DNA of 60,327 bases from a virus. Location: IMG/VR virus record IMGVR_UViG_3300032288_004972, positions 1 to 60,327 of that record. One strand, written 5' to 3'. Position 1 is the stretch's first letter, and each line of letters opens with the position of its first letter. A model generated the notes under the pieces. That model ran no database searches. It was not told the origin of the DNA and was given only the letters and a program-made list of their open reading frames with translations. Below are positions 1-60,327 of this stretch, in pieces. The translations under genes were made by a program, and so were the position numbers.

Positions 1-118
1 AACCGGAGCCGCTTCAACTGTTGCAGGCCCGACTGGGCCGACGGGAAGCACCGGGCCAACGGGGCCAACTGGCGCAACCGGAGCCGCTTCAACTGTTGCA
101 GGCCCGACTGGGCCGACG
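1..118. repeat. Terminal direct overlap, left copy
   Basis: Bases 1-118 are identical to bases 60210-60327. The overlap lies within a tandem repeat of period 75 bases (25 residues of collagen-like protein), and the reading frame stays in phase across the join. This shows either a circular assembly with an unresolved overlap or two contig ends meeting in a repeat array. It does not by itself prove physical terminal redundancy in the virion. Confidence 0.95.
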
Positions 119-1777
119 GGAAGTACTGGGCCAGCCGGGGCGGGAATAACATACCTCGGAACAGTTGCGAACGCGGCTTCTCTCCCCGGCTACCCCAATG
201 CGTATGGCGGGGCAATCGGAGATGCTTACGTAACACTTAATGACACACATTTGTGGGTTTGGGACGGTTCCGTTTGGGTTGACAATGGCGCGATAACGAC
301 TGTTGCTGGCCCGACTGGGCCGACGGGCTCAACAGGAGCGACGGGGGCTACTGGCCCGACTGGCCCAACTGGAGCAGATTCTACGGTGGCCGGACCGACT
401 GGTCCAACTGGATCGACGGGCGCTACTGGACCAACCGGACCGACAGGCGCGACGGGCGCTACGGGACCGACAGGGCCAACTGGTCCAACTGGCCCTACAG
501 GTGCGACGCCTGCTGTCGGCGGATCAAATACTCAGATCCTTTACAACAATTCTGGCTCAATTGGCGGAGTGTCTACGTTCACTACGGACGGCACCGCGCT
601 GACATTGAGCGGCTCCGCTGCAGGTGACCTTTTCAGGATTACGCAAACCGGCGCTGGCAATGCGTTTGTTGTCGAAGACAGCACCAATCCTGACAGTTCC
701 CCGTTTGTTATTGATGCGAGCGGGAATGTTGCAATTGGCGCAACAACGGCTGATGCGTTACTTACGGTCAATGGTATCGCAAGCTTTGGCGACGGCGCTA
801 TAACAACGCCGTCTATTGCGCATAAGGGCGATCTCAACACCGGCTTCTGGTTTCCCGCAGCGGACACGATTGCGGCTTCTACGGCTGGCGAAGAACGTAT
901 GCGCATCAACAGCAGCGGCAATGTCATTGTCGGCGGCACAACACCATCCACAAAATTTACTGTGCAGGCCGCAACGCAATACAGCGGCATTTCGGTCAAG
1001 AACGCTTCCAATAACATAGTCGAAATCATTGGCACCAACGCCAGCACGAATGATGGCGGCTTGATCCAAGCGCTAAATGGAGGCGTAGTTCAGTCGCGAA
1101 TCAGCGGCACGTCTGTCTTTCCTTCGTACTTTCTCGGAGATGTCGGTATTGGGACGAGTTCGCCGGCATACAAGCTGGATGTATCTGGCTCAGGAGCATT
1201 TAATTCCAATTTATATGTCACGGCTTCTAGCGCCGCTGCACATCTTTGGCTGACAAGTTCTGGTGGTTCCGGAAAACAGTACGCAATTTATTCCGGAACA
1301 GACGGTGCGCTGGCTTTTTACGATAGTTCTGGAACAGCAGAACGTATGCGCATCGACAGCAGCGGCAACGTCGGTATTGGAACAACAACGACAAACCCCA
1401 TTAGTACATCAACAAATCTTGCGGTTTACGGCTCTGCGACTGCATCCACATCGTGGCGTACCGGGGCGGGTAATGGTGGGTATCTGTCAACAGACGGCTC
1501 CACTTACATACAGCTATTTGCGCAAGCCTCAATTCCGCTACTTTTCGGAACCAACAACACAGAACGCATGCGCATCGACGCTAGCGGCAACGTTCGCATC
1601 GGCACTGCGGCATTGGCAACGACAGCTACGGACGGCTTCTTGTATGTCCCCACATGCGCGGGTACGCCGACTGGAACGCCGACTGCAATCACGGGACTTG
1701 CTCCTATCGTCATCAACACAACAAACAACAAACTGTACTTCTACAGCGGCGGCGCATGGCGCGACGCTGGCCCATAA
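2..1777 (+). CDS. Collagen-like tail fibre, C-terminal part (gene spans contig join)
   Basis: The frame is open from base 2 with no start codon; it is the continuation of the gene beginning at 59476. With one 118-base overlap removed the joined protein would be about 836 residues. The N-terminal third here is Gly-X-Thr collagen-like repeat ([10 protein letters not shown] type) interrupted by a short globular insert around bases 150-300. Next comes a [13 protein letters not shown] module that is also found in the fibre gene at 17102. The distal part has repeats of the [14 protein letters not shown] type, common in trimeric phage fibres and spikes, and ends in a small domain with [18 protein letters not shown]. 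Fibres with these repeats often end in an S74 chaperone domain; none is present here. The likely role is host-receptor binding. Repeat copy number, and so the true length, is uncertain because the assembly ends in the repeat. Confidence 0.85.
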
Positions 1778-1789
1778 CGGAGAAACATC

Positions 1790-2116
1790 ATGGCAACTGT
1801 AATCACATGGGTCGTACAGCAAATGGAGTGCTACCCCGAAAAGGATGGTGAGACGGACGTTGTGTTCACCGTCCACTGGCGCTGCAATGGCGTTGATGGT
1901 GAATACACCGGCACCTCCTACGGTACGCAGAGCGTTACTCTCGATCCCGACGCGCCGTTCACGCCTTACGCTGACCTTACGCAAGATCAGGTTATCGGCT
2001 GGGTGAAATCCGCAATGGGCGATGAGCGCGTTGCTGAGATCGAAGCCAGCGTCACCGCGCAGATTGAAAACCAGCGCAACCCGCCGGTGGTAACACCGCC
2101 GCTGCCTTGGGGTTGA
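1790..2116 (+). CDS. Conserved phage small protein (DUF7936-like)
   Basis: This 108-residue protein starts at an ATG preceded by GGAG at good spacing. It opens MATVITWVVQQMECYP and has a central VVFTVHWRCNG strand and a proline-rich tail. That pattern resembles small proteins found beside tail-fibre genes in marine and freshwater phages (DUF7936-like, from memory). It lies 12 bases after the collagen-like fibre and is probably co-transcribed with it. No catalytic motif or membrane segment is visible. Function is unknown; a fibre-associated or head-tail accessory role is only inferred from position. Confidence 0.75.
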   Translation: MATVITWVVQQMECYPEKDGETDVVFTVHWRCNGVDGEYTGTSYGTQSVTLDPDAPFTPYADLTQDQVIGWVKSAMGDERVAEIEASVTAQIENQRNPPVVTPPLPWG

Positions 2117-2123
2117 AAATAAA

Positions 2124-2228
2124 ATGACGCACGAAATGGCTAGAGCTTTGTGTGAAGCGGGTTACATTTCCGTTGCCGAATACATCGCGCTCTGCAATAA
2201 ACATGGATGGTTAAAAGCGGGGAGTTAA
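2124..2228 (+). CDS. Very small protein, unknown
   Basis: A 34-residue frame starting MTHEMARALCEAGYISVAEY sits between two better supported genes with 7 bases before it and 1 base after it. It looks like one amphipathic helix plus a short tail. The upstream ribosome binding site is poor (only an A-rich stretch). It is kept because the tight packing on both sides leaves no other use for the sequence. No function can be assigned. Confidence 0.45.
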   Translation: MTHEMARALCEAGYISVAEYIALCNKHGWLKAGS

Positions 2229-2229
2229 A

Positions 2230-2397
2230 ATGGAAAACAAGGAAGTCAGCATAGTTCTGCCAGTTCAGGCATGGAACGTTGTCATGAACGCTCTTGGCCA
2301 GAGGCCTTTTCTTGAGGTTGCAGATTTGATCGCAAAGATCAAACAGCAAGCAGAAAATCAGCTTGCTCAAGTCGGAGCGCAAGAGCCGGAGAAGTAG
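2230..2397 (+). CDS. Small helical protein, unknown
   Basis: This 55-residue protein begins MENKEVSIVLPVQAWNVVMN. It is preceded by GGGGAGTTAAA, a good ribosome binding site inside the end of the previous gene. The pattern is a short beta strand followed by two helices; the second (LIAKIKQQAENQL) is strongly amphipathic and could dimerise. Similar tiny proteins are common downstream of fibre genes in tailed phages, but no function is known to me. It ends 4 bases before the methyltransferase start. Confidence 0.6.
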   Translation: MENKEVSIVLPVQAWNVVMNALGQRPFLEVADLIAKIKQQAENQLAQVGAQEPEK

Positions 2398-2401
2398 TTC
2401 A

Positions 2402-3001
2402 ATGACCCCGATCGCGGACATTGAGTTTGTTGGCGACCTAAGTCTCAGCGATGCTAGGCAACTGGCACTGCTTGGGGCAAAGGCCGCCCGCATTCTTGAG
2501 TTCGGGGTCGGGGGCAGCACTCAAATCTTTGCTCAGTGCTGCCCACAGACACTCGTGTGTGTCGACACGGACCTCGCTTGGATCGAGCGCACGCAGGCCA
2601 ATCTCAAGAGGATAAGTCACAAAAATTGGACCGTGCCTTGGTTCGACACGTACCCATACACGCCCGACCGTTTCTTTGATCTCGTCTTTGTTGATGGGCA
2701 CCCAAGCAAGCGGCTGGACTTCGCCATGCTTGTTTGGGCACATCTGCAAGTTGGCGGAAAGATGGTCTTTCACGACACCCGCCGCTTTGAGTATTTCCGC
2801 GAACTGGCGTGGGTGACACAGTCGTTTTTTAGTGAAGTGTCGCAAATCGAGATAAACGTCGGAGGCAGCAATCTATCGATCATAACGAAGTGCGCTCCGG
2901 TCCATTACGAGAACTGGAACCTGACAGAGGATAAGCCGATGTGGGCCTACGGGGCCTCGGAAGTGCCGGAGGGGGAAAAGTTATGGAAGATCGGAAGCTA
3001 A
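2402..3001 (+). CDS. Class I SAM-dependent methyltransferase-like protein
   Basis: The 199-residue protein has a Rossmann-type SAM-binding signature: ILEFGVGGS at residues 31-39 (motif I with acidic E33) and CVDTD at 53-57 (acidic residue at the end of strand 2). LVFVDGHPSKR follows about 40 residues later (motif IV region), then a GGKMVFHDT strand. This resembles small methyltransferases that act on sugars or small molecules. The ATG at 2402 is used; a longer frame exists upstream but overlaps the previous gene. The gene overlaps the glycosyltransferase start by 19 bases, so the two are translationally linked. It probably methylates a sugar added by that enzyme, but the substrate is unproven. 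Confidence 0.75.
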   Translation: MTPIADIEFVGDLSLSDARQLALLGAKAARILEFGVGGSTQIFAQCCPQTLVCVDTDLAWIERTQANLKRISHKNWTVPWFDTYPYTPDRFFDLVFVDGHPSKRLDFAMLVWAHLQVGGKMVFHDTRRFEYFRELAWVTQSFFSEVSQIEINVGGSNLSIITKCAPVHYENWNLTEDKPMWAYGASEVPEGEKLWKIGS

Positions 3002-4074
3002 AAATTGCGGTCTACGCAATTAGCAAAAACGAAGAGAAGTTCGTCAAGCGATTCTGCGAAGCAGCCAAAGACGCCGATGCGATCTACATCTCGGACACAG
3101 GAAGCACCGATGGAACGGTTGAGTTGGCGCGTTCGTGCGGTGCTGTGGTCAATCATATTTGTATTACTCCTTGGCGTTTTGACCACGCTCGCAATACTGC
3201 TCTCGCTCTTCTCCCTCGCGATATCGATATTTGCGTCTCTCTTGATCTAGACGAGGTGCTTCAGTCCGGCTGGCGCGAGGAGATCGAGCGCGTTTGGAAG
3301 CTCGGGGAGACGACCCGCCTGCGTTATATGTTCGATTGGGGCTGCGGAATCGCCTTCAAATACGAGAAGATCCACGCACGCCACGGGTATCATTGGCACC
3401 ACCCCTGTCATGAGTACCCGGTGCCGGATGGGCGGATCACTGAAGTCTGGGCCGACACCGACATGCTCCTCGTCGTGCATAAGGCTGACCCAACGAAGTC
3501 GCGGGGCCAGTACCTCGACTTGCTTGAACTGTCGGTGAAGGAAGATCCCGATTGTCCGCGCAATGCCTTCTACTATGCTCGGGAGCTCTCGTTTCACGCC
3601 AAGTGGCGGGAGGCGATCACGGCCTGTGAGAAATACCTGAAGCTTCCGCGCGCCGACTGGCCGAATGAAAGGTGCTACGCCTACCGCGTCATGGGGCGCT
3701 GCTACAATGAACTAAATGAGCCTTGGAATGCGGAGCGCATGTTCCAGATGGCGGCCTATGAAGCGCCGAACACTCGTGAGCCTTGGTGCGAATTGGCGAT
3801 GTTGATGTATCGTCAGAAGCGTTGGGAAGAATGTTTTGCTTACGCAACGCGGGCTCTAAAGATCACTGATCGCCTGATGGTCTACACGGTAGATCCGGAG
3901 GTTTGGGGCGCGCAGCCGCACGATCTTGCGAGCATCTCGGCTTATTGGATGGGGCTTCAAGACATTGCCATTAAGCAGGCAGAGATCGCCGTTGGCCTTG
4001 AACCGAGCAACGAACGATTGAAAAACAACTTAAAGTTTTTGAAAGAAGGCCCACTCGAGGAAAAGGCGGCATGA
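2983..4074 (+). CDS. Family 2-type glycosyltransferase with C-terminal TPR-like repeats
   Basis: The 363-residue protein starts at an ATG with a strong GGAGGGGG ribosome binding site inside the methyltransferase gene. The GT-A fold is indicated by AISKNEEKF near residue 12, ISDTGSTDGT at 36-45 and the DLD metal/nucleotide-sugar motif at 88-90 (DLDEVL). The second half is a helical repeat region (about residues 205-345) resembling TPR units. This is the layout of SunS-like and related peptide or surface glycosyltransferases. It lies two genes beyond a Thr-rich collagen-like fibre, so the fibre is a plausible acceptor; host surface glycan is the alternative. It ends with an ATGA overlap onto the next gene. 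Confidence 0.85.
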   Translation: MEDRKLKIAVYAISKNEEKFVKRFCEAAKDADAIYISDTGSTDGTVELARSCGAVVNHICITPWRFDHARNTALALLPRDIDICVSLDLDEVLQSGWREEIERVWKLGETTRLRYMFDWGCGIAFKYEKIHARHGYHWHHPCHEYPVPDGRITEVWADTDMLLVVHKADPTKSRGQYLDLLELSVKEDPDCPRNAFYYARELSFHAKWREAITACEKYLKLPRADWPNERCYAYRVMGRCYNELNEPWNAERMFQMAAYEAPNTREPWCELAMLMYRQKRWEECFAYATRALKITDRLMVYTVDPEVWGAQPHDLASISAYWMGLQDIAIKQAEIAVGLEPSNERLKNNLKFLKEGPLEEKAA

Positions 4075-4310
4075 ATATGGACTTACAGACTATAATAAAC
4101 GGGCTTCTCGCAGCGATCCTAACGGGCGTTGGTTGGGCAGCGAGAGAGCTTTGGAGTGCCGTCAAGCGGTTACGCGAAGATTTGCAAAAAATTGAAGTTG
4201 CGCTCCCGACGAACTATGTCCGAAAGGACGAATTCGCGGAGGGAATCAAAGAAATAAAAAACATGCTCGAAAGAATTTTCGAAAAACTGGACCACAAGGC
4301 TGATAAGTAA
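4071..4310 (+). CDS. Small membrane-anchored coiled-coil protein
   Basis: This 79-residue protein overlaps the glycosyltransferase stop by ATGA. Residues about 7-25 form one hydrophobic segment (IINGLLAAILTGVGWAA). A charged helix follows, with the YVRKDEF motif near residue 50 and a terminal coiled coil (IKEIKNMLERIFEKLDHK). Proteins with this layout often occur near phage lysis or tail genes and are sometimes called holin-associated or putative holins. With only one membrane helix and a long coil it could equally be an accessory lysis regulator. Role uncertain. Confidence 0.65.
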   Translation: MNMDLQTIINGLLAAILTGVGWAARELWSAVKRLREDLQKIEVALPTNYVRKDEFAEGIKEIKNMLERIFEKLDHKADK

Positions 4311-5176
4311 TGGCTAACGAGAAAGTCGCCATTTGGAATCAGACAATCAAGCTGGGAAGGCCTCCGGCAAATGGCGAGCTTTTGATTGGCGACGGCACCG
4401 GGTTTAATCTTGCGAACATAACGGCGGGATCAAACGTCACGATCAGCAACACTGCTGGCGGGATATCTATCGCCTCAAGCAATCCGGGCGGCACTCTTAC
4501 TGCGGTAACGGCTTCTTCGCCTCTCGCCTCAAGCGGCGGGACCACGCCTAACATATCTCTGAGTGGTACAGTAGGTGTCGCCAATGGCGGCACGGGGCAA
4601 ACTAGCTACACTGATGGGCAGTTACTAATTGGAAATACAACCGGCAATACGCTGGCCAAGGCGACATTGACCGCCGGGACAAATGTCGCAATAACTAACG
4701 GCAGTGGCTCGATTACAATTGCGGTTACTGGCGTGGATCTGACTTCCCGCATGACCAGCAACGTGGATTTTACAAGTAACACGACTTTTGCAGACTTAAC
4801 AGGCCTTTCTTTCACGGCTGATGCAAACAGTATTTACGTTATGGAAGCATTTATTTATGCGACATTCGCGGGAGCAGGAAAATTCAAGTTGAGGGTTACG
4901 GGTCCGAGTTCAACTGAGATCTTTTTTGGCGGCACTGAAAACAATGGTATTGGCCTAAACGTCACTTCTGCGGGCACGACAACTGCGTTTAGCAGTGACT
5001 TGTTTAACTTTACGGCTGCTGGAGCAGTGACGACGGGAATAGCGCACCTGTACGGGACATTTAACGTCGGCAACAGCGGCGGCACAGTGCAAATCCAAGG
5101 AGCGCAAGCCGCGTCGAGCGCAACGACGACTTCATTCAAAACCGGCTCGTGGGTGCAATACAGGAAAGTAACGTAA
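4310..5176 (+). CDS. Fibre-like virion protein with repeated GQLLIGN modules
   Basis: The 288-residue protein overlaps its upstream neighbour by one base. Two modules of about 35 residues are evident, one starting GELLIGDGTGFNLANITAG and one starting GQLLIGNTTGNTLAKATL. Each ends in an alternating Thr/Ser/Ile beta strand (VTISNTAGGISIA and its copy). A linker GVANGGTGQTSY, typical of phage fibre proteins, joins them. The C-terminal 140 residues look like a beta sandwich (TFADLTGLSFTADANSIY onward). It is probably a second fibre or appendage protein, since it sits in the same operon as the collagen-like fibre. No enzymatic motif is seen. Confidence 0.75.
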   Translation: MANEKVAIWNQTIKLGRPPANGELLIGDGTGFNLANITAGSNVTISNTAGGISIASSNPGGTLTAVTASSPLASSGGTTPNISLSGTVGVANGGTGQTSYTDGQLLIGNTTGNTLAKATLTAGTNVAITNGSGSITIAVTGVDLTSRMTSNVDFTSNTTFADLTGLSFTADANSIYVMEAFIYATFAGAGKFKLRVTGPSSTEIFFGGTENNGIGLNVTSAGTTTAFSSDLFNFTAAGAVTTGIAHLYGTFNVGNSGGTVQIQGAQAASSATTTSFKTGSWVQYRKVT

Positions 5177-5796
5177 TGACCTACACCATCATAAACCACA
5201 TCCTCCAAAAAGACGGCAAGCCGGTGCCGCAGAAGGCGACGCCAAACAAGGGTGGCGTCATCGCCCCCTCAATACTTGTGATGCACTTCACGGGCGCGGA
5301 CAACGCCTCGGGCTCGATCAATTGGCTTTGTGATCCTCAGTCAAGGGTCAGCGCGCATCTGGTCCTTGATCAGAAGGGCAACGTCACGCAGCTCGCGCCG
5401 TTCAACCGGGCTTGTTGGCACGCTGGAAAGTCAAGCTGGGGCAAGGTGACAGCGATCAATTCCAACTCGATCGGCATAGAGATGGCGAACTGCGGGCCGC
5501 TTAAGAAAATGGCGGACGGCACCTATCGCGCTGAGTTGGCAAAAAAGACCTTCCCGCCGTCAGAAGTCGTCATTGCTGGCCACAAAAACAGCCCCAAGAC
5601 TGTCATTGGTTGGGACGACTACCCCGCCACACAGGTGCAGGCGAGCATCGAAATCATGGCGGCGATCGTCGCTACATATGGAATAAAAGAAAACAATGTC
5701 GTTGGGCACGACGACATTGCTCCCGGACGCAAGGTCGATCCCGGCCCGGCGTATCCTATGGCGCGGGTGAAAAGCGCCGCTTTTGGCAGAAAGTAG
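5176..5796 (+). CDS. N-acetylmuramoyl-L-alanine amidase endolysin (Amidase_2)
   Basis: This 206-residue endolysin would cleave the amide bond between N-acetylmuramic acid and L-alanine in peptidoglycan. Amidase_2 features are H37 in LVMHFTGAD, HLVLDQKGNVTQL in the middle, the ACWHAGKS and NSIGIEM segments, and C-terminal VVGHDDIAPGRKVDPG. The latter supplies the second zinc histidine and the DPG aspartate. There is no signal peptide, so release would depend on the holin encoded next. The ATG at 5176 overlaps the preceding stop by one base and is preferred over an in-frame upstream start inside that gene. It heads a lysis cassette of amidase, holin and spanins. Confidence 0.92.
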   Translation: MTYTIINHILQKDGKPVPQKATPNKGGVIAPSILVMHFTGADNASGSINWLCDPQSRVSAHLVLDQKGNVTQLAPFNRACWHAGKSSWGKVTAINSNSIGIEMANCGPLKKMADGTYRAELAKKTFPPSEVVIAGHKNSPKTVIGWDDYPATQVQASIEIMAAIVATYGIKENNVVGHDDIAPGRKVDPGPAYPMARVKSAAFGRK

Positions 5797-5802
5797 GAGG
5801 AC

Positions 5803-5967
5803 ATGATGGTGACGAAATATGATAAGGCAATTGCCGCTCTTGTCGGCACGGCATTGTCTTTTTTGGCGACCAAGTGGACAGGCGCAGCTGACCCGGCGTT
5901 GCAGGCGGCGGTTATCACGATCGTTACGACCGCGCTCGTTTACTTCGTTCCGAATGCCAAGGCATGA
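5803..5967 (+). CDS. Putative holin, two membrane segments
   Basis: A 54-residue protein starts MMVTKYDKAIAALVGTALSF and is preceded by a perfect AGGAGG. Two hydrophobic stretches (about residues 9-22 and 33-48, AAVITIVTTALVYFVP) are separated by a short polar turn with TGAADPALQ. This matches small two-helix holins, which form membrane lesions that let the endolysin out. It is placed between the amidase and the spanins and overlaps the inner spanin by ATGA. The name rests on size, topology and position, not on a family match. Confidence 0.75.
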   Translation: MMVTKYDKAIAALVGTALSFLATKWTGAADPALQAAVITIVTTALVYFVPNAKA

Positions 5968-6176
5968 GCGCCTACGTCTTTTATGGCATCATTGTCCTGC
6001 TTTGCGGAGGCCTCTTGTGGGCCTTCGCGAAGATGGCTGAGGCCACGGGCGAGGCGCGCGCATTGCGTGCGCAAGCTGAAAAGGATGCGGAAAATGCAAA
6101 AGCGGCTGGCGTTGAAGTTGCTCGGCATACCACTACTGCTGACACCGTTGGCAGGATGCAAGATGGCGGATTCTAG
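5964..6176 (+). CDS. Rz: Inner-membrane spanin subunit (Rz-like)
   Basis: The 70-residue protein has one N-terminal membrane helix (YVFYGIIVLLCGGLLWAF). A periplasmic helical segment rich in Ala, Glu and Arg follows (MAEATGEARALRAQAEKDA), the layout of an i-spanin. Its coding region contains the start of the o-spanin in the +1 frame, the embedded arrangement typical of Rz/Rz1 pairs. The two proteins would join to span the periplasm and fuse the inner and outer membranes in the last lysis step. It is shorter than lambda Rz but within the range of spanins in small podophages. Confidence 0.82.
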   Translation: MSAYVFYGIIVLLCGGLLWAFAKMAEATGEARALRAQAEKDAENAKAAGVEVARHTTTADTVGRMQDGGF

Positions 6177-6315
6177 CGCCTGTCCTCCGCTGGTGACTTA
6201 TTCAAAGGAATTCCAGCAGAAGGCGGCTCAGGAGCTTCCGAAAGCGGGGGAAAATGTTCAGGTCCTCGTAAATGATTACGGGAACCTGCGACAGGCCTGC
6301 AGAGTGCTCCGGTAA
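6085..6315 (+). CDS. Rz1: Outer-membrane spanin lipoprotein (Rz1-like)
   Basis: A 76-residue frame (starting at 6085, or at 6094 with three fewer residues) begins with a basic N-region and the hydrophobic stretch LALKLLGIPLLLTPLAGC. The last six residues form a lipobox, with Cys25 as the lipidated residue. The mature part, about 51 residues, includes CPPLVTYSKEFQQKAAQEL. The first 92 bases overlap the inner-spanin gene in another frame. This confirms a Gram-negative host. The start is ambiguous because neither ATG has a strong ribosome binding site. Confidence 0.82.
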   Translation: MRKMQKRLALKLLGIPLLLTPLAGCKMADSSACPPLVTYSKEFQQKAAQELPKAGENVQVLVNDYGNLRQACRVLR

Positions 6316-6326
6316 AAGAAAACAAT

Positions 6327-6354
6327 TTGATATAAAACAAAAACAAGAGATAAT
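6327..6354 (+). promoter_or_regulatory. Candidate sigma70-type promoter before the adaptor gene
   Basis: In the AT-rich 72-base gap after the spanins, TTGATA at 6327-6332 is followed by a 16-base spacer and GATAAT at 6349-6354. This is a close match to a housekeeping promoter. It lies 34 bases upstream of the adaptor start, and no terminator is seen in the gap. It could give extra expression of the tail and ejection genes. Confidence 0.5.
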
Positions 6355-6387
6355 TAACAGAGGGCTCGTTCCCAGAATGGCGCGCGA

Positions 6388-7110
6388 ATGACGACGGGTC
6401 TGACCTACGCAACTGCGAAAACCCAACTTGCGACAATGGCTGTTGTCGACGAGAACGATTCAAATTTTTTGATCGTTCTACCGCAAGCGATTACCTATGC
6501 GGAGAACCGTTTGTGTCGGGATTTGGATTTTCTCCAATTCTCCTCCGCAGTAACAGGGAACCTTGTCGCAGGGAACCGTTCTTTGTCTTTAGCCGCAGGA
6601 ACCTTTGTTGTTCTTGAGCAAGCGAACATCATCACGCCTGCTGGAACGACAAATCCGGACGGAGCGACCGCTTCTCGCAACCCTTGTTTGCCAACGACAA
6701 AAGAATTCCTTGACGCAGTTTATGGGTCAAATATTACCGCAAATCGAGCGATGCCGCGTTATTTCGTCCCATTCAATGACAATACTTTCTTGTTTGGTCC
6801 TGTTCCGGATTCGGCTTACACTGTTGAATTTGTCGGTATGATCCGCCCCGAAAGTCTGTCCGCAACAAACACAACGACATTTATCAGCACTTATTTGCCT
6901 GATCTTTTTATTATGGCGACAATGATTTATTTGTCTGCATATCAAAGAAATTTCGGCCGTCAAAGTGACGAGCCCCAAATGGCTCAATCTTATGAGAATC
7001 AATACCAGCTGCTCCTGAAAGGTGCAACAGTTGAAGAGGCCCGCAAGAAATTCGAAGCTTCTGGATGGACTTCTAATTCTCCTTCCGTTGTTGCAACGCC
7101 GACGAGGTGA
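6388..7110 (+). CDS. SU10-type head-tail adaptor protein
   Basis: The 240-residue protein resembles the adaptor family named after phage SU10. That family sits below the portal in podoviruses with long-head or nozzle-type tails. Supporting segments are LPQAITYAENRLCRDLDFLQF near residue 30 (the family hallmark of an acidic helix ending in R-x-L-D), a FLFGPVPDSAYTVEFVGMI strand pair, and a helical C-terminus with YLPDLFIMATMIYLSAYQR. It is followed after 6 bases by the nozzle-like gene. The ribosome binding site is weak. Family assignment is from remembered sequence pattern. Confidence 0.75.
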   Translation: MTTGLTYATAKTQLATMAVVDENDSNFLIVLPQAITYAENRLCRDLDFLQFSSAVTGNLVAGNRSLSLAAGTFVVLEQANIITPAGTTNPDGATASRNPCLPTTKEFLDAVYGSNITANRAMPRYFVPFNDNTFLFGPVPDSAYTVEFVGMIRPESLSATNTTTFISTYLPDLFIMATMIYLSAYQRNFGRQSDEPQMAQSYENQYQLLLKGATVEEARKKFEASGWTSNSPSVVATPTR

Positions 7111-7116
7111 TGGCCA

Positions 7117-9168
7117 ATGCCCCACGCCTCGCTCAAACTCATTCCCGGCGTCGATCAAAATCGGACGCTCGCGCTCAACGAAGCGGCTTTGTCGGTCTCA
7201 AATTTAATTCGTTTTGTTCCGGATCGACAGGGCATAGGTCTTCCTCAGAAGCTCGGCGGCTGGCAAAAATTTTATAACAGCAGCGTGGGTTCTGTAATCC
7301 GCGCCTTATGGGCGTGGGAAGATACGAATGGTCGTTCTTGGCTTGGTGTTGGTGCTGAGTCCTCTCTCAACGTCATTTATGAGGGCGCTATTGACATCAT
7401 AACGCCGCAAACAACTACAGCGAATAAAGCAGTTGCTGTTTCTACGACTTCCGGCAGTTCGACCGTAACAATCACTGCAAGCAGCAGCAGTCTTGATGCC
7501 TACGACGTGGTCGATATTCGCACTCAAATCTCCGTTGGCGGGCTGATTCTTTTCGGAAAATATCCGGCGATTGCGGTTTCTGCAAGTCAGTTCCAGATTA
7601 ATGCAACCGACATTTTTGGAAATCTAAAATACGCAACATCGACCGTTGCGTCTGGGGGCGCAATCCCTTCGTTCTCTGTTACATCTGGAAGCGCAGCGGT
7701 TGAAGTTACATTGAATAATCACGGGCTTATTGCGGGAGATACATTTCCTGTTCTTGTTTCGACGACTGTTGGCGGGATCACGTTTTCTGGAAATTACACA
7801 GTTTTGCCGTCTCCTGCGCCCACGACGAATACGTTCTATATAACTGGCGCAAACAGCGCAACATCAACAACGTCCGCAACTATGAATGGCGGGAACGCCC
7901 AATATATTTATTACAACGGAATTGGTCCGGTCGCGCCTAATGCGGGGTACGGCGTTGGTGGATACGGAACGGGCGGCTACGGTTCAGGTGTTGCTGCGCC
8001 CTCCGGAACCGGAACAGCAATAACTGCTACGGATTGGACGCTTGATAATTGGGGCGAGATCTTTGTAGCTTGCCCGCTCAATGGGCCAATCTACACTTGG
8101 TCACCTTCGGACAATACGCCAGTTGCAACGATTATTGCAAATGCTCCAATCGCGAACAGCGGTGCTGTCGTTGCAATGCCGCAAAGACAAATTATCGCTT
8201 GGGGCTCGACCTTCAACGGCGTTCAGGATGCTTTGCTCGTTCGATGGTGCGATGTAAACAATTACGATGTTTGGGCTCCGCAAATTACAAATCAAGCTGG
8301 ATCATTCCGCATTCCGAAAGGGTCAAAAGTCGTTCAGTGCATTCAAGGCCCGCAGCAAACCCTTGTTTGGACAGACTTGGCCGTTTGGTCAATGCAATAT
8401 GTCGGGCCGCCTTATGTTTATCAGATCAACGAACTCGGCACGGGATGCGGTTTGATTGGGAGAAAAGCTGCAGCATCGATGGGCGGCGTGGTTTATTGGA
8501 TGGGTCAAAGCCAGTTCTTCAAGCTTTCCGGGAGCGGCGTCGAGCCAATACGCTGCCCGGTCTGGGACGTCATTTTTCAAGATTTGGACACTGACAATCT
8601 TGACAAGATCCGCGTCGCGCCAAATTCCCGTTTTGGAGAAATCTCTTGGTACTATCCGACAAACAGCAATGGCGGCGAAGTCAGCCACTACGTCAAATAT
8701 AACATAATCCTTGATCAGTGGGATTTTGGAGAACTAGCACGCACAGCTTGGATTAATGAAAGCGTGCTTGGCCCGCCGATCGGCGCTGCTCCAAACTACT
8801 ACATTTATCAACACGAAACTTCGCCGGACGCTGACGGTTTGGCGATGAACAGCTATTTCCAGACTGGTTACTTTGCCATGACGGAAGGTGATGTGAAGAT
8901 CTTCGTTGACCAGATTTGGCCGGACATGAAGTGGGGCTACTACGGGGGCGCGCAGAACGCGCAGGTCAGCATAACCTTTTACGTCGCTGACTACCCCGGC
9001 CAGACGCCGTTGACCTACGGCCCCTACACGATGACACAGGCGTCAACATTTATTACGCCGAGGTTTAGAGGCCGGTTGACATCGATTAAGGTTGAAAGTG
9101 AGGACATCGGCTCGTGGTGGCGCGTCGGAAACATTCGCTATCGTCAACAGATTGATGGGAAATACTAA
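7117..9168 (+). CDS. Tail nozzle / DNA-stabilisation-type protein
   Basis: The 683-residue protein starts with SLKLIPGVDQNRTLALNEA and SNLIRFVPDRQGIGLPQKLG, a signature of large podophage proteins that act as the tail nozzle (compare P22 gp10 and SU10 nozzle proteins). The region after residue 110 contains beta-rich inserts (VTITASSSSLDAYDVVDIR and a second copy-like segment). The C-terminal half has many Trp/Tyr residues, as in beta-propeller hubs (WTDLAVWSMQYVGPPYVYQI). It lies between the adaptor and a small virion protein, the usual order. Its role would be to close the tail channel. Confidence 0.7.
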   Translation: MPHASLKLIPGVDQNRTLALNEAALSVSNLIRFVPDRQGIGLPQKLGGWQKFYNSSVGSVIRALWAWEDTNGRSWLGVGAESSLNVIYEGAIDIITPQTTTANKAVAVSTTSGSSTVTITASSSSLDAYDVVDIRTQISVGGLILFGKYPAIAVSASQFQINATDIFGNLKYATSTVASGGAIPSFSVTSGSAAVEVTLNNHGLIAGDTFPVLVSTTVGGITFSGNYTVLPSPAPTTNTFYITGANSATSTTSATMNGGNAQYIYYNGIGPVAPNAGYGVGGYGTGGYGSGVAAPSGTGTAITATDWTLDNWGEIFVACPLNGPIYTWSPSDNTPVATIIANAPIANSGAVVAMPQRQIIAWGSTFNGVQDALLVRWCDVNNYDVWAPQITNQAGSFRIPKGSKVVQCIQGPQQTLVWTDLAVWSMQYVGPPYVYQINELGTGCGLIGRKAAASMGGVVYWMGQSQFFKLSGSGVEPIRCPVWDVIFQDLDTDNLDKIRVAPNSRFGEISWYYPTNSNGGEVSHYVKYNIILDQWDFGELARTAWINESVLGPPIGAAPNYYIYQHETSPDADGLAMNSYFQTGYFAMTEGDVKIFVDQIWPDMKWGYYGGAQNAQVSITFYVADYPGQTPLTYGPYTMTQASTFITPRFRGRLTSIKVESEDIGSWWRVGNIRYRQQIDGKY

Positions 9169-9527
9169 TGCCAGCCAGTCTTGACGATATTCTAACAACC
9201 CAGAAAAACGGCGTCATTGCGCTGAATGCTATTCAGCAGTCTCTTGCGTCTGAAGTCGCGACCGTTACGACGGCTGTTGCAACGTCTTCTACTTTCGTCA
9301 TTGCTGGCAAAGGAAGGCTTCTCCGTTTCAGCGTCACGGTCGCTGGATCCGCTGTCGGTTTCGTTTACAACAGCGCGACGCCGAGCGGCGGCGCAGCCTC
9401 GAATGCGCTGGTGGCCTGCCCAAACACGATCGGCGTATATGAAGCAAACGTCGTCTTCGATGCTGGTCTTGTGATCGCGCCCGGAACTGGGCAATCAATA
9501 AACATAACTTATTTGCTGGGGGCTTGA
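9168..9527 (+). CDS. Small virion-associated protein, unknown
   Basis: A 119-residue protein overlaps the nozzle stop by one base (TAATG) and the next gene by one base. It starts MPASLDDILTTQKNGVIALN and is otherwise a Val/Ala/Ser-rich beta protein. Similar proteins follow the nozzle gene in other unclassified podophages in my memory, which suggests a tail or capsid accessory. No catalytic motif, membrane segment or signal peptide is seen. Confidence 0.6.
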   Translation: MPASLDDILTTQKNGVIALNAIQQSLASEVATVTTAVATSSTFVIAGKGRLLRFSVTVAGSAVGFVYNSATPSGGAASNALVACPNTIGVYEANVVFDAGLVIAPGTGQSINITYLLGA

Positions 9528-10027
9528 TGAACGCCGCAATAAAAAATGCTTTGCGGATTGCTCGGGCGACGGGAGGCAAAGTCGTTGCTCATAGCGGGCC
9601 GATTCATTCCTTGGTTGCGGGGCGAACCGATCACCTGCCGATGCATGTCCAGTCGGGGAGCTACGTTCTTCCGGCCGACATTGTCTCTGCAATGGGCGAA
9701 GGAAATACTATGGCCGGATTCAAAGCGGTGAAAATCGCTTTTGATGGAATGCCGTACGATTCTGGTTCAGCGCCTTATGGCGAGAATATGAATCAAATTT
9801 CTGGGGCGGATCTTCCGGGCAAGGCGGAAGGCGGCGGGGTCAAAGAGTCCGCGCTTGTTCCGATTGTTGCGGCGGGCGGAGAATATGTTTTATCTCCGGA
9901 ACATGTCTCAAAAGTCGGAAAAGGAAATCTTGAGGACGGACACAAAATTCTTGATCTTTTTGTAAATAAAATGCGGAATAAGCATATCAAAACGCTTCAG
10001 AAGCTCCCGGGACCGAAGAAGGATTAA
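9527..10027 (+). CDS. Virion-associated protein with paired YVL repeats, unknown
   Basis: This 166-residue protein has an early ARATGGKVVAHSGPIHSLV segment carrying the GG motif shared by several virion proteins here. Two related units follow: SYVLPADIVSAMGEGNTMAG near residue 45 and EYVLSPEHVSKVGKGNLEDG near residue 125. Both combine a short strand, a helix and a G-x-G-N turn. The ATG at 9527 is chosen over an in-frame TTG one codon earlier because it gives the normal TGATG overlap. It lies in the tail/ejection operon and is probably structural. Confidence 0.6.
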   Translation: MNAAIKNALRIARATGGKVVAHSGPIHSLVAGRTDHLPMHVQSGSYVLPADIVSAMGEGNTMAGFKAVKIAFDGMPYDSGSAPYGENMNQISGADLPGKAEGGGVKESALVPIVAAGGEYVLSPEHVSKVGKGNLEDGHKILDLFVNKMRNKHIKTLQKLPGPKKD

Positions 10028-10557
10028 TGAAAATGTTAAGCTCAGTCGAAGTTCGTTTGGGTACGCCGCAGGATGTTGACGGGATGATGAAGCTCGCCAT
10101 TGCCGCTTGCGAGGAGAACGGCGTTCTTGAGCCCAATAAATTCGATTTGCTGCAGGACATTTGGCCCGCATTGAACCTCGATCACGGGATGGCTGGCGTG
10201 ATTGGTCCGATTGGCGGGGAGCTTGAAGGCGCAGTACTTTTGCGAATTGGCAGGCTTTGGTATTCAGAGAATCAAATCCTTGAGGAAAAGGCAATTTTTA
10301 TTCCTGAAGAGTTCCGGAAGGCATCCGGGCAAAGAGCAAGGAAACTTTGCGAGTTTTCTAAATCGATTTCAGACAAATTAGAAATCCCGTTGATGATCGG
10401 CGTTCTCAGCAATCAGCGGACGGAAGGAAAAGTCCGGCTTTACCGCAGAATTTTTGGAGAGCCTGCGGGCGCTTATTTTTTGTACAACGCAAAAACTGGA
10501 AACTGGAAAGAAAATCCTTCTGACACGGCGATCGCCGAAGAAATAACGGAGCACTGA
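10027..10557 (+). CDS. GNAT-like acetyltransferase fold protein
   Basis: The 176-residue protein starts VEVRLGTPQDVDGMMKLAIAA, the first strand and helix of GNAT proteins. It continues with a central EGAVLLRIGRLWYSENQIL sheet region, an IFIPEEFRKASGQRARKLCEF segment (the acetyl-CoA pyrophosphate-loop region would lie here) and IPLMIGVLSNQRTEGKVRLY. A clear Q/RxxGxG/A motif is only partly present, so activity is doubtful. GNAT-like proteins between tail and internal virion genes are seen in other podophages. It overlaps the preceding stop by one base. Confidence 0.6.
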   Translation: MKMLSSVEVRLGTPQDVDGMMKLAIAACEENGVLEPNKFDLLQDIWPALNLDHGMAGVIGPIGGELEGAVLLRIGRLWYSENQILEEKAIFIPEEFRKASGQRARKLCEFSKSISDKLEIPLMIGVLSNQRTEGKVRLYRRIFGEPAGAYFLYNAKTGNWKENPSDTAIAEEITEH

Positions 10558-10558
10558 A

Positions 10559-13500
10559 ATGGGCGGCGGCGGAAAAACTTCAACATCGACCCAACAGGTA
10601 ACGATCCCGCCCGAGGTTCTTGCTCGGTACAACGCTGTGAATGCGCGGGCCGAAGGTCTTTCGAACACTCCGTTCCAGCCCTACAGCTACGACCCAAATG
10701 CCTTCGTTGCACCGTTGACGCAAACGCAACAGGCGGGGATTCAAAACATCAACGCTCTGCAGGGGCAAGGCTCACAGTTTTACAATACTGCTGCGCAGAT
10801 GACTGGGGCAGGTTCGCAAAGCGTAAATCCGTCGGAACTCAACGTCGGACAGTATTTCAATCCTTTTACGCAATATGTTGCAGGCGCGACCGAAGCCGCT
10901 TTGGATCAGCAGCAAGGAATTCAAAACACCGAGCAACAAGCGCGAGCGATTCGCGGCGCGGGGGCCGCATTCGGCAACGACAGAACTGGCCTTGAGCGTG
11001 CAACGCTGAGAGGCCAGCAGAACCTTGCAAGAGCTCAGGCGCTTGCGCCAATTTATCAACAAGGATATCAGCAGGCTGTTTCTACTGCGCAGCAGCAGCA
11101 AGGGCTTGGCCTTCAAGCGGAGCAGGCCAACCTCGATCGGCTTTTGCGCGGAGGCCAGCAGCTTGCAGGAATCGGCTCGGCCGGACAACAATCTGGTCTT
11201 GCAGCAGCGCAAGCGCAACTTGGCGCAGGAACTGCGGAACAGCAGACTCAGCAAGCAGGCTTGCAGGCGCTGGTCAACCAGTTCATGCAGGAGCGTGGCT
11301 ACCCGTTCCAAATTGCGCAGTTCCTTGCCAACATCGCGATGGGCACCGGCGCGCTGTCGGGCAGCACGACCACCACGACGCAGCCCGCACCGTTTTTCTC
11401 CGACGAGCGCGAAAAGACCAACATCAAGTCGCTGGGCGATGGGCTCTACGCCTACGACTACATTGACGACGTTGAACGCGCAGAGCGCACAGGCTCGCCG
11501 ATGCCGCCCAAGCGCGTTGGTCCGATGGCGCAGGACATTGAGCAGTCGAGCCCCGGACAGGTTATCGATGTGAATGACTACAAGGTTGTCGCTCCAGCGC
11601 AAAAGGCTGGGGGCGGAGGATTGAGCATTGCTGCGCCGACGGCAGTGCGCAGCGGACTCGGATCAATGCCGCAGTTCGCGATGCCGCAATTTGGCGGAAC
11701 GTCTTCAGCGGCAATGCCAAGAATACAGGCGAGCGCAGTTTTGCCTGCGACCTACAGGCCTCCGGTTGCAGAACCTGCGCCAACAAGAACGTCCTACCGT
11801 GACATGGTGGCGAGCGGACAGCTTGGGCCATTCATTCCGGGAATGATTGGCATTATGGACGGAATTGCAGGGATGGCTGGACGGCCAGAGATGTTCAGTT
11901 CGGCGTTTGGCGAAAAACTTGCAGACCGAATGGGCGGATCTTCTCGAGCGCAGCGGAATTACAATCCCGGCGTTGCGGCTCCGCGCTATGCAGAAGGCGG
12001 GTACGTTGATCGGCCCGGCGCTTACGAGCGTGGCGGGTACGCTCCCGGCGGGCTCGTCGGAGCAGAAGATTTGCGCTCGATCCTCGCGGCGCAGCAGCAG
12101 TTCCTTGGCCCCTACGCAGGGCAAGGTGCGCCGTACAGCGGACAGCAGCAAGGCAAGCCGAGCTATGTCCCGCAGGCCTCCTTGCCTGTGCCAAAGCTGA
12201 TGACGGCAGGCAATGCGCCGCAGCAGCGCCCATCCGGTCTGGCGGAGGCAGCGCAAACGGGCTCGCAAATCGCTGGGCTGCTCGACATGGGCTCGAAAGC
12301 CTACGACAAAGGAAGCCAATTCCTCTCAAGAAAGCCTTCTGCGCCGACGTCAACTGGGCCAAAGGTGATAAATGAGTCTGGCGCAATTGCGCTCGGAATG
12401 AATGCGCCGCGCGAAACTCCCGACGTTGCGGCAGGGCTCGGCTCTGCGCCTGTGAAAGTGTCTGATCTTGTGGAAGAGACGACAGCGTTCGCAGCCAATG
12501 GCGGACGGATTGGTCGAGGTTACGCCTCCGGTGGAATGCCCTACGGCGGCGGGGACGAGATTCTTCAAGATGTTCTCGACGACGGCAAAGATGAGATTCG
12601 CCAGCTTCAAAAACCCGGACAGGCACCGGGCGCACCGAAGGGCCTCGGCTCAGAGCTCATGGATGCTGCGAAGCTCGGAAGCAGCCTTTACAGCATTGGC
12701 AGCACAGCCGCAGCAGCGGCTCCTGCCGCGATGGAATTTCTTGCAGCGATTCCGTTGATGTTCTCGGATCGCCGGTTGAAAGACAACATCGCCCCGGTTG
12801 GCGAGACCTATGACGGGCAGCAGATCTATCGCTACGACATGGGCGACGGACGCACGCAGCTTGGGCTGATGGCGCAGGAAGTTGCGCAGCGCAAGCCCGA
12901 CGCAGTTGGTGAGCGCAATGGCTTCCTGACGCTGGACTACGATCGCGCAACGGAGGATGCAGTTCCGCGCGCTTATGGCGGGCTGGTCCCGCGCGGCGGT
13001 TACGCAAATGGCGGACCACCAGAAAATGAAGAGCCTTCAATCCTCGAGCGTTTGAAGCGCGGAGCTTCCGATTTGCTTCCGGAGCCGGACCGCGTCCTTC
13101 CGTTGAAAACGGGAACCGGAGAAAAGTTCGGAGGATACGGAGACTTCCTGACAAGCAAGCAATTCATCATTCCGCTGCTGACCGGCCTCGGCGCAATGGC
13201 GGCTTCTCCGTCGCGCTATTTTGGCGGGGCGGCGCTACAAGGTTTGGGTGCAGGCGCACAGGCCTACTCGAACCTCGAGAAGCGCGAGCAGGACATGGCG
13301 ACGGATCGCGCAAGGGAACAGCAGATCCTCGCAGAAGTTGGCGGCGGCGAGCGGCGTCCGGGTCCGGATGGGTTCCCGCAGCGCCGGGTTTATCGCGGCA
13401 GGACTCCGGTGTGGATCGACGAGGGCGAATTCCAGAGGGCGCGGCGCGAAGGCCGTCCGTATTCCACAACGCCGGAAACGGCAGTCACACCTCCGGCAGC

Positions 13501-14554
13501 GCCCTATGGCGGCCCGGGTGCAGAGCCGGGCTTTGGGCAGCGCAGGCCCAACCCTCCAGAGCCCGTAGGAGCGGGTTCCGCCGCCGGGGCAGGAACTGCC
13601 GCCGGGACGGCTGCAACGGCTCCAGCCCGCGCTGGAACCAATCCAGCGACCGGAAAACCGGCGGGGGCGGCTCCGCGTGATCCGTCTGAATATCCGGCGG
13701 CGACGGGAGCGACGATTCAGCTTAATCCGGAGCTCCGAAAGCTTGCGGAAGAAAACGCGACAATGCGAGAAGACGCAGGGATCGCTGGTCTTCCGAAATC
13801 AGAATATTCCCCGTTCGAGTCTTGGTCTGCGGCAGCGAATATGTCGCGCGAGCAAATGCGAGATCGCATGACGTTTGCGAAGGCGCTGGCAGAAATCCCG
13901 CGTGACAATTCGGCTGTTCAAAGCGGCAGGTTCTCGTCAGAGGTCGCGACGCCAATAATTCAATGGGCGCGAAGCACACTTTCGACGCTCGGCGTTGATA
14001 ACGACACGCTGAACAAGATCGCTCGGCCGCAGGACCTTGCCAACACCGAAGTGGTTAACAAGATCCGTCAGGTCATGGCAGCGAAGATCGCAGCAGGCGG
14101 AGATCAGCGTTCGCTCGGAGCCCTTGAAGGCGCGCTGCTTTCGATCCCCGGCCAAGTCAACACCCCGGCGGGCGCAGCAAAGCTCGTTGCAGAGATGCTT
14201 GTTGGAGGGCAGGAGCCGCTCGACCGGGAAGCTTATGGGACGGCTTACCGTAGGTATGTCGAGAACAAGTTCGGATTAAGCGATACACAATCGCAATGGA
14301 CGGGACGCGGCCTTGCGCAGCAGTACGACAAAGACCGCCGTGAAGCGCTCGAGAAAGACAAAAAATATCTTGACGAGTTGTACCGTACTCCGATTACCAT
14401 CGACGGTAAGAAAGAATACATGCTTCCTTACCTGATTCGCAACAACGGGAAAATCGAAAATCCGCAAATTCGCGAAGCGTTCTACAAGCGTTACGGAAAA
14501 GACGCAGAAAAGGTCCTGCGTTACTTCAACCCGAATCTGATGAGGGTGCAATGA
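10559..14554 (+). CDS. Large internal virion protein with two S74 chaperone-like modules
   Basis: The 1331-residue protein is rich in Gln, Ala and Gly. Residues 1-270 are mostly helical and Gln-rich (TQTQQAGIQNINALQGQG and similar). Around residue 280 comes FSDEREKTNIKSLGDGLYAY and around 735 FSDRRLKDNIAPVG. Both resemble the SD-x-R-x-K-x-NI opening of S74 intramolecular chaperones and each is followed by an MAQ-containing segment. Between and after them are Gly/Tyr-rich linkers with the GGY/GGR motif. The C-terminal 250 residues are charged and helical. Length, operon position and composition suggest a DNA-ejection (internal core) protein. Confidence 0.7.
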   Translation: MGGGGKTSTSTQQVTIPPEVLARYNAVNARAEGLSNTPFQPYSYDPNAFVAPLTQTQQAGIQNINALQGQGSQFYNTAAQMTGAGSQSVNPSELNVGQYFNPFTQYVAGATEAALDQQQGIQNTEQQARAIRGAGAAFGNDRTGLERATLRGQQNLARAQALAPIYQQGYQQAVSTAQQQQGLGLQAEQANLDRLLRGGQQLAGIGSAGQQSGLAAAQAQLGAGTAEQQTQQAGLQALVNQFMQERGYPFQIAQFLANIAMGTGALSGSTTTTTQPAPFFSDEREKTNIKSLGDGLYAYDYIDDVERAERTGSPMPPKRVGPMAQDIEQSSPGQVIDVNDYKVVAPAQKAGGGGLSIAAPTAVRSGLGSMPQFAMPQFGGTSSAAMPRIQASAVLPATYRPPVAEPAPTRTSYRDMVASGQLGPFIPGMIGIMDGIAGMAGRPEMFSSAFGEKLADRMGGSSRAQRNYNPGVAAPRYAEGGYVDRPGAYERGGYAPGGLVGAEDLRSILAAQQQFLGPYAGQGAPYSGQQQGKPSYVPQASLPVPKLMTAGNAPQQRPSGLAEAAQTGSQIAGLLDMGSKAYDKGSQFLSRKPSAPTSTGPKVINESGAIALGMNAPRETPDVAAGLGSAPVKVSDLVEETTAFAANGGRIGRGYASGGMPYGGGDEILQDVLDDGKDEIRQLQKPGQAPGAPKGLGSELMDAAKLGSSLYSIGSTAAAAAPAAMEFLAAIPLMFSDRRLKDNIAPVGETYDGQQIYRYDMGDGRTQLGLMAQEVAQRKPDAVGERNGFLTLDYDRATEDAVPRAYGGLVPRGGYANGGPPENEEPSILERLKRGASDLLPEPDRVLPLKTGTGEKFGGYGDFLTSKQFIIPLLTGLGAMAASPSRYFGGAALQGLGAGAQAYSNLEKREQDMATDRAREQQILAEVGGGERRPGPDGFPQRRVYRGRTPVWIDEGEFQRARREGRPYSTTPETAVTPPAAPYGGPGAEPGFGQRRPNPPEPVGAGSAAGAGTAAGTAATAPARAGTNPATGKPAGAAPRDPSEYPAATGATIQLNPELRKLAEENATMREDAGIAGLPKSEYSPFESWSAAANMSREQMRDRMTFAKALAEIPRDNSAVQSGRFSSEVATPIIQWARSTLSTLGVDNDTLNKIARPQDLANTEVVNKIRQVMAAKIAAGGDQRSLGALEGALLSIPGQVNTPAGAAKLVAEMLVGGQEPLDREAYGTAYRRYVENKFGLSDTQSQWTGRGLAQQYDKDRREALEKDKKYLDELYRTPITIDGKKEYMLPYLIRNNGKIENPQIREAFYKRYGKDAEKVLRYFNPNLMRVQ

Positions 14555-17091
14555 ACGACGCGATTTTCGGAGAGCCGGAAGACTATTCCGCAACAAATAC
14601 GGCTCCTGCGCCGAGCCCGTCTCCGTTTGGCACGCTCCCGAAGCAGGGCGCGCTCATCTTCGGAGAGCCTGAGAGCTACAACGAGACCTCCGGAAATGCT
14701 CCACCAACGGCGGGGCAGTCTGCTGTCGCAATTGCCACAGGTGCGATGCAGCCTGCCGCGAGGGCAATGAAGTCGCTGACGCCGAGGCGCATGGGCGAAT
14801 ACCTCGAACAGCGCATGCTTCCGACGCTGGAAGAAAATTCGCAGCGCGCAATTATTAAGCAAGAAGCAGAACGGCGGCGGAATGAAGCGGAGCTCCCCGG
14901 CGTTGACCCAACGACGCAAAAGGCGCTGGCCGCTGGGATGAATACGTTGGGCTCAGGGACGCTGAACACGTTCAATTGGCTCCCTGCGACAATGGGCAAA
15001 GCAGCCGGGACAATGGGCGTTCCGGGCTACGAAGCTTTTCGCGAGCCTTCGATCACAGATATCAAAAAACAATTTGACACTAAGCAGACAGCGGCAGCAG
15101 AGTTGCAGCCGGGTTACGGCGCGGCGGGAACGCTCGCCGGAATCGTTGGCGGAGCAAAGGCGCTCCCTGCGATTGCCCCGACAAGGTCTCCGGCGGTCAG
15201 CGGCGCACTGACGGGTGCAGTTTATGGAACGGTGGCAGGCGGTGCGGCGGAAGGAAGCCTAATCGACGCAATCAAGGGCGCGGGGGTCGGCGCACTCGGC
15301 GGCGCAGTTGCTGCACCAATTCTTGAAAAAGCAGCGAGCGGCCTGACGCGGCTTTTCGTCGGAGGGAGGCCCGTCGTCGATGCGTCTGGGTCGTTGACGC
15401 CGGAAGCACGGAAGATCGCGGCGCAGGCAGGTTTGTCAGCGGACGACATCAACACCTTGAGCCCGCAGCTGCGCGAAGTTTTTGAGCGCCGAGGCCTGAC
15501 ACCTGCCGCAGCAAAAGAAGCGCGGTTCCGTGAATTCGAAATTGAGCCCAAGCGCGGCATGGTCGAAAACGACATGCGCCAGCTTGCTGCAGAACAGAAA
15601 TTCGGAGACTACGGGCCGCAGGTCGCTCAGGCGGCAGGCGCAGCAGAGCGGTTCGTCGGAGGACAGCAGCCGCCTCTGCGCGACGCAATTTATTCCGCTG
15701 TGAACAAGGCCGAGAGCAACGCAAAGGGCCTGAAGGCAACAGTCGATGCGGCCTACGCTCGTGCGGGACAGACGCCGGGCTCTTTTTCGCGCGAGACGCT
15801 CGAGAATGTTGGGGACAAAATCCTCCAATCTTGGACGCCAAATGCAAATCTTTTAGCTTTCCGGAACAACGAAGTTGCGACAAAAGCTGCTGAGAAATTG
15901 AACGCAGACCTCGGAACATTCCTTGAGGCCGGAAACGGCGTCAGGATCATGCATCGCAATTTCCGTGCGGTCGAAGAGGCTCGCAAAGGACTGAACGAGG
16001 CATTTTCGAAAGCGCAAACACCGACAGATCGAGCGGCGGTCAGAAAACTCATCGAGAGCTACGACGACTACATTGAATCAGCAATCTCCTCCGGCGCATT
16101 CAAAGGCGACCCCAAAGTGTTGCAGGAATGGAAAACCGCACGTAAGCTTTTCAGCGAATATCAGAACAAGTTTGGAGTGAAGAAATCCGGTGAAGAGGCC
16201 GGGTCGCTGCTGAAAGCGATCGTTGAGCAAAACAAGGGACCGGACGATGTTGCAAAGATGATGTTCTCATTTGCGGGGTCAGGTGACGCCGCGATGAAGC
16301 AAAACGCACTGAAGACCTATTTTCAGCTGCGGCGAGCATTGGGGCCGAATAGCCCAGAGCTCGAGAACATCAAACGTTCTTATATCCAAGAGATAATGAC
16401 GCCGACAGAAGCTTCCCAAAAAGGATTCGCTGCAGCTGCAAAAAAGATGGATGCTTTTCTGAAAGGCAATGCTTCCGACTTCTCCCGGCGAGTGCTGTCC
16501 TCGCAGGAAAGAGAAGGGCTCGCGCGCTACGCTGAAGTGATGCGCCAAGCCTCAAAAACGTCGCCTGACGAGACTCGGTACAAAATCAATCAGGTTACGA
16601 ACGCGCTGATGACAGCGGTTCCGGTTGTTGCGAGCGGCGCGAGTTATGCGCTTTCGATGGCCCATCCGGCCCTCGCTGGGCTCGTCGGCGGCATCGGCCT
16701 AGGCGTCGGTACGGCGCGAGGCTACCGGGGCAGCGATTTCGTCGCGAGGCGCTTGGCCAACAAGCCGCCGCGTGAAGTGCCGCGCGAGCGCGCAGTTCCG
16801 AGCATCCGGACCGGCGTTCCATTGGGAGCAGCGAGCGCTCCCGAAATTGAAAAGGCGCTGCCCGAAGTTGGGCGGGCCTTTGAAGAACGGCAGCGCACGA
16901 CCCCTGAAGATCCGCGCAGGGCGCGTGCAACTGGCGGGAAAGTTTCGATTGACCATCACGCCGAGGCAGACAAACTTATCCGGCTTTTTGAACAAGCAAG
17001 GAAAAGCCACGGCAAGCAGACCGAAAGTCTGCTTTCACAAGACGACAATGCAATCGCAAAGGCGCTAAAAGTCGCCAACGACCACATCTGA
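14551..17091 (+). CDS. Large internal / DNA-ejection-type virion protein
   Basis: The 846-residue protein overlaps the preceding gene by ATGA. FGEPEDYS and FGEPESYNE near the N-terminus are a short duplicated unit. A long Ala/Gly-rich stretch around residues 190-265 (GAAGTLAGIVGGAKALPAI, GAGVGALGGAVAAPILEKA) resembles amphipathic or membrane-inserting helices. A second such stretch lies near residues 685-725. In between is a long charged helical region. The C-terminus has RATGGKVSIDHHAEADKLI, the GG motif shared with other virion proteins. This fits proteins ejected into the cell envelope to form a DNA conduit. No lytic domain is recognised. Confidence 0.65.
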   Translation: MNDAIFGEPEDYSATNTAPAPSPSPFGTLPKQGALIFGEPESYNETSGNAPPTAGQSAVAIATGAMQPAARAMKSLTPRRMGEYLEQRMLPTLEENSQRAIIKQEAERRRNEAELPGVDPTTQKALAAGMNTLGSGTLNTFNWLPATMGKAAGTMGVPGYEAFREPSITDIKKQFDTKQTAAAELQPGYGAAGTLAGIVGGAKALPAIAPTRSPAVSGALTGAVYGTVAGGAAEGSLIDAIKGAGVGALGGAVAAPILEKAASGLTRLFVGGRPVVDASGSLTPEARKIAAQAGLSADDINTLSPQLREVFERRGLTPAAAKEARFREFEIEPKRGMVENDMRQLAAEQKFGDYGPQVAQAAGAAERFVGGQQPPLRDAIYSAVNKAESNAKGLKATVDAAYARAGQTPGSFSRETLENVGDKILQSWTPNANLLAFRNNEVATKAAEKLNADLGTFLEAGNGVRIMHRNFRAVEEARKGLNEAFSKAQTPTDRAAVRKLIESYDDYIESAISSGAFKGDPKVLQEWKTARKLFSEYQNKFGVKKSGEEAGSLLKAIVEQNKGPDDVAKMMFSFAGSGDAAMKQNALKTYFQLRRALGPNSPELENIKRSYIQEIMTPTEASQKGFAAAAKKMDAFLKGNASDFSRRVLSSQEREGLARYAEVMRQASKTSPDETRYKINQVTNALMTAVPVVASGASYALSMAHPALAGLVGGIGLGVGTARGYRGSDFVARRLANKPPREVPRERAVPSIRTGVPLGAASAPEIEKALPEVGRAFEERQRTTPEDPRRARATGGKVSIDHHAEADKLIRLFEQARKSHGKQTESLLSQDDNAIAKALKVANDHI

Positions 17092-17101
17092 GGAGAACGT
17101 C

Positions 17102-18016
17102 ATGGCTTCGTCCTACACTTCAAATAAATACATCGAGAAGCCTGCGTACAATGACTACGCCGCCAACCCAACGGGATGGTCCGGTCCCGTCAACACGGAC
17201 TGGGACATAATTGATGCTGCATTCGGCGGCGTTTTGTCTTTGAATGCGACAGGCTCTGTGGGAACGGTTGCGATCACAACCGCAAACGCAAAGAACCTGA
17301 TTATTAATGTTACAGGCGCGATGACAGGCAACGCCACTTACACTCTTCCAGCTAATTCTGGCGCAACGGGCATTGTCGGAGGTCAATGGATCGTTTACAA
17401 TAATACAACGGGCAATTTCACCGTTACAATTGCTCCGGTTTCGGGCGGCGGAACATCAGTAGTCTGTCGGCAAGGAGTTCGCACGGCCATCTATTCGGAT
17501 GGAACGAATGTCGCCCTCGCAGATGATCGCGCATCTCCCGGCGGATCAAACACTCAACTTCAATATAACAATTCAGGGGCGCTTGCTGGTTCCTCGAAAA
17601 TGACCTTCGACGGGACCACAACCACGATTGATGCTCTCGCGGTAACAAACGCCGCCACGGTAGGTGGAACAATAACTGGTTCAAGCACAATTGCGGATTC
17701 AATCGGCAATGTTAGAACCATCCCCGCCAATGCAAAGACAACCGCCTATGTTCTTCTTTCATCGGATGCTGGTAAATTCATCAGCATTACGACAGGCGGC
17801 GTTACGATCAATACCGGCACGTTCACCACTGGCCAGAATGTCACAATCTACAACAACAGCGGCAGCAACCAGACAATCACGCAGGGCTCTGGCGTAACTC
17901 TCAGGCAGGTTGGAACAGCATCTACGGGCAACCGAACTCTTGCTCAATACGGTCTTGCGACGATCTTATGCGTTGGGACGGACACTTACGTTATAACGGG
18001 CGGGGGCCTGACCTAA
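17102..18016 (+). CDS. Tail-fibre-like protein sharing a module with the collagen fibre
   Basis: The 304-residue protein has a good GAGGAGAACG ribosome binding site. The N-terminus (YTSNKYIEKPAYNDYAANP, WDIIDAAFGG) is a particle-attachment type found on many phage side fibres. The middle contains GGSNTQLQYNNSGALAGSSK, nearly the same module as in the collagen-like fibre ([13 protein letters not shown]). The C-terminus is a Thr/Ser/Gly-rich beta protein (VTIYNNSGSNQTITQGSGV). It is probably a side fibre or fibre adaptor and overlaps the glycine-rich adhesin by one base. Confidence 0.75.
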   Translation: MASSYTSNKYIEKPAYNDYAANPTGWSGPVNTDWDIIDAAFGGVLSLNATGSVGTVAITTANAKNLIINVTGAMTGNATYTLPANSGATGIVGGQWIVYNNTTGNFTVTIAPVSGGGTSVVCRQGVRTAIYSDGTNVALADDRASPGGSNTQLQYNNSGALAGSSKMTFDGTTTTIDALAVTNAATVGGTITGSSTIADSIGNVRTIPANAKTTAYVLLSSDAGKFISITTGGVTINTGTFTTGQNVTIYNNSGSNQTITQGSGVTLRQVGTASTGNRTLAQYGLATILCVGTDTYVITGGGLT

Positions 18017-18729
18017 TGTCCATATATAATCTGCTTTGCGGCATAGGAGCAATTCAGGCTTCGCCCGGCACGCTTGTCAATACGCAAGAATTTACTTCGG
18101 CAGGCTCGGGAACATGGATAAAACCCGGCAACGCATCCTATGCAATCATTGAAATTTGGGCCGGAGGCGGCTCTGGCGGCATGGCGTACAATGGCCAAAC
18201 TTCCTCCCAAGGTGGACAGGGAGGGGCGTACGTTAGTTACCAAGCAAGCATGGCCGATATGGATGCAACCGAAGAATTGCTCGTAGCCGCTGGCGGCGCG
18301 AGGGTACAAAGTAATGGTGGCGCTGGCCTCCCCGGCGGTTTCTCTTGGTTTGGCAGGGCTATATGGGCGAAAGGCGGATATGGTGGCGGCGGGCAATTTG
18401 TTACCGCTTCTGCAGCCGCTAACTATACACCGACAGTCTCCCGCCCTTGGACATTGTTGAGCAGTGAAAATGGGGCGGGAAGCACCTATTCCGCCAATGG
18501 GACAAATGCAACATACGCAGGCGCTGGCGGTGGCGGCGCTTTCAATCTTGGCACCGGGTCATATCTTGGCGGCACATCAACCTACGGCGGTAATGGTGGC
18601 GCAGGAAACAACGGTGGCGGGAACGCCACTGCCGGATCACAACCCGGCGGCGGCGGCGGAGCAGCAATTTACGTTTATTTCTCCGGCGCGGGCGGCAACG
18701 GAAAAATTGTCGTCAAGAGCTACGCCTAA
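18016..18729 (+). CDS. Glycine-rich fibre-tip adhesin-like protein
   Basis: The 237-residue protein starts at the ATG overlapping the previous stop. Residues 30-60 (FTSAGSGTWIKPGNASYAII) match the start of glycine-rich phage domains. The remainder is very Gly-rich with GGGGSGG, GGQGG and GGNGGAGNNGGG runs, like the polyglycine-II adhesins on fibre tips such as T4-type gp38. It would determine receptor binding. Its stop overlaps the convergent gcrA stop, so no terminator separates the two transcription arms here. Confidence 0.75.
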   Translation: MSIYNLLCGIGAIQASPGTLVNTQEFTSAGSGTWIKPGNASYAIIEIWAGGGSGGMAYNGQTSSQGGQGGAYVSYQASMADMDATEELLVAAGGARVQSNGGAGLPGGFSWFGRAIWAKGGYGGGGQFVTASAAANYTPTVSRPWTLLSSENGAGSTYSANGTNATYAGAGGGGAFNLGTGSYLGGTSTYGGNGGAGNNGGGNATAGSQPGGGGGAAIYVYFSGAGGNGKIVVKSYA

Positions 18730-19223
18730 ATATATTTTATCGACCTTTTATATTGTGACAGCGATTGATAGCAGATTTTGTGATGATCTTCGCAATAAGT
18801 TTTACCTGACTTTTTGCGGCCGCAGAAAATGGCCCCGGCTCCGGAGCCTTCGACAATGAAGCGACAGGAGGAATCTGTCAGTCCCATTATTGCGACGCGC
18901 TCTTTCCTGCGTTTTGCTTTTTCGAAAATTTCATTGACCGCCGGAATTTCGGAGGGCTTGGACAGGAAGGCGAGCTTTTGGGGTTTTTCTCGCTTTGGCA
19001 GAACAACGGGATTTGCCTTTTTGCCTTTTTTCTTCTGAGGAGGCAGCGCCCTTACAGAGACAGATATGCCGCGTTCGCGCATTCTCGATATTCTGCCTGA
19101 AATCGAATTGCGCGTTGTGCCGAGTTCGATGGCAATTTCTCCCATCGAAAGCCCGCTGTTCCATGCTCGAATGATAAAATCTTCGATCTGTTCGACGGGG
19201 ATCTTGTTTTTTCTATCGAGCAT
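18726..19223 (-). CDS. gcrA: GcrA-family transcription regulator
   Basis: The 165-residue protein matches GcrA, which binds sigma70-RNA polymerase and activates promoters with methylated GANTC sites in Alphaproteobacteria. The N-terminal helix-turn-helix is visible (AWNSGLSMGEIAIELGTTRN, then SISGRISRM). A basic linker rich in Lys/Pro follows. The C-terminus has the family signature L-x-D-x-x-CRF...FCGRKKSGKTYCEDH, where Cys and His residues are conserved. It is last in the minus-strand operon. A phage copy could redirect host polymerase to phage late promoters or mimic the cell-cycle state. Confidence 0.85.
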   Translation of the reverse strand: MLDRKNKIPVEQIEDFIIRAWNSGLSMGEIAIELGTTRNSISGRISRMRERGISVSVRALPPQKKKGKKANPVVLPKREKPQKLAFLSKPSEIPAVNEIFEKAKRRKERVAIMGLTDSSCRFIVEGSGAGAIFCGRKKSGKTYCEDHHKICYQSLSQYKRSIKYI

Positions 19224-19236
19224 GGAACGAGCCTTT

Positions 19237-19809
19237 TTATCTCATTGCGACGAGCGTTCCTGCCCAAGCAGGAGCAGGAGCATTCATGACTTGTCGCGTG
19301 TAGGTTTTGGCGTAGCGCTCTGCCCAAGGAGCGAGACGCTTTCCTGCAATCGCGCCCGGTCCCGCCACGTGGCATCGTGCCGCGAGCGATTCACTTCCGT
19401 TTGCGCGCTTCAGGCAATCTGCTAGGTGGGCCATCCCATATTTGAGTCCGGGGAGTCCTTGCAAGGAGCCGCCTTTATAACCAAACCGCGCAGCACTCGA
19501 TGGCCGGATTTGATAAGCGCCGTAGTGCCGCCCGTGCTTTGTTTTTGGTCCAGTGGCGTAGAGGTTGCACCTGCTCTCAATGTGACATACTTTCAGCGCC
19601 AGCCGGTCAGGAACTCCCTGCCGACGGGCCTCTGCAAGAATGATCGGAATGTGATTGTTCCGTGAGATGTTTTTGGGGATCGTTCCAAAAGAGCTTGGGG
19701 CTTGCCCACGATCTTTCGCAAAATAAACTCCCGGCGGCTCATCCCACGATGCACTGGAAACGGTCGCAGAAACTGCGACCGCCCCAGCAATTGCTAAAAA
19801 TCGACTCAT
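19237..19809 (-). CDS. Exported lytic transglycosylase-like protein
   Basis: The 190-residue protein has a cleavable-type signal peptide (FLAIAGAVAVSATVSSASWD). A transglycosylase SLT-type core follows: ALKVCHIESRCNLYATGP with catalytic Glu78, then GAYQIRPSSAARFGY (the family usually has Gly-x-x-Q-I). Such enzymes cut the MurNAc-GlcNAc bond of peptidoglycan. It is a second wall-degrading enzyme beside the amidase at 5176, lies in the other transcription arm and would act in the periplasm. Its start overlaps the stop of the small membrane gene upstream (ATGA). The protein contains several Cys residues that could form periplasmic disulphides. Confidence 0.8.
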   Translation of the reverse strand: MSRFLAIAGAVAVSATVSSASWDEPPGVYFAKDRGQAPSSFGTIPKNISRNNHIPIILAEARRQGVPDRLALKVCHIESRCNLYATGPKTKHGRHYGAYQIRPSSAARFGYKGGSLQGLPGLKYGMAHLADCLKRANGSESLAARCHVAGPGAIAGKRLAPWAERYAKTYTRQVMNAPAPAWAGTLVAMR

Positions 19810-19919
19810 TCTTTACCTTTCCACCATTTATCGCAGGCGACGAAAAACCACATGCATAAGAACAGAAGAATCATCGTCGCTGGAACGATGATTAAAACCC
19901 GTTCAAGCGCCCAATTCAA
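19806..19919 (-). CDS. Very small single-span membrane protein
   Basis: A 37-residue frame starts with TTG overlapping the stop of the preceding gene (TTGA) and ends overlapping the transglycosylase start (ATGA). It is one hydrophobic helix (VLIIVPATMILLFLCMWFFV) followed by ACDKWWKGKE, a basic cytoplasmic or interfacial tail. Coupling to the exported transglycosylase suggests a lysis or export accessory such as a holin-like or antiholin-like peptide. The TTG start and small size make it tentative. Confidence 0.5.
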   Translation of the reverse strand: MNWALERVLIIVPATMILLFLCMWFFVACDKWWKGKE

Positions 19920-20179
19920 GTCTCGGCCCTCTCTCGATTGAAGACCCGGAGAGATTCCTCCAATGCCTCCACGACATTTTGCTCCGGCGCTGTGACCTGC
20001 GACATTTCAGCATAAGCCGGGGCGACCTTGTCATTAACGACCTGCTCAAGAGCATGGACAATAACATGCTTTGCCGAGACATCGACAATGCCCCAATTCG
20101 TCCGGTTGACGGCAGCGAGACGACGGTTAATTGCATTGATTGCGACGGCTTCGATAGCGTCTTTTTCGTGCTGTTCCAT
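19916..20179 (-). CDS. Small protein, unknown
   Basis: This 87-residue, mostly helical, acidic protein starts MEQHEKDAIEAVAINAINRR, with GGGTAAC weakly serving as ribosome binding site. It includes VIVHALEQVVNDKVAPAY and an acidic tail. No family is recognised. It is in tight operon with unknown genes on both sides. Confidence 0.6.
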   Translation of the reverse strand: MEQHEKDAIEAVAINAINRRLAAVNRTNWGIVDVSAKHVIVHALEQVVNDKVAPAYAEMSQVTAPEQNVVEALEESLRVFNRERAET

Positions 20180-20191
20180 TTGAGTTACCCT

Positions 20192-20470
20192 TCAGTTCAT
20201 AAAAGGACGGCCTTTGTGGCCGCCGGTCCATTGCTTCATCCTCTCAAGGACTTCAGCAATTCTTGTTTCCTCGTTTTTCATGACGAGGTGGAACGCAAGG
20301 AAGCCAAGGAACAATGCCTCGACTTCTTGTTCTTCTGTGTCGAGCTCTTTTGCAAACATAGAGAAAAGTTCGAGAACAAAAACGAAACCTTTGCTGACGT
20401 TGACGGGCATGTTTGCAGAGCGCGTTTCGCGCATTTCTCTCAATATCTCCTCGATCTGGCTGTCAAACAT
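20192..20470 (-). CDS. Small helical protein, unknown
   Basis: This 92-residue protein has a hydrophobic helical centre (GFVFVLELFSMFAKEL and EALFLGFLAFHLVMKN) flanked by charged ends and finishes GGHKGRPFMN. The hydrophobic parts contain acidic residues, so it is more likely a helical bundle than a membrane protein. It overlaps the upstream gene by 8 bases. No family is recognised. Confidence 0.6.
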   Translation of the reverse strand: MFDSQIEEILREMRETRSANMPVNVSKGFVFVLELFSMFAKELDTEEQEVEALFLGFLAFHLVMKNEETRIAEVLERMKQWTGGHKGRPFMN

Positions 20471-20822
20471 CGAGGGGCTCTTTGTCGAACCAGTTCTCAG
20501 AAATAAGGCGATCGACGTATTCCTCTTTCTTGTTCGAGTATCGTAAAAGCACGAACGTGTCGTTCCTCATAATGACGTAAACGACCATCATCGCGAGAAT
20601 GGCGCTGTCGCCATAAAACGCAATGGCGTCTTGGCGCGGATCAAAGTCCGACATTTTTGATTCGATTTTGTGCTCAAATCGCGTGCGGAAGTCAGGCGAC
20701 GAATATTCATCGAACATCGGCGCATCGCAAACGAACACGAGCTCTTCGCACATTTTCTCGAGCGGGTCCGAGGGAATGCGGAAGCTGGGGTTTTGAGCGT
20801 AAATTTTCCTGAATCGTTTCAT
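20463..20822 (-). CDS. Protein of unknown function
   Basis: The 119-residue protein is coupled to its upstream gene by an ATGA overlap. It starts MKRFRKIYAQNPSFRIPSDP and has a mixed alpha/beta pattern with a central ILAMMVVYVIMRNDTFVLLR hydrophobic pair. Paired with the equally short 92-residue neighbour it may form a two-subunit module. No family or catalytic motif is recognised. Confidence 0.6.
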   Translation of the reverse strand: MKRFRKIYAQNPSFRIPSDPLEKMCEELVFVCDAPMFDEYSSPDFRTRFEHKIESKMSDFDPRQDAIAFYGDSAILAMMVVYVIMRNDTFVLLRYSNKKEEYVDRLISENWFDKEPLDV

Positions 20823-21256
20823 TTCATGTTGTCCAGAATTTCATCAACTTCAGCGAGGGTGGTCAGGATATCTTCCATTTTTGATTTCAGCTGCGCGCGC
20901 AGGAGGTCGTTCGATGCCTTCAGGTCTGCGGCTTCGGTCGATTGAAATCCAACGGGAGGACTCATACGAATTACATTCGACTTGCGGCGAATAATGACTT
21001 TTTCGCTTTTCGAATGCGTCCCTTGGTCTTTGATGTCATCATTGCATATTTTTACGAAACGAAACGGGCGATGAGAGCGATTAATTATTTTCACTGCTCC
21101 TTTTTCGCGAAGATACCAAATTGCAGACGAAGCATTTTGTTGCGAAATGCCGCAAATTTGCGCAAAATAATTTGCTTCGAATTCCGCGCCTACAGGCAGC
21201 TTCCGAAACTCGTCTCTAACGATTGTGGATTTAGAGGGGGTCGCGAATCGTTTCAT
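20819..21256 (-). CDS. Winged-helix DNA-binding-like protein
   Basis: The 145-residue protein is read from the ATG at 21256, which has GGAG at good spacing; an upstream in-frame ATG at 21274 is possible. Residues about 5-65 look like a winged helix: FRKLPVGAEFEANYFAQICG, then SQQNASSAIWYLREKGAVKI (recognition helix and wing). The C-terminus is a probable coiled coil (ADLKASNDLLRAQLKSKMED). Two consecutive genes in this operon have such a fold, so a local repressor or anti-defence regulator is possible. Confidence 0.6.
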   Translation of the reverse strand: MKRFATPSKSTIVRDEFRKLPVGAEFEANYFAQICGISQQNASSAIWYLREKGAVKIINRSHRPFRFVKICNDDIKDQGTHSKSEKVIIRRKSNVIRMSPPVGFQSTEAADLKASNDLLRAQLKSKMEDILTTLAEVDEILDNMK

Positions 21257-21584
21257 TTGTATCTCCATTTTCATTTACGGGAGGATTGTCGCCCGTGTTT
21301 GGAGAAAAAGAAAGCTGATTTTTTAAAAATTGACAGATTTCCGGGGTCAAATCAAAGACAGCACGATTGCCGCGCCCCAATTTCGTCGATCGCTCAAGAC
21401 GCAATCCTGCTTCTGCAAGAAGCTTGTTTCTTATTCTTAGCATTGAGACAACTGCAGAGCGGCGCATGTGTCTCTTGCCTTGATACTTTTCAGGCAATGC
21501 GAACAAAAGCTCGTCGAGCGTGATTGATTCGCCTGCTTGCGCCATGGCAGCAGCAAGGGCGCGCTCTTTTGGTGCAAGTTTCAT
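21231..21584 (-). CDS. Helix-turn-helix-like protein
   Basis: The 117-residue protein starts KLAPKERALAAAMAQAGESI and continues TLDELLFALPEKYQGKRHM. It then has SAVVSMLRIRNKLLAEAGL and an LERSTKLGRGNRAVFDL wing-like hairpin, a pattern of winged-helix proteins related to DNA-binding effector domains. The C-terminal 25 residues are polar and disordered (NPPVNENGDTNETIRDP). It overlaps the next gene by 26 bases. Regulator function is inferred from fold only. Confidence 0.6.
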   Translation of the reverse strand: MKLAPKERALAAAMAQAGESITLDELLFALPEKYQGKRHMRRSAVVSMLRIRNKLLAEAGLRLERSTKLGRGNRAVFDLTPEICQFLKNQLSFSPNTGDNPPVNENGDTNETIRDPL

Positions 21585-21841
21585 GGTTGCGAATTATCTC
21601 CAGTGATGGCGGTGAGAGTGGAACGGGCGATGTCAGCGCATTCTTTGTAAGCAAGTGACGCACTGTCATTCGGAACGAAGTATTCAGAACTGACAGTGAT
21701 TATTTCTTCCAGCCCCTCCCTCGCCTTAGCCAAACAAGCTTCCAATGCCTCAATGCGGGCGGCGGCTTCCATTTTAATAGAACACTGGCTGTGCCACCAA
21801 TCGGTGCTTTCCCGCAGCCGCTTCACAAGATCATCACTCAT
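21581..21841 (-). CDS. Small phage coiled-coil protein
   Basis: From the ATG at 21841 this is an 86-residue protein starting MSDDLVKRLRESTDWWHSQC. A helix containing AAARIEALEACLAKAREGLE follows. The MSDDLVKRLR opening and A-x-RIEALEA heptads recur in small early proteins of many phages and of alphaproteobacterial prophages. A GTG three codons upstream (21850) has a closer GAGGAG and may be the real start. Function is unknown. It is the first gene after the helicase and overlaps the next gene by ATGA. Confidence 0.6.
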   Translation of the reverse strand: MSDDLVKRLRESTDWWHSQCSIKMEAAARIEALEACLAKAREGLEEIITVSSEYFVPNDSASLAYKECADIARSTLTAITGDNSQP

Positions 21842-21908
21842 GTCCTTCACGCGCTCCTCTATGTTTTCCTTTTATGCCCCAGCCCGCGCTGAAAAGAAAA
21901 TTGTTTTT

Positions 21909-23585
21909 TCAGTTCTCCTCTAATTCAAAAAGTTTGCGCAGATCGTCAAGCATCAAATCCGAAACGGACTTTTTGCTCTTGAGATTGGCCAGAATTTTCC
22001 GGTCCGGAGAGTTGCGCGCCACAAGATCGAAATACGTCACGGAATGCGTCGTCCCGTCGCGCCATGTGCGGCCTTCCGATTGCCAACGCTCAAGGGCGTT
22101 GAACGAGTTGGAATAATAGATGTTTGTCTGGCACAACCCTTGCAAATTGAGCCCTGTGCCGGCAGCGCCCGCACTGGCGAACAGCAGGTCCTTGCCTGAC
22201 TTCCCATTCATGAATTGTTCAATGATCGCAGGACGATCGGCCTGCGGCGTCTGACCATAATATTTCAGCGCCCGGCTTCCGTATTCTTTTGATAGGCCCT
22301 CGATGTCCTGATGAAACCGACACCATATTATGATCTTGCCGGAGCGCTGTTCAATGACGGAGCGCAGCGCCTCTTTGCGCGGGTTCTTGAATTCGCGGAC
22401 GGTGCCGTCCTCTTTCGGCAAAAACCCACAGCTGACTTGCTGCAATCGAACGAGCAAACTCGCAGCGTTTTTCACGAACAGCGTTTCATTGTCCTGAAAC
22501 TCAGCAAAGAAGTTTTTCTTGAGCTCTTCCATGACGGCGATTTGATCTGCGTCGAGGATGAACGGGCGCTCGACATAGTGCTTCGGCGGTAGGTCGTAGG
22601 CTTCAGCCGTCGTGATGCGGAAGACGTAGGGATCGATCTTGCTGAAGAGCTCGTCCTCGTTTTTGTGGCCCGTGATGACTTCGCCATAGTCCGTCTGCTT
22701 GAATTCGCAATAACGATTTTTGAACGTCGTGATGTAACGATGGCCTACGATTCCTTCATGCAAAAACTGAAACTGCGAAAACAAATCGAGCAGGTTTTTC
22801 GAGATCGGGGTCCCTGTCATAATCAGCCTATGCTTGGCCAATTTGGCATAACGCAATGCCGCCTTGGTCCGCGCCGCCGCCGGAGTCTTGATGTCCTGCG
22901 ATTCATCGACAGCCATGAACGTCCGCCCTCCGGCGAGGAACCGGAGAATCTTCTCCTCTGCACGCGGCGTGGCGATGGCTTCCGTGTTGATGAGAAAAAT
23001 CTGCAATCCGTCGAAATTGAGCAATTCATCGAACTCACGGTCCGCCGCCTTGGTCCGTCCGAACACATGCGCCTTGAACTTGACCGCACGGCCCATATGC
23101 GCCGGGATCTGCTCCCGCGCCCATTGCTGATGAACCCCGTTTTTGGCCACCACCAGCAGCCGGTCAATCTGCCCGGCGCACCAGCGCTGCCCGGCCAACG
23201 CGATTGCGGTCCAGCTTTTGCCGGTTCCCACCTCCATGAAAAGTGCCCCATAAGCCTTCGGACCCAGTTTTGCCAGCGCGGCCTTCTGGTGGGCTCTGGG
23301 CGGCGTTTTGAACTCGAAGGCAGGTCGGGAGCTCGGAAGGTCAAAGATCGCCTCTGTGGCCGCTGGAAGCCCGGCGATCGCCCCCTCGGCAGGCGGAGCT
23401 CCCTCCAGCCGCGCATCGGGAAAAACGGAACGCCAGACCTCGAGGTTGTAGGGGGTGTTTTCGAAACTGAAACTCCGGTTCGCGCCCCACCGCTTCATGC
23501 CTTCAAGCCGGTTCAGCGCTTTCAGGATGCGAGGATCGTAGGATCCCGTCGTTTTCACCCGATTTCCGTCGATTTTTGCGTCCAT
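21909..23585 (-). CDS. SNF2-type superfamily 2 helicase/ATPase
   Basis: The 558-residue protein has all core SF2 motifs. Walker A is MEVGTGKS at residues 117-124, preceded by a Q-motif-like AHQKAALAKL. Motif Ia is VVAKNGVHQQW, motif II is VDESQD around 226-231 and motif III is MTGTP at 256-260. Motif IV/V is FASAGAAGTGLNLQG and motif VI is ERWQSEGRTWRDG. It is compact, without extra nuclease or zinc domains, like phage SNF2 proteins that remodel DNA-bound proteins in replication or recombination. It starts just downstream of the conserved 72-nt element and probably heads the second half of the minus arm. Confidence 0.88.
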   Translation of the reverse strand: MDAKIDGNRVKTTGSYDPRILKALNRLEGMKRWGANRSFSFENTPYNLEVWRSVFPDARLEGAPPAEGAIAGLPAATEAIFDLPSSRPAFEFKTPPRAHQKAALAKLGPKAYGALFMEVGTGKSWTAIALAGQRWCAGQIDRLLVVAKNGVHQQWAREQIPAHMGRAVKFKAHVFGRTKAADREFDELLNFDGLQIFLINTEAIATPRAEEKILRFLAGGRTFMAVDESQDIKTPAAARTKAALRYAKLAKHRLIMTGTPISKNLLDLFSQFQFLHEGIVGHRYITTFKNRYCEFKQTDYGEVITGHKNEDELFSKIDPYVFRITTAEAYDLPPKHYVERPFILDADQIAVMEELKKNFFAEFQDNETLFVKNAASLLVRLQQVSCGFLPKEDGTVREFKNPRKEALRSVIEQRSGKIIIWCRFHQDIEGLSKEYGSRALKYYGQTPQADRPAIIEQFMNGKSGKDLLFASAGAAGTGLNLQGLCQTNIYYSNSFNALERWQSEGRTWRDGTTHSVTYFDLVARNSPDRKILANLKSKKSVSDLMLDDLRKLFELEEN

Positions 23586-23622
23586 TTTTAGGGTTTCCCT
23601 TTCTTTTCAGTGATCGGGCCAG

Positions 23623-23730
23623 AGTTCCGTTTCGGAAATTTTCCACAGTTCCCACGGTTACTATAAATTTATTTCTTTCTAGAGTTTCTATCCCAACGGG
23701 GGAACAAGGGAAAATTGTGGAAACGGAACT
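23623..23730 (-). promoter_or_regulatory. Conserved 72-nt element with nested inverted repeats, copy 1
   Basis: Read in the transcription (minus) sense, 23714-23685 matches 40552-40581 at 29 of 30 bases and 23665-23643 matches 40601-40623 at 21 of 23, with the same 19-base spacer. Outer inverted repeats are AGTTCCGTTTC (23623-23633) and GAAACGGAACT (23720-23730). An inner imperfect dyad is GTTCCCACGGTT / AACGGGGGAAC. It lies in the 229-base gap before the SNF2 helicase. A late-promoter or regulator site is most likely; a replication-origin role is possible. Confidence 0.75.
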
Positions 23731-23756
23731 TTTTACCTTCGACTGTTTTCAAACGG

Positions 23757-23794
23757 AAAACCCCGAAACGACCTCTACCTTGGCCGTTCCGGGG
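23757..23794 (-). terminator. Rho-independent terminator after the DUF932 gene
   Basis: On the minus strand CCCCGGAACG (23794-23785) pairs with CGTTTCGGGG (23770-23761), with one G-T wobble, and is followed directly by TTTTCCG. It lies 20 bases beyond the stop of the upstream gene and separates it from the next conserved element. Confidence 0.75.
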
Positions 23795-23814
23795 CGACAT
23801 TCTAGCCGTTCAAG

Positions 23815-24774
23815 CTAGACCATTTCAAGGAGCGCATCCCGGACCTTGAGCTTCAGTTTGGAGCGCTCTCCCAACCATGCGTTGAAAAGCCGCGCTTCAG
23901 GCTGCGAACCGGCGACATGGTCTGCCCAATGGGTGACGCCATTCAGCACACCCCAAGCTGTGCCGGGGACAGCGCCGGGCGCTTTTTCCATGGACTGGAG
24001 AACCATGGCCAGCTTCTTGTCTTGGGTGTTGGGTGCGTCGAGCAGGCCGTTGACAAACGCTTCCTCCTTGACGCCCTCCGGCATCGGCTGGAAAAACTGC
24101 GCAAGGAACCGCACCGTGTCGTAGGGGCTCATCTTCAGCTGGTCGAGCGCCTTTGCGTCGAGGTGCGCTTGGTGCATTTGCTCACGGGCGAGGCCGATGG
24201 TCTCCTTGGCTGCGGCGACATCGAACTTGCGCATGTGCGATTGTCCGTACTGCGGCTCCGATTCGTTGGTGGCCATGCGCATTGTGTTTGCGCAGACGAC
24301 GCGAACAGAGGTGGTGTGAACCGTGATGCGCTTGCCAACCTCATGGGGCGAGGTCAAAAGGATGTAGCCCTTGGTCGTGTCGCCATGGCGCAAAGTGAAC
24401 CCGGCGTTGATGGACGCCAGCGCCCACACGATGCGCCCGCCCCGCAGCGACCCTGCCGTCTCAAGGCTCGCACCGCCGGACTCGGTGTAGTCCCGGAAGA
24501 ACTCCAGCGCCTCGCGGTTCTGAAACGGCTTCCAGAAATCGCCCGTCACTGAGAAAATCTTGTTGTCGGTGTCGCGCATGAGGGCGCGCTTGATCGGCAT
24601 TTTGATCATCGAGCCGTCTTTGGCCTGAGCGTAGATCGGCCGCAGCGAGACCTCCCAATCCAGCCCGGCGGCGACGAGCATTTCATCGACCGTCGAATTG
24701 GCATGAATCGGCTGGCCAAGTCCGTGCCACGGAACCTGCCCGGCATAAGCCATCGTTTCAACTTCATGCGCCAT
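23815..24774 (-). CDS. DUF932 / TIGR03299-type phage-plasmid protein
   Basis: The 319-residue protein starts MAHEVETMAYAGQVPWHGLG, the typical opening of DUF932 (TIGR03299) proteins carried by phages and plasmids. Other conserved parts are MPIKRALMRDTDNKIFSVTG, TSPHEVGKRITVHTTSVRVV and CANTMRMA. The ATG at 24774 has GGAG at good spacing, so the in-frame upstream extension is not used. Family members are early, often abundant proteins of unknown biochemical role; an anti-defence or DNA-associated role has been suggested on context only. It is bounded by hairpins on both sides, so it may be expressed separately. Confidence 0.85.
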   Translation of the reverse strand: MAHEVETMAYAGQVPWHGLGQPIHANSTVDEMLVAAGLDWEVSLRPIYAQAKDGSMIKMPIKRALMRDTDNKIFSVTGDFWKPFQNREALEFFRDYTESGGASLETAGSLRGGRIVWALASINAGFTLRHGDTTKGYILLTSPHEVGKRITVHTTSVRVVCANTMRMATNESEPQYGQSHMRKFDVAAAKETIGLAREQMHQAHLDAKALDQLKMSPYDTVRFLAQFFQPMPEGVKEEAFVNGLLDAPNTQDKKLAMVLQSMEKAPGAVPGTAWGVLNGVTHWADHVAGSQPEARLFNAWLGERSKLKLKVRDALLEMV

Positions 24775-24810
24775 GATTGCATCTCCATGAATGAAGCGGA
24801 TTTGCTTCCG

Positions 24811-24838
24811 TTTGGGGAGAGCGTCGGCCCTCCCCAAA
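24811..24838 (-). terminator. Perfect 9-bp hairpin between early genes
   Basis: TTTGGGGAG (24811-24819) and CTCCCCAAA (24830-24838) form a perfect stem with a 10-base loop, 12 bases after the stop of the gene at 24851. No long T-run follows, so termination would be partial. It may set different levels for the two flanking genes. Confidence 0.5.
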
Positions 24839-24850
24839 GAGCAACAAACC

Positions 24851-25414
24851 TCAGCTGACAACAACCCAATCGTGGTCGAGGTCCCATGCGAGGTCCTGAC
24901 GACGGCCCCCGGCGGCGAGGTAATCTTCGTAGGTTATGCCGGGATTCGCAAGCACGATCTTGAATGACTCGAAACCTTGCGTGCCTTCGCGACGGGGATT
25001 CTCCGGCACCTTGGACTTGATGGTCTTGCCGGAGAACTCAGACACGCGCCCGCGCTTGGTGCCTTCCGGCGCGGCCTGCTTGGCGGCGGCCTTTGCCTTC
25101 TTCGGGGCCTTGGCCTGCGGCGCGGGAGCCGCGACCTCGTCGGCGTAAAGCGCCACGTCAACCGCTTTGCCATGCGCTTCAGCGAGGGCGATGAGGCGCT
25201 TCGCTGCCGTGGCCCGATCGGCGAACTTCTTGATCGGCGCGGCGGGAGTGAAATGGTTGTAGAGGTGGACCATTTCGGCGTTGGTGAACCGGGAGGTGGC
25301 GAGCTCCTCAGCGTCGGACGCGAAGATCATGCCGTTGCCGGAGGAGGTTGCGTCCTTGCGGGTCGGGTAGATCTTGATGGTGTTCTTGACGAGGTCGTAA
25401 GCGTAGGTTTTCAT
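24851..25414 (-). CDS. Early protein of unknown function, basic linker
   Basis: From the ATG at 25414 (AGGAGAAACTCAG before it) this is a 187-residue protein. The N-terminal part (residues 1-85) contains IKKFADRATAAKRLIALAEA, a helical motif seen in small phage, plasmid and alphaproteobacterial proteins. An Ala/Lys/Pro-rich linker (residues 90-120, APAPQAKAPKKAKAAAKQAA) follows, then a C-terminal domain with NPGITYEDYLAAGGRRQDLA. The basic linker suggests nucleic-acid contact. Function is unknown. Confidence 0.65.
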   Translation of the reverse strand: MKTYAYDLVKNTIKIYPTRKDATSSGNGMIFASDAEELATSRFTNAEMVHLYNHFTPAAPIKKFADRATAAKRLIALAEAHGKAVDVALYADEVAAPAPQAKAPKKAKAAAKQAAPEGTKRGRVSEFSGKTIKSKVPENPRREGTQGFESFKIVLANPGITYEDYLAAGGRRQDLAWDLDHDWVVVS

Positions 25415-25467
25415 CTGAGTTTCTCCTTGTATGAGGGGGTGCCGCCGTTGACCGGCGGGTTTTCTGA

Positions 25468-25761
25468 TTAGAGCTTCGGCTTGATCGCCAGAGTGGCGAT
25501 GTTCTTGGTCACCTTGGCGAAAGCGATTTCGCACTGCTTGCGCACGTCCTCGGCGAGGTGAGCGGCAGCTGCCGCCTTCCAGTCAACGGTCGTGCGGTCG
25601 GAAAGCTTGACGAGCACGATGCAGCGGTCGCCCTCGACGATCTCCTGCCCGGTCGCGAGGATTTCCTCACGGAGGCGCTTCATCTCGATTTCGAGCTCTT
25701 CGACGCGGGCCTTGAGCGAAGCGTAGCGGTCAGCGAGCGAGGTGTTCAGCAGGTCAGTCAT
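25468..25761 (-). CDS. Small early protein with N-terminal coiled coil
   Basis: The 97-residue protein is read from the ATG at 25761, which follows the conserved ATGGAGATGGAA ribosome binding leader. Residues 10-40 are a coiled coil (SLKARVEELEIEMKRLREEI). The rest, DRCIVLVKLSDRTTVDWKAA and EIAFAKVTKNIATLAIKPKL, is a mixed domain resembling parts of small phage nuclease-associated or annealing proteins, but no assignment is safe. It has its own duplicated leader. Confidence 0.6.
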   Translation of the reverse strand: MTDLLNTSLADRYASLKARVEELEIEMKRLREEILATGQEIVEGDRCIVLVKLSDRTTVDWKAAAAAHLAEDVRKQCEIAFAKVTKNIATLAIKPKL

Positions 25762-25857
25762 TTCCATCTCCATTTACATCAACCGTGTTTTCTTTCTGCC
25801 TGAGATTTTCAGAAAAGAAAACAAAAAAGATGCACCTTGATGAATTATTTTTCATCA
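25762..25857 (-). promoter_or_regulatory. Duplicated early leader, copy 1, with upstream hairpin
   Basis: Read on the minus strand, 25830-25762 carries TTTTTTGTTTTCTTTTCTG, GAAAATCTCAGGCA and TTGATGTAAATGGAGATGG. This closely parallels the leader at 27228-27297. GTTTTCTTTCTG (25787-25798) and CAGAAAAGAAAAC (25810-25822) also form an imperfect inverted repeat. Upstream, TGATGAA (25838-25844) and TTCATCA (25851-25857) make a short hairpin that starts at the stop of the glycosylase gene. Promoter plus ribosome-binding leader is likely. Confidence 0.6.
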
Positions 25858-26277
25858 GTCCTTGTGGGAGGGCACCGGGCGCTTGGGCTTGGCCATGATT
25901 TCCGCCAGCCGCTGTTCCAGCCGGGCGCGGTTCAGCGCTTGGTCGGCCTTGGTCGGTTTCCAGCTTTTGAACAGGTGGGGCGGCAGGCCTTCCGTCAAAC
26001 CCTTCAAATCCGGGAAATTGACCATCTTCTTGCGGGCGATCATTTCCACGACGAGGTCGGCGTAGCGCTCCGTGAGGTAGCGCAGCCGGGGGTAAAAGAA
26101 CTTGATGTGGCCGGTGCCGAGCGTGTAGGCCGCCGGGATGCCCGGAACCTTTGCCGGGTCCTCGCCGCGCTCCAGCGCCTTGCGGACATAAGCGAAGACG
26201 CGAGGGAGCTCGTGGTATTCAGCGATGAGGTGCTTGGTGTGGAGCTCCTCAACAGGGACGCAATTGATCCGGGTCAC
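25855..26277 (-). CDS. denV: T4 endonuclease V-like pyrimidine-dimer DNA glycosylase
   Basis: The 140-residue protein matches T4 endonuclease V in length and motif. It begins MTRINCVPVEELHTKHLIAE, giving catalytic Thr2 and Arg3 after Met removal, and continues with YHELPRVFAYVRK, which holds catalytic Glu23 and Arg26. LGTGHIKFFYPRLRYL matches the T4 LGAGHVTFFYDKLEFL segment. The enzyme cuts the glycosyl bond at UV-induced cyclobutane dimers and then the backbone. It uses a GTG start overlapping the previous stop (GTGA). It would let the phage repair UV damage, useful in sunlit water. Confidence 0.9.
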   Translation of the reverse strand: MTRINCVPVEELHTKHLIAEYHELPRVFAYVRKALERGEDPAKVPGIPAAYTLGTGHIKFFYPRLRYLTERYADLVVEMIARKKMVNFPDLKGLTEGLPPHLFKSWKPTKADQALNRARLEQRLAEIMAKPKRPVPSHKD

Positions 26278-26513
26278 TTGCCTTCCTCCATCATGATTTC
26301 GGTGATGTATTCAACAGCATCTTTGGACGTGATCAAGTGCTCGATGCTGTGGCCCAGCACGTTGACGCCGAGCGCCTTGAGCGAGACTTCAGCTTTGGCC
26401 GTTTCCTCGAGCGAAGGGAAAAACAGCGTGCGGCTCGTCCAGATGTCCAGCGGCGCGAGGGCGCTGTCTTGCCCGGACTTGAATTTGATGTTCAGTTTGT
26501 AGATTGGAGTCAT
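26274..26513 (-). CDS. Small early protein, unknown
   Basis: The 79-residue protein starts MTPIYKLNIKFKSGQDSALA and appears to be a small alpha/beta domain ending in the helix SKDAVEYITEIMMEEGK. The ribosome binding region is weak (CAACTCAA). It overlaps the glycosylase start by GTGA, so the two are co-translated. No family is recognised. Confidence 0.6.
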   Translation of the reverse strand: MTPIYKLNIKFKSGQDSALAPLDIWTSRTLFFPSLEETAKAEVSLKALGVNVLGHSIEHLITSKDAVEYITEIMMEEGK

Positions 26514-26542
26514 TTGAGTTGGTCTCCGTTGAGAGGAAGGGA

Positions 26543-26560
26543 GAGGGGCCGGAGCCCCTC
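26543..26560 (-). terminator. GC-rich hairpin at the end of the first minus-arm gene
   Basis: On the minus strand GAGGGGC and GCCCCTC pair around a TCCG loop; the stem begins at the stop codon of the gene. Only a mixed CT stretch follows, so it may attenuate rather than stop transcription. Confidence 0.5.
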
Positions 26561-27227
26561 AGTTCTTGGGTGAAAGTTCCTTGGGGCGAGAGATCAAGGT
26601 TTGCTTGACGCCCTCGCGGACAGCGTGGTCTTTGATGGTCGCTTTCACGCGGACGACTTCGCCCTTCTCGCCGAGCACGTTCGAGCCCTTATAAATAATC
26701 GTGTTGCCATCCGGGTCGGTGCAGCCGTTCACGTGGGTCGTTCCGAATTGCGTATCGAAGCTTACGACGAATTTGATCGTCAGTTCGAAATCCCGGCGCT
26801 CGCCAACGGTCCCGACGTGAACTGAGCGCGCGGCCTCTGCGGCGAACTTTTCCTTGCGCTCTTCAATCCGCTTGGCAGCGCGCTCGATCATATCGAGAAC
26901 GGCTTTTTCTTGGCCGGGCGTCAGCGAGCCCCATTCGTTCAGGGACTCCCGCATTTTGGCATGAAACACGCCGTACGACGCCTTGACGAGCGGATGATGG
27001 ACGAACTTGTCTTCGTCCACCCAACGACCCGCGAACTCGCCCACCTCGAGCAAAAAGTCCTTGCACTTTTGCGCATTTGGGGAAGAGGCGAGCCAGCGTT
27101 TTTCCCTTCCACGCAGAGCATTCGCAGCGATGCGTGCCTGAGCGGCGGCAATGTAAGCCTGATCGTTTTCAACATGATCCGGCACGTTGATCCGGGGAAG
27201 GCGAGGAGTGCGGGCTGCAAGGGTCAT
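26559..27227 (-). CDS. Early protein with C-terminal OB-fold-like domain
   Basis: The 222-residue protein is read from the ATG at 27227 after the conserved ATGGAGATGAAA leader. Residues 1-125 are helical and charged (AQKCKDFLLEVGEFAGRWVD and EKAVLDMIERAAKRIEERKE). From about residue 140 a beta-rich part follows (GTVGERRDFELTIKFVVSFD, TTHVNGCTDPDGNTIIYKGS, GEVVRVKATIKDH and KQTLISRPK). It is similar to small OB-fold units found at the end of phage and plasmid replication or nuclease-associated proteins. It may bind single-stranded nucleic acid. It is the first gene of the minus arm. Confidence 0.65.
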   Translation of the reverse strand: MTLAARTPRLPRINVPDHVENDQAYIAAAQARIAANALRGREKRWLASSPNAQKCKDFLLEVGEFAGRWVDEDKFVHHPLVKASYGVFHAKMRESLNEWGSLTPGQEKAVLDMIERAAKRIEERKEKFAAEAARSVHVGTVGERRDFELTIKFVVSFDTQFGTTHVNGCTDPDGNTIIYKGSNVLGEKGEVVRVKATIKDHAVREGVKQTLISRPKELSPKN

Positions 27228-27468
27228 TTTCATCTCCATTTACATTCAACAAACGCATTATGCCTGATCTTTTCCAAAAAGAAAACAAAAAACGTCGACC
27301 TGCCGAGGTCTAGTTTCCTTTTCAGAACAAGCACTTATCACACCAAACGTCCGCCCCCTGAAAAAAGTTCCCAAAAATCCAAAAAACAAGGTGCTTTTTA
27401 TAAAAAACCGGCGCAGTCTCAGCCCGTGGCAAAACAAAGCGATTTGCTTAAGCCCACAGGAGTCAAAA
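27228..27468. promoter_or_regulatory. Divergent early promoter region
   Basis: The 241-base gap separates the two divergent arms. The minus-side leader (27297-27228) reads TTTTTTGTTTTCTTTTTGG, GAAAAGATCAGGCATAATGC, then TTGAATGTAAATGGAGATG. CATAAT is a good -10 candidate. GACCTGCCGAGGTC (27297-27310) is a small dyad in the centre. The plus side is A/T-rich with GTGCTTTTTATAAAAAACC near 27390 and a GGAG ribosome binding site at 27459. Early promoters for both arms most likely lie here. No longer repeat was seen. Confidence 0.6.
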
Positions 27469-28275
27469 ATGGCAAAATCTGATACGCAGACCCTCGCTCC
27501 GGTCACTTCAAAGAGCGCCCTCCCAACCACCGCGAATGACGACATGTTCTTCTCTCAAGCCGGAGACGGCCTTGAGAACGTCAAGTCGAACGACCTCATC
27601 ATCCCCCGGCTCACCATTTTGCAGGCGTTGAGCCCGCAAGTGCAAGCCAAGAAGCCTGAATACATCCAAGGTGCGCAGGTCGGCGACATTTGCGACGTTG
27701 GCACCGGCGAGATTTTCGAGCCGCCGCTCGTGTTTCTCCCCGTTCACTACGTGAAGCAATATCTCGAGTGGGCACCGCGTTCTTCGGGCAAGGGACTGGT
27801 CAAGATCCATGACAGCGCTGACATCCTTGAGCAGTGCACGATGGACGAAAAGAACCGGGCGCATTTGCCTTCGGGGAACTACATCGCCGAGACCGCGCAG
27901 TTTTTCGGGCTGAACATTTCAGCCGGTGGACGGCGCTCGTTTCTCCCGATGTCAAGCACGCAGCTGAAAAAGGCCCGGCGCTGGTTGACGCTGGCGACGA
28001 GCGAAAAGGTTGCGCGCCCGGACGGTTCGACGTTCACGCCGCCGTTGTTCTACCGGACCTACAACATTTCCGTTGTTGACGAGAGCAACGCGGAAGGCTC
28101 GTGGGCGGGTTGGAAGATCGAGCGCGGCGCGAAGCTGCAGGAGCTCGGCGACGGCTGGCAAAACTTGTACAAAGAGGCGATGGACTTCCGTGACTCGATC
28201 AAGCGTGGCGAGCTCCGTGGTGACCTTGATCGCGAAGAAGGCAGCGCCGCAATGCATGACGACGCAGCGATGTGA
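27469..28275 (+). CDS. Conserved early phage protein, possible ssDNA-binding type
   Basis: The 268-residue protein is read from the ATG at 27469 (ACAGGAG before it). Conserved parts are NDLIIPRLTILQALSPQVQA, GAQVGDICDVGTGEIFEPPL, FLPVHYVKQYLEWAPRSSGK and a C-terminal WAGWKIERGAKLQELGDGW, then an acidic tail (DLDREEGSAAMHDDAAM). The pattern is common at the head of podophage replication operons. A mixed beta core with an acidic C-terminal tail would fit a single-strand binding protein such as T7 gp2.5, but no direct family match is claimed. Own terminator downstream suggests high expression. Confidence 0.7.
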   Translation: MAKSDTQTLAPVTSKSALPTTANDDMFFSQAGDGLENVKSNDLIIPRLTILQALSPQVQAKKPEYIQGAQVGDICDVGTGEIFEPPLVFLPVHYVKQYLEWAPRSSGKGLVKIHDSADILEQCTMDEKNRAHLPSGNYIAETAQFFGLNISAGGRRSFLPMSSTQLKKARRWLTLATSEKVARPDGSTFTPPLFYRTYNISVVDESNAEGSWAGWKIERGAKLQELGDGWQNLYKEAMDFRDSIKRGELRGDLDREEGSAAMHDDAAM

Positions 28276-28284
28276 CGTCAACTG

Positions 28285-28312
28285 AGAGGAGGCGCAATGC
28301 CTCCTCTTTTTT
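28285..28312 (+). terminator. Rho-independent terminator
   Basis: AGAGGAGGC (28285-28293) and GCCTCCTCT (28299-28307) form a perfect 9-bp stem with loop GCAAT, followed by TTTTT. It lies 9 bases after the stop of the first plus-arm gene. It would limit read-through into the downstream early genes. Confidence 0.85.
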
Positions 28313-28335
28313 CGCCCTTTTTCGAGGAAATGAAG

Positions 28336-28899
28336 ATGACTGAGGATTTTGGTTTCGATATCGAGCAAGAGCAGACCGGCGACACCATGCAGCGCATGCG
28401 CGCCATGGCTTCGGAAGTGATTGCACAAGAGCGTCTCGTCGAAGAGCTTGAGGAAAACCTCGCTGAAATCAAGAAGCAGCTGAACAAGCTCAAGATGATT
28501 GAGCTCCCGGACCTCATGGCCGAATGCGGCATGAGCGAGTTGAAAACGGATGACGGCGTGACGATCAAGATCGAGGATTTTGTTTCCGGATCGCTGCCGA
28601 AAGACTTTGATAAGCGTGAAGCCGCTATTTCATGGCTCGAGGATCATGACGCTGCGGGCCTCATCAAGACGGAATTGACGCTCGCCTTCGAAAAGTCTCA
28701 GCACAATGAAGCCATGAGCCTCGCTGCGGAATTGCACGAGCGGGGTTATGATTCAGCCGCAAAGATGGGTGTTCATCCGCAAACGCTCATCGCTCATGTG
28801 AAAGAGCGCCTGCGCAAGGGCGAAGAAGTGCCGCTGGAGGTGCTGGGCCTTTACGCCGGGCGGACCGCAAAGATCAAATTCCCAAAGGTGAAAACATGA
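28336..28899 (+). CDS. Conserved phage coiled-coil early protein
   Basis: From the ATG at 28336 the protein has 187 residues. The preceding GAGGAAATGAAG resembles the leader pattern of other early genes. Residues 20-65 form a strong coiled coil (ERLVEELEENLAEIKKQLNK) followed by LPDLMAECGMSELKTDDGVT, an arrangement seen in a widespread podophage protein (DUF7173-like, from memory). The C-terminus has GVHPQTLIAHVKERLRKGEE. It is usually next to the presumed single-strand binding protein, as here. Function is unknown. It overlaps the next gene by 4 bases. Confidence 0.75.
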   Translation: MTEDFGFDIEQEQTGDTMQRMRAMASEVIAQERLVEELEENLAEIKKQLNKLKMIELPDLMAECGMSELKTDDGVTIKIEDFVSGSLPKDFDKREAAISWLEDHDAAGLIKTELTLAFEKSQHNEAMSLAAELHERGYDSAAKMGVHPQTLIAHVKERLRKGEEVPLEVLGLYAGRTAKIKFPKVKT

Positions 28900-29519
28900 G
28901 CTTCCTTGCCAAGCGGTTCACCATCGCCTTTCAGCTTTCTTCGGTGCAACGGTTTTCTCGTGACTTCATGCAGAAGCCCGAGAACGTGCTTGAGCACATC
29001 GGCTTTTGCACATTTTACGCAACGCTGCTGGCCAAGAAGGCAGAGGCCGCTGGCATCAAGGTTGACTACGCTGCGCTCATGACCGCTGTCATGGCGCACG
29101 ACATCGACGAATCCGTGCTTGGGGACATGCCCCGCAGCACAAAATACCTGACGCCGCAGATCCGGAGCTCTGTTGCGAGAGCGGAAGAGATCGTCGTCGG
29201 CAAAATTTCTGACTGGCTCGGAACGAACCTTTCCCCCGCTTGGTTCAATGCAAAGGTCGGCCTCGAAGGGGAGATCCTGAAGCTCTCTGACATTGCCGCC
29301 GTCGTGTACAAAAACTGGGTTGAGGTTGAGATGCTGAACAACCGGAGCTTTCTCCGGGTTTGCCTCGAAACGCTTGGCTACATTGAATCAATCGAACGTG
29401 AGGATTACTCTTTTGTTTTTGCAGACGAGATCGAAGAACTCAAGACGATGGTTCGAATGATCCTGAACAAGCATGCTCCAACAGACGCTGATGAACTGTT
29501 TCTTCATGTAAGGAAATGA
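28896..29519 (+). CDS. HD-domain phosphohydrolase (5'-deoxynucleotidase-like)
   Basis: The 207-residue protein has an HD-domain pattern like YfbR: VLEHIGFCTFYATLLAK supplies His34 and AVMAHDIDESVLGDMPRSTK supplies His68-Asp69. A later acidic residue lies in LKLSDIAAVVYKNWVE. YfbR-type enzymes remove phosphate from deoxynucleoside monophosphates. Together with the following ThyX-like, deoxyribosyltransferase-like, HAD and dCMP deaminase genes it indicates active nucleotide remodelling. It ends 2 bases before the next gene. Confidence 0.8.
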   Translation: MSFLAKRFTIAFQLSSVQRFSRDFMQKPENVLEHIGFCTFYATLLAKKAEAAGIKVDYAALMTAVMAHDIDESVLGDMPRSTKYLTPQIRSSVARAEEIVVGKISDWLGTNLSPAWFNAKVGLEGEILKLSDIAAVVYKNWVEVEMLNNRSFLRVCLETLGYIESIEREDYSFVFADEIEELKTMVRMILNKHAPTDADELFLHVRK

Positions 29520-29521
29520 AA

Positions 29522-30613
29522 ATGCAAATCGAACGCGCTCCCGTCACGGCCCAACTGGAATGGTACGGTTCCATCACCCAGATCAAAAAGGCATGGGAGG
29601 TTTCCCGGCCTGCGGATTTCGATCCGAAAATCGAGAACATCCTCAAGATGGACGTTCCGGTCAATGAGTTTTTGCAATTGCAGTTCGCCGTCACTGCGCC
29701 GGTGCTGGTCCGTGAAGTCATTTGCTCCATGCGCAATCATGTCGTTTGGGCGCGCTCAAGCCGCGTCGACGACCTCACGCATTGGAAGGTCGCCCACACT
29801 GTCACAGAAGACCAATTTTTTGAATTGCAGATCAAGCACGGAAGGATGATGCACGAAATGAAATCGCATCATCAGGACGACTTCCGCCGTCTGTTGCCGC
29901 TGGCCTACATGACCACGTTCAGTTTTCAAATGTCGGTGCGTGACTTTGTGCGATTCTCGATCTGGGCAGAGCGGACGAGGAACGTGGTTTTGTACGTTTT
30001 CTGCAAGCGCTGCCTGACGGCGCTTGAGGAGGCGCTGCCGGTCCTCGCGTCATGGATTGATGATTTGGTTCGTGACGGCGCGTATTCTGTCGGGGAATTG
30101 TTGCCGCGTCCATCTTCGCAAGACAATGCGCGGCTCGGCGCTTTCATCGGCATCACCAGCAAGGTCCCTCTTGGACTCAGGGCGCAATTCATCCGTCACC
30201 GGGCGATCATGATTGCCGACAATTTCGCGGACTACCTCGCTCCAGAATATATGACGGCCGACATGACGGCGCTCGTTGATTTGCAAGCAGTTATGCATGA
30301 GGATTTCGCCATTCAGCTTGTTCGCAAGCGCAGTTGCTGGATTGCGCAGACGGATTTGTGGAAGCCGATCATTGGCCAGCTTTCCACGTTCATCGCGACG
30401 GACCAAGCGCTCCCTTGTTACGACGGCCAATGCCGGTTCAAGAGAGACAATGACCTGCGCAAGGCGGACAAAGATCCTTCGCCGCCCTGCCCCGTTGCGG
30501 CCCGGTTGCATGGCGAACGGATGAAGCCATTGCATGCCATCGCAGCATATGACTACGCTGAAAACCGCCCCAACAAGAACTTCTGGATGGAGGAGATCGA
30601 CAATGTTGCGTGA
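29522..30613 (+). CDS. Divergent ThyX-like flavin-dependent thymidylate synthase family protein with extra C-terminal domain
   Basis: The 363-residue protein is read from the ATG at 29522 (AAGGA, 7-base spacing). Two stretches align with ThyX by eye. FLQLQFAVTAPVLVREVICS (residues 50-69) followed by MRNHVVWARSSR corresponds to the region of the RHRxxxxNExSxRY motif. RRLLPLAYMTTFSFQMSVRD (about 122-141) matches the R..LP...T.F.....R helix. The usual RHR is altered to R-N-H. A C-terminal part of about 170 residues adds FIRHRAIMIADNF and a Cys-containing CYDGQCRFKRDNDLR segment. It may make thymidylate or a modified pyrimidine nucleotide. Function is not proven. Confidence 0.6.
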   Translation: MQIERAPVTAQLEWYGSITQIKKAWEVSRPADFDPKIENILKMDVPVNEFLQLQFAVTAPVLVREVICSMRNHVVWARSSRVDDLTHWKVAHTVTEDQFFELQIKHGRMMHEMKSHHQDDFRRLLPLAYMTTFSFQMSVRDFVRFSIWAERTRNVVLYVFCKRCLTALEEALPVLASWIDDLVRDGAYSVGELLPRPSSQDNARLGAFIGITSKVPLGLRAQFIRHRAIMIADNFADYLAPEYMTADMTALVDLQAVMHEDFAIQLVRKRSCWIAQTDLWKPIIGQLSTFIATDQALPCYDGQCRFKRDNDLRKADKDPSPPCPVAARLHGERMKPLHAIAAYDYAENRPNKNFWMEEIDNVA

Positions 30614-31082
30614 ATTTATTTACGATGTTTATCTCGCAGGACCGTTTTTCACCGAAGAGCAAAAGTCTATCATGGACAGAGCGAAGCGGCTGCTGACGCA
30701 GCGCCGAATCGTTGTCGCAGATCCAAGAGACTTTTCACCGATCATTTCAGACATGACGGAAAAGCCGACGCCGGAGCTCTGCAAGGAAATCTACGACGGT
30801 AATATATACGCGATGAGCAACTCAGCTTGTTGCTTCGCGAACATTGACTTCAAGGACACCGGAACGTCTTTCGAGATGGGTTGGTTCGCCTCGAGGCGCA
30901 GACCAATCTTAACTTTCTCATTCAAGGGCGCTGAGGCGAACGTCATGCTCGCTCAATCATCGAAGGGTCATGTTTCTTCCGCACCGGATTTCGAGAATTT
31001 TGTATGGGACGCAGAGCCGCTGATTCGTAACCAGACGCTCGAGACGCTCGGCGTTCTTCCGCTCGCGGAGGCGGACGAATGA
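30603..31082 (+). CDS. Nucleoside 2-deoxyribosyltransferase-like protein
   Basis: The 159-residue protein has a strong GGAGGAG ribosome binding site inside the preceding gene. Its N-terminus has DVYLAGPFFTEEQKSIMDRA, the NDT-type substrate loop. The core has GNIYAMSNSACCFANIDFKD, then TGTSFEMGWFASRRRPI, where the Glu in FEMG is the usual catalytic nucleophile and DTGT the preceding motif. NDT enzymes swap the base on a 2'-deoxyribonucleoside; relatives hydrolyse modified nucleotides (for example DNPH1/RCL type). It overlaps the ThyX-like gene by 11 bases and the HAD gene by 4, so all three are coupled. Confidence 0.8.
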   Translation: MLREFIYDVYLAGPFFTEEQKSIMDRAKRLLTQRRIVVADPRDFSPIISDMTEKPTPELCKEIYDGNIYAMSNSACCFANIDFKDTGTSFEMGWFASRRRPILTFSFKGAEANVMLAQSSKGHVSSAPDFENFVWDAEPLIRNQTLETLGVLPLAEADE

Positions 31083-31531
31083 AAGACCGCACTGTCATCT
31101 TCGACATTGACGGGACGCTCTCCGATGCGACGCACCGCCAGCCCTTGGCACAGACGCGCCAATGGGATGCGTTTCATGAGAAATGCCTCGAAGATCCCGT
31201 CATCGCGCCAATCGCGGATCTCATGCGATGGATGGCCGTCCGTTGCACCACGATTTTGCTGACAGGTCGCAACGAGCGGTTCCGACACCTGACAGTTCAG
31301 TGGCTCGAGCAGGCCGGGCTCGCAGGAATGTACGACAAACTTCTCATGCGTCCGGACAATGATTTCAGCGTTGATCATGACATGAAGATCGCAGCCATCG
31401 AAAAGCATTTCAAAAGCAAGGATGCTGCGCTCGAGACCGTTTGGTTCGTTGTTGAAGACAGGGACTCGGTTGTCGAGGCGCTTCGGAACTATGGGTTCAC
31501 TGTCCTTCAACCATGCACAGGGAGCTATTGA
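31079..31531 (+). CDS. HAD-superfamily phosphatase, polynucleotide-kinase-phosphatase-like
   Basis: The 150-residue protein has the HAD nucleophile motif IFDIDGTLSD (Asp9 and Asp11), then HRQPLAQTRQWDAFHEKCLE, ILLTGRNERFRH (motif II Thr) and a C-terminal FVVEDRDSVVEALRNYG (motif IV acidic residues). This is close to the phosphatase half of T4 polynucleotide kinase (PseT), without the kinase half. It may remove 3'-phosphates from nucleic acid ends or act on nucleotides made by the neighbouring enzymes. Confidence 0.8.
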   Translation: MKDRTVIFDIDGTLSDATHRQPLAQTRQWDAFHEKCLEDPVIAPIADLMRWMAVRCTTILLTGRNERFRHLTVQWLEQAGLAGMYDKLLMRPDNDFSVDHDMKIAAIEKHFKSKDAALETVWFVVEDRDSVVEALRNYGFTVLQPCTGSY

Positions 31532-31545
31532 TTCGCAGGGAGAGA

Positions 31546-31737
31546 ATGATCATAGATTCGGAATCATCAACGCAAGGCAATAGTCAAGAAAGGCCCGTCA
31601 TAGAAATCGCGAAATTCGTTGACTGGATTATGCGGGAGATTTTCGATGACAGCGAGCCTGATGGCAGCGAGAACACGTCCTATCCTCAGCGTGAGGTCTT
31701 CTACAGATCGAGCAACAGCGCAACACTTTGGGCGTGA
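31546..31737 (+). CDS. Small protein, unknown
   Basis: A 63-residue frame starting MIIDSESSTQGNSQERPVIE with GGGAGAGA before it; an upstream start at 31513 would overlap the HAD gene. The middle is an acidic amphipathic segment (EIAKFVDWIMREIFDDSEP). No family is recognised. The last third lies over a stretch that is open in several frames, so its exact end and reality are less certain. Confidence 0.4.
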   Translation: MIIDSESSTQGNSQERPVIEIAKFVDWIMREIFDDSEPDGSENTSYPQREVFYRSSNSATLWA

Positions 31738-31778
31738 CAGTCGGGAGAGACCGGCAGCCAACTTAGAAGGCCAGAAAT

Positions 31779-31991
31779 ATGAACGACCGCAGCAAGCCAA
31801 GAATGGACGCTAACGAAGCGCTCTCAAATGTCGGGAACGCCGTCAAAGTCTTTGGCGAGGATTACGAATATGTCGGCGCTTTGACTGCCGTCTTTACAAA
31901 AAGGCGCGGGGGCGGTGTCCGTGTCGTTGTCGAGGACGACAATGGGCGTCTTTTCATCCACAAGCCCGAAAACCTCCGTACCAACAAATAA
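31779..31991 (+). CDS. Small conserved phage protein with SH3-like strands
   Basis: This 70-residue protein has VKVFGEDYEYVGALTAVFTK, then GGGVRVVVEDDNGRLFIHKP, a pattern of four short strands seen in many small phage proteins between metabolism genes. It might be a small beta barrel. The ribosome binding region is weak (AAGGCCAGAAAT). No function is known. Confidence 0.7.
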   Translation: MNDRSKPRMDANEALSNVGNAVKVFGEDYEYVGALTAVFTKRRGGGVRVVVEDDNGRLFIHKPENLRTNK

Positions 31992-32000
31992 GGCCCCACA

Positions 32001-32354
32001 ATGGACGATATGCGCCGAGACGTTGAGATTAAAAACGCCGTTATCGAAAAGGCGACCATCACGTGCGGGGACCGTGGGATCCTAGACGCTTGGCTGATGC
32101 TGAACTATGGCGGCAGTGGGCAGGGCTTTGGTGGCTACGTGCTGTATTGCCCCAAGTCGTTCAGCCATCACAAAATTGAGTCTTTCGCCGGGCACCACAT
32201 CTTTCGCTGCATGGAAATTGCTGGCGTTACTGACTGGCACGCCATGCCGGGAAAGACGATCCGCGTAAAGATCGAGAACGGGTTAATTCGGGCAATCGGG
32301 CACATCGTAAAAGATGACTGGTTTTGCCCCAAGGAAGATTTTGCCAACCTCTGA
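32001..32354 (+). CDS. Conserved phage protein, unknown
   Basis: The 117-residue protein has a conserved pattern: AVIEKATITCGDRGILDAWL, LNYGGSGQGFGGYVLYCP, GHHIFRCMEIAGVTDWHAMP and GKTIRVKIENGLIRAIGHIV followed by KDDWFCP. I recall many phage relatives with this G-SGQGFGGY segment, all uncharacterised. It begins 9 bases after the previous gene. A mixed alpha/beta small domain, possibly nucleotide- or nucleic-acid-related, given the surrounding genes. Confidence 0.75.
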   Translation: MDDMRRDVEIKNAVIEKATITCGDRGILDAWLMLNYGGSGQGFGGYVLYCPKSFSHHKIESFAGHHIFRCMEIAGVTDWHAMPGKTIRVKIENGLIRAIGHIVKDDWFCPKEDFANL

Positions 32355-32382
32355 ACAACAAAGACCCCACAAGGAGCTATTG

Positions 32383-32703
32383 ATGAAAACCGTACCGCAA
32401 CTGCTGCGAGATGCAGCAGGGATCTATGAAGAGCGCAACAAACTTTACGGCGACAACTACAAGCGCTTCGGCGAAATCATGGCATTGCTTTTTCCGAACA
32501 ATGCGGAGCTCGCCTTTTCGAACGAGTTCAATCGTTTCGGAATTTTTGTGCAGATGGTCTCGAAGCTGACGCGCTACGCCGAAAACTTTGACCGGGGCGG
32601 ACATCGCGATTCGTTGGACGACCTCGCCGTTTATGCGATGATGCTACGCGAACTCGATGATGAGAATGCGGCGGCGGAAGTCGATCGGGAGCGTGGAAAG
32701 TGA
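32383..32703 (+). CDS. All-helical conserved phage protein (DUF6378/Nmad-like)
   Basis: From the ATG at 32383 (AAGGAGC before it) this is a 106-residue helical protein: LLRDAAGIYEERNKLYGDNY, then SNEFNRFGIFVQMVSKLTRY and GGHRDSLDDLAVYAMMLREL. The ERN..YGDN and HRDSLDDLAVYA pattern is shared with widespread small phage proteins resembling all-alpha NTP pyrophosphatases and the domains called nucleotide-modification-associated. It might hydrolyse a non-canonical dNTP. The acidic residues needed for metal binding are only partly evident. Confidence 0.7.
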   Translation: MKTVPQLLRDAAGIYEERNKLYGDNYKRFGEIMALLFPNNAELAFSNEFNRFGIFVQMVSKLTRYAENFDRGGHRDSLDDLAVYAMMLRELDDENAAAEVDRERGK

Positions 32704-33233
32704 AATTTCCAGCTCCGTTTATCCAAGTGGGATCTTGTATTGCAAGATGCAAGGGGAAACATCGCTATGCTCCTAAAACGGAGACTTATCAGAAGGACGA
32801 TTATGTTCGAATCATATTTAATGGAGAAAGATGGAGCGCGCACAGGCTAAGTTTTTCTCTTAATGTTGAAAAAATTCCAAGACGCCCGAACTCGAAAAAG
32901 GAAGGGCTTGTTCTTCATACTTGTGATAATAAATGGTGCATCAATCCTGATCATTTATATCTTGGAACCTCGAAGCAGAACGCCATTGACAATGCAGAGA
33001 GAAATATTGAGTGGAGAAGAAAGAGGTCCGAGATCCAAAAAAGGATTGGAGCTCCAAAGGAATCAGGATTCAAGATTTATTGGGAGAGGGTGGGTCTCGG
33101 AGAGCGCTCCGAGTTTATTAAAAGAAGGCAAAAGATATTTGCAGAAAAGTATCTATCCGACAATGATTTTTTAAAGAGAAGAGCGAGGGCGACGAAAGAA
33201 GGCTGGAGAAGAAGGAAGGAGGAGTTAAAATGA
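32700..33233 (+). CDS. Free-standing HNH homing endonuclease
   Basis: The 177-residue protein has an HNH core: VRIIFNGERWSAHRLSFSLN, then LVLHTCDNKWCINPDHLYLG with His73, Cys75, Cys80, Asn82 and His85. A basic helix follows (TSKQNAIDNAERNIEWRRKR), and a Lys/Arg-rich C-terminal region that would bind DNA. The gene is visibly more A/T-rich than its neighbours and uses rarer codons such as AGA, AAA and ATT, a sign of recent transfer. It sits between the Nmad-like and DnaQ genes with 4-base overlaps on each side. Confidence 0.85.
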   Translation: MKFPAPFIQVGSCIARCKGKHRYAPKTETYQKDDYVRIIFNGERWSAHRLSFSLNVEKIPRRPNSKKEGLVLHTCDNKWCINPDHLYLGTSKQNAIDNAERNIEWRRKRSEIQKRIGAPKESGFKIYWERVGLGERSEFIKRRQKIFAEKYLSDNDFLKRRARATKEGWRRRKEELK

Positions 33234-33757
33234 AAACTCTTGTCATAGATTGTGAAACTACGGGCCTCGTCAAGAACCGGCTCGTGCCGTTGGCTCGTCA
33301 GCCGAAGGTCATTGAGCTTTTCGGCCTGACAGTCGAAGAAGAGGACGAGGTGCTCGCGTTCTCAAGCCTTTTCAATCCCGGACACGGGGTTGATGCCGAC
33401 ACGACCCGCATCACCGGCATCACCGACAACATGCTTGCGGAAGCCGAATCGTTTGCCGAAAAAGCACAGGCAATCAAAGACGCCATCGAGCGCCATGATG
33501 AAGTCGTCGCTCACAACTTGAGCTTCGATAAAACGATGATCGACCTTGAGATGGAGCGCGTCGGGTTGACGATTGAATGGCCGCAACTCATTTGCACTGT
33601 TGAAGCGACGGTGCACTTGAAAGGCCATCGATTGAACCTGAATGCGCTGCACCATTTTCTTTTCGACGAGGAATTCACCGGCGCGCACCGGGCGGAAAAC
33701 GACGTGCGTGCACTTGCCCGCTGTTTCAAAGAGCTCAGGAAAAGGGGGATCGTATGA
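33230..33757 (+). CDS. DnaQ-like DEDDh 3'-5' exonuclease
   Basis: The 175-residue protein has the exonuclease motifs LVIDCETTGL (Asp7, Glu9), VVAHNLSFDKTMIDLEM (Asp100) and GAHRAENDVRALARCF (His153, Asp158). This is the DEDDh subfamily used for proofreading by Pol III epsilon. It overlaps the HNH and dCMP deaminase genes by 4 bases each and lies two genes before the DnaE-type polymerase. It therefore very likely proofreads for that enzyme, whose own PHP domain looks inactive. Confidence 0.88.
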   Translation: MKTLVIDCETTGLVKNRLVPLARQPKVIELFGLTVEEEDEVLAFSSLFNPGHGVDADTTRITGITDNMLAEAESFAEKAQAIKDAIERHDEVVAHNLSFDKTMIDLEMERVGLTIEWPQLICTVEATVHLKGHRLNLNALHHFLFDEEFTGAHRAENDVRALARCFKELRKRGIV

Positions 33758-34191
33758 ATTGGAATGATTATTTCATGAACTTTGCACACATGGCGAAGTT
33801 CAAATCAAAAGACAGCACGCAGGTGGGGGCAATCCTTGTTGGGCCGGAGAACGAGATCCGGTTGACGGGGTTCAACGGACCGCCCAAGGGCGTGAAGGAA
33901 ACGGACGAGCGCCGCGAGCGCCCGACGAAATATCTCTACACTTCACACGCGGAAGAGAATTTGATCGCCTTCGCAGCACGAGAAGGAATTCGCACGAACG
34001 GATGCACCGTTTATGTCACGCACATGCCTTGCGCCCGTTGTGCCCGCACGCTCATTCAAGCGGGCGTGAAGAGGATCGTTTACGACGCGGGGAACACTTC
34101 CATGCCCACGGAGGAATTCAAAGCAGCCGAAGAAATGTTTTTCGAAGCGCGTATCTCTGTCACTCCATTCGCCTCCAAGGAGGAAAAATGA
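33754..34191 (+). CDS. dCMP deaminase
   Basis: The 145-residue protein has the zinc-dependent deaminase signature SHAEENLIAF (His65, catalytic Glu67) and MPCARCARTLIQAGV (Cys93, Cys96). The substrate-side NDYFMNFAHMAKFKSKDSTQ segment at the start is typical of dCMP deaminases. It would convert dCMP to dUMP, the substrate for a thymidylate synthase or a dUMP-modifying enzyme, in line with the ThyX-like gene upstream. It overlaps the next small gene by ATGA. Confidence 0.9.
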   Translation: MNWNDYFMNFAHMAKFKSKDSTQVGAILVGPENEIRLTGFNGPPKGVKETDERRERPTKYLYTSHAEENLIAFAAREGIRTNGCTVYVTHMPCARCARTLIQAGVKRIVYDAGNTSMPTEEFKAAEEMFFEARISVTPFASKEEK

Positions 34192-34358
34192 ACCTCGCCA
34201 TCGCCTTTTGCATTCTCGGGAGTGCGCTTTTCACGCTCGTCGGAACTGTGTTCGATTGGTTCGATGGCAAATGGTCTCCGCTCGATGTTTTGTTCATCAC
34301 GACGGGCTCCGCCGTTTCCATCGTCTTCATTCTGTCAACCTTGTTTGGGCTGAAATGA
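34188..34358 (+). CDS. Small two-span membrane protein
   Basis: A 56-residue protein starts MNLAIAFCILGSALFTLVGT and has two hydrophobic helices (residues 3-20 and about 32-54) with a WFDGKWSPLD turn. AGGAGGAAAA precedes it. It lies between the dCMP deaminase and DNA polymerase, overlapping both by 4 bases. A holin-like topology is seen, but its early location argues against lysis; superinfection exclusion or membrane anchoring of replication is possible. Confidence 0.65.
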   Translation: MNLAIAFCILGSALFTLVGTVFDWFDGKWSPLDVLFITTGSAVSIVFILSTLFGLK

Positions 34359-37246
34359 TAAGGGTTCGCACGGGCTACAGCTTCCGCGTTGCCGCCGGAA
34401 TGATTGACGATGTCATGAGCCGCCTCGTTGAGGTTGGGGCGGCTTATGCACCAATTTCAGATCGCGCCAGCACATTCGGCTGGGTGCGCTGGTCCAAGCT
34501 CGCCAAAAAACATGGACTCAAGCCGCTCTTCGGCGTTGAGCTCGCGGTCAGCCCTTCAATCCATGCGAAAAAACCCAGCACAGACCATTGGACCTTTTTC
34601 CCGAAGCAGGACATCGCTTCCATCAATGAGCTCGTGCACCTCGCCACGTCGCAGTTCCGCTACGAGCCGCTGCTTTCCCTTGAGCAGGCCCTTTCAGCGC
34701 CGGGCTGTTTCAAGATAATTGGCAACCGCACGCCGCTCACGGACATCGATCCGGCCTTGTTGCAGCGCGACGACGTTTTCCTTGCGCTCTCGCCCTCCTG
34801 CGCAAAGGGCTACGTCGCGCAAGCGCTGGACCTCGGCCTCAAACTCGTGGCCTCTTCGGACAACAAATTCATCCGTCCTGACGACGAGGGGTTCTACGAA
34901 GTTTTGTGCGGGCGCGGCGCATCGACCCAGACCTATCCGCAGCATATAATGGGCCTGCAGGAGTGGGAAAAATCTGTGGGGAGGATCGCCCCTCCCGACG
35001 CAATTCAGGCTTCCATGGCCGCTGCAAGCGATCTGGCGGCCCTCGTCAAGGGGGAGCTCAGGCAAGCGAAAGTTCTGACGCCGGAAAAGCCGAAGACCCT
35101 TGAGCAGATGTGCCGTGAGGGCGCGGAAAAGCTCGGCGTCGACCTCACCGATCCGGTTTATGCCGCGCGGCTGAAGCGCGAACTGGACATGATTGCGCTC
35201 AAGGAGTTTGAGGACTATTTCTACATTATTGCGGACCTGATGGAATTCGCACGCAAGGTCATGCTCTGCGGCCCGGCGCGCGGGTCCAGCTGCGGATCGC
35301 TGGTTTGCTATCTCCTCCGCATCACGTCCATTGACCCCTTGAAGTGGGGCTTGCTGTTCGAGCGCTTCATCGACATCACGCGCAACGACCTGCCGGACAT
35401 CGACTTGGACTTCTCGGACCAGAAGCGCGACATGGTTTTCGAATACATGGAGAAGAAATATGGACGCGACCACGTGGCGCGGCTCGGTACGGTGGCGCTA
35501 TTCAGACCTCGATCCGCAATTGACGAAGCCGGAACTGCTCTGGGGGTTCCCCGTTGGCTCTGCGACAAGATGCTCGACGGACTCATCGTGCGTTCCGGCG
35601 GCGACTCCCGCGCCCTGCAAACGCTCGAAGACACATTCAACGAAACGGCTGCGGGCCGCGAGCTCCTCGGCAAGCATCCTGAAATTCTCGTCGCTGCAAA
35701 GATGGAAGGCCATCCACGGCATTTCTCGCAGCACGCTGCCGGGATCGTCGTCACTGAAAGGCCCGTCACGGATTTCGTCGCTGTGGACGCACGCACAGGC
35801 GCGACGCATTGCGACAAAAAAGATGCCGAAGAACTGAACCTGCTCAAGATCGACGCGCTCGGCCTGACGCAGCTGTCGGTTTTTGAGGACACGCTGGAGC
35901 TCGCCCGGCTGCCAATGGACTATCTTGAGAGAGCGCCGCTCGATGACCCGGCGGCAATCGCTGTCATCAACACGAAGCAATTCTCCGGCATTTTCCAGTT
36001 CAACGGACCGGCGCTGCAGTCAATCGTCAATCAAGTCAAGCTCAATTCACTTGAGGACATTGTTTCGACGACGGCGCTCGCTCGGCCGGGGCCGATGGCC
36101 GGGGGCTCGACGAATGAATGGGTCAAGCGCCGCAACGGCATCTCACCCATCACTTATCCTGATCCCATTTTCAAGCCATACCTTGAGCGCACGGCAGGCA
36201 TCATCACTTACCAAGAGCAGGTCATGCAAATCTGCCGCGAGGTTGGTGGCATGTCTTGGGAGGACGTTTCGGTCCTCCGCAAAGCAATGAGCAAGTCGCT
36301 CGGCAAAGAGTTTTTCGACCAATACGGAAACAAATTCAAGGAAGGCGCTGTCCGCAAGGGCATTGCTGCGGACGTGCTTGACAAGGTTTGGGACGAGCTT
36401 TGCGCTTATGGCGCGATGGGCTTCAATCAATCGCACTCTGTGGCCTATGGCATCATCAGCTATTGGTGTGCCTATCTCAAAGCGCACCACCCGGTTGAGT
36501 TCGCGGCGGCAACGCTCTCGCACGAGGGCGACCCGGCCAAGCAGATTATGATCCTGAGAGAAATGCATGCGGAGGGTGTGCCTTACGTTCCGGTCGACAT
36601 TGAATTCTCAACTGACAAGTGGACGGTTGGTTCCCGCGACGGAAAGAAATTTCTCGTCGGTCCCATCAGCAACGTGAAAGGCATCGGCCCAAAGATGGTG
36701 AATGCCATCCTTTCGGCGCGCGCACGCAAGGAGCCACTCCCCGCGAGGGCAGAGAAGCTGCTGACGAACGCCACGACGGAAATTGACAGCCTCTGGCCCA
36801 TCAAGGACGCCATTGCGCGCCTCATGCCGGACCCCTCAGCGCGGAACATTCATACGCCCCCGACGCCGGTCGTCGACCTGCAATGCCGCGCGACCGATTG
36901 GACGGCGCTGACTTTCGCCTTGGTGGATCAGATCAAGCCACGAGATGAGAACGAGGCCGTGAACGTCGCCAAGCGGGGCGGCAAGCGCGTGACAGGGCCG
37001 ACGACCTCGCTCAACTTGACGATCCGCGACGACACCGACAGAATTTTCGGCAAGATTGATCGCTTCAAGTTCGACAAGCTCGGTCAAGAGATCGTGGACC
37101 GTGGCAAGGCAGGCAAAGCGATCTATGCATTCAAAGGGACAGTGCCGCGCGGGTTCCGCATGATGCGGATCGAGGCTGTGCGGTTCATCGGTTTCGTCGA
37201 CGGTTCGACGGAAGAGCGCAAGGAAGAGGAAAGCGTCAATGGCTGA
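34355..37246 (+). CDS. dnaE: DNA polymerase III alpha subunit-like (DnaE, family C)
   Basis: From the ATG at 34355 (ATGA overlap) this is a 963-residue family C polymerase, about 200 residues shorter than bacterial DnaE. The catalytic aspartates are in PDIDLDF near residue 347 and in LLKIDALGLTQLS near residue 500. CGPARGSSCGSLVCYLL, the MGFNQSHSVAYGIISYWCAY fingers segment and the NVKGIGPKMVNAI helix-hairpin-helix are clear. The N-terminal PHP domain has lost metal ligands: the usual HxH is replaced by V-R-T and TDHG by SDRA, so no intrinsic exonuclease is expected. A C-terminal beta domain may be OB-fold-like. It is the replicative polymerase. Confidence 0.92.
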   Translation: MIRVRTGYSFRVAAGMIDDVMSRLVEVGAAYAPISDRASTFGWVRWSKLAKKHGLKPLFGVELAVSPSIHAKKPSTDHWTFFPKQDIASINELVHLATSQFRYEPLLSLEQALSAPGCFKIIGNRTPLTDIDPALLQRDDVFLALSPSCAKGYVAQALDLGLKLVASSDNKFIRPDDEGFYEVLCGRGASTQTYPQHIMGLQEWEKSVGRIAPPDAIQASMAAASDLAALVKGELRQAKVLTPEKPKTLEQMCREGAEKLGVDLTDPVYAARLKRELDMIALKEFEDYFYIIADLMEFARKVMLCGPARGSSCGSLVCYLLRITSIDPLKWGLLFERFIDITRNDLPDIDLDFSDQKRDMVFEYMEKKYGRDHVARLGTVALFRPRSAIDEAGTALGVPRWLCDKMLDGLIVRSGGDSRALQTLEDTFNETAAGRELLGKHPEILVAAKMEGHPRHFSQHAAGIVVTERPVTDFVAVDARTGATHCDKKDAEELNLLKIDALGLTQLSVFEDTLELARLPMDYLERAPLDDPAAIAVINTKQFSGIFQFNGPALQSIVNQVKLNSLEDIVSTTALARPGPMAGGSTNEWVKRRNGISPITYPDPIFKPYLERTAGIITYQEQVMQICREVGGMSWEDVSVLRKAMSKSLGKEFFDQYGNKFKEGAVRKGIAADVLDKVWDELCAYGAMGFNQSHSVAYGIISYWCAYLKAHHPVEFAAATLSHEGDPAKQIMILREMHAEGVPYVPVDIEFSTDKWTVGSRDGKKFLVGPISNVKGIGPKMVNAILSARARKEPLPARAEKLLTNATTEIDSLWPIKDAIARLMPDPSARNIHTPPTPVVDLQCRATDWTALTFALVDQIKPRDENEAVNVAKRGGKRVTGPTTSLNLTIRDDTDRIFGKIDRFKFDKLGQEIVDRGKAGKAIYAFKGTVPRGFRMMRIEAVRFIGFVDGSTEERKEEESVNG

Positions 37247-37448
37247 ATATATCATGGTTGTGGTGAATGACTCCAAGACTGTCATCGCGAAAAAGATGCC
37301 GGGGCAAAAGGCGCGCTACCGCACGTTTGCTTCCGTGCCTTCTCAATCGAATGCGCAGTGGATGGTGGATGCGTTGAATGAGAAGCATGCCTTTGAATAC
37401 GTCACCGGCAAGGATGAGGAGAAAACAGATGTTGTCAAAAACGCATAG
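37239..37448 (+). CDS. Small protein, unknown
   Basis: The 69-residue protein overlaps the polymerase end by 8 bases. It starts MAEYIMVVVNDSKTVIAKKM and looks like a small beta-alpha unit ending in a charged tail (YVTGKDEEKTDVVKNA). The ribosome binding region is GAGGAAAGCGTCA. No family is recognised. Confidence 0.6.
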   Translation: MAEYIMVVVNDSKTVIAKKMPGQKARYRTFASVPSQSNAQWMVDALNEKHAFEYVTGKDEEKTDVVKNA

Positions 37449-37674
37449 CCCTGAACGCCAGAAGGTCATGAGTCAAGTGGGGCAGAAGATCGGAGATCAA
37501 TGCCTCAGCAAACTCGACATGAACGAGACGCTCGGGCTTTTGCTCGGGCTCATCGTCAGTTTCGTCGTCGTCGAGTTTGACGACCCGGAAGCGCAAGCAG
37601 GCATTCTTGAGAATATCTGCAATGAAATTTGTCGGTTGCATTCAGAGCACATGAAAGAAAAAAGCACAAGTTGA
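37429..37674 (+). CDS. Small protein with hydrophobic core helix
   Basis: From the ATG at 37429 (GAGGAG before it) the protein has 81 residues: a polar N-terminus, a hydrophobic stretch (TLGLLLGLIVSFVVVEF, residues 33-49) and a C-terminal helix (ILENICNEICRLHSEHMKEK). One membrane span or a buried helix is possible. It overlaps the previous gene by 20 bases. No family is recognised. Confidence 0.55.
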   Translation: MLSKTHSPERQKVMSQVGQKIGDQCLSKLDMNETLGLLLGLIVSFVVVEFDDPEAQAGILENICNEICRLHSEHMKEKSTS

Positions 37675-37689
37675 GGCTTGGGGACAACA

Positions 37690-39969
37690 ATGAAAATTAA
37701 GTCGCTTTCAGAAATCCCTGCAGTGCAGGCATATCTCACGCGCATCGGAGCGCGCCCGCGTTCGCTCCGCACAGCGGTTGTGGAGGAACGACGCGGGGAC
37801 TATTGGTCAGACGTTGCGCTCATTCACTTCGCCACGGACGGCAAGGTGAAAGCGCCGGAGCTCTACGCTCCCACAGAGCGTGAGCGCTTGCAGATTGAGT
37901 TGGATTGTCAAGCCGTTCAGTGGCCGCAGTCCGCCGTCATCCCTGCAGGCATGGCGCTGCCGGAAAAAGTCAATGCGCTGCCGACGCAGGACATCTTCAC
38001 GTTCAAGAACATGAACGGGGAAATTCTGATGATCCAAACGCGGCAGATGGTCAAGGGCGAAAAGCGCTACGCGCCATGGACCTTTTGGGACGACGGCGAA
38101 TGGAGGATGATGGAGCCGGAAGGATTGCTCCCGCTTTGGGGCATGGAGCAACTCAACCATCATCAAGTCGTGTTCATTCATGAAGGTGCCAAAGCTGCTG
38201 CAACCATCCGCAAGATGGTTGACGCAAAAACGCCGGAGGACAGAGCGGCCCTCGCGGCTCATCCTTGGGGTGAGGAACTGCAGCACGCCGCCCATCTGGG
38301 ATGGATTGGAGGCGCTTTGTCGCCCTCCCGCACGGATTGGTCCATCCTCCGCAAAGCGGGCGTCAAGCGCGCCTACATCGTTTCTGACAACGATGCACCG
38401 GGCGTGGCGGCGGTCCCCGCCATTGCGCGCCATCTCCGCATTCCGACCTTCCAGCTGCAGTTCACGAATGAGTGGCCCGGCGGCTTCGACCTCGCCGATC
38501 CGTTCCCCGCCAAGATGTTCAAGGAGGTTGATGGGTTCAATTATTATGTTGGTCCCAGCTTCCGGGCTTGCTTGCATCCTGCCACATGGGCGACGGACCT
38601 GATCCCAAACCCCAAGGGCAAGCCGACGCCGATGCTGCGTGACAATTTCAAGGAGATGTGGTCCTACGTCGAGGAGGCCGATCTTTTTGTTTGCATCGAC
38701 ATGCCTGAGATTGTGCGGCCGGAATCAATCATGAACAAAATGCTCGCGGCCTTCTCGGACACCAACGAGACTTCGCGGCTGGTGGTGAAGGCTTACACGG
38801 GCCGCAGCGCAAAGCTTTGCTACCGCCCTGACAATCCCGGCAAGATCGTGACGGACAACACGACCTCGGCCATCAACTTGCATACCCCGACGCATATCAA
38901 AAGCCGCCCCGGTTCACCGGAGCCGTTCATTGAGTTCCTTGAGTATATGTTCCCCAATGAGAACGAACGCTACGAAGTTGCGCGTTGGTGCGCCACGCTC
39001 ATTGCGCGGCCTGATGTCAAGATGGAATATGGCATGTTGCTCGTCAGTGAGCGTCAAGGTGTCGGAAAGTCAACGCTCGGTGCGACGGTGCTTGCGCCGC
39101 TCGTGGGAATGCAAAACGTGGGCTACCCAACCGAAACGCAGATCGTGCAGTCGGAGTTCAACGGCTGGATGGCAAACAAGAGGTTGGTGATTGTTCATGA
39201 GATTTACTCCGGGCACTCGTGGAAGGCTTACAATAAGTTGAAGTCGGCCATCACGGACAAAGAGGTTGAGGTCAACGAGAAATACCAACGGACCTACACG
39301 ATTGAGAACTGGGCGCACGTGTTCGCTTGCTCGAATTCGCTGCGCGCTTTGAAGATGGAGGAGGATGATCGCCGTTGGTTTTATCCTGAAGTGACCGAGG
39401 AGAAGTGGAGCCGCGACAAGTTCGAACAATTCCACAATTGGATCAAGTCCGGGGGCCTCTCGATCATCAAGAACTGGGCCGAGGGCTTCGAGGACTACGT
39501 TGGCAAGGGTCAGGCCGCTCCCATGACGCAGCGCAAGCGCGACCTCATTGCGGACTCCCGGACGGAGGGCCAGCAAGAGGCAGCGGAGCTCGCAGGGGCG
39601 ATGAACCGGAAAAAGGAGCCGGTGGTCGTTGCGATGAAAGAGGTCGTCGAGTGGGTGCGCCAGTCGGTGCAAGGTCGGGTGTTCGACACCGACCTCGAGA
39701 TTCGCAAAACGATGAAGGAGAATGACACGTTCTGGTTCGACGATCGCATCTTGGTCAAGGGCCGATTGCAGTTTGCTGGCATGAATGAGAAGGCGCTCAA
39801 GAAGCTGCGGGAAAGCGGCTTTTCGATGAAGATTGTCAAGGGCACCGTCTCTTTGAACAAGAAGGAAAACGAAACGGAGGAGGAGTTCAAGGAGCGGAAG
39901 AAGGCATTCGCCGCGACGATGAGCGCCATGGCTGTCGCGCCGGGGGACGTGCTGGGCGTGGCGATGTGA
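37690..39969 (+). CDS. Primase-helicase (TOPRIM-like region plus DUF5906-type helicase)
   Basis: The 759-residue protein is read from the ATG at 37690. Its first third contains VVFIHEGAKAAATIRKM (acidic residue near 164) and AYIVSDNDAPGVAAVPAIA (DND near 233), the two acidic motifs of a TOPRIM-type primase. The centre has Walker A SERQGVGKSTLGATVL (about residues 453-468), KRLVIVHEIYSGHSWKAYN as Walker B region and VFACSNSLRALKMEEDDRRW. These are typical of D5/DUF5906 superfamily 3 helicases. The C-terminus ends in a lysine/glutamate-rich helix. It would prime and unwind DNA for the DnaE-type polymerase encoded upstream. Confidence 0.85.
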   Translation: MKIKSLSEIPAVQAYLTRIGARPRSLRTAVVEERRGDYWSDVALIHFATDGKVKAPELYAPTERERLQIELDCQAVQWPQSAVIPAGMALPEKVNALPTQDIFTFKNMNGEILMIQTRQMVKGEKRYAPWTFWDDGEWRMMEPEGLLPLWGMEQLNHHQVVFIHEGAKAAATIRKMVDAKTPEDRAALAAHPWGEELQHAAHLGWIGGALSPSRTDWSILRKAGVKRAYIVSDNDAPGVAAVPAIARHLRIPTFQLQFTNEWPGGFDLADPFPAKMFKEVDGFNYYVGPSFRACLHPATWATDLIPNPKGKPTPMLRDNFKEMWSYVEEADLFVCIDMPEIVRPESIMNKMLAAFSDTNETSRLVVKAYTGRSAKLCYRPDNPGKIVTDNTTSAINLHTPTHIKSRPGSPEPFIEFLEYMFPNENERYEVARWCATLIARPDVKMEYGMLLVSERQGVGKSTLGATVLAPLVGMQNVGYPTETQIVQSEFNGWMANKRLVIVHEIYSGHSWKAYNKLKSAITDKEVEVNEKYQRTYTIENWAHVFACSNSLRALKMEEDDRRWFYPEVTEEKWSRDKFEQFHNWIKSGGLSIIKNWAEGFEDYVGKGQAAPMTQRKRDLIADSRTEGQQEAAELAGAMNRKKEPVVVAMKEVVEWVRQSVQGRVFDTDLEIRKTMKENDTFWFDDRILVKGRLQFAGMNEKALKKLRESGFSMKIVKGTVSLNKKENETEEEFKERKKAFAATMSAMAVAPGDVLGVAM

Positions 39970-39981
39970 GGAGCGATTTTC

Positions 39982-40176
39982 ATGAAAACCATCGTCGTTT
40001 GGGTTCTGATATTCGGTTACTCCCCATCCGCGCCAACTGGCAATAACTCGTCTATCGCCATTCCGGGCATTGCCTCGGAAGATGAATGCAGGAGACTTGG
40101 GAGGCGCATTATCGGGGACGCTTGGCTTCAACCAAAATTTCGGTGCGAGTCTTACAAGGCAGCGGCTACAGAATAG
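39982..40176 (+). CDS. Small probable exported protein
   Basis: The 64-residue protein has GGAGCGATTTTC before its ATG and a hydrophobic N-terminus (TIVVWVLIFGYSPSAPTG) that could be a signal peptide. The remainder has two Cys residues in a pattern (DECRRLGRRI and KFRCESY) also found in other short phage and host exported proteins. Role unknown. Confidence 0.55.
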   Translation: MKTIVVWVLIFGYSPSAPTGNNSSIAIPGIASEDECRRLGRRIIGDAWLQPKFRCESYKAAATE

Positions 40177-40185
40177 GAGGGGAAA

Positions 40186-40389
40186 ATGACATTCGAACAA
40201 GCGCTGAGTCTTTTGGTCAAACTCCATACAGAAGACAAGGCAGATGGGACATGGGCGGCAATCACACCGGGCGTGCCGCTCGACGAAATCCGTCGCACGT
40301 GCGGCTTGTGGGAATATGCCAAAGCTTGGATGGTCCTAAAAGAGGCGGTTTATATCTTGGAGAGCCGTTCGGATTTTGAGCTTCATTAG
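40186..40389 (+). CDS. Small protein, unknown, last gene of the early plus arm
   Basis: The 67-residue protein has a perfect AGGAGG ribosome binding site. It starts MTFEQALSLLVKLHTEDKAD and is a compact helical protein with four Trp/Tyr residues (CGLWEYAKAWMVLKEAVYIL). No family is recognised. A 362-base non-coding stretch follows. Confidence 0.6.
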   Translation: MTFEQALSLLVKLHTEDKADGTWAAITPGVPLDEIRRTCGLWEYAKAWMVLKEAVYILESRSDFELH

Positions 40390-40500
40390 GGGGCGATGGA
40401 GCTTGGTCTTAAGCTTATGGCAGAGAGTTTCGGCAAGCTTGGTCTGGGGCTTAAGGAGGGCGGATTAGCTTGGCTTTAAGGCTAGAGCTTGAGCGGTGAA
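40390..40500 (+). repeat. Imperfect AGCTTGG direct repeats, possible iterons
   Basis: AGCTTGGTCTTAAGCTT starts at 40400, AGCTTGGTCTGGGGCTTAAG at 40436 and AGCTTGGCTTTAAGGCT at 40467. A shorter AGCTTGAG begins at 40486. They are about 36, 31 and 19 bases apart. The stretch is non-coding and adjoins nested palindromes, as in iteron-type origins. No DnaA-box consensus was recognised by eye. Confidence 0.5.
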
Positions 40501-40532
40501 AAAGGGAAACAATAGTGAAAACAGCTTTTCAA

Positions 40533-40646
40533 AATTATTCCGTTCTGGTGGTTTTCCCTTCTTCCCCCGTTGGGATAGAAAGTAGAGAGAGAGAGAATTG
40601 TATAGTAAACGGGGGAACTGTGGTTTTCTGCCAGAACGGAATAATT
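40533..40646 (+). promoter_or_regulatory. Conserved 72-nt element with nested inverted repeats, copy 2
   Basis: Outer perfect 16-bp inverted repeats are AATTATTCCGTTCTGG (40533-40548) and CCAGAACGGAATAATT (40631-40646). Inner perfect 10-bp inverted repeats are TTCCCCCGTT (40562-40571) and AACGGGGGAA (40608-40617). TGGTTTTC is repeated directly at 40549 and 40621. The parts 40552-40581 and 40601-40623 are copies of the element at 23643-23714, in the same sense relative to transcription and with the same 19-base spacer. The centre is an AG-rich run. It precedes the late (packaging and virion) genes. Confidence 0.8.
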
Positions 40647-40664
40647 CTTTTCCTAAGTAGCGAA

Positions 40665-40709
40665 ATGTTTTCTTTCTAAAATGAGAAACATTTGTTGTGT
40701 TTTCTTTCT
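40665..40709 (+). promoter_or_regulatory. Paired GTTTTCTTTCT boxes before the late operon
   Basis: GTTTTCTTTCT occurs at 40667-40677 and again at 40699-40709. The first is part of an imperfect inverted repeat with AGAAACATTT (AAATGTTTTCT...). The same T-rich box is seen in the transcription sense before the genes at 25761, 27227 and 54498. A promoter- or activator-associated site is likely. The rest of the gap up to the start at 40752 holds only the ribosome binding site ACAGGAGAGG. Confidence 0.5.
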
Positions 40710-40751
40710 CAATTGGATTTAATCCATTTGCCGTCGAAACAGGAGAGGCCG

Positions 40752-41204
40752 ATGAACATCACACCAGAGCAGTACGAGATCATTGACGCGGTTCGCAAGA
40801 GCAAAGTTATCGAGCGGCAATTTGCTCGATATGTTCAATCGGACAAAACTTTGCCATTCAAAGAATTTTTGCGGAGGCATGCGCCTCGCTCGAGGACGAT
40901 TACAGATTTTGCATATCCGAAGGAGTTTTTGGTTTATGTAAACATTCATCCGAACACCGGGGAGATCTTCAGAATTGGGATGGAGGGTCCGGACCATCCT
41001 TATGACCTGTCCCCGTTTCATAAGCTCAAGAAAGGCGTGCGGAAAAGCTTTTCTGATTTTCTTTTGAGTCGAGGAACACAGAAGAAGATCATTATCAAAG
41101 AAGGAATGTCCTATGATTCTGCCCGGAGGCTATTCTCAGATCTTTTTCACCAGCACAAGAACGACGAACTGAAGTTCGAGGGTGACAATGCCCAAGGAGA
41201 TTGA
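40752..41204 (+). CDS. Protein of unknown function, first late gene
   Basis: From the ATG at 40752 (AGGAGAGG before it) the protein has 150 residues. It starts MNITPEQYEIIDAVRKSKVI and contains KEFLVYVNIHPNTGEIFRIG (beta hairpin) and basic helices (KLKKGVRKSFSDFLLSRGTQ). It is rich in Lys/Arg and could bind nucleic acid. As first gene after the conserved element it may be a late regulator or packaging accessory. No family is recognised. It overlaps the nuclease gene by 17 bases. Confidence 0.6.
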   Translation: MNITPEQYEIIDAVRKSKVIERQFARYVQSDKTLPFKEFLRRHAPRSRTITDFAYPKEFLVYVNIHPNTGEIFRIGMEGPDHPYDLSPFHKLKKGVRKSFSDFLLSRGTQKKIIIKEGMSYDSARRLFSDLFHQHKNDELKFEGDNAQGD

Positions 41205-41616
41205 CCTCAAGCGCTGGTTCCGTTCCAACTGGGCGGGCTGGTTTGAAAGCTACGAACCGCGCCGGGGTTCCGGCGTGGGTTTGCCTGATACGCAGATCGC
41301 AATTGATGGGCTGCTTTGCCCAATCGAGCTCAAGCTCGGGGAGATTGATCCCTACGACGTGGTTTGGTCGTTTGAGGTCAGGCCGGACCAGATTGGCTGG
41401 CACAAGCGCGCTGGGCTGGCAGGCATTGCGACGTTGTTCCTCATCGGCTGCGGCTGGGAAAAGAAAACTCCAAAGCGGTTGGTCCTCGTTGATGGGCTGG
41501 ATATCCGACATTGGCAGGAAGGGCTAGAGATTGGCGGGCCTGCCACAGAGATCACGAACTTGAACCAGATCAACGAATTTGTCCGGCGGGCGCGAAAACG
41601 GCGCAACGGGCTTTAG
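41188..41616 (+). CDS. PD-(D/E)XK nuclease, Holliday-junction-resolvase-like
   Basis: From the ATG at 41188 the protein has 142 residues. WFRSNWAGWFESYEPRRGSG is followed by VGLPDTQIAID (Asp34) and CPIELKLG (Glu47-x-Lys49), the D...ExK catalytic pattern of PD-(D/E)XK nucleases. RPDQIGWHKRAGLAGIATLF follows, as in VRR-NUC and resolvase-like phage nucleases. Position directly before the terminase genes fits resolution of branched replicating DNA before packaging. Confidence 0.75.
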   Translation: MPKEIDLKRWFRSNWAGWFESYEPRRGSGVGLPDTQIAIDGLLCPIELKLGEIDPYDVVWSFEVRPDQIGWHKRAGLAGIATLFLIGCGWEKKTPKRLVLVDGLDIRHWQEGLEIGGPATEITNLNQINEFVRRARKRRNGL

Positions 41617-41628
41617 AAAGATTTCTTT

Positions 41629-41656
41629 TTGTTTGATTCAATATAGCAGGCATAAT
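41629..41656 (+). promoter_or_regulatory. Candidate promoter before the terminase genes
   Basis: TTGTTT (41629-41634), a 16-base spacer and CATAAT (41651-41656) lie in the 72-base gap before the terminase small subunit. The CAGGCATAAT portion is also found in the early leader at 27.26 kb. A GATTC (GANTC methylation site, relevant to GcrA/CcrM) lies within the spacer, but such sites occur by chance. Confidence 0.45.
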
Positions 41657-41688
41657 TTCCCAAAGCTCATCGTTTTGGGGATTTCTTC

Positions 41689-42192
41689 GTGGTTGGGAAG
41701 CTCACGGGTCGAACATACGTCCGTCGGGGATTCAGCGCTGCTGAGTTCGATGAGAATGTGTTCAAGGATATTCTTTTCCGCATGATGAATGGCGAGGCTG
41801 TGACAACGATCACGCAAGAGCCAAACATGCCGCCCTATTCCACATTCAACGCATGGGCAAATTCCTCACCTGAACGCTTCTCCGAATACGCGCGAGCGCG
41901 ACAGATTCAGGCCGATTATTACGCGGACGACACCATCGCGATTGCGGACCACGAGCCTGACAACCAGCGGGCGCGAAATCGCATGGACGCCCGGCGTTGG
42001 CACGCGAGCAAAATTGCTCCGAAGAAATACGGCGAGCGCATCCAAAACGAGATCAACGCGAGCATTGAACAGAAGTTCAAAGTTGATCTTTCTTCAATGA
42101 CGAGCGAGGTGCGTGAAGAGCTCAAGCGAAATCTCCTTGCGCAGATGAAGAGCCCGCAGACCATCGACGGCGACTACAAGGTCGAGAAATGA
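41689..42192 (+). CDS. terS: Terminase small subunit
   Basis: The 167-residue protein starts with GTG (GGGGA upstream). It has NVFKDILFRMMNGEAVTTIT and PNMPPYSTFNAWANSSPERF (helix-turn-helix), then EYARARQIQADYYADDTIAI, ADHEPDNQRARNRMDARRW and ASKIAPKKYGERIQNE. This is the Terminase_small_2-like pattern of proteins that recognise the packaging start. Its stop overlaps the large-subunit start. A C-terminal basic helix precedes the end. Confidence 0.88.
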   Translation: MVGKLTGRTYVRRGFSAAEFDENVFKDILFRMMNGEAVTTITQEPNMPPYSTFNAWANSSPERFSEYARARQIQADYYADDTIAIADHEPDNQRARNRMDARRWHASKIAPKKYGERIQNEINASIEQKFKVDLSSMTSEVREELKRNLLAQMKSPQTIDGDYKVEK

Positions 42193-43826
42193 TGGACGCA
42201 AACTCCACGATCGATGATCTTCTCGACAGAGTGTCGCCAATCGACTTGCTGAACGAGATCGATCGCTGCGAGTATGAAGAAAACTTCTATGAGTTTTTCC
42301 GCGCCGGTTGGAAATACATCGACCCCGGCACGTTCGTTGATGGTCTTCCGCTTGAAGCCGTCACCGAGCATTTGCAAGCTGTCGCTGCCGGAGATATCAA
42401 GCGCCTCATCATCAACATTCCTCCGCGCATGTCCAAGAGCTCGATGGTTTCAGTGAGCTTCCCTGCTTGGGTTTGGGCACAGCGCCACGAAACGCCAACG
42501 TCTGGTCCGGGAGTTCAATTCCTCCATGCGTCATACTCGCAACAGCTTTCGCTCAGAGATTCTGTCAAATGTCGCCGTCTCATCGACTCTCCTTGGTATC
42601 AATCTCTTTGGGGTGACAGATATCGCCTCACGAGTGATCAAAACACAAAGACGCGCTTTGACAACAGCAGAACTGGATCACGTCTTTGCACCTCTGTTGG
42701 ATCAACCCTCACTGGTGAAGGCGGCAACATCATCATCGTCGACGACCCCAACGCCGCTCAAGAGGCCTTCAGCGAAGCAACCATAGCCACCACCATCGAA
42801 TGGTGGGACACTGCGTTGAGCACGCGCCTCAACGACCCCAAGAGCGGCGCATTCATCATCATTCAGCAGCGCCTCGCGGAAGATGATTTGACCGGACACA
42901 TCCTCAGCACGAGCAAGGACGATTGGACGCACTTGATGCTGCCAATGCGCTACGAGCCTGAGCGTTCGTTCAAGACTGTCATTGGTTGGGAAGACTGGCG
43001 CACGGAGCCGGGCGAATTGCTTTGGCCCGATCGTTTTGGTGAGAAGGAAGTTCGCGCCCTCGAGAACACGCTCGGCCCGTTCGCTGCCGCTGGCCAATTG
43101 CAGCAGCGCCCAGAGGTCAAGGGCGGCGGCGTCATTCGCCGCGAGGACTGGATTGAGTGGGAACACGAGACGTTCCCGATGTTTGATTACATCTTGGCTT
43201 CTCTCGACACCGCTTACACCGAGAAGACCGAGAATGATCCTTCCGCGATGACGCTTTGGGGCGTCTTCACCTCGGAGCCTTTTGCGCATGCAACGAGGTC
43301 TGTCGGCGCGAGCGGCGAGGAAGTCCGCATCACGCGCAGCTACGTTCAGCCGAATCCAAAGGTGATGATGATCCATGCGTGGCAGGATCGCCTGCCGTTG
43401 CACGAGCTCGTTCAGAAGGTGGGCGAAAGCTGCAAGCGCTTCAAGGTTGACAAGTTGCTCGTCGAGAACAAAGCGGCGGGCATTTCTGTTGCGCAGGAGA
43501 TTCGTCGGCTGTTCGGCAATGCGGACTGGGCAACGCAGCTGATGGACACTGGCAATCAGGACAAGCTCGCAAGGCTCTATTCTGTTCAGCATTTGTTCTC
43601 TGAAGGAATGGTCTACGCGCCCGACAGAGCATGGGCCGACATGGTCATCACGCAATGCGCTGTGTTCCCGAAAGGCAAGCACGACGACCTCGTCGACACC
43701 GTTTCGCAAGCCATGCGCTATCTTCGCACGACCGGCATGCTTCAGCGCTCTGAGGAGATTCAAGAAGAGATTGGCTCCTCGATGCAGCACGCAGGCCGTG
43801 CGCCTGCTCCACTTTATTCGGTGTGA
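42189..43826 (+). CDS. terL: Terminase large subunit
   Basis: The 545-residue packaging motor has an ATPase motif NIPPRMSKSS (residues 76-85, a Walker A variant with S instead of G), a Walker B IIIVDDPNA near 181-189 and a coupling-like IIIQQRLAEDDLTGHI. The nuclease half has ILASLDTAYTEKTENDPSAM (first catalytic Asp) and KGKHDDLVDTVSQAMRYL (final Asp). A large central part with LLWPDRFGEKEVRALENTLG is typical. It would translocate DNA into the prohead and cut it. Its start overlaps terS. Confidence 0.95.
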   Translation: MMDANSTIDDLLDRVSPIDLLNEIDRCEYEENFYEFFRAGWKYIDPGTFVDGLPLEAVTEHLQAVAAGDIKRLIINIPPRMSKSSMVSVSFPAWVWAQRHETPTSGPGVQFLHASYSQQLSLRDSVKCRRLIDSPWYQSLWGDRYRLTSDQNTKTRFDNSRTGSRLCTSVGSTLTGEGGNIIIVDDPNAAQEAFSEATIATTIEWWDTALSTRLNDPKSGAFIIIQQRLAEDDLTGHILSTSKDDWTHLMLPMRYEPERSFKTVIGWEDWRTEPGELLWPDRFGEKEVRALENTLGPFAAAGQLQQRPEVKGGGVIRREDWIEWEHETFPMFDYILASLDTAYTEKTENDPSAMTLWGVFTSEPFAHATRSVGASGEEVRITRSYVQPNPKVMMIHAWQDRLPLHELVQKVGESCKRFKVDKLLVENKAAGISVAQEIRRLFGNADWATQLMDTGNQDKLARLYSVQHLFSEGMVYAPDRAWADMVITQCAVFPKGKHDDLVDTVSQAMRYLRTTGMLQRSEEIQEEIGSSMQHAGRAPAPLYSV

Positions 43827-43828
43827 CA

Positions 43829-44050
43829 ATGGCTGACTTCGTTCAACTCCCAGCCAGTGCGTTCGTCGAGTGCGAGCGCAAGCCCGTTGGCCCGATGCTG
43901 GGAATGTATCGGGTTGAGGTCGTTGGCCGCGAGCCGCACGATTACGCTCGGGTCTACAACATTCACGCGAAGACGGAGCACATCGCCGTCAACGATGCGT
44001 TCCAGAGATTCCACGAAGAGATCTCTGAACTCATCAACAAGAAGGATTGA
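43829..44050 (+). CDS. Small protein between terminase and portal
   Basis: A 73-residue protein starting MADFVQLPASAFVECERKPV with a mixed alpha/beta pattern; HDYARVYNIHAKTEHIAVND is its central beta part. It ends 4 bases before the portal start. A head-related accessory is inferred from place alone. No family is recognised. Confidence 0.65.
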   Translation: MADFVQLPASAFVECERKPVGPMLGMYRVEVVGREPHDYARVYNIHAKTEHIAVNDAFQRFHEEISELINKKD

Positions 44051-44054
44051 TCAA

Positions 44055-46373
44055 ATGGCATCACCCACCGGCCTCGGCGCGCTGCGCCTTGTTCAACCTG
44101 AACAGCCTTCGTTGTTTGAAGAGGCGAGCGACATCATCATTGAGCACGACGAGGGCCAGCCCTCGAACAACGTCGACGAGAAAGGCAACCTCATCTCGAT
44201 CGAGCACGCTGATGGCTCTATCACCATTTCGCTCGATGGCAATCCGCTGAAGTCTGCGGAGACCAGTGCCAACGATGATTGGTTCCGCAACCTCGCTGAA
44301 GAGATCCCGGACGGAACGCTTTACGCCATTGCTGATGGCTTGCTGCGTGGCATCAACGATGACATCGCCTCACGTCAAGAATGGATTGAGGATCGTGCGC
44401 AGGGCATCAAGCTGCTCGGCCTGAAGGTCGAAGTGCCCGGCACCGGAGGCAGCGCGGACGGTGCGCCGGTTGAAGGCATGAGCCGCGTGCGTCATCCGCT
44501 GTTGCTTGAGGCTGTGCTTCGCTTTCAAGCCAATGCGCGGTCTGAGTTCTTGCCGACGGACGGACCGACCAAGATCCGCCTCGACGACAACAATGCTGAC
44601 CTGCCCGAGGACCAGCTGGCCAATGCGTTCCAAAAGGACATCAATCATTACCTCACGGTGACGGCGAGCGAATACTACCCCGACACGGACCGCATGTTCC
44701 TGTTGCTCGGTTTCGGGGGCACGCAGTTCAAGAAGGTTTACTACTGCCCGCTGCGCCAGCGCCCGGTCAGCGAGACGGTCGACGCAGACGATTTGATCGT
44801 CAACAATGCAGCGACGGACCTCGAGAACGCTCGGCGCAAGACGCACCGAATCTTCATGCGGCCTTCGGTCGTCAAGCGCATGCAGCTGCTCGGTGTTTAC
44901 AAAGACATTGACCTCGGCATGCCGCGCGAAGCAACCCTCGATGCGGCGCAGCAAGAAAAGAACGAGCAGCAAGGAATCTCGCAGACCTCGATGAACCCCG
45001 ACGACCGCGATCGGGAGATTTACGAATGCTATTGCGAGCTCGACATTCCCGGCTTCGAGCACAAGTTCAAGGGCAAGCCCTCCGGGCTTGAAGTTCCCTA
45101 CCGCGTGACGATTGACGTTTCATCGCGGGAGATCCTCTCGCTGGTGCGGGACTACAACGAGGACACCAAGGAGCTTCCCGTTCAGCGCAAGACTTTCGTC
45201 AAATACACTTTCGTTCCCGGCCTCGGTTTCTACGACATTGGCCTACTCCACATTCTGGGCAACACAACGAATGCGGTGACAGCAGCATGGCGAGAGATGT
45301 TGGATGCAGGCATGTTCGCGAACTTCCCCGGCTTCCTGATGGCCGACACAGGCGGACGCCAAAACACCAACATCTTCCGCGTGCCTCCGGGCGGCGGGGC
45401 GCTGGTCAAGACGGGCGGGATGCCGATCAATCAGGCAGTGATGCCGTTGCCCTACAAGGAGCCCGGCCCAGCGTTGATGTCTCTTGTGACGAACATGGTT
45501 GAAACTGGCCAGCGTGTCGGCGGCACAGCGGAGCTCGCTGTGGGCGAAGGCAGGCAGGACGCACCTGTCGGCACGACGCTCGCGATGATCGATCAAGCTG
45601 TGAAGATCCTCAACTCCGTTCACAAGCGCATGCATACTTCGCAATCAGAAGAACTTGAACTGATCGTTCAATGCTTCCGCGAGAATCCAGAGAGCTTCTG
45701 GAAGCGCAACCGCAGGCCTGCAACCTCGTGGGATCAAACGACGTTCGAGCGCGCCTTGAACAATTACAATCTCATTCCGCAAGCCGATCCGAACACTTCC
45801 TCGCAGACGCAGCGCATCATGAAGATCATGGGCCTCAAGCAGCTGCAGGCAGGCAATCCAAATCTGTACAATGCCGTTGCGGTTGACACCGCCGCGCTGC
45901 AAGCGCTGGGCTGGTCCAACCCTGAGCGCTTCATGAAGCCGAAGGATCAGATCGAGCAGATGCCTCCTGAGATGATCAAGGAGATCGAAAAGCTGAAGCT
46001 CGAAAAGCAGAAAGCGGATGCGCTGACAATGCGGGCTCAATCTGATGCCAAGCGCAATGATGCGCAGGCAGCGCTCGATCAGGCAAGGCTGATGATTGAT
46101 TCGCAGCCGGAAGCTCAGGAGCAGCAAGACCCGGCAAAGATGTTGGACGCTGAGACCAAAGCGAAGATGGCCGACGTCAAGATCCAAGAGGTTGCGGTCA
46201 AGGCGGCGGACGCACACCTCGATGCGCAGAACCGTGCAGCGGATCGCGAGAGCCGCGAGCGCGTTGCGTTGGCAAAGATCGTTCAGGATGCATTGCAGCA
46301 CCCTGAAGGTCTCGGCGGGGTTCAGAACATTCTGACGCCGGATTATCTCCGTCAAATGAAGGAAGACAATTGA
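44055..46373 (+). CDS. Portal protein
   Basis: The 772-residue protein is read from the ATG at 44055. Its size is close to P22-type portals. SRVRHPLLLEAVLRFQANAR near residue 140, LLLGFGGTQFKKVYYCPLRQ, GFYDIGLLHILGNTTNAVTA and REMLDAGMFANFPGFLMADT are typical of podophage portals. The C-terminal 150 residues are a long Gln/Ala/Lys-rich coil (KLEKQKADALTMRAQSDAKR), as in barrel-forming portals. It follows terL and precedes the polyvalent virion protein, forming the DNA entry vertex. Confidence 0.9.
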   Translation: MASPTGLGALRLVQPEQPSLFEEASDIIIEHDEGQPSNNVDEKGNLISIEHADGSITISLDGNPLKSAETSANDDWFRNLAEEIPDGTLYAIADGLLRGINDDIASRQEWIEDRAQGIKLLGLKVEVPGTGGSADGAPVEGMSRVRHPLLLEAVLRFQANARSEFLPTDGPTKIRLDDNNADLPEDQLANAFQKDINHYLTVTASEYYPDTDRMFLLLGFGGTQFKKVYYCPLRQRPVSETVDADDLIVNNAATDLENARRKTHRIFMRPSVVKRMQLLGVYKDIDLGMPREATLDAAQQEKNEQQGISQTSMNPDDRDREIYECYCELDIPGFEHKFKGKPSGLEVPYRVTIDVSSREILSLVRDYNEDTKELPVQRKTFVKYTFVPGLGFYDIGLLHILGNTTNAVTAAWREMLDAGMFANFPGFLMADTGGRQNTNIFRVPPGGGALVKTGGMPINQAVMPLPYKEPGPALMSLVTNMVETGQRVGGTAELAVGEGRQDAPVGTTLAMIDQAVKILNSVHKRMHTSQSEELELIVQCFRENPESFWKRNRRPATSWDQTTFERALNNYNLIPQADPNTSSQTQRIMKIMGLKQLQAGNPNLYNAVAVDTAALQALGWSNPERFMKPKDQIEQMPPEMIKEIEKLKLEKQKADALTMRAQSDAKRNDAQAALDQARLMIDSQPEAQEQQDPAKMLDAETKAKMADVKIQEVAVKAADAHLDAQNRAADRESRERVALAKIVQDALQHPEGLGGVQNILTPDYLRQMKEDN

Positions 46374-49300
46374 TGGACAAGTCGGCGCGCGCAGCACTGT
46401 TGACGCTCAAAGGGATCGCCCGCGAAAAGCTGCAGGCTGGCGGCAAGCCGAAATATGTTGAGCGTGCGTTGCCGCCGTCCCCGGCGTTGGTCCAGTTGAA
46501 CGATGGATCAATGAGCGGGTTCGATCCGACGGAAGCCGCGTTGCGCATCGTCCGTGAGTTGAGCATTCCGGTGCCCATCAAGCGCTCGTCCGCGCAAGCC
46601 GCTCCAGAGCCCCTCCAGCGGCAGGAGCCGATGGCCTATGCGCCCGCCCAGCGCCGGGAGTCTCTGCGCCCTCTGCCCCCGTCCACGCCCGCTGCAATGC
46701 CGCTTCCGAGCCCCGAGCCCGTCGAGCGCGAAGAAACGCTCTGGGACATTTACAATCGAACCGGCAATGCGGCGGACTTCGTGCGTGCTGACGAGGAGAT
46801 GATGGCCCGCCAGCCGATGCAATATGGCGGCGTGCCGGAGGAAGGGGAAGTTCCGCGCAACTTCGCTGATGCGCAACGGATGATGGAAGAGCGCCGGGCA
46901 GCAGAGCTCGCGCAATCCCAAGCCGCATTGCAAGCGGAGCTCGGCCAGCTTCAGGCAACTCCTGAATGGCAGGCGAAGACCGCTGAAGAGATCAATCGTC
47001 AGAGCTTCTCCCCGGAGCGCCTGCAATCGATGACGCCTCCGACCACGGCGGAATCGCTGGGCCTGCCGTCATTCACGACGCCGCAGCAGCAAAACCTCGA
47101 GAGCAACAATGCGGTGGCCATGGCGCGGGCGCTCGAGAATGCGCAGAACCGACAGGAGCTTGGCGCGGCGCTGAAGGAGACTTGGCCCGTCAAGTTGGTT
47201 GAGGACACGGTTGCGGCCGCAAAGATGCCGGGCGAGGCATTGGCCGGTCGCTTCGATCCGCAAAAGGACCCTGAGCGTGCTGTCAAGGGGATGTTCGACC
47301 TCGCAGGCGTCGTCACGTCAGGCGGATTGCCGCTTGCCTCGCGCGATCCGAACCAGCTGAATGTTTTGGCAGGTGTGCGGGCGAAGACAGCGGACACCAA
47401 AAAGCTCGAGCTTGCGCAAACGATGCGTGATGAAGGCGTGCCCGTCGAAAAGATTTGGCAGGAAACTGGCTGGTGGAATGCGCCGGATGGCAAATGGCGG
47501 TTTGAGATTCCGGACCAGTCGATGGAAGTCGGGCATATTCCGCGTTTCGCTGCCAAGCCGATGGAAAGCGCGATCATTCATCCGCAACTGTTCAAAGCTT
47601 ACCCTGAGTTGCTCGACATGCCGATTCGGCAGCAGGATCTTGGTCTTGACGGTCCCGGCGGATTCTATCAACCCGGCCCGAACAACACTCTCGGTTACAT
47701 TGTTGTCAACTCGCAGCTTGATCCGGAGCGCGCAAGGTCTGTCGCGTTGCATGAAATCCAGCATGCCGTTCAACACATCGAGAAGTTCTCAGCGGGCGCT
47801 GCTCCCGAAATGTTCCAGTTCGATGCGGCGACCATCAACAAGCTGAAAGAGAACCGCGCCGCACTTGAGCAAGCGTCCGATGTTCACAACCTCGTCGCTC
47901 AGGGCTACAATTTTGACGACGCGCTCGCTGCGTTGAAAAAGTCTTACGGCGAGGACTGGCTTCCGCAGGCGGACCAATATGCATTGGCCGATCCGCAGCG
48001 CCTCGCAAAGAACATCGACGACATCAACCTCGCCCTTCAACTGCCGCGCCGTGGCGGATTGGAAGGATACTCGAGGACCGCAGGCGAAGTCGAAGCGCGC
48101 AATGTTCAAGAGCGTGCGGGTCCGGGACCGCGTAATCCTGATTACGAAATGTACTCTCGAGACCAAATGGAAGCGAACCGCGAGCAATCTCCCGGCATGA
48201 CGCAGGAGTTTGGCCCGCGTGAGCAAGTGTTCCGTTCGTGGGATGATCTTTATGGCGCTCCGTCAATGTCCGCCGCGCCAGAGGCTCCGCCCCGCAATCT
48301 GAACGACATTGGCCTTTATTCCTTCGGCCAAGAGTCCGCCGCTGCTTTGCCGCAGGCACGCGGCACTCCGCAACAGATGAAAGCAATGCTCGAGCGCGCG
48401 GGCGTCAAGCCTGACGAACTAAAAGGCTTCGACGAAGCGTTCGCAGGACAAAAGCAGATCACCCGTGAGCAGGCGGCTGCGTTCTTTGAAGAGCGGATGC
48501 CAAAGATTGAGGAGAAGGTGCTTGGGGCGAGACCTCCCTTGAATGCTGACGAATTGTTTGAATATGAAACTTTAAGTCGGCGGTTTAATGATCGCGATAT
48601 GAGCCTAAATCTTGACGACGCCACAAGGATGGCCGAGTTGCAAATGAAAAAAGACAGGCTCCCGCAGGCGTTTGCACCTTCAAAATATGAAGAATACACC
48701 ATCCCCGGCAGCGAGAACTATCGTGAAGTTCTTTTGAAGCTGCCTCCGCAATGGCAACCGAAAATTGAAGAGAAGTTCGGTCGTTTCGGTTTCACTGGCC
48801 CGGATGGGCAATATCGAGAGTATTGGACCCGACAGCAAGCAGAGCAGGCCTCTCGTTCTACTCTTCGCATGGATGCCTCGCAGTTCGTTTCCTCTCACTG
48901 GGACGACCCGAATGTTTTGGCTCACCTTCGAATGGCCGATCGCTATGGGCCGAATGGCGAGCGCATGCTGCACGTCGAGGAAATGCAATCCGATTGGGCG
49001 CAGGCGGGGCGGAAGGAAGGGTTTAAAAAGGACGGCCCTGATCCTTACGAGGAATATCGCGCATTCACCAAAAAAATGAACGAGGACTGGATCGAGCAGC
49101 ACGCAAAACAGGCGTTCGAGAATAATCCGGGAGCTTTCGACAATCTCGATGCAGCAAAAGAATTAGCAGCTGTTGCAGCGCGCGGAATGACGGATGATCG
49201 TATGGCCGCAATCATGGGCCGATCGGAAGAATTCAAAAGGGTTTACGACGCGGTTAACAAGAACCGAGTAAACTCCGCCCCCTACGTCACCAACACTGCC

Positions 49301-50563
49301 GCATGGACAGACCTCTCGCTGAAACGCATCCTCAAGGAAGCTGCCGACAACAATTACGACTCCGTTGTTTGGACGCCGGGCAAGCAGCAAGCCGAGCGCT
49401 ACAATCTATCGAAGCAGATCAGCGAGCTTTCCTACGACCCTTCGAGCGGCACGATTTATGGATACAGAGAAGGCCTCGACCGGCCAATCTTTGAAAAGAA
49501 AGCGACGATTGATAAGCTGCCGGACTACGTTGGCAAGGAAGTCGCTGAAAAACTCATGAACCAACAGCCGAATGATTATGGACGTTTCGTTCTGCGTGGC
49601 CAAGAGATGGACGTTGGCGGCTCCGGGATGAAAGGCTATTACGACAAGATCGTTCCGGGCCAGCTGCAAAAGATGCTCAAAAAGCTGGACCCGAGCGCCA
49701 AGCTCTCGACATATTCGCTGATGGACCCGCAAGCTGCAAGAGACATCGAGCGCGCCGAAGCGGCAATCAGAAACCTTGCACCGATCCGGGCCAACTGGGA
49801 GCGGAAACTGTCCGAGCCAATCGCAGAAGCCGCGAAGCAACAGGCTCGCGAGCAGATCGCACAGATCGATGGCATGTTTGCGCAACGCCGCAAGGAAATC
49901 GAAGACGCGAAAAAGAAAACAATTGAGATGATGCAGCTTCAGATGACGCCTCGGCTGCGGGAGGCAGTCCGCAAGGGCCTGCCTGCGTTCAAACGGGGCG
50001 GCGCGGTTCAACCGACGCAGGCGCAGATTGACGCCGGGAATTACAAGAAAGACCATCGTCGTTTTGCTGGCCTCGATATTGCGATTGAGAATAAAAAAGG
50101 AACAATGCGGTCCGGCATTGACGGAAGCGGAAAGAAATGGTCTGTGCAGATGCCAGCCGACTATGGTTACATCAAGAGAACTGAAGGCGCAGACGGAGAC
50201 CATGTTGATGTTTATCTCGGGCCAGATGAAAAGAGCGATCGCGTTGTCATTGTGAACCAGCGCGAATTGGGAACGAAAAAGTTCGACGAGCACAAAGTTC
50301 TCTTGGGCTTCAAGACAAAGCGCGATGCCTTGCGAACTTACATCGATGGATTCAGCGACGGAAAAGGTCCGGAGCGCGTTGCCTCAACGCAGGACCTTTC
50401 GATTGACGAATTCAAAAAATGGCTCAAGAATGGCAACACGAAAAAGGTTGCCACCGAGAACGCTATCGACAAGGCACTCAAGCTGACAAACCAATTCGGC
50501 GCTGGCGCTGCACAGAAAGCCGTGAAACTTGCACGCAGCACCACCGGGGACGCCCGGAAATAG
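46373..50563 (+). CDS. Giant polyvalent virion protein with HEXXH and pyrophosphatase-like domains
   Basis: The 1396-residue protein uses the ATG at 46373 that overlaps the portal stop. A Pro/Gln/Glu-rich first 250 residues are probably disordered. VALHEIQHAVQHIEKF near residue 460 is a zinc-peptidase-type HEXXH motif. MLHVEEMQSDWAQAGRKEGF (about 866) and YVTNTAAWTDLSLKRILKEA (about 970) are characteristic of phage polyvalent proteins. FKRGGAVQPTQAQIDAGNYK (about 1205) carries the GG motif. The last 170 residues (YKKDHRRFAGLDIAIENKKG, HVDVYLGPDEKSDRVVIV) resemble an inorganic-pyrophosphatase-like domain. It is likely co-injected with DNA to counter host defences. Confidence 0.75.
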   Translation: MDKSARAALLTLKGIAREKLQAGGKPKYVERALPPSPALVQLNDGSMSGFDPTEAALRIVRELSIPVPIKRSSAQAAPEPLQRQEPMAYAPAQRRESLRPLPPSTPAAMPLPSPEPVEREETLWDIYNRTGNAADFVRADEEMMARQPMQYGGVPEEGEVPRNFADAQRMMEERRAAELAQSQAALQAELGQLQATPEWQAKTAEEINRQSFSPERLQSMTPPTTAESLGLPSFTTPQQQNLESNNAVAMARALENAQNRQELGAALKETWPVKLVEDTVAAAKMPGEALAGRFDPQKDPERAVKGMFDLAGVVTSGGLPLASRDPNQLNVLAGVRAKTADTKKLELAQTMRDEGVPVEKIWQETGWWNAPDGKWRFEIPDQSMEVGHIPRFAAKPMESAIIHPQLFKAYPELLDMPIRQQDLGLDGPGGFYQPGPNNTLGYIVVNSQLDPERARSVALHEIQHAVQHIEKFSAGAAPEMFQFDAATINKLKENRAALEQASDVHNLVAQGYNFDDALAALKKSYGEDWLPQADQYALADPQRLAKNIDDINLALQLPRRGGLEGYSRTAGEVEARNVQERAGPGPRNPDYEMYSRDQMEANREQSPGMTQEFGPREQVFRSWDDLYGAPSMSAAPEAPPRNLNDIGLYSFGQESAAALPQARGTPQQMKAMLERAGVKPDELKGFDEAFAGQKQITREQAAAFFEERMPKIEEKVLGARPPLNADELFEYETLSRRFNDRDMSLNLDDATRMAELQMKKDRLPQAFAPSKYEEYTIPGSENYREVLLKLPPQWQPKIEEKFGRFGFTGPDGQYREYWTRQQAEQASRSTLRMDASQFVSSHWDDPNVLAHLRMADRYGPNGERMLHVEEMQSDWAQAGRKEGFKKDGPDPYEEYRAFTKKMNEDWIEQHAKQAFENNPGAFDNLDAAKELAAVAARGMTDDRMAAIMGRSEEFKRVYDAVNKNRVNSAPYVTNTAAWTDLSLKRILKEAADNNYDSVVWTPGKQQAERYNLSKQISELSYDPSSGTIYGYREGLDRPIFEKKATIDKLPDYVGKEVAEKLMNQQPNDYGRFVLRGQEMDVGGSGMKGYYDKIVPGQLQKMLKKLDPSAKLSTYSLMDPQAARDIERAEAAIRNLAPIRANWERKLSEPIAEAAKQQAREQIAQIDGMFAQRRKEIEDAKKKTIEMMQLQMTPRLREAVRKGLPAFKRGGAVQPTQAQIDAGNYKKDHRRFAGLDIAIENKKGTMRSGIDGSGKKWSVQMPADYGYIKRTEGADGDHVDVYLGPDEKSDRVVIVNQRELGTKKFDEHKVLLGFKTKRDALRTYIDGFSDGKGPERVASTQDLSIDEFKKWLKNGNTKKVATENAIDKALKLTNQFGAGAAQKAVKLARSTTGDARK

Positions 50564-50573
50564 GAGCCATGTC

Positions 50574-52046
50574 ATGAGCGAAGAAAGCAAGCGCCTCCGT
50601 GCGCAAATGAAAAGCAAGGCTCAACGCCTCGCGAACATGAAAGACCAGAAGGTCGACAGTAGCGATTGGTCTCCGGCCGAGCCGCTGAACGCTGACGTCA
50701 AGACAGGCATGCGTCCGATTTCGCGCCGTGCCTTCAAGTCGGGCGGCAAGGTCTCGGGCGACGATTGCGCACCGCGCGCTGACCGTATGCCGCGCAAGTC
50801 GGGCGGCGAGGCAAAGTCCTGGATGGATGCGAAGATCAATCGCAACGTCAAGGACGCCAATGAAGAGCGTGAAGGAACGAAACACATTGGCGGAATGAAC
50901 AAGGGCGGTCGCGCTGCCAAGAACAGCGGCGGCTTCTCAACGCAGAAGAACTCCAACGAAGAGATGAGCGCTGCCGATCAGGCTCGTGCTGCAGCGGCTT
51001 CAAAGGCCGCTTCGCAGAAGGCGCAGGAAGAAGGCGCTTATGGTCGCAAGGCTGGCGGTCGTGCGAAGAAGTTCAGCGGCGGCAGCGCACTGAAGGCAAT
51101 CGGCATGGGTGGCGGGCTTCTTCCGGCGGCAATTGCTGGTTTTGCTGGCGACGACGAAAAGGACGGGAAAAAGTCCGGCGGTCGCGCGAAGCACAAGGAC
51201 GGCGGCGAGGTCAAATACGGCCCGATGGAAATGCCCGGCGGTAAAAAGGGCGCGTCTGAGGCCGAGCAGCGCCGCACCGAAAGTCGTCAGGAAAATATGT
51301 CCAAGCCTTCACGCGGCAAGGCCGGGCACTACGCTGATGGCGGCTACATGAAGTTCAAGGGGGAGCCCGTCATTCCCGGCATGAACAAGGGCGGACGCAC
51401 CGCACGCAAGGACGGTGGCCCTGCTTCTGAGGCGGTTGATAGCCGAATAAATAAAAAGTATGGCAAAGACGCATCACAATACGATGCAGTTCTTGGCGAG
51501 TATCGGCATAATGAAATCAAAGAGAATGTTCGCCGAGCGGAGGAAGAAGGCGCGACCCCTCGCAAAGCGGGCGGACGCACCGCACGCAAGGACGGTGGCC
51601 GGGCCAAGGGCAAGTCAAACATCAACATCATCATCAACGCCGGGAAGCCCGCGCCGGAAATGCCTGCAGGCGGCGTAGGACCGGCGAAGCCGCCAATGCC
51701 TCCGATGCTCCCTCCGGACCTCGGTGCGCCCGCTGGGGGGCCTCCGATCGGCGCAGGCGGGCCTCCTCCGGGGATGCCAATGCCCATGCCTTCTGCTCCG
51801 CCGCCGGGAATGCCTCCGGGAATGCCTCCGGGCATGATGGGCCGGAAGACCGGCGGGCGCGTCCGGTCATACAAAGACATGACTGCGGGAGCAGGCTCGG
51901 GGGAAGGTCGCCTTGAAAAGACCGAAATCCAGCGCTCGAAGCATGCCAGCGGCGGACGTGCAAAGTCCTACAAAGACATGACCGCAGGCGCGGGCTCAGG
52001 CGAAGGTCGCCTCGAGAAAACTGAGATTGAAAAGTCTCAGCGCTAA
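50574..52046 (+). CDS. Basic low-complexity GG-motif virion protein
   Basis: From the ATG at 50574 (AGGAG before it) the protein has 490 residues and is highly basic and repetitive. Short units of the KxGGRA / RKDGGRA type recur more than ten times. SYKDMTAGAGSGEGRLEKTE is present twice near the C-terminus, and a Pro/Gly/Met-rich spacer (PPMPPMLPPDLGAPAGGPP) precedes it. No globular domain is recognised beyond a short hydrophobic AIGMGGGLLPAAIAGFAG. It is probably packaged in the head and may bind DNA by charge. The same motif appears in at least five other virion genes here. Confidence 0.65.
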   Translation: MSEESKRLRAQMKSKAQRLANMKDQKVDSSDWSPAEPLNADVKTGMRPISRRAFKSGGKVSGDDCAPRADRMPRKSGGEAKSWMDAKINRNVKDANEEREGTKHIGGMNKGGRAAKNSGGFSTQKNSNEEMSAADQARAAAASKAASQKAQEEGAYGRKAGGRAKKFSGGSALKAIGMGGGLLPAAIAGFAGDDEKDGKKSGGRAKHKDGGEVKYGPMEMPGGKKGASEAEQRRTESRQENMSKPSRGKAGHYADGGYMKFKGEPVIPGMNKGGRTARKDGGPASEAVDSRINKKYGKDASQYDAVLGEYRHNEIKENVRRAEEEGATPRKAGGRTARKDGGRAKGKSNINIIINAGKPAPEMPAGGVGPAKPPMPPMLPPDLGAPAGGPPIGAGGPPPGMPMPMPSAPPPGMPPGMPPGMMGRKTGGRVRSYKDMTAGAGSGEGRLEKTEIQRSKHASGGRAKSYKDMTAGAGSGEGRLEKTEIEKSQR

Positions 52047-52082
52047 AAAGATTCGGGGGCCTGCAAGTCAGTACCCGATGAA

Positions 52083-52148
52083 GAGCCGGGCGGGAGTCAT
52101 GCCTCTTCGCCCGCCCGGCTCCGATCCCAGAAGAGGCAACGAAGAGGC
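52083..52148 (+). promoter_or_regulatory. Strong hairpin with possible pseudoknot over the next ribosome binding site
   Basis: GAGCCGGGCGGG (52083-52094) and CCCGCCCGGCTC (52110-52121) form a perfect 12-bp stem with a 15-base loop. The loop bases 52101-52109 (GCCTCTTCG) are exactly complementary to 52140-52148 (CGAAGAGGC), which contain the ribosome binding site of the gene at 52152. An alternative partner AAGAGGC lies at 52131-52137. There is no T-run, so a plain terminator is unlikely. An H-type pseudoknot regulating translation is proposed. Confidence 0.6.
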
Positions 52149-52151
52149 AAA

Positions 52152-52349
52152 ATGTTAACGCACTTGAATCGATCCATTGTGATCGATCTTGAAACCATCT
52201 TAAGAGAAGAGATGGAAAAAATTCGGACAGAGCTTGAAAACGGCAATTGCGACATTGACCGTTACAAGTTTTTGACCGGACGCCTTTCGGCCATCAGGGA
52301 ATTTCCTGAATGGATCAACGAGGCAACCAAGAAAGCAGAAAACAACTGA
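52152..52349 (+). CDS. Small coiled-coil protein
   Basis: The 65-residue protein starts MLTHLNRSIVIDLETILREE and is almost entirely helical (EMEKIRTELENGNCDIDRYK, FLTGRLSAIREFPEWINE). Similar short helical proteins with a TGR-like turn occur next to head genes in many phages. Its ribosome binding site is the AGAGG that may be sequestered by the hairpin upstream. No function is known. Confidence 0.65.
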   Translation: MLTHLNRSIVIDLETILREEMEKIRTELENGNCDIDRYKFLTGRLSAIREFPEWINEATKKAENN

Positions 52350-52362
52350 AAGGAAGAGGCAC

Positions 52363-52755
52363 ATGCCAGCAATGGTGATGGAACATACAGTCGACCCAAA
52401 AACGGCACTGTTGAAAGAGATCGGAGACTTGTCAAAGATCGAGATTTTCAACAACCAGCTGCTTGTTGGTATTTATGTCAGGCCAGAGAAGACCAAATCC
52501 GGGATTCTTCTCGCAAGCTCGACGCGCGAAGAGGACAAATGGCAAGGCAAGGTTGGCCTCGTTCTCAAACAAGGCAAGAATGCATTTGTCGATGATGCTG
52601 GCAAATGGTTCAAGGATGTCAAAATCTCGGACGGAGACTGGCTGGTCTTCCGTCCGTCCGATGGATGGCAGCTAACAGTCAACAACGTGCTCTGCAGAAT
52701 CCTTGAAGATGTCGATGTGCGCGGGCGCATTGATCACCCCGATAAGGTATGGTGA
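52363..52755 (+). CDS. GroES-like (Cpn10-fold) co-chaperonin homologue
   Basis: The 130-residue protein has AAGGAAGAGG before its ATG. The order of segments matches Cpn10: IEIFNNQLLVGIYVRPEKTK, SGILLASSTREEDKWQGKVG, LVLKQGKNAFVDDAGKWFKD, ISDGDWLVFRPSDGWQLTVN and NVLCRILEDVDV. The KTKSGI stretch is like the start of the GroES mobile loop, and the C-terminal RGRIDHPDKVW is a phage extension. Phage co-chaperonins such as T4 gp31 let host GroEL fold the capsid protein. Here it precedes scaffold, decoration and capsid genes, in keeping with that role. Confidence 0.75.
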   Translation: MPAMVMEHTVDPKTALLKEIGDLSKIEIFNNQLLVGIYVRPEKTKSGILLASSTREEDKWQGKVGLVLKQGKNAFVDDAGKWFKDVKISDGDWLVFRPSDGWQLTVNNVLCRILEDVDVRGRIDHPDKVW

Positions 52756-52760
52756 ATGTC

Positions 52761-53699
52761 ATGGCAGATGTGAAAGACGAAATCGAAATCGCGATCGATG
52801 AAAGCAAAAAGCCAGAGTTGAATGAAGAGGTCGTCGTTGAATCGGCCGAATCAAACGAGCAGGTCGAAGAAAAATCTGCGCCAAGCGTCGAAGATGGCGT
52901 CGAAGCGCTGAAAGCGCAGCTTGCTCAGGAGCGCCGGAGGGCTCAAGAGGCCGAACGCCGCGAGCGAGAGGCCCTTCAAAACGCAAACAGGGCGCAAACG
53001 GACGTTCACGAGACGAATATTCGCCTTGTGGACAATGCAATCGCGACAAAAAAGCAAGAGAGCGCCTCTCTAAAGCAGCAATATCGCGATGCTCTGATGA
53101 ATGGCGACTACGACACGGCTGCAGAGGCCCAAGAAAAGATGGCCACAACGGCTGCACAGATTTTGCAGCTTGAAAATGGCCGTCAAGCGCTTGAGAACGG
53201 GCCTCAGATCAGGGAAATGCCGCGCCAAAACGACCCGGTGCGCGCTTTTGCTGAAGATATCCGTTCAAGTGGCTATCCTCGCTCTGCAGAATGGATCGAA
53301 CGCAATCCGCAATTCGTTACGGACCCACGTTTGAACCAGAAAATGGTCGCTGCTCATAATCTGGCAATTGCAGATGGCTATCGAGCGGACTCGGATGAGT
53401 ATTTTGCGGCGATTGAGGAGACTTTGCGAATAAAAAGCCCTGTACCTGCCCGCAAAGAACGGACAGAAAGCGTTGAAGAGGACGCAAGCGCTGGCGCAGC
53501 GCAAGTTGTTTCGCGCCGCTCTGGTTCTTCGCCCCCGGCTGCGCCTGTTTCGCGCCAGCCTGTCAGCAATTCTGGCGACCGCCCCAGCGTCGTCCGGCTG
53601 ACCGCAGAGCAGCGAGAAATTGCTGCGATGAACGGAATGACTGAAAAGGAATACGCGCAAAACCTTCTGGCCTTGAAAAAAGAAGGCCGTCTCAACTGA
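52761..53699 (+). CDS. Head scaffolding protein
   Basis: The ATG at 52761 has GGTGA at five bases; the ATG at 52749 is an alternative adding four residues. The protein (312 residues from 52761) is very acidic at the start (DEIEIAIDESKKPELNEE). It has a long coiled coil (EALKAQLAQERRRAQEAERR) and a second helical stretch (SLKQQYRDALMNGDYDTAAE), then a polar C-terminus with TAEQREIAAMNGMTEKEYAQ. Acidic, coiled and located just before the capsid genes, it fits a scaffold that is released during head maturation. Confidence 0.8.
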   Translation: MADVKDEIEIAIDESKKPELNEEVVVESAESNEQVEEKSAPSVEDGVEALKAQLAQERRRAQEAERREREALQNANRAQTDVHETNIRLVDNAIATKKQESASLKQQYRDALMNGDYDTAAEAQEKMATTAAQILQLENGRQALENGPQIREMPRQNDPVRAFAEDIRSSGYPRSAEWIERNPQFVTDPRLNQKMVAAHNLAIADGYRADSDEYFAAIEETLRIKSPVPARKERTESVEEDASAGAAQVVSRRSGSSPPAAPVSRQPVSNSGDRPSVVRLTAEQREIAAMNGMTEKEYAQNLLALKKEGRLN

Positions 53700-53710
53700 G
53701 GAGAAATGCT

Positions 53711-54247
53711 ATGACACCTTCTGAAAAACTTCGCAAGACCGCTGGGCAAGAACTCCGCCCGGACCTTCGTCCCGAATTGCGAGACGACGACCCGCGCGCC
53801 CGCGCAGCAAAGCGTGCGGCTGAGATTCGCCAGAACCTCGGCGGCTCGATGGACGATGGCACGGATGAGTTTGCCGCGCCGCCCCCGCCGGACGGCTGGA
53901 CCTATGAGTGGAAGCGCAAGGAGGTATTTGGGAAGGAAGACCACACCTACCAAACCTCTCTCCTGCGCAAGGGCTGGGAGCCGGTTCCGGCAGAGCGTTA
54001 TCCTGAAATGATGCCTGCGGGGAACTATTCGACCATTGAGCGCAAGGGTATGATCCTTATGGAGCGGCCCAAGGAGCTCACGGACGAAGCCCGCGACATC
54101 GAAAAGCGCCGCGCTCGCCAGCAGGTTCGCGTCAAGGAAGAGCAGCTTGCCGCTGCACCTCCCGGTCAGTTCGAGCGCTCGAACAAAGACAACTCCTTGG
54201 CAACCGTCAAAAGGTCGTTTCAGCCTATCGACATCCCGAAAGACTGA
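53711..54247 (+). CDS. Conserved head-region protein, unknown
   Basis: The 178-residue protein has GAGGAGAAATGCT before its ATG. The centre, PPDGWTYEWKRKEVFGKEDH, TYQTSLLRKGWEPVPAERYP and IERKGMILMERPKELTDEAR, recurs in phage proteins placed just before the capsid gene. Both ends are charged and probably disordered (RPDLRPELRDDDPRARAAKR). No enzyme motif is seen. A role in head assembly is inferred from position. Confidence 0.7.
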   Translation: MTPSEKLRKTAGQELRPDLRPELRDDDPRARAAKRAAEIRQNLGGSMDDGTDEFAAPPPPDGWTYEWKRKEVFGKEDHTYQTSLLRKGWEPVPAERYPEMMPAGNYSTIERKGMILMERPKELTDEARDIEKRRARQQVRVKEEQLAAAPPGQFERSNKDNSLATVKRSFQPIDIPKD

Positions 54248-54293
54248 TCCTCGAGATAATAAGAAAATACTGGAGCTTTTCGCTCCTCACTGA

Positions 54294-54343
54294 CCCTCTC
54301 AGCCTCCTCCTCCTCCCCCTCCCGGCTGAGGGGGTTTTCTTTT
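54294..54343 (+). terminator. Rho-independent terminator before the capsid genes
   Basis: CCCTCTCAGCC (54294-54304) pairs with GGCTGAGGGGG (54324-54334), with one wobble, followed by TTTTCTTTT. A smaller GGAGC/GCTCC hairpin lies just before it (54272-54286). The remaining part of the 250-base gap (54344-54497) has two GTTTTCTTT-type boxes, a possible 22-codon leader frame (54400-54468) without clear ribosome binding site, and AGAGGAG before the decoration gene. A promoter for capsid genes is likely here. Confidence 0.8.
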
Positions 54344-54497
54344 GGCATAAGTTTTCTTTTTGCGATCCCTTTTCTTTTCTTGTTTTATCAGAGATACTCA
54401 TGGCGTTCGCCCTCCACGATGCGCAGGGCAAAACCTTCCCGGTTCTTAGTCGCCACGATGCGCGATGATGGACCTCCTTTTAAGAGGAGAACCCGTC

Positions 54498-55106
54498 ATG
54501 GCGAACACCAATGCGCCTTTCGGTTTCCGGCAAATCAAGGGTACGGGCTCTGCCCCGACTTTTGAACAGTCTGTACGCAAGATTAAATCTGACAACACCA
54601 CGGCAATCTTTTTCGGCGATGCGGTCATCCCGCTGACGACTGGCTACATCGGTCAGGCAACGGCGAGCACCGTCCGCATGGAAGGGATTTTCGCTGGCTG
54701 CAAGTACCTCTCCGTTTCGCAGAAGCGCACCGTTTGGTCCAACTATTGGCCCGGCTCGGACGCCAATGGCGACGTAGAAGCTTACATCATCGACGATCCG
54801 AACGCGCAGTTCGTTGTGCAGTCGAGCGACGTTGGCGGCACCTCGCCGATCACCTTTGCTAACATCGGCGAATACATCAACATCGCTGTTGGCACAGGCA
54901 ACACGGCCACCGGCATCTCCGGAATGACGATCGATCAGGACACGCTTGCTACCACGGCAACGCTGCCCTTCCGCATTGTCGGTCTCGTTGAAAATCCGCC
55001 CGGCGCGAACGGCACGGACATTGCGTCCGAGTACAATCTCGTCATCGTCGCCTTCAACAACGCCTCGACCCGCACCAACGGTGCTGGCCCGACTGGCCTC
55101 GCCTAA
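54498..55106 (+). CDS. Putative head decoration / structural protein
   Basis: From the ATG at 54498 (AGAGGAG, 9-base spacing) the protein has 202 residues. MANTNAPFGFRQIKGTGSAP, TTAIFFGDAVIPLTTGYIGQ, RMEGIFAGCKYLSVSQKRTV, YWPGSDANGDVEAYIIDDPN and FANIGEYINIAVGTGNTAT match a common structural family encoded just before the major capsid protein in podophages. It is probably a capsid-binding decoration protein. It has its own region of regulation, separated from the scaffold by a terminator. Confidence 0.75.
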   Translation: MANTNAPFGFRQIKGTGSAPTFEQSVRKIKSDNTTAIFFGDAVIPLTTGYIGQATASTVRMEGIFAGCKYLSVSQKRTVWSNYWPGSDANGDVEAYIIDDPNAQFVVQSSDVGGTSPITFANIGEYINIAVGTGNTATGISGMTIDQDTLATTATLPFRIVGLVENPPGANGTDIASEYNLVIVAFNNASTRTNGAGPTGLA

Positions 55107-55119
55107 GGAGTAGGGACCA

Positions 55120-56031
55120 ATGGCTGTTAATCTCTCGGCTATTAAAGACCTTCTCCTCCCCGGCCTCCGGGGAATCGAAGGCAAGTATGAGCAGATCCCG
55201 TCGCAGTACGACAAGATCTTCACGAAGCACAACTCGAAGATGGCCCTCGAGCGCACCGCTGAAATGCGCTTCCTTGGCTATGCCCAGCTGAAGACCGAAG
55301 GAGCTCAGACCTCTTTCGACAATTCCGCTGGCGAGCGCTATGTGTACAACCAAGAGCACATCGAGATTGGTCTGGGTTACGCGATCACCCGCAAGGCGAT
55401 CGACGACAACCTCTACAAGTCTCAGTTTGCTCCGTCGAACCTCGGCCTGATTGAAAGCTTCCAGCAGACCAAGGAAATCTACGGCGCGAACATCCTGAAC
55501 ACGGCGACGACGTACGATGCGACGGTCGGCGGCGACGGTAAGGCTCTCTGCGCGACCGATCATCCGATCGATGGCGGCACGGTTGCCAACCGTCCGACGA
55601 CGGACGTTGATCTGAACGAAGCGACGCTGCTGAACGGCATGATCTCGATTCGTACGAACTTCAAGGACCAAGCTGGTCTGAAGGTGTTCGCACGTGGTCG
55701 TCGGTTGGTCGTCCCCCCGGCGCTCGAGCCGACGGCGATCCGCCTCACCAAGACGGAACTGCGTCCCGGCACGGCAGACAACGACGTCAACGCGATCATG
55801 ATGACGGCAGGCGGTCTCCCGGAAGGTTATATGGTCAACGACTATCTTACCTCCGCGACGGCTTGGTTCCTGCTGACCAACATCGACGGGCTGAGCTACA
55901 TGACCCGCGTTCCGTTCGAAACGGATATGCAGGTTGACTTCGTAACCGACAACCTTCTGGTCAAGGGCTACGAGCGTTACAGCTTCGGCTACTACAACTG
56001 GCGTTCGATCTACGGATCGTTCCCGTCCTAA
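55120..56031 (+). CDS. Major capsid protein (gpT-like, HK97-type fold expected)
   Basis: The 303-residue protein has AAGGAGTAGGGACC before its ATG. Its segments are LSAIKDLLLPGLRGIEGKYE, QTSFDNSAGERYVYNQEHIE, GLGYAITRKAIDDNLYKSQF, ANILNTATTYDATVGGDGKA, LCATDHPIDG, VFARGRRLVVPPALEPTAIR and WFLLTNIDGLSYMTRVPFET. They resemble Mu gpT-like capsid proteins, which adopt the HK97 fold. Strong translation signals and a following terminator fit a very abundant product. Its N-terminal arm is short and shows no obvious cleavage site. Confidence 0.88.
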   Translation: MAVNLSAIKDLLLPGLRGIEGKYEQIPSQYDKIFTKHNSKMALERTAEMRFLGYAQLKTEGAQTSFDNSAGERYVYNQEHIEIGLGYAITRKAIDDNLYKSQFAPSNLGLIESFQQTKEIYGANILNTATTYDATVGGDGKALCATDHPIDGGTVANRPTTDVDLNEATLLNGMISIRTNFKDQAGLKVFARGRRLVVPPALEPTAIRLTKTELRPGTADNDVNAIMMTAGGLPEGYMVNDYLTSATAWFLLTNIDGLSYMTRVPFETDMQVDFVTDNLLVKGYERYSFGYYNWRSIYGSFPS

Positions 56032-56038
56032 TAAAGCT

Positions 56039-56058
56039 GAGGGGGCGCAAGCCCCCTC
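56039..56058 (+). terminator. Perfect hairpin after the capsid gene
   Basis: GAGGGGGC and GCCCCCTC form a perfect 8-bp stem around GCAA, starting 8 bases after the capsid stop; GTTCCTT follows. The T-run is weak, so partial termination is likely, giving more capsid message than downstream message. Confidence 0.7.
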
Positions 56059-56121
56059 GTTCCTTCGCGTTGACCTTCGGACGCTGCACAGACAACGCGA
56101 TCAATCGTGCAGGAGGAAAAA

Positions 56122-56598
56122 ATGGGTACAACGACTTTCTCAGGCCCAATTCGTGCGGGCGAGATTCGCACGACGACAGGGACGAGCCTTGGCCGCGATG
56201 TAGCGAACACGGGCTACGTCATGATGGTTCAGACTGCAGTCATGAACCAAGCAACGAACGTCGCTTCAACAGGCGTTTACAAAACCAACATCGTTATCCC
56301 TGCAAACAGCCAGATCATTGCGATCAAGCTGTTTAAGACGACAGCATTTAACGGCGTTGCACAGACGCTGAATGTTGGCGTTTCGACAACGGCAACTGAA
56401 CTTGCAGTTGCAGCGGACAACGATGCAAGCACGACCCTCGGTCTTCTTGATATCAAGCCCGGCGATGATGCCACGAGGACGAACAAATGGCTCGATGTCG
56501 GCACGTCTGACGTTCAGATCTACACGAAGTCGACCAACACCGGCGCTGGCGTTGGATATCTCGTCGTTGAATACGCGCAAGCGCGCAACCTGCTCTGA
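56122..56598 (+). CDS. Head-associated structural protein
   Basis: From the ATG at 56122 (AGGAGG before it) the protein has 158 residues. MGTTTFSGPIRAGEIRTTTG is an opening shared by small head proteins after the capsid gene. The rest is beta-rich (VYKTNIVIPANSQIIAIKLF, TLNVGVSTTATELAVAADND, VQIYTKSTNTGAGVGYLVVE). It may be a head fibre or decoration protein. No enzyme motif is seen. Confidence 0.7.
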   Translation: MGTTTFSGPIRAGEIRTTTGTSLGRDVANTGYVMMVQTAVMNQATNVASTGVYKTNIVIPANSQIIAIKLFKTTAFNGVAQTLNVGVSTTATELAVAADNDASTTLGLLDIKPGDDATRTNKWLDVGTSDVQIYTKSTNTGAGVGYLVVEYAQARNLL

Positions 56599-56612
56599 TA
56601 GGAGATTGAACC

Positions 56613-56810
56613 ATGGGTGCTTACAAAGGCAAGGCCAGCACGATCAAGGAAGCTGAAGAGAAGACCAGCGGCTTCAAGAAGGGCGGCAAGGCAGAAAAGA
56701 AGGTGATGTCGGAAGCTGCAGAGGGCATGCGCCCTCGTCGTGCTTCGGGCGGCAGTGTCATGTCCTCGGCCGCCAGTGGCACGCCGCGCGGCAAGGCCTC
56801 GCACTATTAA
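56613..56810 (+). CDS. Small basic GG-motif protein
   Basis: The 65-residue protein has AGGAG before its ATG. It contains FKKGGKAEKKVMSEAAEG and RRASGGSVMSSAASGTPRGK, two copies of the short GG motif shared with the large protein at 50574 and with ejection proteins. The protein is basic and without a predicted globular core. It is likely a packaged minor head protein. Confidence 0.65.
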   Translation: MGAYKGKASTIKEAEEKTSGFKKGGKAEKKVMSEAAEGMRPRRASGGSVMSSAASGTPRGKASHY

Positions 56811-56843
56811 TCAATCCCGCTCCCCGCAGGATGCAATGAGAAC

Positions 56844-56867
56844 TACGGGGAGTTTTCGCTCCCCGTA
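56844..56867 (+). terminator. Perfect 9-bp hairpin
   Basis: TACGGGGAG (56844-56852) and CTCCCCGTA (56859-56867) pair around TTTTCG. No T-run follows. It lies between the GG-motif protein and the DUF6321-like gene and may stabilise the upstream message or partly terminate. Confidence 0.55.
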
Positions 56868-56884
56868 ATCCAATGGAGGGAACG

Positions 56885-57154
56885 GTGAAAAAGACGCCAG
56901 CTTGGCAGAGAGCAGCCGGAAAGAACCCCGATGGGGGCCTCAATGAGGCTGGCCGTCGTGCTGCGAAGGCGCAGGGCATGAATTTGAAGCCCCCGGTCTC
57001 CCGAGAACAAGCGCAGAAAAGCGATGCTGCTGCAGCGCGCCGGAAATCATTCTGCGAAAGAATGACTGGGATGAAGCGCAAGTTGACTGGCGCAGCAACT
57101 GCCGCAGATCCCGACAGCCGAATCAACAAAGCACTCCGAAAGTGGGATTGTTGA
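56885..57154 (+). CDS. DUF6321-like conserved phage protein
   Basis: From the GTG at 56885 (GGAGGG, good spacing) the protein has 89 residues. KKTPAWQRAAGKNPDGGLNE, AGRRAAKAQGMNLKPPV and RRKSFCERMTGMKRKL are the hallmark of DUF6321 proteins of cyanophages and other aquatic phages. An in-frame ATG at 56873 would place the GGAGGG inside the gene and is less likely. The protein is basic and presumably in or near the head. Function is unknown. Confidence 0.75.
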   Translation: MKKTPAWQRAAGKNPDGGLNEAGRRAAKAQGMNLKPPVSREQAQKSDAAAARRKSFCERMTGMKRKLTGAATAADPDSRINKALRKWDC

Positions 57155-57155
57155 G

Positions 57156-57326
57156 ATGGCCGAGAAACCTTTTTGGGAAAAAGACGCTCCCAAGGATGCA
57201 AAAGAGCGGAATATGAGCCGCCAACAAGTGCGCGAAGCAAAAGCTCGTGCACGCTCCGCCGGAAGACCTTGGCCAAATCTTGTTGACAATGTGACGGCCA
57301 TGCGAGCGGGAAAGAAAGGCAAGTGA
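57156..57326 (+). CDS. Small conserved phage protein
   Basis: A 56-residue frame starts MAEKPFWEKDAPKDAKERNM and contains SRQQVREAKARARSAGRPWP followed by NLVDNVTAMRAGKKGK. The A-x-A-R-x-AGRP-x-PNLVDN segment recurs in short phage proteins near head genes, often next to DUF6321. It starts 1 base after the preceding stop. It is strongly basic and may contact DNA. Function is unknown. Confidence 0.7.
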   Translation: MAEKPFWEKDAPKDAKERNMSRQQVREAKARARSAGRPWPNLVDNVTAMRAGKKGK

Positions 57327-57327
57327 G

Positions 57328-58272
57328 ATGCAAACAAGAACAGTTAGCGTCGGCCCTGTAACTGCCGCCGTCACCAATCAGGTCGCTGCTTCGCAGACGC
57401 CGAATGCTGGTCAGATCATCCTCAATGGTGCTGGCGCAACTTATAGCATAAACAACATTGCCGAATCTCAGGATCCTGCGGGTGCAGGAAATCTTACGTT
57501 GGTGGCATCTTATATTCCTTTTGCAAATCCGCGTTATGTTTACATTACAAGCGCTGCGGATGATTCGCTTTTGACGTTTACAGTCACGGGCGTTGATATC
57601 AATGGCTCTCCTCTCGCTGAAACGATAACTGGCGGAAACGCTAAGGCCGTCTCGAGCACAAAGAAGTTCAAGGCTGTAACAAATGTTTCTGTGAGCGGCG
57701 ATTCTGGCTCCGTGCAGGTCGGGTCTTTTGAGCGCGCCACTTTTACGGGCGCGACAGCGCGACAGGTTACGATCGTTGCAGTCGGAAACGAAAGTGCAAA
57801 AACATTCGTTGTCACCGGAACTGACAATACTGGAAACACAATTTCTGAGACAGTTGCCGGACCAAACGCGACCACAGCGACAACGGCAGCTTATTTTAAG
57901 ACGGTAACGAGCGTTACGATTTCAGCGGACGCTGCTGATGCGCTCACCGTAGGAATGACCAACACGGCCTCCTCTTCTTGGGTTCGTTTTGATGATTTTA
58001 CGTCGCCGCCGATCTCTGTTCAGTGCGACGTAACGGGCTCTGTCACTTACACTGTTCAGAGCACGATGAACGACCCGAACGATCCGTTCAGCGCGCCTGC
58101 CTATTCAGCGGTCAGCTGGGTCAACTCGTCTGACACAGCAGTCGTTGCAGCAACTGGGACAAAACAATCGAGCTTCACGGTCGCTCCGCGATATGCGCGG
58201 GTTCTTGTAACGACCACGAGCACGGGCTCCGTAAATGCAATGTTCATGCAGAGTGGATCGGTTCCTGAGTAA
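57328..58272 (+). CDS. Beta-rich virion protein with repeated domains
   Basis: The 314-residue protein has a short GCAAGTGAG region before its ATG. After a Thr/Val-rich start (TRTVSVGPVTAAVTNQVAAS), two related units of about 65 residues are seen. One has LLTFTVTGVDINGSPLAETI and the other KTFVVTGTDNTGNTISETVA; each is followed by a lysine-containing FKAVTNVSV or FKTVTSVTI strand. A C-terminal jelly-roll-like part has VQCDVTGSVTYTVQSTMNDP. Immunoglobulin-like or beta-sandwich units of this sort occur in head and tail decoration. Its stop overlaps the next start by one base. Confidence 0.7.
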   Translation: MQTRTVSVGPVTAAVTNQVAASQTPNAGQIILNGAGATYSINNIAESQDPAGAGNLTLVASYIPFANPRYVYITSAADDSLLTFTVTGVDINGSPLAETITGGNAKAVSSTKKFKAVTNVSVSGDSGSVQVGSFERATFTGATARQVTIVAVGNESAKTFVVTGTDNTGNTISETVAGPNATTATTAAYFKTVTSVTISADAADALTVGMTNTASSSWVRFDDFTSPPISVQCDVTGSVTYTVQSTMNDPNDPFSAPAYSAVSWVNSSDTAVVAATGTKQSSFTVAPRYARVLVTTTSTGSVNAMFMQSGSVPE

Positions 58273-58967
58273 TGGCAACGAGCGGAACATATACGTTCGA
58301 TCCGTCGATTGGCGAAATAACCCTCCATGCTTACAACATGGTGGGGATTCGCCCTTCCGCTATTGTCCAAGAGCATCTTGAAGCCGCGCGCATGGCGTGC
58401 AATTTGATTTGTGCAAGCTTTTCGAACCGGGGCGTAAATCTTTGGGCGGTCGATTTGATTACAGTTCCGCTAATCGCTGGGCAGTCGACATATAACGTCG
58501 ATGCAAATACAGTGATGATTCTTGATGCATATATGAGAATCGACGACGGCATAAACGATCCGATTGATCGTTTGATTCTTCCAGTCAGTCGTTCAGAATA
58601 TGCCAGCTATCCAAACAAAGACCAGGAAGGTTTTACGACCGTATTCTGGTTCGATCGTCTGATTGCGCCGACGATCACTCTTTGGCCTGTTCCGGATGGA
58701 ACGAGTGCGCAGTATTTGAGATACTATCGTGTTCGTCGTATTCAAGATGCGGCTTTGACAAATGGTCAGACGGTTGAAATGCCGTATCTTTGGCTCGACG
58801 CATTCACCAGTGCTTTGGCTTTTCGGCTGGCAATAATTTGGGCTCCTGACAAGGCTCCGTTCTTTAAACCTCTTGCTGACGAAGCATATAAAATCGCAGC
58901 AGACCAAAACATCGAACAGTCTGATTTCTATATCTCGCCTTCACTGTCCTCTTACTGGAGGGCTTGA
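58272..58967 (+). CDS. Head-tail connector-type protein
   Basis: The 231-residue protein starts TFDPSIGEITLHAYNMVGIR, then HLEAARMACNLICASFSNRG and VNLWAVDLITVPLIAGQSTY. This is typical of a podophage connector or tail-tube family (P22 gp4-like in role). The rest includes LILPVSRSEYASYPNKDQEG, FWFDRLIAPTITLWPVPDGT and FTSALAFRLAIIWAPDKAPF. The layout (helical N-terminus, beta centre, helical end) resembles that of the SU10-type adaptor at 6388, and both may form rings between portal and nozzle. Assignment by pattern and place. Confidence 0.65.
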   Translation: MATSGTYTFDPSIGEITLHAYNMVGIRPSAIVQEHLEAARMACNLICASFSNRGVNLWAVDLITVPLIAGQSTYNVDANTVMILDAYMRIDDGINDPIDRLILPVSRSEYASYPNKDQEGFTTVFWFDRLIAPTITLWPVPDGTSAQYLRYYRVRRIQDAALTNGQTVEMPYLWLDAFTSALAFRLAIIWAPDKAPFFKPLADEAYKIAADQNIEQSDFYISPSLSSYWRA

Positions 58968-59476
58968 TGGGTTACGGATCGATCTCAGGACGCGCGAGAA
59001 CAAGCGCTCGAAATCCTCAAGCGCATGCAATATGCGACCGTTGCGGGTTTCGATTCAACCATGTTCGTTTGCAATGGCAATATGACTGGGCAGGCTCGTC
59101 GCTTGTTAATTTGCGAATCCTTGTTTGCGATCGATGCCTCGATGTTCCGCAAGAGCAGCTTCGCGCGATTGTCATTCCTGCAGACCCTGTCCCGATTATG
59201 AATCCGCGCCCTGAGAATTTTGTTGCGGCTTCAACAGATTACCGGCAAACTTCCGGTCAAAATACTGTTAACCCGCAAACAGGAATCCCCGTTCCGGGCG
59301 GCGACATCAGAATTACGCAAAATTCAAACACTCGTGTTACACAGCAGACCGGCGAGCCGCCGGGAGGACTCAATGAGGAGCCCGGAACGGACTCGAAGGT
59401 TCCTAACGAGGCAGGCGGCAACGACCCCGGTCTTCCTTACAATAATGACGAAGTTCCGAAGACAGGACCGCTCTGA
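58967..59476 (+). CDS. Zinc-ribbon virion-region protein
   Basis: From the ATG at 58967 (overlapping the previous stop) the protein has 169 residues. [20 protein letters not shown] is followed by [20 protein letters not shown] and [20 protein letters not shown]. The two CDRC knuckles would bind one zinc ion. The C-terminal half is polar, Pro/Gly/Asn-rich and probably disordered ([20 protein letters not shown]). Relatives in phages sit between connector and fibre genes. It may be a small structural adaptor for the fibre that follows. Confidence 0.75.
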
Positions 59477-60327
59477 TGGCGAATATTCAGATCCCGAATC
59501 TTCCGGCCGCAATTTCACTCAGCGGAGCAGAGCAACTTGAAATTGTTCAAGCCGGTGTTTCTCGCCGGACGACGACAAGGGACGTTGCTGACCTAATCGG
59601 CGTTGGCCCGACTGGTCCGACCGGAGCGACTGGCGCAGGCGGCGCGCTTGGATATTACGGTTCGTTCTACGATACAACCGATCAGGCAATGGCAAACACT
59701 GCCGCAGAACAGGTCATTGCGATTGGATCAACTTCAGAATCAAGCGGAATAACGATTGCTTCTGGGGATGAAATAACTTTTTCGACCGCAGGAACTTACA
59801 GCATCATTTATTCTTTGCAGCTTGCAAACGCTGACAACGCGGTTCATTATGCAGATGTTTGGATAAAGAAAAACGGTTCCAATGTTGCGGACACCAACAC
59901 GAGATTTGATCTTCCTGCACGAAAAAGCGCAGGCGTCCCCGGCCATATTGTTGGTACGGTTAATTATGTTCTTACCGTTGCTGCAAATGATTATATTCAA
60001 ATCTATTGGAACGCTGATAGTACGCTCGTTTCGATAGAAACCCTTCCTGCAGATACATCGCCGACGACGCCTCAGACGCCGGGGGTGATCGTCACAGCGA
60101 CGCAGGTTATGTATACGCAGGTTGGACCGACCGGGCCGACGGGCGCAAGCGGACCAACCGGGCCGACAGGAAGCACCGGGTTGACCGGACCGACGGGACC
60201 GACGGGCGCAACCGGAGCCGCTTCAACTGTTGCAGGCCCGACTGGGCCGACGGGAAGCACCGGGCCAACGGGGCCAACTGGCGCAACCGGAGCCGCTTCA
60301 ACTGTTGCAGGCCCGACTGGGCCGACG
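59476..60327 (+). CDS. Collagen-like tail fibre, N-terminal part (gene spans contig join)
   Basis: The frame starts at ATG 59476 (TGATG overlap) and runs to the contig end without stop. Residues 1-40 ([34 protein letters not shown]) form a virion-attachment start. A short [13 protein letters not shown] linker leads to a C1q/TNF-like beta sandwich of about 160 residues ([50 protein letters not shown]). Gly-Pro-Thr repeats follow, with a 25-residue (75-base) unit. BclA-type spore proteins and several phage fibres combine these elements. It continues in frame at base 119 of the window after removing the overlap. Confidence 0.85.
60210..60327. repeat. Terminal direct overlap, right copy
   Basis: Identical to bases 1-118. 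It contains one and a half copies of the 75-base collagen-repeat unit whose next start is at 60286. The same unit restarts at bases 2 and 77 at the left end. Confidence 0.95.

Follow-up and report, generated by a model that had tools for sequence, protein, structure and literature searches.

A nested-dyad element present in twin copies in an uncultivated phage genome: a candidate control site of the late operons

The protein p4 of phage phi29 binds inverted repeats at the early/late boundary, remodels ~120 bp of DNA there and activates a late promoter that has a poor −35 (PMC3100819). At the Mor/C-dependent middle and late promoters of phage Mu, a dyad operator of 5-bp inverted repeats replaces the −35, and the host sigma-70 polymerase works together with the phage activator (PMC4390567). 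Related elements of ~70 nt, one per transcription arm, are found in HK022 (putL/putR) and lambda (nutL/nutR) (PMC9378689). Here, we describe a twin element in a virus record of 60,327 nt, analysed over its full length (the window), that may work most like the sites of phi29 p4; membership in that family is by likeness only. The p4 sites are four 5′-CTTTTT-15 bp-AAAATG-3′ repeats in one region (A2c-A2b-A3), whereas here one nested dyad of ~106 bp precedes each putative late arm, with two to three copies per genome and direct repeats within the arms. The Mor site of Mu, in turn, has only 16 bp, is centered at −43.5 and is followed by a recognisable −10. HK022 put works at the RNA level close to early promoters; in contrast, the element described here heads late blocks, its copy A stands after a terminator and a pairing signature of RNA is missing.

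The open reading frames of the window run in two arms, leftward from ~27.2 to 18.7 kb and rightward from ~27.5 kb round to 18.7 kb; the terms "early" and "late" are used for blocks that are putatively so by their gene content. Copy A of the element sits in the left arm between a DUF932 gene and the gene of an SNF2-family helicase (21909-23585, minus strand; PF00176, E 1.5e-16), which is the first gene past A and has its ATG 37 nt from the element. This arm ends, downstream of A, with a GcrA homologue (18726-19223; PF07750, E 1e-17) that is kept in the left arm of several close relatives and points to an alphaproteobacterial host. A hairpin resembling an intrinsic terminator (23760-23795, minus strand; 14 pairs, nine of them G-C, and a T tail) lies between the upstream DUF932 gene and A, the only one found near A against a mean of 0.6 in shuffled sequence; near copy B none was found. 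Copy B is located 3′ of the gene of a DUF5906 primase-helicase (37690-39969, plus strand) and 5′ of gene 40752, for which no relative was confirmed, of a VRR-type nuclease-like gene (41182-41616, plus strand; phrog_2165, a weak match with E 0.0005, the name VRR being taken from annotated relatives) and of the genes for the small and large terminase subunits (41689-43826, plus strand; PF20901, phrog_1482, TerL), with which the packaging/virion operon starts. The virion region also encodes a protein of 1396 amino acids with an inorganic pyrophosphatase domain (46373-50560; PF18823, E 5e-47) and an LPD23 domain. A terminal repeat of 118 bp (1-118 and 60210-60327) lies within a tandem collagen-like (GPTGPTG) coding repeat, and therefore the apparent circularity of the window could be an assembly effect. 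No tRNA was found.

In the direction of transcription, 23714-23643 on the minus strand and 40552-40623 on the plus strand share two blocks with 29/30 and 21/23 identical bases, and the alignment bears out the preliminary description also in that the blocks are 19 bases apart in both copies and that this spacer differs in sequence. Block 1, spacer and block 2 occupy 23685-23714, 23666-23684 and 23643-23665 in A and 40552-40581, 40582-40600 and 40601-40623 in B. The spacer of A is an AT- and purine-rich asymmetric core, that of B is GA-rich, and the purine bias of the core is also present in the elements of relatives. Self-BLAST of the twin 72-nt blocks gave 84.7% identity (E 3.5e-13), and self-comparison revealed no third copy within the window genome. 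In part, block 2 is an inverted repeat of block 1 (GTTCCC..GGGAAC), and the 72-nt blocks are the cores of two larger nested dyads of ~106 nt. The inverted repeats that flank them had been called unlike in sequence; they do differ in part, but TTCCGTT/AACGGAA is common to both copies, and the full elements are therefore ~108 nt in A (23623-23730, minus strand; outer 11-bp arms 23730-23720 and 23633-23623) and ~114 nt in B (40533-40646, plus strand; outer 16-bp arms 40533-40548 and 40631-40646). In an unbiased scan of the whole window for dyads of 96-115 bp, A ranked first (28/36) and B second (26/36), the next best scoring 23. Thus, A heads the arm from SNF2 to gcrA and B the arm with the VRR nuclease, terminase and virion genes.

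The exact two-block pattern, CCCCGTTGGGATA-N15-40-TATAGTAA, had no match in IMG/VR, so the blocks of the window are lineage-specific. An arm pattern, TTCCRTTTCCRTT-N70-96-YGGAAAYGGAA, searched at the level of DNA only in all of IMG/VR, retrieved 24 stretches, which comprise 14 distinct sequences since near-duplicate contigs are included. The span of these elements is 105-107 bp throughout, though 27 gap lengths were permitted, and every one of them lies upstream, in sense orientation, of SNF2 (nine) or VRR/TerS/TerL (15), none elsewhere; on the terminase side, the VRR-type gene is 3′ of the element in all 15. The position at the heads of late operons, noted before in the window alone, is thus conserved in related phages. 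The same arm pattern in bacterial genome contigs gave 18 stretches with a scattered span (95-119 bp), which we take to be mostly chance. Matches to a core pattern, CGTTGGGATA..TAGAGA, resembled ordinary coding sequence apart from that in G023, and distant blastn against cultured phages gave chance matches only.

In an alignment, A and B are in register with the elements of 17 relatives. Homologues of A precede SNF2 at the equivalent site in relatives whose SNF2 is 55-62% identical, and in G006, and likewise in G012, the two dyads that rank highest are twins, one ahead of SNF2 and the other ahead of the VRR/terminase block. A search with the primase-helicase gave 80 loci, many of which have a nested dyad at the equivalent place even though the enzyme is only 50-60% identical. 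Distant relatives, with replication genes of 50-60% identity, have two to three copies per genome, the arms of which are unrelated in sequence. Twins or triplets were found in G021 (82% identity), G022 (84%), G026 and G028 (74%), three copies in G024 (82-97%), the third of them 36 nt ahead of baseplate-wedge genes, and three in G030 (68,037 nt, with a terminal repeat of 141 bp), two of these having arms of ~21 bp; G023 and G027 have longer or weaker versions. In L030, L031 and L036 an additional copy of the arm motif makes a second hairpin (CTGACGGAAACGGT..ACCGTTTCCGTCAG) just 5′ of the element, so that the left arm has two possible pairing partners. None of the matches in a tblastn search of 50,697 phage records covers 80% of the primase-helicase, the best about a third, and the group thus appears to be without a cultured member in that collection. 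The distance to the genes is also tight: for 26 of 28 elements the first open reading frame, called mechanically as the first of at least 60 amino acids, starts within 60 nt of the 3′ end, in some of them inside the right arm.

In each arm, a ~5-mer occurs twice as a direct repeat with a period of 6-7 bp; both copies are inverted in the opposite arm and recur in the twin. Over 17 lineages, matches at this period numbered 82, compared to 42 ± 3.9 after shuffling (0/2000). The arms differ between lineages (TTCCRTTTCC, GGTTCCAAGTTCC, GGTTCGGAGTTCG, GGATCCAGATCC, TTTCGTTTTTCG), and within a genome the half-sites of both arms and of the twin vary together.

These features lead us to favor, with some reserve, a multi-copy control site of the late operons that is bound by a phage protein; paired replication origins come next and control at the level of RNA third. 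At the head of each putative late transcription unit lies a nested dyad, whose DNA half-sites flank an asymmetric core rich in purines. A sequence-specific protein encoded by the phage would bind the half-sites and, once bound, would activate transcription by the host RNA polymerase at a promoter without canonical hexamers; with two copies, one early product could switch on both outward-facing arms together. The late activator site envisaged in the preliminary description is in line with the position immediately 5′ of the late blocks, with the conservation, with the twins in both arms and with the terminator-like hairpin before A, but neither ordinary host-polymerase hexamers nor a part for GcrA are borne out. 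TATAAT-like sequences scored 3.87 in 30 elements and 3.80 after shuffling, so that the TATAGT of the window is unremarkable, and a sigma-70-type match is found neither inside A nor inside B. The gcrA gene of the phage is itself downstream of A, and an iterated profile search detected no homologue in G013-G015, G021-G024, G026, G028 and G030; most of these contigs are incomplete, which makes absence from them weak evidence, while G030 has the 141-bp terminal repeat. A phage RNA polymerase may yet be encoded, since the model for T7-type enzymes matched nothing and failed to pick up its control as well. Speaking against a control site are, apart from the missing hexamers, the restriction of the terminator to copy A and the left copy of G021, whose core points opposite to the local genes.

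A lead to the binding protein, by linkage only, is the product of 24851-25414 (minus strand), which consists of a basic linker and a C-terminal beta-alpha3-beta domain and is a candidate binder of the element. Its family is present in most early modules that have the element, including those of distant genomes, and often adjoins the SNF2-side element (G022, G023, G024, G028); it is also present in G025, in which a clear element was not found. In the predicted structure the C-terminal ~57 residues form beta-alpha-alpha-alpha-beta with a pLDDT of ~90, compatible with a winged helix. A fold search of the PDB with the product gave no match at E <= 0.001, and a model of just the C-terminal 52 residues, made without an alignment, was poor.

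The early arm has repeats of a different kind. Copies of TTGTTTTCTTTT, several of them followed by a −10-like GGCATAATGC, are found ahead of gene starts in the window (25757-25837 and 27223-27301, minus strand) and in G006 (19444-19567 and 21348-21474). These leaders are probably early promoters and are quite unlike the late elements.

The satellite phage P4 has two cis sites with repeated half-sites, ori and crr, that are bound by its alpha primase-helicase. The present genome likewise combines a pair of sites made of repeated half-sites with a linked primase-helicase. The two to three copies per genome might be paired replication origins, where the inverted half-sites would be bound by an initiator, perhaps the primase-helicase itself, that melts the core rich in AT and purines. 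The company kept by the element is in favor of this reading, which we nevertheless consider unlikely. The window is a mosaic, split into 40692-60327 plus 1-18700 on the one hand and 18700-40500 on the other; the virion module has its closest relatives in G004, G002 and MW202675, the replication module in G012 and G006. A dyad scan of the terminase-module relatives G001-G004, MW202675 and CRP-901 gave no outstanding dyad; the element is thus not part of the virion module but follows the early/replication module (DUF5906 primase-helicase, PolIII alpha). Moreover, the layout, with direct 5-mers in inverted pairs on both sides of an asymmetric AT/purine-rich core, is similar to that of known initiator sites, and G021 has a copy with the core reversed. 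However, the gene orders tell against it. In type I they are DUF932-element-SNF2 and primase-helicase-element-VRR, in type II primase-helicase-element-SNF2 (G005, G007, G008) and DUF932-element-VRR (L066, L072, L078), halves that lie on separate contigs and are paired into one genome by inference, and in type III primase-helicase-DUF932-element-SNF2. In all three the element keeps its place 5′ of SNF2 or of the VRR-terminase block and not its place next to the primase-helicase, and phages in which SNF2 closely follows the primase-helicase in the same direction have no dyad there. Origins need not adjoin start codons either, as nearly all of the elements do, and the third copy of G024 is within tail genes. 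In contrast to ori and crr of P4, every copy keeps its place ahead of a late gene block. A site with a dual purpose, at which a phage initiator/activator fires replication and also opens late transcription, the half-sites and the DNA-binding protein diversifying together between lineages, is conceivable but appears doubtful to us.

Less probable still is an element that acts as RNA, with a hairpin in the nascent leader serving as an antiterminator, like HK022 put or lambda nut, or as a processing site of RNase III. The twin in both arms is reminiscent of putL/putR (PMC9378689), and the element has strong hairpins on both strands and is close to ribosome-binding sites. In addition, the first gene past the right element of G021 (L182, 15664-16164) matches a phage family named "transcription antiterminator" (phrog_6386, E 3e-8). 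It reads like a NusG relative, yet the NusG Pfam model does not match it; this model had no match in 14 records, though its control did. Selection on a hairpin in the sense-strand RNA should favor G-U over A-C. The outer 22 pairs, counted over 28 elements, comprised 480 Watson-Crick, 33 G-U and 29 A-C pairs, and a separate gapped count of 19 elements gave 35 G-U and 27 A-C, counts that are not independent because of the relatedness of the elements. Hence, the preference for G-U that marks a conserved RNA stem-loop was not seen in the 28 elements, and A-C mismatches occur even in otherwise perfect arms. Both strands of the element fold well, as those of any dyad would; pairing leaves the direct repeats in the arms unexplained, and the hairpin would bury the start codons in several relatives. 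There is also a terminator just before copy A, and the element has no Rfam match. From the types of mismatches, the direct repeats and the arm sequences shared by the twins, a DNA recognition site fits better than an RNA hairpin.

In G005, G007 and G008 the whole early module is inverted relative to the late arms, compared to the window, G006 and G012, and the two breakpoints coincide with the twin elements, but a recombination site that flips this module is very improbable, since type II forms a single clade in all three trees (primase-helicase, PolIII, SNF2), consistent with one old event and thus an inversion that probably happened once, the 19-nt central spacers differ between A and B where a crossover core would be identical, and copies in direct orientation (G021) as well as triple copies exist.

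A control site of this kind would provide a cis-regulatory rule, in which two to three matching nested dyads in a genome point to the heads of its late gene blocks without recourse to gene names. Should the site indeed have the dual purpose outlined above, late expression would be coupled to replication in a large group of uncultivated phages. Since the half-sites change completely between lineages while the geometry stays, the elements may offer a natural series for the co-evolution of a protein and its site.

What the first reader, a model, noticed from the sequence alone, without database searches (positions are those of the whole stretch)
29522..30613. ThyX-like protein with altered catalytic motif and a cysteine-containing extra domain
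Seen directly: two ThyX-like stretches in the first 150 residues, but the RHR signature is changed to R-N-H. About 170 extra residues contain an RHR and a CYDGQC segment. Neighbours are an HD phosphohydrolase, a deoxyribosyltransferase-like protein, a HAD phosphatase, an Nmad-like protein and dCMP deaminase. Established: phages that replace thymine often recruit thymidylate-synthase relatives to hydroxymethylate dUMP. Inference: the cluster may make a modified deoxypyrimidine rather than just dTMP.
Basis: partly seen in the sequence, partly recalled or inferred. Interest (0 to 1): 0.75.

Follow-up and report, generated by a model that had tools for sequence, protein, structure and literature searches.

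The report
Phage enzyme for sugar-tailed thymine (proposed)
A phage gene that looks like a duplicated, re-wired thymidylate synthase almost always travels with a gene that handles deoxyribose sugars, and its only chemically characterised relatives come from phages whose thymine is heavily modified, so it probably attaches something larger than a methyl group, perhaps a five-carbon sugar chain, to the uracil of dUMP.

Summary
ORF 29516-30613 is a real ThyX-fold protein (AlphaFold pLDDT 94; N-domain Z 14.5 to ThyX). The "extra domain" is not a new Cys domain but a second, shortened ThyX domain. The flavin-binding Q..RHR and an R174-like arginine sit in the C-domain, dUMP-binding arginines in the N-domain. 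Single-domain relatives (L033, LIS04) carry both kinds of motif in one domain, which suggests duplication followed by partition. Folate-site residues (H53, Y91) are replaced. The family was found only in viral sequence (45 clusters at 80% identity) and includes SP-15 gp130 and YerA41 gp081, from two phages with chemically proven thymine hypermodification.

A nucleoside-deoxyribosyltransferase (NDT) gene lies beside it in 30/33 dereplicated loci and somewhere in 21/22 records, against 0/26 and 0/25 for canonical phage ThyX. A YfbR-like 5'-nucleotidase is adjacent in 23/33 against 0/26. SP-15, LIS04 and Carin-5 also encode a true thymidylate synthase.

Best reading: a flavin enzyme making a 5-substituted dUMP, most likely by reductive addition of a deoxyribose-derived C5 aldehyde supplied by the neighbours. 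The modified-base part is likely; the C5-sugar donor is inferred. Rivals: hydroxymethyl-dUMP synthase with dTMP removal, or a divergent dTMP synthase.

The parts
28896..29519 (+). YfbR-like HD 5'-deoxynucleotidase, overlaps the ThyX-like start by 4 nt
   Evidence: PF12917 E 8.5e-19; metal-site residues H34, H68, D69, E72, D132 conserved in 24-25 of 25 homologues; adjacent to the ThyX-like gene in 23/33 loci
29516..30613 (+). tandem ThyX-like protein, 365 aa
   Evidence: translation; structure pLDDT 94; family of 91 loci
29531..30085 (+). N-terminal ThyX domain (residues 6-190), keeps dUMP-side arginines R83, R124, R142
   Evidence: Z 14.5 to 3n3y; HMM alignment to T. maritima ThyX E 5e-10
29732..29767 (+). 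altered signature R73-N-H ... W78-A-x-S-S-R83-V in place of RHRxxSxNExSxRY
   Evidence: R73 40/41, W78 41/41, R83 41/41, V84 36/41
30098..30610 (+). C-terminal shortened ThyX domain plus tail (residues 195-365)
   Evidence: pLDDT 92.4 alone; all top PDB rows are ThyX, Z 5.5-6.9
30185..30202 (+). Q224-x-x-R227-H228-R229, displaced flavin-binding RHR
   Evidence: Q 34/41, R 39/41, H 35/41, R 33/41; gapless to Q75..R78-H79-R80
30326..30361 (+). KRSCWIAQTDLW motif, R272 proposed equivalent of R174
   Evidence: R272 41/41, W282 41/41; same motif inside the single-domain forms L033 and LIS04
30416..30433 (+). CYDGQC segment in the C-terminal tail
   Evidence: C301 and C306 each 36/41, not universal
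30606..31082 (+). nucleoside 2-deoxyribosyltransferase (NDT) family protein, overlaps the ThyX-like stop by 8 nt
   Evidence: PF05014 E 1.1e-17; nucleophile Glu (E114 of the long ORF) 31/31, D108 31/31, N-x-M motif 29-30/31; best solved relatives are deoxyribosyltransferases
31079..31531 (+). HAD phosphatase, polynucleotide-kinase phosphatase-like, overlaps NDT by 4 nt
   Evidence: PF25109 E 6.8e-18; near in 11 of 33 loci
32377..32703 (+). DUF6378 / MazG-like protein
   Evidence: weak Pfam match, PHROG_4889 1e-12; within 6 kb in 21/33 loci
33754..34191 (+). dCMP deaminase (a possible source of dUMP)
   Evidence: PF00383 E 1.5e-22, PHROG_174 2.3e-38

Best explanation
A phage flavoenzyme of ThyX descent that makes a 5-substituted dUMP for hypermodified DNA. 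Proposed mechanism: the HD nucleotidase turns dNMP into deoxynucleoside, the NDT-family protein releases or transfers its 2-deoxyribose, and the tandem ThyX-like protein binds FAD mainly through its C-domain (Q..RHR) and dUMP mainly through its N-domain. Reduced flavin N5 captures the sugar aldehyde as a carbinolamine (as ThyX does with formaldehyde) and passes the carbon to C5 of dUMP, giving a 5-(polyhydroxypentyl)-dUMP. Shown here: fold, duplication, residue partition, loss of folate-site residues, gene partnership, homology to SP-15 gp130. Inferred: flavin and dUMP binding, the C5 donor, the product, and every enzymatic step.
For: Homologues in SP-15 (gp130) and YerA41. SP-15 DNA carries 5-(4,5-dihydroxypentyl)uracil made at nucleotide level (PMC5977210), and a 1978 title reports label from ribose entering that base (title only, reference 42 there). 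YerA41 thymidine carries a 104-Da spacer (PMC9023294), nominally C4H8O3, the increment for a trihydroxypentyl group. NDT partner: 30/33 adjacent and 21/22 records, against 0/26 and 0/25 for canonical ThyX, even when unlinked (Carin-5 11 kb away, L161 about 80 kb away). NDT and HD catalytic residues intact. H53 replaced by D/N and Y91 by V/T. Canonical TS also present in SP-15, LIS04 and Carin-5, so dTMP synthesis is covered there. Free-formaldehyde chemistry on ThyX flavin N5 is published (PMC8316439).
Against: No biochemistry on any member. The NDT could instead destroy unwanted nucleotides, as DmtZ does in Z-phages (PMC12884076). No ThyX is known to me to accept an aldehyde larger than formaldehyde. 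In SP-15 a further deoxygenation would be needed. The 104-Da match is nominal mass only and not unique. The window phage has no other TS, so a dTMP role there is possible. L033 lacks an NDT, but its contig is only 29 kb.
Confidence: 0.4

Rival explanations
1. It is a hydroxymethyl-dUMP synthase of ThyX descent that uses methylene-THF; the HD nucleotidase and NDT destroy dTMP or thymidine so that the modified nucleotide wins, as HD and NDT-like enzymes clear dATP/dAMP in Z-phages. Side chains are built later on hydroxymethyl-dU.
For: Proposed for SP-15 gp130 by its sequencers (PMC5977210). The HD plus NDT pair parallels nucleotide-clearing enzymes of Z-phages (PMC12884076). Gene partnership equally strong for this reading.
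Against: SP-15, LIS04 and Carin-5 make dTMP with their own TS yet keep the NDT. SP-15 keeps about half its thymine and builds the pentyl chain before polymerisation (PMC5977210). Folate-site residues H53 and Y91 are replaced. HD is missing next to the gene in several members while NDT stays.
Confidence: 0.27
2. It is simply a divergent thymidylate synthase that supplies dTMP, and its neighbours recycle nucleotides.
For: ThyX fold and conserved dUMP-side arginines. The window record and most short records have no other TS.
Against: Redundant with a true TS in three phages. Below ThyX curated cut-offs. H53, the R78-H79 register, N85-E86 and Y91 changed. Occurs in two phages with hypermodified T.
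Confidence: 0.2
3. It is a catalytically dead ThyX relative with a structural or regulatory role, for example a scaffold for nucleotide-metabolism proteins.
For: Neither domain alone carries the complete ThyX site.
Against: Both halves of the site are strongly conserved and complementary over very divergent phages (40-41 of 41 for key arginines); dead proteins rarely keep this.
Confidence: 0.06

Closest known systems
Bacillus phage SP-15 gp130 ('thymidylate synthetase', proposed hydroxymethyl-dUMP synthase)
   Same: Full-length homologue with tandem organisation, same signature residues, NDT (gp127) nearby
   Different: Only about 21% identical; has QH in place of HR in the second RHR; FabG-like reductase instead of HD beside it; its phage has a second, canonical ThyX (gp9)
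ThyX, flavin-dependent thymidylate synthase (T. maritima, M. tuberculosis, H. pylori)
   Same: Fold of both domains; dUMP-side arginines (R90, R147, R165 equivalents) in N-domain; Q75, RHR and R174 equivalents in C-domain
   Different: Two domains with a partitioned site; H53, N85, E86, Y91 changed; below family cut-offs; constant NDT partner
Double-length ThyX of Microcystis phage LMM01 (491 aa)
   Same: Foldseek aligns 438 columns, so tandem ThyX forms exist elsewhere in phages
   Different: Not found by sequence search with the window protein; its context and residues were not examined
DmtZ / nucleoside deoxyribosyltransferase family (neighbour gene)
   Same: PF05014, catalytic Glu conserved, Asn at the usual Asp position as in DmtZ
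   Different: Keeps the N-x-M motif aligned with solved nucleoside transferases, which suggests nucleoside rather than nucleotide substrates; partner is ThyX-like, not PurZ

Membership tests
ThyX (PF02511 / TIGR02170) | ThyX fold | tested here: met
   N-domain Z 14.5, rmsd 2.4 over 176 residues; C-half alone Z 6.9, rmsd 2.8-3.1 over 105-107 residues, only ThyX above background
ThyX (PF02511 / TIGR02170) | score above curated cut-off | tested here: not met
   16.3 against 24.8 bits; no TIGR02170 match
ThyX (PF02511 / TIGR02170) | contiguous RHRxxSxNExSxRY signature in one domain | tested here: not met
   N-domain has SMRNHVVWARSSRV; RHR is in the C-domain
ThyX (PF02511 / TIGR02170) | folate-site H53 and Y91 | tested here: not met
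   H53 position D in 38 and N in 2 of 40; Y91 position V 35, T 4, N 1; the H53 register rests on a gapless extension plus structure
ThyX (PF02511 / TIGR02170) | dUMP to dTMP activity | not testable with these tools
   needs enzyme assay
SP-15 gp130-like family (defined here) | W-x-x-[ST]-S-R and KR-x-x-W-x-A-Q-x-x-W signatures with NDT in the genome | tested here: met
ThyA-type deoxypyrimidine hydroxymethylase | PF00303 domain | tested here: not met
   no PF00303 match in the window record
Nucleoside deoxyribosyltransferase (neighbour) | PF05014 domain with catalytic Glu | tested here: met
dUMP 5-pentylating enzyme (proposed) | transfer of a C5 unit to dUMP | not testable with these tools
   needs enzyme assay or base analysis

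The most novel reading that the evidence does not exclude
A flavin-dependent enzyme joins a deoxyribose-derived five-carbon aldehyde to C5 of dUMP by carbon-carbon bond formation, so that phages turn one nucleotide's sugar into another nucleotide's side chain; the module HD nucleotidase - ThyX-like - NDT is the missing biosynthetic route to dihydroxypentyluracil-type bases and is widespread in uncultured phages.
Probability: 0.35. Interest if true: 0.92.

Novelty: new variant of a known kind. Interest (0 to 1): 0.72.

Why it matters
How SP-15 builds its pentyl-uracil has been open since the 1970s, and in 2018 gp130 was reported to have no homologues (PMC5977210). This work shows a broad viral family, ties it to NDT and nucleotidase genes, and gives a short list of substrates to test. 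If right, it extends ThyX chemistry from one carbon to sugar-sized units, and it gives a sequence marker that predicts hypermodified thymine in many uncultured phages.

Tried and rejected
Single-sequence search of viral contigs found nothing; profile scans did. Scan of 84,980 bacterial/archaeal species genomes: no relative, with one pattern only. Separate cysteine domain: rejected, the C-half is ThyX-like. Cysteines as a universal metal site: rejected, missing in several members. Sequence-only profile comparison of the C-half to ThyX or to the N-half was not significant, so that claim rests on structure and on the single-domain forms L033 and LIS04. Glycosyltransferase as a constant partner: rejected, GT2 in 2 of 12 records. 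ThyA in the window: none. Papers by Walker and Mandel 1978 are not held. No paper linking ThyX-like proteins, NDT and phage base modification was found beyond those cited.

Full report
What is there. The ORF 29516-30613 (+) encodes 365 residues. It lies in a run of overlapping genes: HD 28896-29519 overlaps its start by 4 nt, the NDT-family gene from ATG 30606 overlaps its stop by 8 nt, and the HAD phosphatase at 31079 overlaps the NDT stop by 4 nt. This reads as one translationally coupled unit. The record is a 60,327-bp virus contig of a tailed phage; a GcrA homologue suggests an alphaproteobacterial host (inference).

Fold and domain structure. AlphaFold2 with 42 sequences in the alignment gives pLDDT 94 and pTM 0.88. 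Residues 6-190 match solved ThyX enzymes (Z 14.5, rmsd 2.4 over 176 residues to 3n3y; next unrelated fold 3.6). The C-half folded alone (pLDDT 92.4) also ranks only ThyX entries first, at Z 5.5-6.9 against 3.8 for the next fold. Z values of 6-7 are modest in general, but the separation from all other folds and the shared motifs make a shortened ThyX domain the best reading.

Where the catalytic residues went. In that register R73 = R80, R83 = R90, R124 = R147, R142 = R165; S71 and M72 replace R78 and H79. The C-domain aligns Q224 with Q75 and R227-H228-R229 with R78-H79-R80. Its invariant R272 in KRSCWIAQTDLW fits R174, by motif. Position 46 (H53 in ThyX) is D in 38 and N in 2 of 40 members, and position 84 (Y91) is V or T in 39 of 40. 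H53 is described as a folate-stabilising residue that also contacts Y91 (PMC11940539), and Y91 assists methylene transfer (PMC8316439). So the flavin half and the dUMP half of the site have been split between two domains, and the folate end has changed.

A missing link. L033 and the Listeria phage LIS04 protein have one ThyX domain that carries both sets of motifs: LREQ(L/M)VRHR or RSK, W..(T)SR, R...P, and KR.(C/S)WIAQ..LW. L033 still scores 61 bits with TIGR02170. The tandem forms look like a duplication followed by partition. Double-length ThyX forms exist elsewhere (LMM01), so duplication alone is not new.

Distribution. Relatives occur in 91 loci (45 clusters at 80% identity, 33 at 60%), from cultured phages of Bacillus, Listeria, Streptococcus, Yersinia, Xanthomonas, Cobetia and Vibrio to environmental contigs. 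One pattern scan of prokaryote species genomes found none, so it appears to be viral, within the limits of that scan.

Gene partners with a control. An NDT gene lies within 1.5 kb in 30 of 33 dereplicated loci; among 26 dereplicated canonical phage ThyX loci it is 0. Over whole records, 21 of 22 have PF05014 above its cut-off against 0 of 25 control records (Fisher P about 1e-12 to 1e-13; relatedness within each set makes these P values optimistic). The link survives loss of synteny: in Carin-5 the NDT is 11 kb away, in L161 about 80 kb away. A YfbR-like HD gene is adjacent in 23 of 33 against 0 of 26. Catalytic residues of both partners are intact. Limits: the control comes from one branch of ThyX (gp9-like), and many family loci come from related phages, though SP-15, LIS04, GXN1, the Vibrio phages, phiXF1 and YerA41 are very different from each other.

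Chemistry already known for two members' phages. In SP-15 over half of thymine is replaced by 5-(4,5-dihydroxypentyl)uracil carrying glucose and phosphoglucuronate, and that base is made before DNA synthesis; gp130 was guessed to be a hydroxymethyluridylate synthase and had no known homologues (PMC5977210). A 1978 paper title reports label from ribose in this base (reference 42 there; the paper itself was not available). In YerA41 an estimated 56% of thymidine carries a roughly 1-kDa substitution with a 104-Da spacer (PMC9023294). A trihydroxypentyl-dU would weigh 346.138, thymidine + 104.047. That is exactly the product expected from dUMP + 2-deoxyribose + two electrons, but the published value is nominal and other formulas fit.

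Mechanism proposed. ThyX transfers one carbon from a flavin N5 carbinolamine to dUMP and can take it from free formaldehyde (PMC8316439). Replacing formaldehyde by the aldehyde form of 2-deoxyribose would give a 5-(3,4,5-trihydroxypentyl)-dUMP by the same steps. The HD enzyme (dNMP to deoxynucleoside) and the NDT-family enzyme (deoxyribose release or transfer) would feed it; in SP-15 and Carin-5 a FabG-like reductase might remove one more hydroxyl. Phage NDT-family enzymes that release deoxyribose-5-phosphate are known (DmtZ, PMC12884076). All steps here are inference.

Why not simply clear dTMP? That rival explains the HD and NDT well. It is weakened because SP-15, LIS04 and Carin-5 carry their own canonical thymidylate synthase and still keep the NDT. 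It is not excluded, and for phages without their own TS, such as the window, a dTMP role is also open.

Verdict. The specific form favoured here is a sugar-derived C5 side chain. Confidence: ThyX-descended family distinct from ordinary ThyX, high; makes something other than dTMP, about 0.7; C5 sugar donor, about 0.4.

Noticed in passing
6388-7110 and 58272-58967: Two SU10 adaptor-like proteins (PF24175, E 1e-18 and 1e-7), close together only if the record is circular; duplicate adaptors or one misassigned structural protein.
   Followed up: no
18729-19223 (-): GcrA cell-cycle regulator homologue (E 9.7e-18), suggesting an alphaproteobacterial host.
   Followed up: no
2363-4074: Methyltransferase and GT2-type glycosyltransferase with TPR repeats, candidates for tailoring a modified base or for host-surface work; GT2 is not a constant partner of the family (2 of 12 records).
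   Followed up: partly
L003:12251-12745 (YerA41): Acb1-like anti-CBASS protein (PF23474, E 1.3e-14), annotated as structural protein, about 1.2 kb downstream of the YerA41 ThyX-like gene.
   Followed up: no
25855-26277 (-): Pyrimidine-dimer DNA glycosylase-like protein (PF03013, E 2e-9).
   Followed up: no
27463-28896: Pam3 cyanophage gp34-like and gp33-like proteins precede the module; they also flank the ThyX-like gene in about a third of loci (34 and 31 of 91).
   Followed up: partly
L163 (Vibrio phage vB_ValP_VA-RY-3): A phage with a related DNA polymerase III alpha carries a gene annotated as thymidylate synthase about 2 kb upstream of it, so the family may have replaced an ordinary ThyX in this replication module.
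   Followed up: partly
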